Of a stretch of DNA of 27,083 nt, positions 1-27,083 are shown in pieces. The stretch spans positions 1 through 27,083 of IMG/VR virus record IMGVR_UViG_3300009164_000298. The stretch is one strand, 5' to 3'. Under the pieces are notes generated by a model. That model was not told where the DNA came from, did no database searches, and saw nothing but the letters and a program-made list of their open reading frames with translations. The DNA is from a virus. The position numbers and the translations under genes were made by a program. Numbering within the stretch: the stretch's first letter is position 1; each line of letters starts with the position of its first letter.

Positions 1-53
1 CGGGCTTGTTCCAGCTCAGACATTTCTTCCCAAGATTTGAATTCGTTTGACAT
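1..53 (-). CDS. Partial CDS, N-terminus of unknown small phage protein
   Basis: An ATG at position 53 opens a frame that stays open to the left edge of the window, so only the first 17 residues (MSNEFKSWEEMSELEQA) are visible. An AAGGA ribosome binding site lies about 7 bases upstream of the ATG, and a perfect-consensus sigma70 promoter (86-114) puts the transcript start about 26 bases upstream. The visible part is hydrophilic and acidic. Too little is present to assign a function; existence of the gene rests on the promoter, the ribosome binding site and the open frame. Confidence 0.6.
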   Translation of the reverse strand, partial: MSNEFKSWEEMSELEQA

Positions 54-85
54 TTTGTTTCCTTTTCTTTACTGTCTAAGATTCT

Positions 86-114
86 ATTATATACCCAAAT
101 CCATTTATTGTCAA
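86..114 (-). promoter_or_regulatory. Early sigma70 promoter, perfect consensus
   Basis: Read on the minus strand, TTGACA (109-114) and TATAAT (86-91) are separated by exactly 17 bases, a perfect match to the sigma70 consensus. The predicted start is near position 79, giving a leader of about 26 bases before the ATG at 53. The -35 side lies inside the end of the 111-347 gene. CCCAAA precedes the -35 and TTTGGG follows in the spacer, as in the promoter at 378-406. Confidence 0.9.
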
Positions 115-347
115 GTTTTGGGCTTCTCAGCACCGACGATCCCCCAATGATCTCCGTAATCAGTGACAAAAATCTTACGACCAAAAACTGTCACAAAACC
201 ATACTCACCGTCTTGGTAAACGTTGACTGGGTCTGGGATAATAGTCACATTGCGGAATACTTCACAGTAATCCCAACGCCTAGTAGGAAGTGTATTTTTG
301 AAATATTTATAATTATCACTACCTGAAACAAAAAGTTTTACCTTCAT
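111..347 (-). CDS. Small phage protein of unknown function (78 aa)
   Basis: I do not recognise this 78-residue protein. It has alternating aromatic and charged residues (segments such as YGFVTVFGRKIFVTDYGDHWG) that suggest a small beta-rich fold, with no membrane segment or signal peptide. The ATG at 347 is preceded by AAAGGAG at good spacing and by its own consensus promoter at 378-406. It sits among three consecutive small genes each with a private early promoter. That arrangement is typical of T4-type early accessory genes acting on the host, but the role here is inference. Confidence 0.75.
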   Translation of the reverse strand: MKVKLFVSGSDNYKYFKNTLPTRRWDYCEVFRNVTIIPDPVNVYQDGEYGFVTVFGRKIFVTDYGDHWGIVGAEKPKT

Positions 348-377
348 GACTAGCTCCTTTAATCAATCAATACAAGT

Positions 378-406
378 ATTATATACCCAAATCTATTTAT
401 TGTCAA
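378..406 (-). promoter_or_regulatory. Early sigma70 promoter, perfect consensus
   Basis: On the minus strand TTGACA (401-406), a 17-base spacer and TATAAT (378-383). The predicted start is near 371, 24 bases before the ATG at 347. Nearly the whole promoter repeats that at 86-114, and its leader (TTGATT...AAAGGAGCT) repeats that of the promoter at 734-762. Confidence 0.9.
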
Positions 407-417
407 GTTTGGGTAAT

Positions 418-434
418 GTAATACTTAGTATTAC
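418..434 (-). terminator. 8-bp perfect inverted repeat at gene end
   Basis: GTAATACT and AGTATTAC form a perfect 8-bp inverted repeat around one central base. It overlaps the stop codon of the 431-703 gene and lies just before the promoter at 378-406. The order gene end, dyad, early promoter, next gene matches the promoter/stem-loop cassettes described in T4-type phages. The dyad may act as a weak terminator, an RNA end or a protein-binding site; it has no clear T tract. Confidence 0.5.
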
Positions 435-703
435 CTTTTGTCACAGTATTCAAACAGAATCCACTTAGCACGATTCAGTGCTTGGCGAACATCTTCGATG
501 ACCATAAAATCATATGATCCGCCGTTGTCATAAGCAATCATTTCCTGACAATCACTCATCAGGCTAGCTGCCATCATAGCAGGACCGCTATGACGAAAAG
601 TAATACTTTGTTCTACCGCCTCTTTCATCGCGGCTTCGGTGACACCGTACATACGAATCTCACGTTTTTGAACATCGGACAGTTGGTCATAAATTGCGGT
701 CAT
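431..703 (-). CDS. Small phage protein of unknown function (90 aa)
   Basis: This 90-residue protein looks mainly helical, with a short Gly-rich turn (DNGGSYDFM) near residue 65. No domain is recognised. The ATG at 703 follows AAAGGAGCTTGCA, a strong ribosome binding site, and the gene has its own early promoter at 734-762 with a leader of about 24 bases. It is the second of three small genes with near-identical upstream regions. The private promoter suggests early expression; function is unknown. Confidence 0.8.
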   Translation of the reverse strand: MTAIYDQLSDVQKREIRMYGVTEAAMKEAVEQSITFRHSGPAMMAASLMSDCQEMIAYDNGGSYDFMVIEDVRQALNRAKWILFEYCDKR

Positions 704-733
704 TGCAAGCTCCTTTAATTAATCAATACACGT

Positions 734-762
734 AGTATAGCAGAGTATCCATTTATTGTCAA
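734..762 (-). promoter_or_regulatory. Early sigma70 promoter
   Basis: On the minus strand TTGACA (757-762), 17-base spacer, TATACT (734-739), one mismatch from consensus. The predicted start near 727 gives a 24-base leader to the ATG at 703. The ACCCAAA block upstream and the ATAAATGGAT start of the spacer are shared with the promoters at 86-114 and 378-406. Confidence 0.88.
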
Positions 763-788
763 ATTTTGGGTAAGATTTTTTAAGAACT

Positions 789-803
789 AAAAGTATTACT
801 TTT
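789..803 (-). repeat. AAAAGTAATACTTTT dyad at gene end
   Basis: A 15-base palindrome with 7-bp arms overlaps the stop codon of the 796-1368 gene and lies upstream of the promoter at 734-762. It shares the GTAATACT core with the dyad at 418-434 and the stem-loop at 11962-11986. It may be a weak terminator or part of a promoter/stem-loop cassette. Confidence 0.4.
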
Positions 804-1368
804 TGATGTACCAGATTGATCCGCTTGATGGTAATATGATATCAGAATTATGAATGTTGGCAAATTCACGTACTGCTTGCACGACACTGGGCATCCAGTA
901 TGCAAATGTATGTCCTGACAAAACAGAATTTTTGCCGAGTAGATTCCAAGCATAACTTAATTGCTTGTGAATTTTTTGTGTACCGTTGATTGTATCAGTA
1001 TCCCAATGTATCCAACTTACATTTTCTATTATAGGGAAGTCTTCTGGGAATAGACCTTGTATACCTATAACATTGTTAAATTTGTCTAGTATCTCTGCTT
1101 GAAAGATATCTTCTACACCGTTGCTGTCAAACTCAGGTCCATCATAGTCATTGATTCCATCCCATACTATAGGAGGTTCAGTAACGTACCATGGGTCAAT
1201 AGCATATATCATGTTAGTCTTGCATAATGATGCAATGACCTGTGTTGTTCTACCTGCAAATGGACCTATTTCGATGATATTAGAATTAGGTTCAGCCATA
1301 GAACACAATCGCTCTATGGCTGAGACTTCGTTACTATGTAACCATCCAGGAATATCTTTCCTAAACAT
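796..1368 (-). CDS. Class I SAM-dependent methyltransferase-like protein
   Basis: This 190-residue protein has a Rossmann methyltransferase motif I near residues 31-42 (NIIEIGPFAGRT) and an acidic motif II (AIDPW), where the Asp would bind the S-adenosylmethionine ribose. A WIHWDTD segment near the middle matches the later core of the fold. It resembles the methyltransferase-24/TylF-CmcI group, which act on small molecules or sugars. No DNA-methyltransferase catalytic motif (DPPY or PC) is seen, so DNA methylation is not supported. It follows the 1376-1636 gene by 7 bases, so the two are probably cotranscribed from the promoter at 1692-1720. The substrate is unknown. Confidence 0.65.
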   Translation of the reverse strand: MFRKDIPGWLHSNEVSAIERLCSMAEPNSNIIEIGPFAGRTTQVIASLCKTNMIYAIDPWYVTEPPIVWDGINDYDGPEFDSNGVEDIFQAEILDKFNNVIGIQGLFPEDFPIIENVSWIHWDTDTINGTQKIHKQLSYAWNLLGKNSVLSGHTFAYWMPSVVQAVREFANIHNSDIILPSSGSIWYIKK

Positions 1369-1375
1369 TTACAAT

Positions 1376-1636
1376 TTACTTTTTAGTTGATGTGCCTTGA
1401 TTTACAAAACTGTACATCTTTTCAGCAGTTTCCAAAATCTTGTCTAGACCTGGATGCTCGGGCATCTTAACTGTGCTAACAATTTGATTAGTCTTTGGAT
1501 CACGTTCTGCTGTCATTTCCCAACCTGAAAATTTGACATGGAAGTCATCACTAATTATATCCTTAGCCATTCCTAGAATGTCTGTACGAATCTCGTAGCC
1601 GTTTTTGTTGAATTTTACTTCTGGTAAATTTGACAT
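1376..1636 (-). CDS. Conserved T4-type phage protein of unknown function (86 aa)
   Basis: The sequence pattern (NGYEIRTDILGMAKDI, then GWEMTAERDPKT, then ILETAEKMYSFVN) is one I associate with a small protein common in T4-like aquatic phages, of unknown role. It looks soluble, with a helix, a beta hairpin and a C-terminal helix. The ATG at 1636 follows AAAGGAGAAGATT, a strong ribosome binding site, and the promoter at 1692-1720 gives a leader of about 49 bases. It heads a two-gene unit with the methyltransferase-like gene. The family recollection is from memory and would need a search. Confidence 0.75.
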   Translation of the reverse strand: MSNLPEVKFNKNGYEIRTDILGMAKDIISDDFHVKFSGWEMTAERDPKTNQIVSTVKMPEHPGLDKILETAEKMYSFVNQGTSTKK

Positions 1637-1691
1637 AATCTTCTCCTTTAATGTGTGTATGTCTGTTTGTGTTCCCTATGAACACGATTGA

Positions 1692-1720
1692 AGTATAACA
1701 CTATTATGCTATACAATCAA
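1692..1720 (-). promoter_or_regulatory. Sigma70-type promoter
   Basis: On the minus strand TTGATT (1715-1720), 17-base spacer, TATACT (1692-1697). The -35 overlaps the stop codon of the hydrolase gene upstream. It would drive the 1376-1636 and 796-1368 genes. Imperfect dyad halves (GATTG...TATA and TATA...CAATC) flank the spacer. Confidence 0.7.
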
Positions 1721-2298
1721 TTCTTTTGGGTGTTCTTAACGCGGTCTTTGATAATATCAATTACCTTTTCACTAAGAACTACCTCATAATGGTTATAATC
1801 AATTTCAATTAATTCCATATCCTCATGATGTTTCTGACTAGCAATAGTTACAACACCATCATTAGGCTCGACCATAAAAGGACTTTGTCCTTTTACAGTT
1901 ACTACATTAGTCCATGGATGCTGTATCTTAATACGATTTGCTTGTTTCATTGCCCAACTAGCAGGACCAATATCTTTCATCAATCTACTGAATGGTAGAA
2001 AATACTTAGCATAGTCAGCCACTTCAGCACCGCCGTAAGGAGTGCTTAATGTAACTGCACCCATTGTTTGTTTAGGTAATGCGTTAGCTAAATGGATAGC
2101 ATATATTCCACCTAAACTATGACCAATAAAAAACATATTGTTGACTGACGCTAATTGCTCGGTCATAGTTTTTAAATTGTTCTCAAAACCATTTCTACTA
2201 TCGTAGTTAACCACAATATCATTACCACCAATGTGTTCACGAATATGATTAAAACTTTCACCAGTAGCACTGGCTCCATGGATATATACTAGCGTCAT
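1717..2298 (-). CDS. Alpha/beta hydrolase (lipase/esterase-like)
   Basis: This 193-residue protein has the alpha/beta-hydrolase hallmarks. An N-terminal strand leads into an oxyanion-type YIHGASATGES near residues 5-15. The nucleophile elbow GHSLGG lies near residues 59-64, a possible acid Asp is in EPNDGVV, and a candidate catalytic His is in YNHYEV near the C-terminus. These fit a PGAP1/lipase-like esterase. The ATG at 2298 has no clear ribosome binding site; an AAATAAATA box lies just upstream. It follows a phasin-like gene and a 51-residue gene. A role in cleaving host lipid, polyester or cell-envelope esters is possible but not shown. No signal peptide is visible. Confidence 0.8.
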   Translation of the reverse strand: MTLVYIHGASATGESFNHIREHIGGNDIVVNYDSRNGFENNLKTMTEQLASVNNMFFIGHSLGGIYAIHLANALPKQTMGAVTLSTPYGGAEVADYAKYFLPFSRLMKDIGPASWAMKQANRIKIQHPWTNVVTVKGQSPFMVEPNDGVVTIASQKHHEDMELIEIDYNHYEVVLSEKVIDIIKDRVKNTQKN

Positions 2299-2318
2299 AA
2301 CTTTTATTTATTTGGATG

Positions 2319-2474
2319 TTAATAATAGGAAATTCGTCTGTGAAATTCAGCAATTAAACGTTCAACGTCAGCCTCATTCTGTGGATTGCGACTGACGATG
2401 TATGCTTCTAATCTGCTTGCATAACTTTCACTAAATTTACTAAAGCATCTCTCAATTTGATTGAGGATCCACAT
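2319..2474 (-). CDS. Short helical protein (51 aa), unknown function
   Basis: A 51-residue frame begins at an ATG at 2474, four bases after the stop of the 2478-2729 gene, and ends at TAA (2319-2321). The protein is strongly helical, with the pattern ...LEAYIVSRNPQNEADVERLI followed by AEFHRRISYY. It fills most of the gap between its neighbours in the same direction, which supports it as a real gene. The ribosome binding site is weak, so translation probably depends on coupling to the upstream gene. It looks like the short helical proteins found in some proteobacteria and phages; function unknown. Confidence 0.68.
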   Translation of the reverse strand: MWILNQIERCFSKFSESYASRLEAYIVSRNPQNEADVERLIAEFHRRISYY

Positions 2475-2477
2475 AAA

Positions 2478-2729
2478 TTACTTAGTTTTCTTACTTGCGG
2501 CTTTTGTAGTTGTAAAAGAAGGTGTGAATGTTTCTGCAACTTCTTTAGCAAACTCTTTATTTGTCAACAAAGAATAGAAACCAGTCATGTTATCAAATAA
2601 TGCTTTGGTGTATGCTGTTTCTGCATCTACAAATTTGTTGATTGTGTCAGCAAGTGTTTCGTGTTTTACGAAGGTGCTAACGATTTGCTTTTTGCCTGTT
2701 TGAACGGTGTCAATAGCGGTATTAAACAT
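2478..2729 (-). CDS. Phasin-like small helical protein (83 aa)
   Basis: This 83-residue protein is almost wholly amphipathic helix with a short Thr/Ala/Lys tail (TTTKAASKKTK). The pattern of a helix rich in TLADTINKFVDAETAYTK followed by Phe/Leu-rich segments resembles phasins, which coat polyhydroxyalkanoate granules, but the match is by eye only. The ATG at 2729 follows ACAGGAGAATATT, a strong ribosome binding site. A late-promoter-like CATAAATA lies 62 bases upstream (2792-2799), so late expression and a structural role are an alternative. It is followed by a 51-residue gene and a lipase-like hydrolase. Confidence 0.7.
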   Translation of the reverse strand: MFNTAIDTVQTGKKQIVSTFVKHETLADTINKFVDAETAYTKALFDNMTGFYSLLTNKEFAKEVAETFTPSFTTTKAASKKTK

Positions 2730-2791
2730 AATATTCTCCTGTGTTAGTGTGTTTAAGGCGAGTTTTTATACAGAACTCATAACTGCACTAA

Positions 2792-2799
2792 TATTTATG
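2792..2799 (-). promoter_or_regulatory. T4-type late promoter-like box CATAAATA
   Basis: On the minus strand CATAAATA differs by one base from the T4 late promoter consensus TATAAATA. It lies 62 bases upstream of the ATG at 2729, close to the 60-base distance of the same box upstream of folE (19899-19906). No -35 element is needed at late promoters. Confidence 0.5.
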
Positions 2800-2980
2800 C
2801 CTGACTATGTTTCTCTCTAAACTTTTTCATTGCTAGATGCCTAGCAAGAAACAATCTAAATTTTACATGATCCGATAAGTCATCAGTATCATCTTCATGG
2901 TGTACAATCTCTGGACGACTATAACCACGATGTGCTACTATATCCCTCCCTGATGACTCATAGTCATTTTCTTCTAAATC
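2795..2980 (-). other. Coding-like open frame without a start codon
   Basis: On the minus strand a frame runs without stops from 3046 down to TAA at 2795-2797. From about 2980 it encodes a protein-like sequence of some 62 residues, with an acidic HHEDDTDDLSDH stretch followed by a basic helix (VKFRLFLARHLAMKKFREKH). No ATG, GTG or TTG lies before this block in frame. It begins exactly where the Lys-rich gene (2979-3197) stops, in its +1 frame. A run of six A residues (2988-2993) six bases before that stop is a plausible slip site or a sequencing indel. If joined, the product would be about 132 residues. Confidence 0.4.
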
Positions 2981-3197
2981 ACTTGGATTTTTTACTGGGA
3001 CTTTTGGTAGCGTCTTTCTTGACCTTTTTGTCTTTCTTCTTCTTGGCTAATAACATTTTGTTCTTTGCTTTATCTTCAGGAGATACATTAGGTACTGGTG
3101 GACGAACATCTTGTGTTGTTGCTGGTGCAGGTTTTGGATCTGCCGCAAAACTTGATGCCATCATAACTGATGCGATTAATGCTAATACTAATTTCAT
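2979..3197 (-). CDS. Small secreted Lys-rich protein (72 aa)
   Basis: Residues 1-19 form a typical Sec signal peptide (MKLVLALIASVMMASSFAA, cleavage likely after the AxA-like end), followed by a Pro-rich linker (DPKPAPATTQ) and a very Lys-rich tail (AKKKKDKKVKKDATKSPSKK). No lipobox Cys is seen, so it should be periplasmic or secreted rather than a lipoprotein. The ATG at 3197 follows AAAGGATATAAA. A TATAAATC late-promoter-like box lies 19 bases upstream. The tail may continue by frameshift into the startless frame at 2795-2980. Function unknown; the basic tail could bind DNA, RNA or envelope polymers. Confidence 0.75.
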   Translation of the reverse strand: MKLVLALIASVMMASSFAADPKPAPATTQDVRPPVPNVSPEDKAKNKMLLAKKKKDKKVKKDATKSPSKKSK

Positions 3198-3216
3198 TTT
3201 ATATCCTTTGTTAAAT

Positions 3217-3224
3217 GATTTATA
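3217..3224 (-). promoter_or_regulatory. Possible late promoter box TATAAATC
   Basis: On the minus strand TATAAATC matches seven of eight positions of the T4 late consensus and lies 19 bases before the ATG at 3197, leaving a short leader containing the AAAGGA ribosome binding site. Weak evidence, because the motif is short and the region is AT-rich. Confidence 0.3.
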
Positions 3225-3256
3225 TACAACGTCTTTGGTAGTATATTCGTTGACAA

Positions 3257-3433
3257 CTACCCGCCTCTACCCGTACGTCTTACTACACTCGAACCGCCAA
3301 AGCCTTTTGTATTTGCTTTTGGTCCTTGCTTCTTGGGTGCTTTGCCTAACCCAGGGTGAAGTTCATTGTTATTCTTTTTGGCTTCGTTTGCCATATTGAC
3401 AAACGGGTTCTTGCTTTTCTTTTCTTCGGTCAT
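3257..3433 (-). CDS. Small basic phage protein (58 aa)
   Basis: A 58-residue frame starts at an ATG at 3433 that overlaps the TGA of the upstream gene as ATGA, with AAGGA about 9 bases before it. The product is basic and probably disordered, rich in Lys, Asn and Gly, ending in a Gly/Arg segment (GFGGSSVVRRTGRGG). The overlap, the ribosome binding site and the filling of the gap between neighbours support a real gene. The Arg/Gly tail could bind nucleic acid, but no family is recognised. Confidence 0.7.
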   Translation of the reverse strand: MTEEKKSKNPFVNMANEAKKNNNELHPGLGKAPKKQGPKANTKGFGGSSVVRRTGRGG

Positions 3434-3828
3434 CTTGATATCCTTACTGATTTTAGGTAACTATCTAAGTCTCCGTACAAACTAAGCATCATAGCTATCT
3501 TGCTATCATACAGTCTAATGTATGGTTTGTTTTTCTTACCTTCAACTTTATTTACACTTATATAGTAGGGGCAACGCATTTTCTTCCCTAGGTCAATCAT
3601 ATAACCATGATATGTATCTTCTGCTTTGGGTGTAAAGTCATATTGATAAAATTCAATTTGTGCTATGCGAAAAGCAGTATCACCTGCTGGACTTAATCTT
3701 AGCACATCACTACTAGAACGAGTAAACCACCAAGTACGTAACGCATGTTCTTTTGATTCTTCAAACCCTGAAGGCAATTGTTGTAGTACAATTTCGGTTA
3801 TAGTTTCTTTATATGAGGGCTTAGTCAT
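3430..3828 (-). CDS. Conserved phage protein of unknown function (132 aa)
   Basis: A soluble 132-residue protein with mixed alpha and beta character. Near residue 80 it has LGKKMRCPYYI, and near residue 100 NKPYIRLYDSKIAMMLSLYG. I associate this pattern with an uncharacterised protein of T4-like aquatic phages. Its ATG at 3828 overlaps the end of the 3821-4114 gene by eight bases, and its stop overlaps the next start, so it is translationally coupled on both sides. No catalytic motif is evident. Confidence 0.75.
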   Translation of the reverse strand: MTKPSYKETITEIVLQQLPSGFEESKEHALRTWWFTRSSSDVLRLSPAGDTAFRIAQIEFYQYDFTPKAEDTYHGYMIDLGKKMRCPYYISVNKVEGKKNKPYIRLYDSKIAMMLSLYGDLDSYLKSVRISR

Positions 3829-4114
3829 CAGGATAAACTTTGGTACCGTTGTTCATAAACACGACACTGAATTTATCTGATTTAAATTGTGCGTTTAGCT
3901 TACGACACAGGTTTCTTGCATGTCCAGGATTACTGAAACTAGTCTTTTTATATTTAGGAACGCTTTCGCTATCGTAGGCGTGCTGGCTTTTTAAGTTAAT
4001 CGGTTGCCCGTCATAAAACACAGCCCATATACCGGCTGCCTCTACAATTTGGTCAGATTTATAAGTTACCTTATCTACTGATTCTAAAATAACTGTGGGT
4101 TGTGTTCTGGACAT
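3821..4114 (-). CDS. Unknown phage protein (97 aa)
   Basis: This 97-residue protein has a WAVFYDGQPINLKSQ segment, then a Ser/Lys-rich middle and a FSNPGHARNLCRKLN helix. The layout resembles small phage proteins with a beta-hairpin followed by a helix. The ATG at 4114 lies directly after the stop of the 4115-4318 gene, with AGGCGGAAAG upstream as ribosome binding site. It belongs to a tight cluster running from 5239 to 2979. Function unknown. Confidence 0.72.
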   Translation of the reverse strand: MSRTQPTVILESVDKVTYKSDQIVEAAGIWAVFYDGQPINLKSQHAYDSESVPKYKKTSFSNPGHARNLCRKLNAQFKSDKFSVVFMNNGTKVYPDD

Positions 4115-4318
4115 TTACCACTTTCCGCCTTTCATTTCCACTTGCATCACCTGCTCTTTAGTTTGTACAGGAATTGATAGACCGTTTAGTTTTTCTAATG
4201 CTAACTTTGCAATCTCATCACGTAAAGCTCTAGCTTCTTCTATAGGCATAACCAGTGTTTGGTTTTGTCTACCTTCCATGCTAGAAACTTTATCCATAAA
4301 TCTCTCTATATTAATCAT
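4115..4318 (-). CDS. Small helical phage protein (67 aa)
   Basis: Two predicted helices (about residues 1-14 and 26-45) flank a short QNQTLVMPIEEARAL segment. The strand-then-helix pattern is common in small T4-like phage proteins whose function is not known. The start at 4318 overlaps the stop of the upstream gene as ATGA, which argues for translational coupling. Confidence 0.72.
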   Translation of the reverse strand: MINIERFMDKVSSMEGRQNQTLVMPIEEARALRDEIAKLALEKLNGLSIPVQTKEQVMQVEMKGGKW

Positions 4319-4776
4319 ATACTATTTATCATACTTTTGGCTTCATTTTCGGTCATAAAAGGGCCATGATACTCATATCGTTGAATAAAGATATATTTGG
4401 GGCACAAAATAGTTAGATATTCCTGTCCTTGTTTAATTGTATACCATCCTGCGGCGTGAAAACACTTGCTTTTTGCTGTCTTAGTAAAGATATGAATTTT
4501 ACGCTTGATATCCAATACTGAATTATAAATCTTACTGCCACCTGTAGGGTACGTAGCATATACTGGATTACTAGGCTTCTTTTCCTCTTTGGGTTTAACA
4601 AATTCAATTTTTGTCTTAGTAGCAATTGCTTTGGTAGTTGGATAATGAGTGATATTGTTGCCAATCTTTACATCATATCCGCTACCGTCAGCAATTACAT
4701 TACCGACTTTCTTGTCTCCATCGGTTACTATCCAATATTGATTTTTTACTACGGGTTTAGCTATTAGGTTCATCAT
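4315..4776 (-). CDS. Conserved T4-type phage protein (153 aa)
   Basis: The N-terminal half (residues 1-60) looks like a small beta domain. The C-terminal half carries a distinctive block: an SVLDIKRKIHIFTKTAKSKC segment, then FHAAGWY, then LCPKYIFIQRYEYHGPF. I recognise the block as a conserved uncharacterised family of aquatic T4-like phages. The two Cys in the block might bind metal, but this is a guess. The ATG at 4776 overlaps the end of the 4757-5239 gene by 20 bases. Function unknown. Confidence 0.78.
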   Translation of the reverse strand: MMNLIAKPVVKNQYWIVTDGDKKVGNVIADGSGYDVKIGNNITHYPTTKAIATKTKIEFVKPKEEKKPSNPVYATYPTGGSKIYNSVLDIKRKIHIFTKTAKSKCFHAAGWYTIKQGQEYLTILCPKYIFIQRYEYHGPFMTENEAKSMINSI

Positions 4777-5239
4777 TTTTATCCTTGGTTAATTCTGCTA
4801 CTAACAAGAAATGTTCGTAGGCTTTTCTAACTGATGGTACAGACAATAGTTTTTCTGCTTCCTGAGTCATTGCTTTGACTGCTTCTTCACATGCTTCTCT
4901 AGCACTGGGCCATTGCAATGCATGGTTCTCTTCACCGAATGCTTTACTCAATGCTTTCCAACAACGTATTTGTTCTTCTGTTAATTTTATTTCTTTACCA
5001 GCAGGACGTATATCAGTAGCTTTTCTAATTACCTCACTAATTGCATCTTCTGCTACACGCCCAGCCGCAATCATTGGTGCATAAGCAGGGTCGATGTTGT
5101 AACGTCTGCTTTGTCCACCGGGGTAGCACATTACAATGTGATTACCTTTAGGAAACGCATCCATAAGTGTTTGGTCGTACTCGTACACGGGCCTGTATCT
5201 ACGACCTATTTTCTGATAATAAGTTATTTTTTCGCTCAT
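4757..5239 (-). CDS. Conserved phage protein of unknown function (160 aa)
   Basis: The protein opens with YYQKIGRRYRPVYEYD and a Pro/Gly turn (CYPGGQSRRYNIDP), then continues as helices to the C-terminus. I associate the N-terminal pattern with an uncharacterised T4-like phage family. The ATG at 5239 has no Shine-Dalgarno. The -10 box of the promoter at 5246-5274 places the predicted transcript start on the A of this ATG, so the message may be leaderless. The gene would head a run of overlapping genes that continues to 3257. Confidence 0.75.
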   Translation of the reverse strand: MSEKITYYQKIGRRYRPVYEYDQTLMDAFPKGNHIVMCYPGGQSRRYNIDPAYAPMIAAGRVAEDAISEVIRKATDIRPAGKEIKLTEEQIRCWKALSKAFGEENHALQWPSAREACEEAVKAMTQEAEKLLSVPSVRKAYEHFLLVAELTKDKNDEPNS

Positions 5240-5245
5240 GTGATA

Positions 5246-5274
5246 ATAGTATCATATTTTACGATAAATGTACA
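5246..5274 (-). promoter_or_regulatory. Putative extended -10 promoter with leaderless geometry
   Basis: On the minus strand TGTACA (5269-5274), 17-base spacer, and TACTAT (5246-5251) preceded by TG at the extended -10 position. Counting 7 bases from the end of the -10 puts the start at 5239, the A of the ATG. The hexamers match consensus at four of six positions each, so the call is moderate. Confidence 0.5.
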
Positions 5275-5287
5275 GAGTTTTGGTTAA

Positions 5288-5557
5288 TTAATTTTTCCAC
5301 ATCTCATACATGAATTTCAACTTGTCATCCCATACCTCTATTACTAACAATTCAGATACCCACATGAAGTCCCATCCTGTACCACGGTCACCCATATTTC
5401 TGCGACACCATTTGATATGGTCGCCTGGATAATCTTTGCGATTACGATAATCAATTTTATAAATTGTTTTATCACCTCTTGTAGTTACCTCACTACGGTC
5501 AATGATGATACGACTTGCTGGTGCAAGTCTTATATGTGTGTTTGTTGTTATTGCCAT
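5288..5557 (-). CDS. Divergent last member of the LRW small-protein family (89 aa)
   Basis: I chose the ATG at 5557 because it overlaps the upstream TAA as TAATG and has AAGG eight bases before it; an ATG at 5581 would add eight residues. The protein has the family's central W-C-x4-G element (KWCRRNMGDRG) and a C-terminal acid-plus-helix segment (DDKLKFMYEMWKN), but it lacks the terminal LRW. It is the last gene of the coupled block that begins after the RNase H-like gene. No known domain; function unknown. Confidence 0.7.
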   Translation of the reverse strand: MAITTNTHIRLAPASRIIIDRSEVTTRGDKTIYKIDYRNRKDYPGDHIKWCRRNMGDRGTGWDFMWVSELLVIEVWDDKLKFMYEMWKN

Positions 5558-5772
5558 TATTGGTACCTTAATGTGAACCACGTTGCAAGTGATTCTTTGT
5601 AAAATGTAAAGATAGTATAGCAGGGTTTTGTTGGTCCCGAAAATCTATCATTGATACTAGGATAATATGCAAAGTCAAAGTCAATTCCCTGACCATATCC
5701 TTTGCTACGCAATTCACTAACTATTTCCATAGCTTGTCCGGGTAACATCTTATCCATTCTAACTTTTGTCAT
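5557..5772 (-). CDS. LRW-family small protein, ends TLRYQ (71 aa)
   Basis: A 71-residue member of the tandem family. It has an N-terminal helix (residues 9-24), a middle strand region with aromatic residues, and the C-terminal TFYKESLATWFTLRYQ, matching the family's F-x-LRW ending. The W-C-x4-G element is missing. The ATG at 5772 overlaps the TGA of its upstream neighbour (ATGA). Its own last codons (TTA AGG TAC CAA) supply AAGG for the following gene. Function unknown. Confidence 0.75.
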   Translation of the reverse strand: MTKVRMDKMLPGQAMEIVSELRSKGYGQGIDFDFAYYPSINDRFSGPTKPCYTIFTFYKESLATWFTLRYQ

Positions 5773-6017
5773 TGTGGAAACATTATTAAAAAGAAACTAG
5801 CATATCGTTCATCTTCTAATGTAAGAGTCCAATGTTTACTTTTTGAATTCTGAGTCCAATGTTTATTAACTACTCCCGGATCCCATGTATGTTTTGCTAT
5901 CCAGCCCTGTCCACCGATACTGTTATGAATGTAATGCAATCTAGGCCCAATATTCTTTGCTAGCCATTGTTCTTCTCTTGCCGTTAATCTATTTTTAAGT
6001 TTAATAGTTATTGCCAT
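5769..6017 (-). CDS. LRW-family small protein, variant ending MFPQ (82 aa)
   Basis: The start is uncertain. ATG at 6017 (MAITIKL...) fits the family, while a GTG at 6032 gives five more residues; neither has a clear upstream ribosome binding site. The protein has QWLAKNIGP, matching the W-x5-G element, and a Trp-rich middle. The C-terminus, LEDERYASFFLIMFPQ, keeps the acid-helix pattern but has lost LRW, and with it the GAGG that would serve the next gene. The next start still overlaps its stop as ATGA. Function unknown. Confidence 0.7.
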   Translation of the reverse strand: MAITIKLKNRLTAREEQWLAKNIGPRLHYIHNSIGGQGWIAKHTWDPGVVNKHWTQNSKSKHWTLTLEDERYASFFLIMFPQ

Positions 6018-6262
6018 CTCAATTGAAACCACATTAAATGTTTTTCTTCAGTAAAACTAAATCGATCCTGCCTAACTGTCCAAACGCCAGCGGTGAAGCC
6101 AATGCTCCATTTGGGACCAAGTGTGGCTCGGCACCATTCTTCAGCTTTGAAAGTTGTAAATCTATCAAGGCGGGTTTCGTATGGTAGGGCAGTAGTTATC
6201 ACACGGTCAACATAGTCATACCATGTTTCATCATTGGGTTTGTATTTAATAAATGGCATCAT
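6008..6262 (-). CDS. LRW-family small protein (84 aa)
   Basis: Start chosen at the ATG at 6262 because it overlaps the upstream TGA as ATGA; ATG at 6268 adds two residues. The family elements are clear: a helix ending EEWCRATLGP, a strand pair (GVWTVRQDRFSF) and the C-terminal EEKHLMWFQLRWQ. Here the Arg codon is AGA, so the GAGG ribosome binding site is degraded to GAGA. Function unknown; probably a small alpha/beta domain. Confidence 0.75.
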   Translation of the reverse strand: MMPFIKYKPNDETWYDYVDRVITTALPYETRLDRFTTFKAEEWCRATLGPKWSIGFTAGVWTVRQDRFSFTEEKHLMWFQLRWQ

Positions 6263-6447
6263 TCCCATCGCATCCTAAACCAAAGAGCATCTTTACTATC
6301 ACTAAAATGATAATCCACTTTTGATCGACTTGTATCTTCATTGATATGCCAAGTTGAACTACGATAACTTTTACAATGTTCTCTAGCCCACTGAGATGGA
6401 GTTTCTTTATCATGGGATCTAAGTGGTAGTGTTATAGTATGTCTCAT
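6259..6447 (-). CDS. LRW-family small protein (62 aa)
   Basis: ATG at 6447 is chosen over a GTG at 6453. It overlaps the upstream TGA (ATGA) and sits five bases after GAGG, which is formed by the Leu-Arg codons of the preceding gene. The 62-residue protein has SQWAREHC in the helix position and ends SDSKDALWFRMRWE. It is one of the shortest members. Function unknown. Confidence 0.75.
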   Translation of the reverse strand: MRHTITLPLRSHDKETPSQWAREHCKSYRSSTWHINEDTSRSKVDYHFSDSKDALWFRMRWE

Positions 6448-6662
6448 TGCCACCTCAACTTAAACCACATACGATGTTTCTCATCTTTGACACTCCAAAC
6501 ATCCATACCCGCCATTGTGCCTTCTAATGCTACAAGTATACTCTTTTCCCAGCACCAATCGTATATGTTTGCTCTTAATGTTGATGGCAACATAGTGTCA
6601 GTAGACTCAACCATACGAACATAACCCTTGTCAGTCATTTTCCATTCTTCTAAATTAATCAT
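6444..6662 (-). CDS. LRW-family small protein (72 aa)
   Basis: The ATG at 6662 overlaps the upstream TGA (ATGA) and follows GAGGTGGCA; a GTG at 6668 is less likely. The 72-residue protein has the element YDWCWEKS without the usual Gly, then a strand DVWSVKD, and ends EKHRMWFKLRWQ. Its final codons TTG AGG TGG CAA form the GAGG for the next gene. Function unknown. Confidence 0.78.
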   Translation of the reverse strand: MINLEEWKMTDKGYVRMVESTDTMLPSTLRANIYDWCWEKSILVALEGTMAGMDVWSVKDEKHRMWFKLRWQ

Positions 6663-6898
6663 TGCCACCTCAACACAAATAAAATATACTCTTGTTCACA
6701 CAAGAACTTGAATCTAAATGCATCACCTTCTCCGCCTTCTGCAAAGATTAACGGATACTTGCGTTCTTCACGCAACCAGTGAAGTGCTTCAAAATAAGTT
6801 TGATAGTCAGGTACGGTAGCATAAATCCATTTGTTGCGCCTACAATGAGGCTTGTGACGGCAAAAGTCTTCCTGTGTTAGCGTGGTAGTTTCCGTCAT
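6659..6898 (-). CDS. LRW-family small protein (79 aa)
   Basis: The ATG at 6898 overlaps the upstream TGA and follows GAGGTGGTC, so I prefer it to the ATG at 6925, which adds nine residues. The N-terminal part has a Cys/His pair (FCRHKPHCRRNKW) that might bind a metal. The middle helix ends ALHWLREE. The C-terminus, EQEYILFVLRWQ, matches the family. The last codons TTG AGG TGG CAA carry the next ribosome binding site. Function unknown. Confidence 0.78.
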   Translation of the reverse strand: MTETTTLTQEDFCRHKPHCRRNKWIYATVPDYQTYFEALHWLREERKYPLIFAEGGEGDAFRFKFLCEQEYILFVLRWQ

Positions 6899-7200
6899 GA
6901 CCACCTCAGCATGAACCACTCGCAATCTGCCTTGTCCCTAAACAAAAACTTAGCATTGTTGACATACCATCTATCACCCGGAGTCCATACTCCGGGTGCA
7001 CCGGGTGTGCCACTGGGTCCAAATATGTTAACACACCAAGCAATCATTTCATTCCATTCAAACGATGATATTATGGGGTCAATTTGATGATAAGGCATGC
7101 CATATACATGTGCTGTTCCACCATAATTTATACTACGCATTGCCGCCCATCCACCATTAGATCCATATAACTTATTGGTCATTTGCCTTTTCTTAATCAT
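6895..7200 (-). CDS. LRW-family small protein (101 aa), longest member
   Basis: ATG at 7200 overlaps the upstream TGA (ATGA); ATG at 7206 adds two residues. The N-terminal 35 residues are extra (Gly/Tyr/His-rich). The core follows: a helix ending MIAWCVNIFGP, a Gly/Pro-rich loop, a strand (KFLFRDK) and the ending ADCEWFMLRWS. Its last codons CTG AGG TGG TCA carry the GAGG for the next gene. Function unknown. Confidence 0.78.
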   Translation of the reverse strand: MIKKRQMTNKLYGSNGGWAAMRSINYGGTAHVYGMPYHQIDPIISSFEWNEMIAWCVNIFGPSGTPGAPGVWTPGDRWYVNNAKFLFRDKADCEWFMLRWS

Positions 7201-7433
7201 TGCCATTTCAATGCAAAGAATATTGCATCACGTTCTTTTTCAAAATTAAAAATAACTTTTTCAAAAAATGAGTTATCATCAACACTATAGGCTCCTATAC
7301 ATTTCTTTTTACACCAACTAATTCCTCTTTCAATCTTAACATCAAATTCAGAGGTGTAGTAATCAGGATGAAATTCTAGTGTTATTTTATATTTTAATTT
7401 GCGGGCAATACTACGTCTTTGCTTACTGTTCAT
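7197..7433 (-). CDS. LRW-family small protein (78 aa)
   Basis: The ATG at 7433 overlaps the stop of the glutamine amidotransferase-like gene as ATGA. The protein has a basic N-terminus (NSKQRRSIARKLK), then the helix element ISWCKKKCIG, and ends KERDAIFFALKWQ. Lys replaces Arg in the terminal motif (codon AAA), so the ribosome binding site offered to the next gene is weaker. Function unknown. Confidence 0.75.
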   Translation of the reverse strand: MNSKQRRSIARKLKYKITLEFHPDYYTSEFDVKIERGISWCKKKCIGAYSVDDNSFFEKVIFNFEKERDAIFFALKWQ

Positions 7434-8074
7434 CTACTCATTAATTCATTTGTAAAGTTAAGTAAAAGTTTGTGATGTACACCGTCATGGTAATGTGCTT
7501 TCATCCAGCTATAGCTTTCATACCAGAATGGTTGACTTTCTGGGTGACACCCAATCAATCCTAATCTATTTTGAAATATAGCCATTGCATCTCCATTACT
7601 ATAAGTAGCAACTGTCTCAAACTTTGTGTCATCGCCCACTAACGCACATCCATCATACCAAAAAAGTTTCATTGGTTCGCCTCTCCAAGTGATAGGCATG
7701 TTTTTTGCATGTGGTCTACGTGTGTCAGTTCCCGGACGGTTTAAGTATTGTACAGCATCTACGTCTTTAAGTAAAGAGAAATAGTGCAAACCTGCCCAAT
7801 ATGCACCCATACATATTCCCAGATATCTACCACCATTATTAATAAAATCAATCACTCGTTCACCATTGTGTTGGAAGAGTTTTTTGTAACTGTCGCTGTC
7901 TCCAAACCCACCAGGAACGGCTATCATATCAACTCCGTTAAAGAAGTCTTTTTCTAGTCTGTTCTTGGAAAAAAGTTTAAAGTTGTACTGAGAATCCAAA
8001 GAACTGATTATTCCATTGGAACTCTGTACTGAGCATTTTGGGTCTGCTACGAAAAGGGCGATTGTTGGCTTCAT
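7430..8074 (-). CDS. Class I glutamine amidotransferase-like protein (BPL_N type)
   Basis: This 214-residue protein has a complete class I amidotransferase triad. Cys88 lies in GICMGAY, and His177 and Glu179 in CHPES. A PGGFGD loop near residues 54-59 and GGRYLGICMG place it with the biotin-protein-ligase N-terminal-like (BPL_N) branch rather than with the CTP synthase or GMP synthase types. It lacks a synthetase partner domain. Some phages fuse an amidotransferase to QueC to amidate preQ0 in DNA; a similar ammonia-supplying role here is inference. The ATG at 8074 has no strong ribosome binding site, and a 9-bp hairpin (8079-8104) lies in its leader. It sits inside the LRW array. Confidence 0.78.
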   Translation of the reverse strand: MKPTIALFVADPKCSVQSSNGIISSLDSQYNFKLFSKNRLEKDFFNGVDMIAVPGGFGDSDSYKKLFQHNGERVIDFINNGGRYLGICMGAYWAGLHYFSLLKDVDAVQYLNRPGTDTRRPHAKNMPITWRGEPMKLFWYDGCALVGDDTKFETVATYSNGDAMAIFQNRLGLIGCHPESQPFWYESYSWMKAHYHDGVHHKLLLNFTNELMSR

Positions 8075-8078
8075 TAGA

Positions 8079-8104
8079 GTAATATTTAGTTGTTGAAATA
8101 TTAC
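8079..8104 (-). promoter_or_regulatory. 9-bp perfect hairpin before the amidotransferase start
   Basis: GTAATATTT and AAATATTAC pair perfectly over 9 bp around an 8-base loop, five bases upstream of the ATG at 8074. The stem is AT-rich. It could block or present the start of the amidotransferase gene, or be a protein site. It also resembles the GTAATACT dyads at 418-434 and 789-803. Confidence 0.45.
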
Positions 8105-8108
8105 ACTA

Positions 8109-8333
8109 TTATAACCACCTTAAGCTAAAAAAGATAGCGTCTTTCTCATCTTGGAAATAAAAATCCATATAATCTTCCGTACAAACTGTACTGAATCTAT
8201 GCCCAGGCAACCCGAATTTCTCAAGGGCCCAGGCACAGGTCTCATTCCATTTCTCGTTTTCATCGTCCCACAGATTCTGTGTACTCCAGGGTAGTCGGAC
8301 TTTGTACTCGTTCTTGTGAGTTTTCTCAACCAT
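8109..8333 (-). CDS. LRW-family small protein (74 aa)
   Basis: The 74-residue protein has WNETCAWALEKFG in the helix position, strands through MDFYFQD, and the ending EKDAIFFSLRWL. It is one of the clearest members. The AGG TGG codons are kept at its 3' end although the next start (8074) is too far away for that ribosome binding site, which shows the LRW residues are also kept for protein reasons. The ATG at 8333 overlaps the end of the 8326-8565 gene. Function unknown. Confidence 0.75.
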   Translation of the reverse strand: MVEKTHKNEYKVRLPWSTQNLWDDENEKWNETCAWALEKFGLPGHRFSTVCTEDYMDFYFQDEKDAIFFSLRWL

Positions 8334-8565
8334 TAATACGAAACTTCTTTAGATAGTCTTTAGCAACATCTAAGTTTTCAGCATCATACACTGGTTTCTC
8401 TGGTTCGTCAGGTGTCGTAAAATGACACAGTGTCATATCTAACCCAAACTTACTAGCATAATAATCAACAAGACTGTCAATCAATGCACCAAGCATTTTT
8501 TCATCTAAACAATCTAGCCCTTTAATATTTAATTGGTATTGGTTGAAATCTTCATCATCATTCAT
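8326..8565 (-). CDS. Small acidic phage protein (79 aa)
   Basis: This 79-residue acidic protein opens with NDDEDFNQYQLNIKGLDCLD and has a helix MLGALIDSLVDYYASKFG, then a TTPDEPEKPVYDAEN segment and a helix. It is not a member of the LRW family. ATG at 8565 has GAGG nine bases upstream, contributed by the end of the 8567-8920 gene. Function unknown. Confidence 0.72.
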   Translation of the reverse strand: MNDDEDFNQYQLNIKGLDCLDEKMLGALIDSLVDYYASKFGLDMTLCHFTTPDEPEKPVYDAENLDVAKDYLKKFRING

Positions 8566-8566
8566 T

Positions 8567-8920
8567 TTAATCTACCTCATTTTCGTATGGAACATCTACC
8601 CAGCCAAGTTTCAAAAAATCTTCTTCAATCTCCTCAGTTATTACACCTTCGGGTGCATATCCTTCTCCTTCATCTCTAATACCAGAACAGTACCAATCCA
8701 AATAATCACCTTCTTCGAGAATTTTTGCTACAAGTCCACCTGCATAACGCCAAGTACAAGCCCAAGTTTCTTCTTTTAGAATAGGCCAAATCTCACGCTT
8801 TTGCCATTCTGTGTTACACAAGGCTGCATATATGTTTTGTGCATAGGATTTATTAACTTTTGCTTTTGAAACAATCCAATCACAATGCAACAAATCATGT
8901 TCTAAATTGGGTTTATTCAT
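8567..8920 (-). CDS. Conserved phage protein (117 aa), unknown function
   Basis: The pattern ALCNTEWQKREIWPILKEETW, then WRYAGGLVAKI, then YLDWYCSGI and a Glu-rich end with LGW is one I associate with an uncharacterised protein common in aquatic phages. ATG at 8920 is chosen because it overlaps the upstream TGA as ATGA and follows GAGGTTTGC; ATG at 8941 would add seven residues. It lies between two LRW-family genes and is probably cotranslated with them. Confidence 0.8.
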   Translation of the reverse strand: MNKPNLEHDLLHCDWIVSKAKVNKSYAQNIYAALCNTEWQKREIWPILKEETWACTWRYAGGLVAKILEEGDYLDWYCSGIRDEGEGYAPEGVITEEIEEDFLKLGWVDVPYENEVD

Positions 8921-9105
8921 GCAAACCTCAGTAAGAACCATGCCTTCTTTGCATCTGACTGAAAAGAAAATGTTTTACTATATCTATTGTAAAATGCACC
9001 ATATTCTTTTGTTAACCATTCGTTGATTGACAAATCAGATTCCCAATGAATGTTGTCATAATAGTAATCAACAATTTTTGGATACAATGAAAGAGTGTCA
9101 GACAT
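8917..9105 (-). CDS. LRW-family small protein, ends LRFA (62 aa)
   Basis: First member of the array in transcription order. It has INEWLTKEYGAF in the W-x5-G position and ends FQSDAKKAWFLLRFA. The last codons CTG AGG TTT GCA TGA put GAGG five bases before the next ATG. Phe replaces Trp, yet the nucleotide spacing is the same. ATG at 9105 overlaps the end of the RNase H-like gene and has GAGG about nine bases upstream. Confidence 0.75.
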   Translation of the reverse strand: MSDTLSLYPKIVDYYYDNIHWESDLSINEWLTKEYGAFYNRYSKTFSFQSDAKKAWFLLRFA

Positions 9106-10117
9106 TTACTGTTTCCTCAAGCTTACCTGTGTATGGTGCGTTCAACCACCGTGCATAGGTGTCCGCTTGTTCGCTAATCTTCTGCAAATCATACCTACCA
9201 CAGAGTTTTAGAAAGTGTACTCCCACGCTAGGGGTTATTACTCTACGCACATCTTTACGAATAGAATTGTCAATTGCTTGTTTTATATTATCAGGTTGCG
9301 CTGTAAGGTCAATCAGCATTTTATTTCTTTGATAACAATCTCGTACAAGCTGTTCTTCATTATTATGGTCCATCCAACGCTGGAGCATAAAATTGTTGAA
9401 TTTGTAGCCCTGTTTTTTTCGATCCTCAAACGCTTCACGAATACCTACACGATTCTTAGAACCTTTTTCGGGTGCTCGGGGATATGCTGTGAATACATTG
9501 TCAGATGCGTCTCCTCTGACGCACTTCAAAAATAATATGTACTCGGGATCTTCTAATAGTTTGGGTTGTTTAGTTTTCTTATCTATTACCGGTTTACCAT
9601 TATCTTTAAAAACTCCGTTGATTGTGACTAGTTCATTTGCGACACCTGAATATCTTGAAACTTTGTCAGTGATTAATTGGTCAAAATCCGTATCTGTTGA
9701 AATTATGTAGTGGTTGTCATCTGGATGCAATGCGATGAATCTTGCAATCATATCATCAGCCTCAGCTTCGGGATGCCTGAGTACACTTACATTGGTCTTT
9801 TCTGTAATGTATTGGGTAAACTTAGAATATGTGTCCCAAAACATGGCGTTTTCCTCGACCTCAGCCTCAGTAACTGACATTGCATCAACTATGCGGTTCT
9901 TTTTATACGGACCATATACGGCCTTCCTCCACGATTTACCTTCGAGACAAAAGACCGTATGGTCAATTCCATATCGTTTTACTGCTTGATTAACACTAGC
10001 AAGTGTTAAGTGCAAGGCCATCCCGATTTTTTCTTCTAGTGTAGAGTTGCGACTAGCCACATGTCTTGCCCGAAAGAAAGTGTTTGCTGTATCGATGAGT
10101 GCGTATTTGTGTGTCAT
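9098..10117 (-). CDS. rnh: T4 RNase H-like 5'-3' nuclease (FEN family)
   Basis: This 339-residue protein has the FEN/T4 RNase H acidic residues in order: ALIDTANTFFRAR (first Asp), HPEAEADDMIARF (acidic cluster), ISTDTDFDQLI (paired Asp) and VRGDASDNV (helix-hairpin-helix Asp pair). T4 RNase H is 305 residues. The known role of the family is removal of RNA primers and flaps from Okazaki fragments, working with the polymerase and clamp also present here. The ATG at 10117 lacks a Shine-Dalgarno, and the promoter at 10124-10152 puts the predicted start on that A, so a leaderless message is likely. Confidence 0.87.
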   Translation of the reverse strand: MTHKYALIDTANTFFRARHVASRNSTLEEKIGMALHLTLASVNQAVKRYGIDHTVFCLEGKSWRKAVYGPYKKNRIVDAMSVTEAEVEENAMFWDTYSKFTQYITEKTNVSVLRHPEAEADDMIARFIALHPDDNHYIISTDTDFDQLITDKVSRYSGVANELVTINGVFKDNGKPVIDKKTKQPKLLEDPEYILFLKCVRGDASDNVFTAYPRAPEKGSKNRVGIREAFEDRKKQGYKFNNFMLQRWMDHNNEEQLVRDCYQRNKMLIDLTAQPDNIKQAIDNSIRKDVRRVITPSVGVHFLKLCGRYDLQKISEQADTYARWLNAPYTGKLEETVNV

Positions 10118-10123
10118 GTGTAT

Positions 10124-10152
10124 ATTCTATCAGGTTTGTGATTTACTGTCAA
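10124..10152 (-). promoter_or_regulatory. Sigma70 promoter with leaderless geometry
   Basis: On the minus strand TTGACA (10147-10152), 17-base spacer, TAGAAT (10124-10129). Seven bases after the -10 is position 10117, the A of the nuclease ATG. The GTAAA after the -35 is shared with the promoter at 11923-11951. Confidence 0.8.
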
Positions 10153-10154
10153 AG

Positions 10155-10586
10155 TTAAAAGCCTTCAAGGTATTTTTCTGGGTACTTTAATGCATTTTTC
10201 ATAAAATCTTTCAAATTGGGTGTATCTCGGGTAATGGGTAAATACTCTTTCTTCACAATAAAGATGCCCGGAATCTTTGCAATTTTTTTACGATAGTATT
10301 CTTCTAGGACATCAACAGTAATACCTGTGTCTTTGATGTTGATGTATTCAGTACGATTGTATCCATTGAATTTAGAAAAATGTTTTTTGAAATACACCTT
10401 TCCGTCATCCTCTAGAGTACGAATCAATCCATCAAGTCCGGGACGTGCAATGCATAAAAAAGGAATAGTGACTTTGTTGCCACCCTTTTCATAGCCGGGG
10501 ATGCGAGAACTTAAGTCCTCAGTAATCCCTGGCTTTGAAAATTCATCTTTATTTTGCACGAATGCAACATAAAGACCTTGTGTCAT
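10155..10586 (-). CDS. GIY-YIG/T5orf172-like domain protein (143 aa)
   Basis: The N-terminus (LYVAFVQNKDEFSKPGITED, then LSSRIPGYEKGG) resembles the T5orf172/MUG113 branch of the GIY-YIG nuclease fold: a strand, the K-x-GIT loop and an Arg-containing helix. A later Glu that could complete the site is not certain, so activity is unproven. Its ATG at 10586 overlaps the stop of the ParB-like gene as ATGA. The pair may act together on DNA. It could instead be an inactive DNA-binding relative. Confidence 0.55.
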   Translation of the reverse strand: MTQGLYVAFVQNKDEFSKPGITEDLSSRIPGYEKGGNKVTIPFLCIARPGLDGLIRTLEDDGKVYFKKHFSKFNGYNRTEYINIKDTGITVDVLEEYYRKKIAKIPGIFIVKKEYLPITRDTPNLKDFMKNALKYPEKYLEGF

Positions 10587-11890
10587 GCTGAAATCAAGTT
10601 TTGTGTTTCTTGAGGGAGTGCATGAAACAGAGTGTAATCATTGTCATTATAATCTTCTAAAAAATTCTTAGAAATATTTTTGAATGTACCACCGTGTTGA
10701 TAGTAAATTTGCAACAATAATGCCAATGACGCATCTGGTGGTGTACTGCCGGGCACCTTCTCACCGGGGTTTGCGGTCTTATACCATTTAGTATAAGTTG
10801 ATTCAGCCAGACGACGGAACTCGGCAGGTGATCCGGAAATATTACGAATTATATTACCCAGTATAGTTACAAATTCTTTAGTTTGTGCATCCTTCAGTGA
10901 CTTTGTACTTTTAATTTTACTACGCAAATTTACCATGGGTAATACTTCAGACGAATCGACAGAACGGTCATCCCAATTCCATTGATGAATTTGACACCAC
11001 CAATGCATTTCTTCATCTGATAAATTCTTCAACAATTCAACACGATTAAATGCACCTGCTTTATCAATGTTTTCGTCATCTTGTTCATGCACAGGAATAA
11101 TACCGTAGCTTTCCATAATAACTTGTTTTGCGTAAGCATCTTCATACAAGTCTTGTGTAATTGTATTAGGGTTGTCTTGTCGTTTAGACAATACATAATT
11201 CTTCCACTTGTCAAAGTAAACAAGTTTCAATTTATCACCGCCGTTGATACCCAAGAAGTGTTCACGTGCAAATGTAAAATTATGAAACTCAACTACTTGG
11301 CATTTTACTTTAACATCAAGCCAATTATCAGCAGTGATACCATCTGATTCAAAGTATCCCCACTTAGCAAACACACCGTATGTTACCGCAGTATGTTGAC
11401 CGTCGATGATATAGTAATAAAATTTGTTCTTGTGTTTAATTTTCAATACATTAACATACTGAACTTTTTTCTCATCATATTTTTCTATGATTTTTTTGAT
11501 ATGACCGTTATTAACAGGTCGTTGTACTGCTATCGCACTCATCAAGTCACGTAGTGAAATTTCTTGATAGTAGGGCAAATTCTTAAAAGAAATTGTCAAA
11601 TCTTCTTTTTTAATATTACGCTGTGCAATGTTACTCAATGGATCAGCAATAAAATTATCGACTAATTCTTGTAGTGTCTTAGCCTCATGATCTCCGGGTT
11701 TTTTATCTAATGTATTGACCGCACGTTCAACAACTTCACCCGCTGATCCAGCATTAGTATTTTCAAAAATATCTATAGGTGTATTCATAATATTTTTGAT
11801 AAGTTGTTTCTTTGCTTTTTTGGCACTGGGTTTTTTGACAGTTACTTTAGTCATAGGTGCCTTTTTTGATTTTACTTTTGCAAGTTCCAT
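10583..11890 (-). CDS. ParB/DGQHR-like DNA-binding protein (435 aa)
   Basis: After a Lys/Ala-rich basic N-terminus (residues 1-35), the region around residues 110-175 carries a ParB-like signature: LMSAIAVQRPVNNGHIKKI followed by YYIIDGQHTAVTYG. This matches the ParB/DGQHR nuclease-like fold, in which the D-G-Q-H loop binds nucleotide or acts as the nuclease site. The C-terminal half is helical and unassigned. The gene has its own promoter (11923-11951) and GGAG before the ATG. It is coupled by ATGA to the GIY-YIG-like gene. A role in DNA processing or partition is inference. Confidence 0.65.
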   Translation of the reverse strand: MELAKVKSKKAPMTKVTVKKPSAKKAKKQLIKNIMNTPIDIFENTNAGSAGEVVERAVNTLDKKPGDHEAKTLQELVDNFIADPLSNIAQRNIKKEDLTISFKNLPYYQEISLRDLMSAIAVQRPVNNGHIKKIIEKYDEKKVQYVNVLKIKHKNKFYYYIIDGQHTAVTYGVFAKWGYFESDGITADNWLDVKVKCQVVEFHNFTFAREHFLGINGGDKLKLVYFDKWKNYVLSKRQDNPNTITQDLYEDAYAKQVIMESYGIIPVHEQDDENIDKAGAFNRVELLKNLSDEEMHWWCQIHQWNWDDRSVDSSEVLPMVNLRSKIKSTKSLKDAQTKEFVTILGNIIRNISGSPAEFRRLAESTYTKWYKTANPGEKVPGSTPPDASLALLLQIYYQHGGTFKNISKNFLEDYNDNDYTLFHALPQETQNLISA

Positions 11891-11922
11891 GATTGCTCCA
11901 CATAGCTGTTAAAGAAGTACAT

Positions 11923-11951
11923 AGTATAGCACCGATTGGGTTTACCGTCAA
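11923..11951 (-). promoter_or_regulatory. Sigma70 promoter for the ParB-like gene
   Basis: On the minus strand TTGACG (11946-11951), 17-base spacer, TATACT (11923-11928). The start near 11916 gives a leader of about 26 bases with GGAG before the ATG at 11890. AAGTATTACATT lies just upstream of the -35, as at the promoter at 378-406. Confidence 0.82.
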
Positions 11952-11961
11952 ACAAAAATGT

Positions 11962-11986
11962 AATACTTTTGTCTAAGAATAGTATT
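11962..11986 (-). terminator. Weak stem-loop followed by T run
   Basis: On the minus strand AATACT and AGTATT form a 6-bp stem with a 13-base loop, followed by ACATTTTTG. It lies after the HNH gene stop (12001) and before the promoter at 11923-11951. The order fits a terminator plus promoter cassette. The stem has only one G-C pair, so termination would be weak. Confidence 0.4.
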
Positions 11987-12000
11987 GAGAAGTTAATTAA

Positions 12001-12420
12001 TTAACCCGTTAACTTAACCGTCCCCGCATCACCAAAGTCAAACAATCCATTGTTTTCTATCTTGGCTCTGCGGTCAGGTCTAGGTTGTAGATGGTGTTCA
12101 TTGCGTATGGTTACTAAGGTATGACACATCTTGCACAAACACTCAATATTTTTTTCGTCACGATTTCCATTATTACCATCGATGTGATTAATATCCAATT
12201 GAGCAGGATGCAATATTGTATTAGATACACAAGGAAATCCATAATGACCATTATTGTTGGCGCAACCTTGGTCTAACTTCCATTTATCAACTTGATGTTT
12301 TCTTGTAGTTCTATGTGACCCACAAACTTGCTTGTTTGTATTTTTTGCTTTTGAATGTTGACCAACTGTTTTATTACAGTTAGGCATTGAGCATTTCAAA
12401 TGTTTTAACGTAGCTTTCAT
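12001..12420 (-). CDS. HNH endonuclease-like zinc protein (139 aa)
   Basis: The C-terminal half has the HNH core: LDINHIDGNNGNRDEKNIEC followed by LCKMCH, with the His pair and Asn of the beta-beta-alpha metal motif and a CxxC zinc pair. Several more Cys (CSMPNC, VCGSH) near the N-terminus could bind a second zinc. Length and architecture fit phage HNH proteins, either free-standing homing endonucleases or recombination nucleases. The ATG at 12420 overlaps the upstream TAA (TAATG), with GGAG eight bases before it. No intron or disrupted host gene is visible beside it. Confidence 0.78.
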   Translation of the reverse strand: MKATLKHLKCSMPNCNKTVGQHSKAKNTNKQVCGSHRTTRKHQVDKWKLDQGCANNNGHYGFPCVSNTILHPAQLDINHIDGNNGNRDEKNIECLCKMCHTLVTIRNEHHLQPRPDRRAKIENNGLFDFGDAGTVKLTG

Positions 12421-12842
12421 TAACTTATCTCCGATCTGCCGTCACCTAAGTCACGGCGGTTTAGTGTAGGACGCATTAGGTCCGCTTCACGGTTGGTAGG
12501 ATCTGCCCTGAATTGGTCGTAAGTCTCAAGTACTACATTTCGGCAAACTTGCGTCCACCAGCGATCCACGATATCATTGTCTGTATCAGTTTCTTTTTTC
12601 TTGTAACCTGCTTTGACTAGGTTCACTAGGAATCGGTCGTTCCAATCCAGTTCAAAGCTACCGTTGTTGATGTTGTTAGGATCAACATCTACGCTTAGAA
12701 TAGCAACATAGGGCTCACCTGCTTGAGTTGCTATTTCTTTAGGTGTTAACTCAACAACCTTTTTTGGTTTAGGTTCTTTAGTCTTTGGTTCAGCCTTTAC
12801 CTCAGGCTTCTTCGCAAATAAGTTCTTCAGTTTGTCTAACAT
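12420..12842 (-). CDS. Conserved T4-type phage protein (140 aa)
   Basis: After a Lys/Pro/Glu-rich linker (residues 10-35), a folded part begins at PYVAILSVDVDPNNINNG, then FELDWNDRFLVNL, and ends with WWTQVCRNVVLETYD. I associate this block with a conserved uncharacterised protein of T4-like aquatic phages, probably an assembly or morphogenesis accessory, though no role is established. ATG at 12842 has AAGG upstream and lies inside the last 41 bases of the UvdE gene, in another frame. Confidence 0.75.
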   Translation of the reverse strand: MLDKLKNLFAKKPEVKAEPKTKEPKPKKVVELTPKEIATQAGEPYVAILSVDVDPNNINNGSFELDWNDRFLVNLVKAGYKKKETDTDNDIVDRWWTQVCRNVVLETYDQFRADPTNREADLMRPTLNRRDLGDGRSEIS

Positions 12843-13860
12843 TGTTCTTTACCTTATTCAAGTATGTATCATATAATTTAAAGCTGGCAAGATTTTTAGC
12901 CTTTGACTCGCACATAATATCAAAGTTGTCATAGAATGTCAATGCCCAATCATTGACTGCCTCATTCCAATAGTAATTACTATGGGCACGTAGTTTTTGT
13001 TTATTGTGTCCGGCAGCTATTAGCGTACCATGATCGGGTGCGATATGTCTGTCATGGTTGACAAGTACATCTTCCCGAGATACGGAATAGTGCAAAGTAG
13101 GCCGGCGATCACGCCAGCTATCAATAACCTTTTTAACCAAGTCGCTATCGTGTTCAATGTATTCTCCTGCGTGTATCCAATGATGATGTATGTCAAGTAC
13201 AATGGGTAACAAGTCTGCTAACTCTAAGCAGTCATCTAGTCCCCAGCTAATTTCTTCGTTTTCGATAGTAATACAATTACGTGCTTCTTGCGAGAGTTTG
13301 GTATAGGCTTTACGTATACCTTCAGGACCCTGTCGTCCACTGATATGGACATTGATTTTGAAATCTTGAAATGTTTTGCCATATCCAAGAAATCTCGCCA
13401 TATCTGCATGATACTCAAACTCCCTAATACTGTTAGTTACAACTTCTTCTCTGTCACTTGCTAACACAACAAACTGATCGGGATGCATACTAAGACGCAC
13501 GTTGTTAGCACGTGCAGTCTCACCTAAGGGTGCAAACTGTTCACTAAGAAACTTTTGATTGTTACTTGACTTCCAAAAGTCAACGAATTCAGGATGTGTA
13601 TAAAAACTAAGCATATCGCTAGTTAGTCGTAACATACGCAAACTTGGGTCAAGTGAACCAACTCGTTTGATTAAATTATGGGTATTAGTGATATTGCGCT
13701 GTGCAACCTCTAATATCTTGTCCTCTGCTACAGACCGAGTTTGGCGCTTTGCCCATGCAAGTGTAGTGCCACCGGTGTTAAATCCATCAACACTTACGAT
13801 TTCACCCTTGTGATTAACTTCGGCAAACTTGCAAGCAAAACCAATGCGTTTAATAGTCAT
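12802..13860 (-). CDS. uvdE: UV damage endonuclease UvdE/UvsE-like
   Basis: The 352-residue protein matches the UvdE TIM-barrel family from the first residues (MTIKRIGFACKF). Metal-ligand motifs follow: LSMHPDQFVVLAS, INVHISGRQG, ITIENEEISW, LDIHHHWIHAGEY and LHYSVSR. The known family nicks DNA 5' of UV photoproducts and other lesions, starting an alternative excision repair. I take ATG at 13860; the GTG at 13899 lies inside the -10 box of the promoter at 13890-13918. The message would have a 23-base leader with no Shine-Dalgarno. The gene ends 41 bases inside the next gene. Confidence 0.9.
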   Translation of the reverse strand: MTIKRIGFACKFAEVNHKGEIVSVDGFNTGGTTLAWAKRQTRSVAEDKILEVAQRNITNTHNLIKRVGSLDPSLRMLRLTSDMLSFYTHPEFVDFWKSSNNQKFLSEQFAPLGETARANNVRLSMHPDQFVVLASDREEVVTNSIREFEYHADMARFLGYGKTFQDFKINVHISGRQGPEGIRKAYTKLSQEARNCITIENEEISWGLDDCLELADLLPIVLDIHHHWIHAGEYIEHDSDLVKKVIDSWRDRRPTLHYSVSREDVLVNHDRHIAPDHGTLIAAGHNKQKLRAHSNYYWNEAVNDWALTFYDNFDIMCESKAKNLASFKLYDTYLNKVKNNVRQTEELICEEA

Positions 13861-13889
13861 ATATATTGTGTAAAGTAGTAGAAGTCTTA

Positions 13890-13918
13890 AGTATATCACT
13901 GTTCATATTATGTGTCAA
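13890..13918 (-). promoter_or_regulatory. Strong sigma70 promoter for uvdE
   Basis: On the minus strand TTGACA (13913-13918), 17-base spacer, TATACT (13890-13895). The -35 overlaps the end of the epimerase gene. The predicted start near 13883 leaves 23 bases before the uvdE ATG. Confidence 0.85.
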
Positions 13919-14732
13919 CCGTCAATAATTCCGTAATTGTATAGAGTTTTTTCATATATTTTGAAGGATTTGCTAAAACAGATACTTCTATGTCACCCTG
14001 ACGCCTAGGACCGTATAAAGTGAAGAATTTCACGTTATTTATGGATTCAAAGATTTGAACCATTTCTTTGACACTATGCCCAACCCCATGACCCAAATTC
14101 TCTAAACTGTTGCTAGGTTCTTCTATTGCCAACTTCAATGCATGACAAATCTCGTTCACATGAACATAGTCTCGTATACAGGTTCCGTCTAGCGTATCGT
14201 AATCTGTACCAAATATAGTGAAGTCACCCTTTATAGGGGCTTGCATTAGATTATACATTAGTCCATCAGGATTAGTTGGTTTGAATCCATCGCTACCAAT
14301 TACGTTGTAGAATCTAAATGTTGTGTATGGAATTTTATTTACTTGACAGAATTCTCGTATACAATCTTCTGTTGCCCGTTTACTCACACCATAAGCACTT
14401 TCACACTTTTCGGCTGCACCTGTACTCGCAAAGATAAAGTTCTTTGTCTTAATATTTTGTAATATGTTCAATGTACCAAACAGATTGGTCATGTAATAGT
14501 CTGTGGGTTCTAGTTCACTTTCACCCACATTAACTAATGCGGCTAAGTGAATGATAGCATCAAACTCTTCCTTGACCTTTAATTGACTTTTGATATCAAG
14601 ATTATAATGTTTCTTAACTTTGAATTGAGGACCTACTTTGTCTAATCCATAGACTTCGTATTCGTCATTCAATAATTTACTAAGATGACTACCAATGTAG
14701 CCTGAGTTACCTGTGATTAAAACTTTTTTCAT
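13908..14732 (-). CDS. GalE-like NAD-dependent sugar epimerase/dehydratase
   Basis: An extended short-chain dehydrogenase of 274 residues. It has the nucleotide-binding G-x2-G-x2-G at residues 8-14 (GNSGYIG) and an Asp at the end of strand two (GLDKVG). A Ser/Thr at ASTGAAE and the catalytic Tyr114-x3-Lys118 in YGVSKRATED follow. The later FRFYNVIGS and RDYVHV segments are typical of UDP-glucose 4-epimerase relatives. It is shorter than E. coli GalE (338), mostly at the C-terminus. It overlaps the glycosyltransferase upstream by ATGA, so the two likely form a sugar pathway for decorating DNA, a virion protein or the host surface. Confidence 0.85.
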   Translation of the reverse strand: MKKVLITGNSGYIGSHLSKLLNDEYEVYGLDKVGPQFKVKKHYNLDIKSQLKVKEEFDAIIHLAALVNVGESELEPTDYYMTNLFGTLNILQNIKTKNFIFASTGAAEKCESAYGVSKRATEDCIREFCQVNKIPYTTFRFYNVIGSDGFKPTNPDGLMYNLMQAPIKGDFTIFGTDYDTLDGTCIRDYVHVNEICHALKLAIEEPSNSLENLGHGVGHSVKEMVQIFESINNVKFFTLYGPRRQGDIEVSVLANPSKYMKKLYTITELLTVDT

Positions 14733-16090
14733 GTAAAACTAAATAGGTCAAAACCTACTTCCTCCTCTGTTGGTTCATAGCTAGGATCCTTAGTTAGATA
14801 AGTTTCCTTGTCTGTATAGATTATACGATACTTGTGTTTATTTGTCAATACACTGCGAATGTCATCAATGCAAATTAAACTACGACCTAAGTCTTTGATG
14901 TAGTCACGGTATTTAACTGTAGTATTCTCTAGTATTTTGGCTGTGTTACTATTTGATTGTTTTGGTACAAACTCATTAAAGCATTCATTCCATTTATGAA
15001 ATACATTTTCTTCTAATTGTATAGTGTGTAGTAATGAACCGTGACCGTACCATTCTTTTGCAGTTGAGAATGTATCGTATGCACCCTTAACATCTTCTGC
15101 CATGTTCTTTTTATTAGTTTCGAAAAAGAATTGTCCTTTAAAGTTATTAGTCCATCGTTGATTCTCTAAACAGAATGTGGGTAGTTGTGTAATCTGTTCA
15201 TAGAAAGCCATACCATAACTCTCAACTATACTAGGATTGAATGCAACTCTTGCACTTGTAATGAAGTCTACTTTCTCTTGACCAATGATACCCACTTTGA
15301 TTTCATAAGGCACACCGATGTTCTTTAATCGTTCTTCAAACTTCTTAGCACCATTAGCACTAGTCATTACTTTAGCTGGAAGTTTTGTTTTGTCTATCAA
15401 GTCACAAAACAATTCTGGATTCTTACCCTCTTCCCAACGACCAATAAACAATACACCTTCACGTGGTTTGTGATGTTCTTCTAGTAAGGCTCTTTCAGTA
15501 ATTGGAATAGGTAAATGATAAGATGATTCATCTAGGTTAAGCCAATTGTATTTGCTTTGTGTACCAACACACACACCGGGAGTACTAAGTTGCTGTCTCA
15601 TCAATACATTGGTATTGTATAAGAATGGATTCTTTGTATCCTTAAAGATTTGACTTTCCAAATGAGTGTAAGCAATGATTTGAATACAATCTTCAAGTCC
15701 CATTGTGCTTGCTACTTGTACAGTTTCGTATGTGTTACAAACAAATACATCATATAGGTTATGCTCTAGTGCTTCAATAATTGCATTACGAAAGTTAGCC
15801 ATACGCTCATAGTTGAAGGTATCACCATACATAAAGATATTGCTATGAGTGGTATATGGTAGAGACTTAACAGGAGTAATAACTGTAGGCGGCTGAAACT
15901 TACCTAGACCTAGCTCGTTGATGAAGTCTTGATTCTCAGGATTTAGTTCCTTGTCAGTAATGATATCAACTTTGATATTATGTTGATCCATTAGTTCAAT
16001 AAAACTCTTTGTAAATTGCCCAATCCCACCGTGAGGTATAAGTGTTTGATAACTAACTAAGAAGCCAATTCGTTTATTATATATCCGCAT
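14729..16090 (-). CDS. GT-B glycosyltransferase (453 aa)
   Basis: A GT4-like glycosyltransferase. It has an N-terminal Rossmann domain with a glycine-rich HGGIGQFTKSF loop near residue 20, and a C-terminal donor domain with LFIGRWEEGKNPELF near residue 215 and the E-x7-E motif in VESYGMAFYEQ near residue 295. The extra C-terminal 90 residues are unassigned. The retaining GT4 mechanism and a nucleotide-sugar donor are expected from the family; acceptor unknown. It is coupled by ATGA to the epimerase and overlaps the 16077-16265 gene by 14 bases. It sits downstream of the queuosine-like genes, so modification of the 7-deazaguanine base is one possibility among others. Confidence 0.8.
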   Translation of the reverse strand: MRIYNKRIGFLVSYQTLIPHGGIGQFTKSFIELMDQHNIKVDIITDKELNPENQDFINELGLGKFQPPTVITPVKSLPYTTHSNIFMYGDTFNYERMANFRNAIIEALEHNLYDVFVCNTYETVQVASTMGLEDCIQIIAYTHLESQIFKDTKNPFLYNTNVLMRQQLSTPGVCVGTQSKYNWLNLDESSYHLPIPITERALLEEHHKPREGVLFIGRWEEGKNPELFCDLIDKTKLPAKVMTSANGAKKFEERLKNIGVPYEIKVGIIGQEKVDFITSARVAFNPSIVESYGMAFYEQITQLPTFCLENQRWTNNFKGQFFFETNKKNMAEDVKGAYDTFSTAKEWYGHGSLLHTIQLEENVFHKWNECFNEFVPKQSNSNTAKILENTTVKYRDYIKDLGRSLICIDDIRSVLTNKHKYRIIYTDKETYLTKDPSYEPTEEEVGFDLFSFT

Positions 16091-16265
16091 TCCATACCTC
16101 GTCTACTGTGGGTACTGTAACCCAATCTGTCATTTCTGTTGTCTTAACAAAATGACCATTACTATCTTTTCTGCTATAGTCTATTATATCACGATTTTGT
16201 CTATATTGCAATACTTGTTCGGGTCCGTCCCACCCAGCTTGTATTAACCAGCGCATTTCAATCAT
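16077..16265 (-). CDS. Small phage protein (62 aa), unknown function
   Basis: ATG at 16265 is chosen because it overlaps the upstream TGA as ATGA and starts the protein at MIEMRWLIQAG; ATG at 16280 would add five residues. The pattern MRWLIQ...EQVLQYRQNRD...WVTVP recalls small beta-rich phage proteins of unknown role. Its last 14 bases overlap the glycosyltransferase start. No catalytic motif. Confidence 0.7.
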   Translation of the reverse strand: MIEMRWLIQAGWDGPEQVLQYRQNRDIIDYSRKDSNGHFVKTTEMTDWVTVPTVDEVWNADI

Positions 16266-16531
16266 TTTTGTAGTTCCCAAATAATGTGTTCGTCATAACG
16301 ATGCCAGTGATATTCATATACCACATCAACACTCTGCCCATAATACTCAGCAATGCCTTGATAGGCAAATTGCAACCAAATAATTTTTTTAGTAAGCATA
16401 CAACGATGTGGCAACCATGCAAAATCTTTTGTCCATGTTGCTATTTTGTAAAAGTGCCATTGACTTTCAGATAGTGACCTAGGATTATATCCTAATTTTA
16501 CTCTATAGTTATTGTAATTACTACCGAACAT
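16262..16531 (-). CDS. Small aromatic-rich phage protein (89 aa)
   Basis: ATG at 16531 is preferred to 16543: it overlaps the QueE stop (TGATG) and has GGGGA six bases before it. The protein is rich in Trp, Tyr and His (for example TWTKDFAWLPHRC and EYHWHRYDEH) and ends in IIWELQK. No transmembrane segment. Function unknown. It directly follows queE and may be cotranslated with it. Confidence 0.7.
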   Translation of the reverse strand: MFGSNYNNYRVKLGYNPRSLSESQWHFYKIATWTKDFAWLPHRCMLTKKIIWLQFAYQGIAEYYGQSVDVVYEYHWHRYDEHIIWELQK

Positions 16532-17379
16532 CAAGTTCCCCATTCATTTTTGAACAATGGAACTTGAAGTCTGTCACTATATCGCCAGCCTTTTTTCATT
16601 GCTAATTCTGCAACTGTTCTATTATTAAGATTATAAAGTTCGGGGACACCACCGCAAGGCATAAGATAAACAGGACCTTTAAAGCCACGTTTACTATATT
16701 CATTTACTGCTTGTTCTGCTTCTTCTGCATCTTCTTTAGTTGCTATCACAAACTTCAAATAAGTAAAGCCAGTATTATAATATTGTTGAACAACATCGGA
16801 GCAAATAGCATCTTCCCAACTCTCACCACTGATACTTAGTTTAGGACTTACACTAAATGTCACACAATGCAAGAAACGATGTTTCTTCCATTCATTTAAG
16901 AAAGTAACTAGTTCTGGTTCTAACAATTGTGTACCATTTGTTTCAAATGTTAATTCTTGTAGACCACGCATATTATCATGTGATAACAGTTCAGGATAAC
17001 TACGTTGCCAACCTAGTAGCGGTTCACCACCTGTGATAACCAAATGCTCATCTTTCCAACGATTATGAGGAAGTAAATCGGTAATAGTATCAACAATAGT
17101 ATTGGTGTCAAGAACAGGACTGAGATGTTTGAAACGTGGATCCCAACTCGCATAGCTATCACATCCAGTAGATACAAGTGGTAATGATTTATAAAATTTA
17201 AAACTTTCTGCATTTTCTGCAATAACATTTCGCTCAACACTTTTTTCTCCTTTAGGCATTCCAAAGCCATCGCATTTAAAGTTACAACCAAATGTGCGTA
17301 AGAACACACTTGGTACACCCATGTAACGACCTTCACCTTGCACACTATAAAACAATTCTGATATTTTTAATTTACTCAT
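16531..17379 (-). CDS. queE: 7-carboxy-7-deazaguanine synthase-like QueE
   Basis: A 282-residue radical SAM protein with the QueE layout. SVQGEGRYMGVPSVFLR is at residues 12-28, followed by the cluster motif GCNFKC (Cys32, Cys36) and a third cluster Cys at GCDSYASWD (Cys73), equal to the usual CDTxYA. A GGEPLL SAM-binding motif lies near residue 115 and an FETNGT strand follows. QueE converts 6-carboxytetrahydropterin to 7-carboxy-7-deazaguanine. About 34 extra residues separate Cys36 from Cys73, where classic enzymes have a short spacer. ATG at 17379 overlaps the upstream gene as ATGA. It lies two genes after queD in one run. Confidence 0.88.
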   Translation of the reverse strand: MSKLKISELFYSVQGEGRYMGVPSVFLRTFGCNFKCDGFGMPKGEKSVERNVIAENAESFKFYKSLPLVSTGCDSYASWDPRFKHLSPVLDTNTIVDTITDLLPHNRWKDEHLVITGGEPLLGWQRSYPELLSHDNMRGLQELTFETNGTQLLEPELVTFLNEWKKHRFLHCVTFSVSPKLSISGESWEDAICSDVVQQYYNTGFTYLKFVIATKEDAEEAEQAVNEYSKRGFKGPVYLMPCGGVPELYNLNNRTVAELAMKKGWRYSDRLQVPLFKNEWGT

Positions 17380-17573
17380 TCTTTAACTTTCTGCGGATAA
17401 TAATATGTACAATCGCTACGGCGTATGTCCCAACTGCTAGCTAGACCGCCTAGATGTTGTAAGGTCCATCTAGCACGGTCATGTGCTTGCGGTACAGCCA
17501 TGGGCCAGGGCGTGTTGTTGCGGCACTGTATGTACTGCTTGAGATAAACATAACTTTGTTCACGTGCCCACAT
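17376..17573 (-). CDS. Small phage protein (65 aa), unknown function
   Basis: A 65-residue protein rich in Arg, Gln and Trp, with AHDRARWTLQHLGGLASSWD in its middle and two Cys. The ATG at 17573 has AGGTG five bases upstream, within the end of the zinc-finger-like gene. It is coupled to queE by ATGA. A role in the modification pathway is possible by position only. Confidence 0.7.
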   Translation of the reverse strand: MWAREQSYVYLKQYIQCRNNTPWPMAVPQAHDRARWTLQHLGGLASSWDIRRSDCTYYYPQKVKE

Positions 17574-17574
17574 A

Positions 17575-17673
17575 TCAACACCTATGTTTTGAATGCCATA
17601 TGCCTAGTATTCGTATACGAGAGAATTGACCAAAGCAGTTTGGGCAATAGAGTCTTGAAGTAGGCCATTTCAT
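17575..17673 (-). CDS. 32-residue zinc-finger-like mini-protein
   Basis: A tiny frame starts at ATG 17673, overlapping the QueD stop as ATGA with GAGG six bases upstream, and ends at TGA (17575-17577), one base before the next ATG. The product (MKWPTSRLYCPNCFGQFSRI followed by RILGIWHSKHRC) has CPNC and, 15 residues on, HxxHxC, a plausible four-ligand zinc site. The coupling geometry equals that of the genes around it, which supports translation. It may be an accessory to the QueD/QueE pathway or a nucleic-acid-binding peptide. Confidence 0.62.
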   Translation of the reverse strand: MKWPTSRLYCPNCFGQFSRIRILGIWHSKHRC

Positions 17674-18233
17674 ACAAACAAATCCTCATTCCATTCACGA
17701 TGACCTTCACGAAATGCCATGTTAGCCTGTGTTTCTCTAACTTCAACACGATAGCACCATAGACGTTCTGCTTCACCGTTACCCCACATATCTGGAATAT
17801 ACACTCCATTGACATATTTGTAAAGCATATCGGCTAAACTCTCACAACCAATTCTTGGGAGAATAGTTAACTTAGCTAATTTCTTTTCTTGCAACATTTT
17901 GAATGTTTCAAGTTCTGGGTCATCTTGTGCTACTAATAGTGTATGGTCAAATTGATCCTCAAGAATCTTCTTCAACTCTTTTAGTCCACCATAGTCAGCC
18001 GCCCAGTTACGAACATCTAAATCGTCAGTACCAAAATAAAATTTCATACTGAAACTATAACCATGAATCATATTGCAATGACTGTCTGCACGCCATTGAC
18101 GATATGCACACGGGAATGCATCGTGATATTCCTTAGTACTTGTAAATTTATATTGTCTTGCTGAATTCCAACGATGTGTTGTAAAGTTTTTTTCTAAGTG
18201 ACGAATTAAGTCACCGGTTGATGAGTTTGCCAT
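17670..18233 (-). CDS. queD: QueD/6-carboxytetrahydropterin synthase-like (variant site)
   Basis: A 187-residue T-fold protein related to QueD and 6-pyruvoyltetrahydropterin synthase. Visible elements are PCAYRQWRADSHC (residues 41-53), IHGYSF (56-61), DYGGLKELKKILEDQFDHT (80-98), GCESLA (129-134) and VRETQ near 165. The usual zinc ligands are H in AAH and both H of HGH; here the first is Tyr44 and the third Tyr59, leaving His57 with His52 nearby. Cys53 is in a position comparable to the catalytic Cys. The known reaction is 7,8-dihydroneopterin triphosphate to 6-carboxytetrahydropterin. It has its own promoter and AGGAG site. Confidence 0.8.
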   Translation of the reverse strand: MANSSTGDLIRHLEKNFTTHRWNSARQYKFTSTKEYHDAFPCAYRQWRADSHCNMIHGYSFSMKFYFGTDDLDVRNWAADYGGLKELKKILEDQFDHTLLVAQDDPELETFKMLQEKKLAKLTILPRIGCESLADMLYKYVNGVYIPDMWGNGEAERLWCYRVEVRETQANMAFREGHREWNEDLFV

Positions 18234-18250
18234 GATTTTCTCCTATGTTA

Positions 18251-18279
18251 ATTATAGCATAGGACGCAGAATTTGTATA
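18251..18279 (-). promoter_or_regulatory. Extended -10 promoter for queD
   Basis: On the minus strand TATACA (18274-18279), 17-base spacer, TATAAT (18251-18256) preceded by TG (TGCTATAAT). The start near 18244 leaves an 11-base leader containing AGGAG before the ATG at 18233. Confidence 0.7.
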
Positions 18280-18308
18280 CCGGGATGAGCCCATAAGGCC
18301 GGTCATCT

Positions 18309-18773
18309 TTATTTACCTTTTTTCTGTTCCGCTTCCATAATACGCTTTCGTAAACTACTGCTACTAAAACTATGGTCACGTCCATTATAAACAATTTTAA
18401 TGTTTCTTTTCTCACAGATTTCCTTACCACTGAAATCTTTGTCTGCATACTCTACACCTAGAATACGCACATCAATGGGGAGTGTTAATAGAATGTCTGC
18501 TAAATCCTTCTCAGTGTTATAGATTACAATCTCGTCAACCGTGCGTACCGCACTTAAACTGATTTGTCGTTCTACAATACTTTGAATTGGTTCATTCTTT
18601 TCTGGTCTATCCCATTGTGCATTGTTTTGCAAGCCAGCAATCAAATAATCACAATGGTTCTTTGCTTCACTAAGCATTGCAATATGACCGGCATGTAACA
18701 AATCAAACTGACTAAAGGTAATACCAATAATCAATCCTTTTTCTTTTAGTTCTTTAATCTTATTAAATATCAT
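18309..18773 (-). CDS. Cytidylyltransferase-like nucleotidyltransferase (154 aa)
   Basis: The N-terminus has the family motif FSQFDLLHAGHIAML near residues 20-34 (the HxGH signature), then an SVERQ segment. A C-terminal SSSSLRKRI near residue 140 matches the ISTT-type motif. Length fits the glycerol-3-phosphate cytidylyltransferase / HldE C-terminal group, which make CDP- or ADP-activated small molecules. ATG at 18773 overlaps the upstream gene as ATGA. In this setting it may activate a sugar for one of the glycosyltransferases. The actual substrate cannot be read from the sequence. Confidence 0.82.
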   Translation of the reverse strand: MIFNKIKELKEKGLIIGITFSQFDLLHAGHIAMLSEAKNHCDYLIAGLQNNAQWDRPEKNEPIQSIVERQISLSAVRTVDEIVIYNTEKDLADILLTLPIDVRILGVEYADKDFSGKEICEKRNIKIVYNGRDHSFSSSSLRKRIMEAEQKKGK

Positions 18774-18970
18774 TTTCGAAACCTCGGCATGAGAGTGTGC
18801 CCTGTGTATTGAAAACTATCCAGCATGGGCAATAGGCCAGCCAAATCATCAACAGGGTGCCGTTGTACCATGGTCAAGCCGGTCTGTTCATCAGCCAGCA
18901 TGAAGTACAGCTTGTCAGTACCTTCTTCAATTTGATTTTGAAATATATGTTCTAAATCTTCAATGGTCAT
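18770..18970 (-). CDS. Small phage protein (66 aa), unknown function
   Basis: A 66-residue acidic protein with an N-terminal helix (TIEDLEHIFQNQIEEG), a strand pair (KLYFMLADEQTGLTMV) and a second helix. Both ends overlap neighbours by ATGA, placing it in the folE operon between folE and the cytidylyltransferase-like gene. No family recognised beyond the style of small T4-like phage proteins. Confidence 0.72.
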   Translation of the reverse strand: MTIEDLEHIFQNQIEEGTDKLYFMLADEQTGLTMVQRHPVDDLAGLLPMLDSFQYTGHTLMPRFRK

Positions 18971-19164
18971 TCTTTAACTCCGAAATGTTGTTTAATCAAA
19001 TCCGAAGCGAGAAATGGTTCCGAAGCGTTAGCTATCTCGGCACACTTAAGAACAATTAACTCAGCAAACTTTGTTGTATCAAAGTGTAAATGGCCATCTA
19101 CTAGTACGCCGTCTACACGATGACTCCAGCATCGTTGTTCTAATGCTTTAATCTTTTCATTCAT
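18967..19164 (-). CDS. Conserved small phage protein (65 aa)
   Basis: The pattern MNEKIKALEQRC...FDTTKFAELIVLKCAEI is that of a very common small phage protein found in many tailed phages, of unknown function. Its start overlaps the folE stop as ATGA and its end overlaps the next start the same way. It is mostly helical with two Cys. Confidence 0.78.
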   Translation of the reverse strand: MNEKIKALEQRCWSHRVDGVLVDGHLHFDTTKFAELIVLKCAEIANASEPFLASDLIKQHFGVKE

Positions 19165-19838
19165 TTCTGTCTCGCAATTTGATAGAACTCTGCACGTGCC
19201 GCCGGGTCAGATTTAAACCCACCACCTAAGCGTGTGGTTACTGTACTACTACCGGTATCCTCAACTCCCCTGGCCGCAACACAATAATGTTTTGCGTCAA
19301 TCATAACTGCAACATCTTCTGTATCCAGAATGAACTGCAATGTGTGAAAGATTTGTTCAGTTAATCGTTCTTGAATTTGCGGACGCTTAGAAAAATATTC
19401 TACAATGCGATTGATTTTACTTAAGCCAAGTACTCTGTCTTTGGGAACATATGCAACAGTAGCAAGCCCATCAATAACAACAAAGTGATGTTCACAATTA
19501 CTTTGTACGTTAACATTACGTTCACATACCATTTCATTATATTTCATTTTGTTGTCAACTGTTGTACATTTAGGGAATGCTTCATAATCAAGTCCCCAAA
19601 AGATTTCATTCACATACATCTTGGCAACACGCTTAGGCGTATCCATTAAGCTATCATCAGATAGGTCCAAGCCTAACGTTTCCATGATACCTTTGAAATG
19701 ACTTTCAATCAATTCAATCTTGCCTACACGGGACATATGACCTGTATAAGTGGTTGGAGTTTCAACACCCATTTTAACTAAGTGTTCATGTACTTGTAAT
19801 CCTAATTCAGGATCTGTTTTTGTCTTATTGTAACTCAT
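19161..19838 (-). CDS. folE: GTP cyclohydrolase I (FolE)
   Basis: A 225-residue protein closely resembling bacterial FolE. It has Cys115-Glu-His-His118 and His184-Tyr-Cys186, the zinc ligands and catalytic His of the family, LGLSKINRIVEYF, the substrate loop QERLTEQI, and a C-terminal TTRLGGGFKSD. It converts GTP to 7,8-dihydroneopterin triphosphate, the first step shared by folate and 7-deazaguanine synthesis. With queD, queE and dpdA nearby the 7-deazaguanine route is the likely use. The ATG follows CGGAGGGTTATCAA, a strong ribosome binding site, and a late-promoter-like box lies 60 bases upstream. Confidence 0.93.
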   Translation of the reverse strand: MSYNKTKTDPELGLQVHEHLVKMGVETPTTYTGHMSRVGKIELIESHFKGIMETLGLDLSDDSLMDTPKRVAKMYVNEIFWGLDYEAFPKCTTVDNKMKYNEMVCERNVNVQSNCEHHFVVIDGLATVAYVPKDRVLGLSKINRIVEYFSKRPQIQERLTEQIFHTLQFILDTEDVAVMIDAKHYCVAARGVEDTGSSTVTTRLGGGFKSDPAARAEFYQIARQK

Positions 19839-19876
19839 TTGATAACCCTCCGTTGTGAGTGTTTTGTTTTGACATT

Positions 19877-19894
19877 TGTAACCTTTGTGTTACA
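19877..19894 (-). promoter_or_regulatory. Hairpin in the folE leader
   Basis: TGTAAC and GTTACA form a 6-bp stem with a 6-base loop at the start of the predicted folE transcript, followed by an A-rich stretch and GGAGG. It may stabilise the 5' end. The loop is too short for a preQ1-I riboswitch. Confidence 0.4.
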
Positions 19895-19898
19895 TCTT

Positions 19899-19906
19899 TA
19901 TTTATG
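19899..19906 (-). promoter_or_regulatory. T4-type late promoter-like box CATAAATA
   Basis: On the minus strand CATAAATA, one base from TATAAATA, lies in the short gap upstream of folE, 60 bases before its ATG. The same box at the same distance precedes the phasin-like gene (2792-2799). Confidence 0.5.
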
Positions 19907-19910
19907 CTTG

Positions 19911-20093
19911 TTATTCGCTTACTAAAGTTTCTTTTGCATTTTCATACCCACGTGCATAATCTTCTGCATCGGCTTCTGCATTTTCTACATCAGCATATGG
20001 GTTAAAAAATTCTTCATCAGCCAATCCTGAGGCATGACCCTGCATATAGGGTGCTTCTGCATATAGTTCTATTTTTACTTTTTTCTTAGCCAT
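19911..20093 (-). CDS. Small acidic phage protein (60 aa)
   Basis: After a basic start (MAKKKVKIELYAEAPYMQ) the protein is acidic and Ala-rich, with repeated ENAEADAEDYARGYENAKE helix segments. ATG at 20093 overlaps the upstream TAA (TAATG) and has GAGGAATA before it. The pair looks like a two-gene unit with the acidic 203-residue gene. Function unknown. Confidence 0.75.
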   Translation of the reverse strand: MAKKKVKIELYAEAPYMQGHASGLADEEFFNPYADVENAEADAEDYARGYENAKETLVSE

Positions 20094-20704
20094 TATTCTT
20101 CCTCTTTAGTGTTTGTTTCGAAGGGCCATTTAGCAGTTTCTACAAAATTACCATTTGGAGAGGGCCATACTGTTGAATCAAGTTCAACATATTCAGTTGA
20201 TTCATCACCGAAGGGCCAAGCCGCTGTTGGATTTAATGGCTTAGATTCAGCTACTACTTTCGCTGGCATAGTTTCCTTGATTTTTTCACCATTGAATACT
20301 TCTCCGGTATCTTCATTTGTGAGTTCAAGAGGACCATGAAACCAAAATTCAGTATCATCATTAGACCAACCCAATTCTTCTACACCTTCAAAATAATTTT
20401 CATCCCAAGCTTCATTGAATTCTTCTAAATCTTCTTCGGTACAGTTTCTACCCGCTTCGGTATCAGCAAAGCAGCCGTCCATCATGTCTTCCATTTCCCA
20501 ACTAACATCATCATCAATATAGCCAAGCTCATAGCCATCTTCATTGATTAGTTCTTCATCAGTTAATGGGCGCTCGTCACATTCAACATAGAATGTACCC
20601 CAGCGATATCCTTCTTCACGTATGATGACTTTATCATCTTTACGCCAGAATTGTCTCTCATACGCACTTTTCTTATAGTAGTTTGATAATTTCCAAGTAG
20701 CCAT
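20093..20704 (-). CDS. Acidic phage protein with W-P repeat tail (203 aa)
   Basis: A strongly acidic protein. Residues 1-130 include RWGTFYVECDERPLTDEE and a block LGWSNDDTEFWFHGPLELTN. I associate that block with an uncharacterised phage family. The C-terminal 50 residues hold three related short repeats (AAWPFGDE, TVWPSPNG, AKWPFETN). The tail may be a linear binding segment. ATG at 20704 follows AAGGAGTAAAC. The high negative charge could mimic DNA, as anti-restriction proteins do, but nothing specific shows that. Confidence 0.75.
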   Translation of the reverse strand: MATWKLSNYYKKSAYERQFWRKDDKVIIREEGYRWGTFYVECDERPLTDEELINEDGYELGYIDDDVSWEMEDMMDGCFADTEAGRNCTEEDLEEFNEAWDENYFEGVEELGWSNDDTEFWFHGPLELTNEDTGEVFNGEKIKETMPAKVVAESKPLNPTAAWPFGDESTEYVELDSTVWPSPNGNFVETAKWPFETNTKEEE

Positions 20705-20713
20705 GTTTACTCC

Positions 20714-21886
20714 TTAATATTTACTTTCACGTGTGTGTTTACGATAATCTGTACTCATACGCAACCACTGCTCACCATTGCCTTCCATGATATCACAGAT
20801 ACGATCAATAGTACCATCATTCCAATCACTAATCATACCTTGATTCTTACTCGGTGTATGTAGCATATTGAATAACTTAATAGTTGCATCTTCTACACTC
20901 CATGGAGTATACAGCCTTGTATAGTCATTAGCAAACGTTTCGGGGAAGCTACGATATGCTGGATATAATACATTACATCCCAATGCATCTGCCTCACTTA
21001 CTGTATTACTAACCCAGTCTTGTAAAGCACAGTTGAATACAATGCGAGTATCATTTAATAGTGCATAATAGTCATTTTTTTCTAGGTCTTCATGCACTTT
21101 AAGTTTACCTGCTCTACGCATTTGTTCTGTTCGTTCCATGTAGCTACTGTTATTGCTTTTTAGTTTACTGCCACTGAATACACAAAACTCTGCCACACCT
21201 TCAAAACGTTTATGAAATTCTTCAATCACATCCATATAGAAGTCAGGTTGTTTTTCCTGATCCCAACGTGCAGAGAATGCAATACGCTTTGTACGTTTAT
21301 CAAATGGCTTTAGTTCGCCTACACGACTACGTACTTCATCTTTACCAAACGCAAGACCTGATATATTATAAATCGGGGCTTCCCAGCCTGCAATCTTCAT
21401 AAGCATTACCATTTCTTCATTTGTAGCAAGTACACCATCTACAAATGAGTCAACCATTTTTTCATAGTAACCCATAAACTTAGCCATACCCCATACATGA
21501 ACGAAATCATCAGGATCAATGGATTGAGCAAGACAGCGAACAAAAATGCGAGGACGATTAACACTGTCTATTTGTTTAAGAATATAGGGTAATGACTCAA
21601 TGCCTGGCTGAAACATATCTTCAAAGTAGATAACATCTTCATTAGATAGTTCACCGGCTTTCATCATCTTAATTAGATTCATTAGTTGCGACATACCAAA
21701 GTATGTGCGACCATGTGCATCTAATACTTGACCAGTAACAATTGCTTGGTCATTACTGAGTGTTTCACCGGGGACAATGACGTAATCAATGCCCCGCTTA
21801 TCAAAGACAGCACGATTCCACTCTTGTAATTGCAGAGTGTATCGTGCTTTATAGGGCTCAAGGCCCATATAATATAGTCTACGCAT
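20714..21886 (-). CDS. GT-B-like glycosyltransferase (390 aa)
   Basis: The C-terminal half has a glycosyltransferase donor domain: IAFSARWDQEKQPDFYMDVI near residue 205, then LLNDTRIVFNCALQDWVSNT and VSEADALGCNVLYPAYRSFP near residue 300. The N-terminal half has a VIYFEDMFQPGIE segment and a Rossmann pattern. It fits the GT-B superfamily, with no close named family. The TVSEADALGC stretch matches the donor-binding E region. It lies between the QueD-like T-fold gene and folE, so a glycosylated 7-deazaguanine is worth testing. The substrate is unknown. Confidence 0.75.
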   Translation of the reverse strand: MRRLYYMGLEPYKARYTLQLQEWNRAVFDKRGIDYVIVPGETLSNDQAIVTGQVLDAHGRTYFGMSQLMNLIKMMKAGELSNEDVIYFEDMFQPGIESLPYILKQIDSVNRPRIFVRCLAQSIDPDDFVHVWGMAKFMGYYEKMVDSFVDGVLATNEEMVMLMKIAGWEAPIYNISGLAFGKDEVRSRVGELKPFDKRTKRIAFSARWDQEKQPDFYMDVIEEFHKRFEGVAEFCVFSGSKLKSNNSSYMERTEQMRRAGKLKVHEDLEKNDYYALLNDTRIVFNCALQDWVSNTVSEADALGCNVLYPAYRSFPETFANDYTRLYTPWSVEDATIKLFNMLHTPSKNQGMISDWNDGTIDRICDIMEGNGEQWLRMSTDYRKHTRESKY

Positions 21887-22091
21887 TATGACGACGGTCT
21901 TCTGCCCAACTGTCTTTAGGCCACTTGCCTGTCAGTTGTTTTTGATGCTGGCGATATACATAGCTCCGCATATCATACAAATGACTTTCGTCATACTTGT
22001 ATCCGAAGTCTACACAAAATTCTTTAAACTTCTCCAAGTCTTCAAAGATTTGACGAACTTTAGGATTAGGTTTGAATTCAGGCTTTGCCAT
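21879..22091 (-). CDS. Conserved small T4-type phage protein (70 aa)
   Basis: A helical 70-residue protein with VRQIFEDLEKFKEFCVDFGY, then DMRSYVYRQHQKQLTGKWPK. I associate the pattern with a conserved uncharacterised protein of T4-like aquatic phages. ATG at 22091 follows AGAGGAAATAAA. Its end overlaps the glycosyltransferase start by eight bases. Confidence 0.75.
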   Translation of the reverse strand: MAKPEFKPNPKVRQIFEDLEKFKEFCVDFGYKYDESHLYDMRSYVYRQHQKQLTGKWPKDSWAEDRRHNA

Positions 22092-22102
22092 TTTATTTCC
22101 TC

Positions 22103-22555
22103 TTAGATTATGACCGATACATTAGGTCTGGTTGTGTTATAGTAAATTGAACATCCGTTCTCTCCGTCCTCTGAGACTTCGATTTTGATGTCACGGTCTG
22201 GATAACGACTAGCGATTTGTTGATATAAATCATCGCTCATCATTTCACAGCTTTTGTTATCCAATGCAAGTGTGCTATCAGCATAAAGGTTCTGACACCA
22301 ACGCTTGAATTGAATAAATTCTATGTCACGGTCATTATGAGTGACTTGTATCGCAACATTAAAGTGAAAGATATGACGATGTGGTGTTCCCAAGAAACTT
22401 ACATCATATTCATCACCTGTTGCTAGTTTAGGATCATGTCCTGCTTGTGGGTAGCAATGAATGCCCTCACGTTGAAATGTAACCCATATCATTCGTTTAG
22501 CACTTGTACTAATACGGTCACGTTTTTCTTTTCTTGCTGTTTCTACTTGGCTCAT
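22103..22555 (-). CDS. Divergent T-fold (QueD/PTPS-like) protein (150 aa)
   Basis: Compared by eye with E. coli QueD, the order of elements agrees. GIHCYPQA carries His33 where AAH lies, and TPHRHIFHFNVAIQV carries His59 and His61 where LHGHSFMVRLEI lies. RDIEFIQFKRW matches WIIDFAELKAAF, NKSCEMM matches NPTSEVL, and IEVSEDGENGCSIYY matches VMVKETCTAGCIY. So the three zinc His are kept, but no Cys precedes the HxH pair. This suggests a T-fold pterin-type enzyme with a different reaction. ATG at 22555 follows TAGGAG. It sits between dpdA and folE in the modification cluster. Confidence 0.6.
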   Translation of the reverse strand: MSQVETARKEKRDRISTSAKRMIWVTFQREGIHCYPQAGHDPKLATGDEYDVSFLGTPHRHIFHFNVAIQVTHNDRDIEFIQFKRWCQNLYADSTLALDNKSCEMMSDDLYQQIASRYPDRDIKIEVSEDGENGCSIYYNTTRPNVSVII

Positions 22556-22556
22556 T

Positions 22557-22787
22557 TTAAAAACTCCTATTTAATGTTGCCCATGTTAACCATTGGTGAA
22601 AGGTTTTGTATACCATTTCTGCTTCATATTTATCTTGAGGTATCTTCTCACCTCGCACATAGAAGCCATCAGGGGCAATTTTTAACATTTCACTATTACT
22701 AGATGACCTAAATGTAATTGTATCTTTCATTTCCATATGTGTTATTGGGTGAGACGTTTTTGTTTCTTGTATCATAAAGCTATCCAT
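22557..22787 (-). CDS. Conserved small phage protein (76 aa)
   Basis: ATG at 22787 is chosen over a TTG at 22799. The block SEMLKIAPDGFYVRGEKIPQ then EAEMVYKTFHQWL is one I associate with a frequent small tailed-phage protein of unknown function. It starts one base after the dpdA stop, so it is probably coupled to it. Confidence 0.75.
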   Translation of the reverse strand: MDSFMIQETKTSHPITHMEMKDTITFRSSSNSEMLKIAPDGFYVRGEKIPQDKYEAEMVYKTFHQWLTWATLNRSF

Positions 22788-22788
22788 A

Positions 22789-24267
22789 CTAAAACTCAAA
22801 CAATTCGTTAAACTTAGTTAATGAATTAACTGTTTTCTTACCACTCATACCCTGACTACCTGATTGCATTTGCTTCCATAGATTACTATGTGCGTCAATA
22901 ACATCATGGCTAGCTTGTTTAGTCTTTTGTGCAAATACTTCATCAATAACTTCCTTGAATGTTAGTCCAGTCAATTTTTGTTTAAGCATAGCAGGACTTA
23001 TACCCGTTTCATATTTACGATTAGCTTCCTGAACCGCAGAAATATGTTGATAAACATTATGACTTTGTAACAATGTATAACTCAAAGTATCCCAACTTGT
23101 TTTTGTTTCTTTATTATGTTGCCCAATGAAGCCATGACCTCGATAGCACAAGTCCTTCATTAGTAGTGTATCAGTTACTGGACTATCTGTAAAGACTTTA
23201 TGGATACCGTCAGCTAAAACTCCTGCACTAAACTTACGATTATCAATTGCATAATCTTTGTTCTCAGCAGTTTTTTCCATACTGTATGACCATTTCTTAC
23301 CATCTTCAATATTGTTATTGAAATAAGCCAAACCTTTAGCCGCAGAAAAGAATGGGCTAGCACAGTCAAACGTGATTTGTAGTTTTGGGTTGTGGTTCTT
23401 ACGAATAGCTTTCTGAATGTCAGTAAACAATACAGCATACTCAAGGATAGATACACCCAAACAATGAATTAGGTCATGCTTACCTTCTTGTAGCAATCCA
23501 TCATATATAATGTCAACCATTCTACGCAACATCAGATGCACATCAATCTTTGTTTGTCCACCAAACGCCCAACCATTGAAGTGATTGTCTGGATAGATAT
23601 TTGGATCACAGTATTTCTTCATTTCATCATACCAATCATCGCTTTGTTGATGAGTACGACCTTGTAGTACGTTTAAGAACTTACAACTACCACTACGATT
23701 CTTAATAAAGTATTCATTATTGATATGTGTAGCACTGATAGCTTCTTCAATGGTACTGATACCATGCAATGAAACACCATTCTTATCTTTCATATCAAAC
23801 GTAGTCAGTGATTGTGAAGGGATATCTAAACACATACCATAATCCATGTATGTGTCCATCCACTTCAATACTGCTTGACGCTTCTTCATAGCACGTGGGC
23901 AATTAGGATCTTTCCAATCAGCTGGCCATTGACCTTTAAGAATCTGAAATCCACCTGAGTCACCCAACATGAATGTACCTTGCTCACGCTCACGTATGAT
24001 ACTCTCAGCATGGTCATCAACTGTTGTATCTAAGTTGGCATGACCAGCAGAGTACAAGCCCCATTTATAGTAGTAAAGACCTTCTTTAGAATTTAAGAAG
24101 TTTAATTTCTCTACATCACCATTAAAGCTTGCAGGGATACGTGCTGTGTCAAAGTAAGGCTCACCTTTACGTTGTTTACCTAAGCCAGCAATATAAAAAC
24201 TACTGACTGCGGGTAAGAACTGTGCCCATTCAGGGCTGTGACTATTTGATAGATTAACTTGTTCCAT
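22789..24267 (-). CDS. dpdA: DpdA-like 7-deazaguanine DNA transglycosylase
   Basis: A 492-residue protein of the tRNA-guanine transglycosylase superfamily, read by eye as DpdA-like. FMLGDSGGFQ (Asp103) matches the TGT base-binding Asp, CLDIPS (Asp148) the second Asp, FLNVLQGRT the VQGG loop, GWAFGGQTK the GYAIGG loop, and ITFDCASPFF (Asp301) the nucleophile. The N- and C-terminal regions exceed bacterial TGT (about 375-385). DpdA family members replace guanine in DNA with preQ0-type bases; phage versions protect against restriction. It starts with TAATG overlap. No queC is visible, so the base supplied may come from the host or from another phage region. Confidence 0.85.
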   Translation of the reverse strand: MEQVNLSNSHSPEWAQFLPAVSSFYIAGLGKQRKGEPYFDTARIPASFNGDVEKLNFLNSKEGLYYYKWGLYSAGHANLDTTVDDHAESIIREREQGTFMLGDSGGFQILKGQWPADWKDPNCPRAMKKRQAVLKWMDTYMDYGMCLDIPSQSLTTFDMKDKNGVSLHGISTIEEAISATHINNEYFIKNRSGSCKFLNVLQGRTHQQSDDWYDEMKKYCDPNIYPDNHFNGWAFGGQTKIDVHLMLRRMVDIIYDGLLQEGKHDLIHCLGVSILEYAVLFTDIQKAIRKNHNPKLQITFDCASPFFSAAKGLAYFNNNIEDGKKWSYSMEKTAENKDYAIDNRKFSAGVLADGIHKVFTDSPVTDTLLMKDLCYRGHGFIGQHNKETKTSWDTLSYTLLQSHNVYQHISAVQEANRKYETGISPAMLKQKLTGLTFKEVIDEVFAQKTKQASHDVIDAHSNLWKQMQSGSQGMSGKKTVNSLTKFNELFEF

Positions 24268-24629
24268 TAAACTGTTTCTTCTTTTTTGATTAGTGTTGCT
24301 ACCATTTGAATTTGTTGTTGTTTCTCATTAATCTGGTTGAGTAAATCTTTAATAGCAACATTTTCTTCTGACAATTTTTTTAGTTCTTGTTCTTCATTAC
24401 GTTTCTTACGTGCCCATTGTATTACGTCTAGTATATCTTGATCCAAAGTCACTGTGGCATAGCTAGCAGATACACTTTGCCAACCAGTGCTATTGAACAC
24501 TTCTATCTCTGTGCCATTGATTCTCATCATACCCTGAACAGGATTATTAGCGTTGTGTGGAATATAGGGCAGGGATGTATTACCCCCGCTTACTGTAAGC
24601 CCGCATATGCCTTGTAAACCCTTAATCAT
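24267..24629 (-). CDS. Conserved phage protein with C-terminal coiled coil (120 aa)
   Basis: The first 60 residues look like a beta-rich fold (GLTVSGGNTSLPYIPHNANN then GMMRINGTEIEVFNSTGW), resembling short phage structural or tail-associated proteins. The last 55 residues are a heptad-like coiled coil (EELKKLSEENVAIKDLLNQI). The combination suggests a multimeric protein. It lies between the clamp and dpdA, joined to the clamp by ATGA. No named family. Confidence 0.7.
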   Translation of the reverse strand: MIKGLQGICGLTVSGGNTSLPYIPHNANNPVQGMMRINGTEIEVFNSTGWQSVSASYATVTLDQDILDVIQWARKKRNEEQELKKLSEENVAIKDLLNQINEKQQQIQMVATLIKKEETV

Positions 24630-25357
24630 TTTGTTTGTGCAGGAATCAAATAACGATATGTAGCAAGACCACTATCAACTGTAATCTCTGCTACACCTTG
24701 GTCGCTGATACGCATAGTCTTGTCACCGGACAAACTTAGAATATCAATGATTTGTTTTACAGGCCATTGCAATGAACGGCTTAGTGTACCAGTGACTTGT
24801 GAATGAAACACAAAGTTACCGCTGTGTGTGCTTGGGTCACCAAAGTAAACTTTAACATCACCGTTCTCAACCTTAGTGATAAAAGTATTTTCTTCACTGT
24901 TAGCACTTGCTTGTTTCTTAAGACGCATGATACCAGCAACAGTAGGATTAAACTCAACGTTCCAAGTTGCACCTTTGAACAATACGCTTTTAACCTTTTC
25001 GTTAGCAATTGCTTCTAACATTAGTCGATAGTCATTAACAAAGTCACCTGTCTTTGTTTCAAAGTGAATTGCTTCCGGGATAGAAACACCATTGCGGTCA
25101 ACACGTGTTACGTTTAACTTTGCATCAGCATCATAGTCATCAAAACTAAGAATAGTTTTGAGTTTACCTAAGTTAGGCATACCAAATGTACCGATAAAGT
25201 CAGCGCATGGGTGCTTAAAAGAACCATCAACAATAACAGTTTTATCTTCTGCTACTGCGGCAATCTTTGTTTCTGTTTCAGTACCAGAAATCTTAATCAA
25301 ATCAATGACACCTAGACCATGTGTGTGTTCAATCAAGTCTTGTAAATTATCCTTCAT
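24626..25357 (-). CDS. 45: DNA polymerase sliding clamp, T4 gp45-like
   Basis: A 243-residue beta-rich protein (T4 gp45 is 228). It has the clamp-like FGMPNLGKLKTILSFDDYD segment seen in T4-type phage clamps, and two similar halves. In T4-type phages gp45 forms a trimeric ring that tethers DNA polymerase and also activates late transcription. It directly follows the polymerase gene and has AAGGAGATAAT before the ATG and a promoter at 25398-25426. The assignment rests on pattern and position, not on alignment. Confidence 0.83.
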   Translation of the reverse strand: MKDNLQDLIEHTHGLGVIDLIKISGTETETKIAAVAEDKTVIVDGSFKHPCADFIGTFGMPNLGKLKTILSFDDYDADAKLNVTRVDRNGVSIPEAIHFETKTGDFVNDYRLMLEAIANEKVKSVLFKGATWNVEFNPTVAGIMRLKKQASANSEENTFITKVENGDVKVYFGDPSTHSGNFVFHSQVTGTLSRSLQWPVKQIIDILSLSGDKTMRISDQGVAEITVDSGLATYRYLIPAQTK

Positions 25358-25397
25358 ATTATCTCCTTGTGTATGTATTTAGGAATGCTATATGTGT

Positions 25398-25426
25398 ATT
25401 ATAGCGGAATTTATTGCGAAATGCAA
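25398..25426 (-). promoter_or_regulatory. Promoter for the sliding clamp gene
   Basis: On the minus strand a perfect TATAAT (25398-25403) lies 17 bases after TTGCAT (25421-25426), a weak -35. The start near 25391 gives a 34-base leader with AAGGAG before the clamp ATG. Confidence 0.6.
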
Positions 25427-25433
25427 TAGCAAT

Positions 25434-27083
25434 TTAACCGAATGAAAACAAATCATCAAATGTATTACTAACAATGGTACTGCTACGCAAGTCCCATTCT
25501 AGTACACCTAATAAGTTGTCAATCTTTTCGTCTACTAACGTTTTTTCCATTGCCTCATCATCGAAGGGCAATTCAGTGAACCATTTAGGTAATCGTAATT
25601 CATCTGTTGGGTAAGCAATTGAAGTAAAGTTCAATGGATTGGGTTTTAGTTTGCAAACTACTACCTTCATACCATCAACAATCTTCTGACTATAGTTGTC
25701 ACCATGCACTTTGCGTAGATAGTTATAATTCAATGCACCACGCACGTGACCGGGCATGTTCTCTCTACCCTTTTTGCTGTTTGCTTCTTTATCACCATAC
25801 ATCGTTAATTTGTTAACTGATTTAGGCGAACCTTTAGTCCAGCTATCTTGCTTGCTTAGTTCACGTTTGAATATTTTGATGGATTCAATAACTTCATCAC
25901 GACCTTTACCCTCTTGTATAACCATTTTCAATACGTTCATTAAAAACTCTTGTACGTATTTAGGAGTATCTGCTCGTTTCAAATCAAGACCCATAGCCTT
26001 AACATCACCTAGATCACCGTCTTTATCTTTACGCTTGCCCTCTTTGTCAAAGATATTGATAGCATAGCGTTTCTTTGTAATAAAGATAGCACGGTCACCG
26101 ATCAGTTCACGACCAGCTTTAATGATTTCACCGTTCTTGCGTGGCGAGTGAAAGGCTTTCTCCATGAATCCAGGGAAACTATCATTCGCTTCATCTGCAA
26201 TTGAATCATATAATCCAATACACATGTCTTTGTCCCAAGACAATTCACCTGCATCAATTTGTGATTTCAAAACTGAGTATGCGCTGAAGTAACAACTGTC
26301 AGTATCGCCATAAACAATCGCTTGACCTTCGTGACTATATTCACCCGCAACGCATTCATTAATTTGGCTCATCATATGACGCACAATCTGACGACCAGAT
26401 AATGTAACACTTTGTCCGATACGCTTGTCATAGAAACGACAATGTTCATTCAATAGTGCGCCATATGCAGAGTTCAATAAAATCTTACGTACTAACTGAC
26501 GTTTGTCCCAGTAATCACGGTCTTCATCAGTAGTTGATTCACGTAGTTTCTTCTGCATTGCTTTACGATCCGAGTACCAGCGACTCAATAGTCCTGGGAC
26601 TACACCCTCTTTCTCGTATGTAAAGATTGTACCATTCGCACTAAGCATCCAAGGACGATGGCTATCAAACACCATCTTCCATATCTCTGCCGCAGACATT
26701 TCTTCACTGCGACCATCTTCATAGTCAACAATAAGCATAGTACCACGTTCTTGGTTCATAATACTAGTGTACTCTAATGCACCAAACAGTCCTTCCCATA
26801 GAATAGCACCACCTACATCATCGTCACCTTCTTTGTAACGTTTCTTTTCTTGTGCTAATCTAAGACCCTTGTCTTTCATGTATTGGTCTGTGATTGTTTG
26901 TCTGACTTGGGCAACAATAGTCTCGCCCGCCATGTTGAGTGCTCGTATGACCGAGGGGTATAGTGAGTTAATGTCAACTGCTCCGACGTATTCGTGCATG
27001 CCTCTTTTCGGCGTAGCAACATAGGCACCTGCGGCTTGCTGTGTTTCATCTGCATTTTCAGTTCTCCGTTTTTTATCTGGTAC
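25434..27083 (-). CDS. 43: Family B DNA polymerase, T4 gp43-like (5' partial)
   Basis: The frame is open to the right edge of the window. The ATG at 26999 is internal, because the 28 codons before it (ending YVATPKRG) continue in frame with the known GAY-V-PKRG motif. Polymerase motif A is VDINSLYPS, motif B is KILLNSAYGALLN, and motif C is IVYGDTDSCYF with the two catalytic Asp. The exonuclease domain lies outside the window. The C-terminus ends with LFSFG, a likely clamp-binding tail as in T4-type polymerases. It replicates the phage genome with the clamp encoded next. Confidence 0.93.
   Translation of the reverse strand, partial: VPDKKRRTENADETQQAAGAYVATPKRGMHEYVGAVDINSLYPSVIRALNMAGETIVAQVRQTITDQYMKDKGLRLAQEKKRYKEGDDDVGGAILWEGLFGALEYTSIMNQERGTMLIVDYEDGRSEEMSAAEIWKMVFDSHRPWMLSANGTIFTYEKEGVVPGLLSRWYSDRKAMQKKLRESTTDEDRDYWDKRQLVRKILLNSAYGALLNEHCRFYDKRIGQSVTLSGRQIVRHMMSQINECVAGEYSHEGQAIVYGDTDSCYFSAYSVLKSQIDAGELSWDKDMCIGLYDSIADEANDSFPGFMEKAFHSPRKNGEIIKAGRELIGDRAIFITKKRYAINIFDKEGKRKDKDGDLGDVKAMGLDLKRADTPKYVQEFLMNVLKMVIQEGKGRDEVIESIKIFKRELSKQDSWTKGSPKSVNKLTMYGDKEANSKKGRENMPGHVRGALNYNYLRKVHGDNYSQKIVDGMKVVVCKLKPNPLNFTSIAYPTDELRLPKWFTELPFDDEAMEKTLVDEKIDNLLGVLEWDLRSSTIVSNTFDDLFSFG

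Follow-up and report, generated by a model that had tools for sequence, protein, structure and literature searches.

Repeated promoter-leader units and variable small-gene arrays in a lineage of uncultured large phages

Modular shuffling of genes at repeated promoters has been described for a few T4-type phages. Promoter-early stem-loops (PeSLs) of T4-type phages such as RB49 and phi1 were reportedly described by Arbiol et al. in 2010 and by Comeau et al. in 2014; in RB49 and phi1 the genes neighbouring PeSLs are said to be exchanged, and in phi1 the PeSLs are said to be excised as mini-circles. The existence and role of PeSLs in T4-type phages are dealt with in PMC4503421, and two further papers treat PeSLs (PMC4177764) and hyperplastic regions (PMC3797505). 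Early promoters of phage T4, as characterized in PMC2988021, are of the form UP/-35/TGn/-10, with excellent -35 and -10 boxes and extra conserved bases outside the sigma70 elements, and they compete strongly for the host polymerase.

The stretch of DNA analysed here (the window) is a virus record of 27,083 bases, a fragment contig whose genes we called with a simple in-house script. The minus strand carries 52 of the 54 genes called in this way. The nearest phage records to its DNA polymerase are Sinorhizobium phage Phosso (49%), Agrobacterium phage Atu_ph07 (47%) and Cronobacter phage GAP32 (43.5%), which are cultured jumbo phages with this polymerase family in common. This gp43-type DNA polymerase is related to those of jumbo members of the T4 superfamily. 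A megablast search of a phage collection with window bases 1-4000 gave no match.

We identified three promoters near the left end of the window (762-734, 406-378 and 114-86 on the minus strand), which precede gene A, gene B and the start of gene C, respectively (Table 1). An earlier note on this DNA had reported repeated units of a gene end, an AGTAnTAC dyad, a promoter, a leader and a new gene. These repeated units exist, and the observation is confirmed in part: the order recurs twice on the minus strand with an offset of 356, and the leaders TTGATT(G/A)ATTAAAGGAGCT match at both units as described. A 70-base unit at 413-344 is matched at 54 of 70 bases at 769 and at 45 of 70 at 121, while the next best place in the window reaches 35 of 70. 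The promoters had also been called near-identical, which holds for the cores at 406 and 114 (28 of 29 bases agree) and not for the copy at 762, which agrees with the core at 406 in 20 of 29 bases and with the lineage consensus in 21 of 29. A third unit, at 114-86, lacks a dyad; its -35 box includes the gene B stop codon TGA (113-111). The supposed variant at 11923-11986 does combine an AGTATTACA with a promoter of sigma70-like type. Its core, however, deviates at 11 of 29 bases and it has another leader, and we therefore place it outside the repeat.

Table 1. Features at the left end of the window, and places of a structured element in related contigs
Feature	Position	Strand	Remarks
Gene C, 5' end only (window ends)	1..53	-	Homologues in relatives about 125 aa; family matches phrog_21968 (unknown function)
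Leader of partial gene C, AGAATCTTAGACAGT...AAAGGA class	54..85	-	Leader comparison
Promoter core 1, TTGACA-17-TATAAT	86..114	-	12/12 sigma70; 0/29 mismatches to lineage consensus
Gene B, 78 aa	111..347	-	Family of 33 called genes across window and loci
Leader of gene B, ACTTGTATTGATTGATTAAAGGAG class	348..377	-	Leader comparison
Promoter core 2	378..406	-	12/12 sigma70; 1/29 mismatches to lineage consensus
AT-rich dyad GTAATACTAAGTATTAC, overlaps gene A stop codon (433-431)	418..434	-	No terminator by folding
Gene A, 90 aa	431..703	-	Family of 36 called genes across window and loci
Leader of gene A, TTGATTAATTAAAGGAGCT class	704..733	-	Leader comparison with relatives
Promoter core 3, TATACT	734..762	-	11/12 sigma70; 8/29 mismatches to lineage consensus
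Stop-codon dyad AAAAAGTAATACTTTT	763..804	-	Compared with junction in relatives
Gene D, 190 aa	796..1368	-	Between chassis gene f8 and array
Chassis gene f8, fixed left flank of variable array	1376..1636	-	Gene chains of relatives
Structured element, places in relatives	L004:7196-7325, L006:7908-8037, L205:11946-12075, L208:2197-2326, L211:6988-7117, L216:6420-6549, others		

Core 3 has the same 5' half and a different 3' half of the spacer, and it is identical to the cores of three relatives (L023, L030 and L058) at the corresponding junction. At seven mismatches the reversed control also gives matches. As the core by itself is insufficient at eight mismatches, we assign core 3 to the repeat on its leader, its place and the identical copies in these relatives.

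The 29-nucleotide core, TTGACAATAAATNGATTTGGGTATATAAT, is present in at least 119 stretches of viral contigs. These core-bearing stretches belong to our sample of relatives, to which another search contributed its best 80 of 312; since the locus set was partly collected by the core itself, the apparent conservation of the core is inflated. Eighteen of 20 long records carry 1 to 21 copies (three or fewer mismatches) and the reversed control gives none in any record; twelve of the 20 were fetched as core-bearing, and six of the eight reached via the DNA polymerase have the core. With up to six mismatches there are 553 copies in the window and 239 loci versus none for the reversed core, a count in which overlapping loci contribute more than once and from which cores with seven or more mismatches are left out, such as the gene A type of L023, L030 and L058; the window's own core of this type is the one exception and was counted. 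Conservation sets in abruptly at -5 from TTGACA and continues via the spacer and the leader to about +54 (400 contexts). In the spacer, 13 of 17 positions are conserved at 0.82 or more in this set, which was partly selected by the core. Such spacer conservation probably exceeds what promoter strength alone should require.

Core similarity is 0.790 within a contig versus 0.797 between contigs, and it is 0.828 for the same gene family between contigs. Homogenisation of cores within a contig is thus not seen, and the values fit a shared cassette pool rather than local copying. With three or fewer mismatches the core is absent from Phosso, Atu_ph07, GAP32, 121Q, K64-1, RB49 and T4. Neither the exact core nor a slightly looser pattern has a match in genome_contigs (84,980 prokaryote species), and in the lack of an exact match there we rejected a copied host promoter as the origin of the core. 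We also compared the promoter-leader with known phage DNA and rejected a homology there, as only chance matches came up (E about 6). Among literature titles and abstract openings, most subscription papers aside, we found no description of this element in this lineage.

The element resembles PeSLs in that a strong sigma70-type promoter is repeated between small genes of variable regions, with several near-identical copies per genome. It resembles T4 early promoters, as PMC2988021 presents them, in its excellent boxes and the further conserved bases outside them. Compared with that account of the T4 promoters, the lineage has a conserved spacer (ATAAATGGATTTGGGTA), a consensus without TG before the -10 box, and a conserved leader.

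Gene chains of the relatives consist of a fixed frame of outer genes with variable fillings. The window's site, f19-f11-(f205)-f8 followed by the array and f5, holds 23 distinct arrays in 35 contigs, and a second site between f9 and f23 holds 17 distinct arrays in 21 contigs; some of these arrays contain spurious or missed ORFs from script gene calling, and several contigs possibly represent the same phage in different samples. The window is not counted among the 35 contigs since its end falls inside the array. Fillings of the window's site in relatives include A-B-C-f16, A-B-C-C-f16 (L080), f95-B-f38-f244-B-f14 (L218) and others. Families 16, 17, 18 (A), 25 (B), 38, 60, 105, 109, 130 and 253 are found at both sites, and at the second site the order is A-B in L066 and B-A in L089. 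What comes after f8 and its promoter varies among contigs: L023, L030, L058, L080 and L098 have gene A there, L084 and L120 have a 111-aa gene, L020 and L038 have a lipoprotein-like gene, and still other genes are found elsewhere.

The genes that lie between the elements are exchanged among related phages, as with PeSLs. The suggestion in the earlier note that the three small genes are exchangeable modules agrees with these chains, in which the outer genes are kept and the array between them changes, and with the lower rate at which promoter-joined pairs keep their neighbour (below). The search it had proposed, for the cassette with different flanking genes in relatives, found the core ahead of 73 small-gene families. 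Conserved gene order with no reshuffling, which it had set against this idea, did not occur, although the window's close relatives do retain the order A-B-C.

We compared the conservation of the next gene at junctions with and without a promoter. The comparison covered small genes no more than 3 kb from a promoter; upstream genes were matched for identity, hits were reciprocal best hits per contig, and values are family means; junctions with a gap of more than 300 nt or with proteins of more than 220 aa were dropped. At 70-85% identity, promoter junctions conserve the next gene in 0.175 [0.07-0.29] of cases versus 0.448 [0.36-0.55] for non-promoter junctions. The corresponding values are 0.05 versus 0.24 at 30-50%, 0.11 versus 0.24 at 50-70%, 0.43 versus 0.66 at 85-95% and 0.53 versus 0.83 at 95-99.5%. 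The 95% intervals clearly separate only at 70-85%; they overlap at 50-70% and 85-95%, narrowly miss each other at 30-50% (0.144, 0.146) and just touch at 95-99.5% (0.737, 0.736). Without 14 paralogous families the effect remains (0.11 versus 0.39 at 70-85%). When the neighbour is allowed anywhere within three genes, the difference is smaller and the intervals overlap in every identity class.

These data bear on another account of the repeats, namely that they are ordinary, vertically inherited promoters with a lineage consensus and that gene order varies through fast turnover of small genes. Vertical inheritance would accommodate the A-B-C order of close relatives and a test of gene triples that found no promoter effect (below). 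It is disfavoured by the adjacency, breakpoint and array data: the same cassettes occur at two sites and in opposite orders, and promoter junctions keep their neighbour less often than neighbouring non-promoter small genes at matched divergence. We regard this account as very improbable.

The place of the joint was examined in the 287 of 398 distinct promoter contexts (91 contigs) for which both neighbours were called. The TGA of TTGACA is the stop codon of the preceding gene in 96 of them, and the promoter follows the stop codon after 0-5 nt in 107, 6-20 nt in 23 and 21-140 nt in 61. Similarity among copies ends at the upstream edge of the promoter. Where the downstream gene is the same and the upstream gene unrelated (193 pairs), identity upstream equals its baseline (both 0.27), while it is 0.91 in the core box (baseline 0.87) and 0.81 in the leader (baseline 0.61). 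Where the upstream gene is the same and the downstream gene unrelated (97 pairs), identity is 0.58 at -8 to -1 (baseline 0.41) and 0.69 in the leader. From these identities, the moving unit is mostly promoter, leader and gene, with the joint at or in the core. Different leader classes also occur on near-identical genes (the MSALVEYTL gene in L023 versus L030, and gene C in the window versus L118), and the joint is therefore not always upstream of the leader.

We consider it probable that the window holds shuffled promoter-leader-gene cassettes, joined by recombination in the core, at the left end of a hypervariable small-gene island. As far as sequence comparison can establish it, the promoter-leader is repeated throughout the lineage, the arrays vary between fixed flanks, and most comparisons put the joint at the promoter. 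A cassette begins with a strong host-type (sigma70) promoter, which is followed by a leader of about 25-30 nt that includes a ribosome-binding site and by a single short ORF; the stop codon of this ORF often falls at or inside the next promoter. Homologous recombination between near-identical cores would join cassettes from different genomes. A new gene would then be expressed at once from a promoter of its own, probably early, and read-through along the array would give overlapping transcripts. The early timing, the expression and the action of the core as a recombination handle are what we infer from this arrangement.

More tentatively, the cassettes may form a lineage-wide pool of one-gene units in uncultured jumbo phages, for which a near-fixed promoter-leader of about 60 bp could be both expression signal and homology handle. 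In the most compact joints TTGACA doubles as the -35 box of one cassette and, by its TGA, as the stop of the preceding gene, and the whole could be an integrase- and terminator-free analogue of a gene-cassette array that works by recombination.

The promoter could instead be a passenger. Small genes would then move in some different way (by illegitimate recombination, through crossovers in flanking core genes, or with homing endonucleases), each would bring a strong promoter of its own, and selection acting on promoter, leader and start site would keep the sequence alike. In triples with both outer genes retained, the middle gene has changed in 0.197 of cases with promoters on both sides (n=477) versus 0.212 with none (n=2428), and with a promoter on one side it is absent or replaced in 0.251 (n=490). 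We therefore rejected a simple cassette-indel model, as genes flanked by two promoters show no excess of single-gene change, a result that counts against the preferred reading and is in keeping with a passenger promoter. So is the finding that two cores within a contig are no more alike than across contigs, and a unit of promoter, leader and gene would look identical under this explanation. Against it are the conservation of the spacer, allowing for a set partly selected by the core, and the finding that the bases just upstream follow the upstream gene while the leader follows the downstream gene, which places the joint in or beside the core. On this balance a passenger promoter seems unlikely.

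The earlier note had further described the cassette as a composite of promoter and stem-loop, and this part is not supported in the form given: the window has no stem-loop of terminator quality, and for 203 of the 287 copies in relatives the preceding stop codon overlaps the promoter or ends no more than 5 nt before it, which leaves no space for one. As AT-rich palindromes overlapping stop codons the dyads are real: AGTANTACW has 11 matches at 9 places in the window versus 2.64 matches expected. Within the 45 nt upstream of the promoter, the dyad at 434-418 folds with -5.0 kcal/mol (z -0.5) and that at 803-789 with -1.6 kcal/mol (z -1.1; 30 shuffles each). Both window dyads lack a terminator-type GC stem plus T-run and fold no better than shuffles.

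In a classical PeSL, a terminator stem-loop would be combined with an early promoter, and the dyads would be working terminators. Across the relatives, 24 of 387 contexts contain an intrinsic terminator no more than 80 nt upstream, versus a mean of 1.8 in 10 shuffles, and about two thirds of the 24 are of the GCCCC..GGGGC type. In 77 contexts with a gap of at least 12 nt, the 45 nt upstream form more stable folds than their shuffles (mean z -1.7 and -1.9), whereas in 287 contexts with shorter or negative gaps they hardly do so (mean z -0.1 and -0.5). A larger hairpin element is found in this position in 13 contigs, and several f8 ends bear a terminator ahead of the promoter; the recurrent form there is the dyad AAAAAGTAATACTTTT, then a GC hairpin, a T-run and the promoter. 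These contexts agree with the classical composite. The shuffle-level folding of the window dyads, the 203 copies close to a stop codon, the lack of covariation between the upstream bases and the spacer, and a core without any fold (0 kcal/mol, versus -12.8 for an RB49 core) speak against it, and we judge it improbable. A stem-loop or terminator joined to the promoter is not what we find here, and the interpretation of mobile promoter/stem-loop cassettes with exchangeable genes thus appears to be supported only in part.

Four relatives (L023, L030, L058 and L080) carry an additional GC hairpin and T-run at the position of the window's stop-codon dyad. The window has the same dyad, promoter and leader as L023 but neither this hairpin nor the T-run, and gene D lies between f8 and the dyad. 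Loss of the hairpin in the window is the simpler reading because the hairpin is present in many relatives, and this dyad seems to be the remnant of a terminator junction. The preferred reading, of cassettes joined in the core, would have an ancestral terminator at this junction, as in the relatives, with gene D coming in and the terminator hairpin disappearing. Gene D has weak similarity to Methyltransf_24, under Pfam's cut-off, and a homologue is absent from the 239 loci (E up to 1e-3).

A stem-loop across the promoter was rejected as a family feature: stems of at least six pairs occur in 0.181 of 398 contexts versus 0.174 of shuffled ones, and the paired positions show no covariation, so such a stem is not general. 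Core 2 by itself has an imperfect palindrome across it (window 440-370, minus strand), which folds with -17.6 kcal/mol (z -3.5) and pairs TACCCAAA with the spacer TTTGGGTA and AAGTATTA with TAATACTT. This palindrome may be an operator of that single copy. Stop codons are also enriched for AGTANTAC: over the gene ends of 190 loci, the 6-nt bin overlapping the stop has 27 occurrences versus 3.8 expected.

Ten places in RB49 match TTGACA-17-TATA(A/C)T; at six of them the spacer is a palindrome of the GGGGAT..ATCCCC type (one GGGGGT), and three of these palindromic cores (121708, 122853 and 123266) sit 5, 9 and 13 nt after the preceding gene. The geometry is common to RB49 and the lineage, but the hairpin differs. 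The RB49 stem-loop is formed by the spacer of the promoter (the one core folded has -12.8 kcal/mol), whereas the lineage core is unfolded, its copies mostly lack a stem-loop, and its conserved part continues through the leader. Our verdict is that the lineage element works like the PeSL of T4-type phages, mostly without the stem-loop. We set it apart from PeSL membership as a variant, because the stem-loop is absent from the window and most copies. In GAP32 (JN882285.1) two copies of one 29-base promoter and a third, nearly identical one (11183, 11575 and 14725) lie within 3.6 kb, and phages of its type may possess their own set of promoter cassettes.

In relatives, we found a strongly structured intergenic element of 110-130 nt directly 5' of the cassette promoter (15 aligned sequences from 13 contigs; places in Table 1). 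Seven of eight folded sequences have z from -3.0 to -9.2, and the other (L047) has z -0.03. One class of ten sequences forms a 13-bp stem, an inner 4-bp stem and a 4-bp mini-hairpin, with compensatory change in two of 21 pairs and a covariation term of only -0.15 for the consensus structure; there is no consensus structure over all 15 aligned sequences. A covariance model built from the ten finds 11 places at E <0.001 in 90 sources, four of which are training sequences, and it has no match in the window. Rfam has no match overlapping the element at E up to 1 (six loci). We rejected a coding role, as one frame is partly protein-like and is interrupted in other sequences, with no consistent gene call. 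The element is a candidate non-coding RNA or hairpin site.

A called ORF of at least 30 aa lies downstream of the promoter in 384 of 406 distinct contexts; these genes fall into 73 families, of which 40 are singletons, with a median of 90 aa. Of ten cassette proteins compared with Pfam, eight are without a match at E 0.01, and the other two are an AAA-like protein under its Pfam cut-off and a cell-wall hydrolase. Seven of the ten have a PHROG match at E 0.01, mostly of unknown function, and part of the cassette pool is thus already known from other phages. For the proteins of genes A and B, neither Pfam nor PHROG nor the phage collection gave a match. Cassette genes may serve host takeover or counter-defence. 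Taken with the arrays, these genes indicate that modular shuffling at repeated promoters acts on a large scale in uncultured large phages, they mark two defined sites where many small genes of unknown function are exchanged, and the promoter core can be used as bait for collecting more of them.

Outside the array, the window has f205 (1717-2298), an alpha/beta-hydrolase-like gene adjoining f8 that some relatives have and others lack. At 5557-9105 there are about ten small overlapping minus-strand genes whose protein ends are alike (F..LRWQ and variants) and whose 3' ends form the repeat families D1, D2 and D5; three of the proteins tested have no PHROG match, and the run looks like a tandem paralogue array. 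A 492-aa protein (22789-24267), reminiscent of a DpdA-type transglycosylase, has no PHROG match at E 0.001 and a sub-threshold Pfam match only. The window also contains a set resembling the 7-deazaguanine pathway, with a QueE-like gene (16531-17379), a QueD-like gene (17670-18233) and a GTP cyclohydrolase gene (19161-19838).
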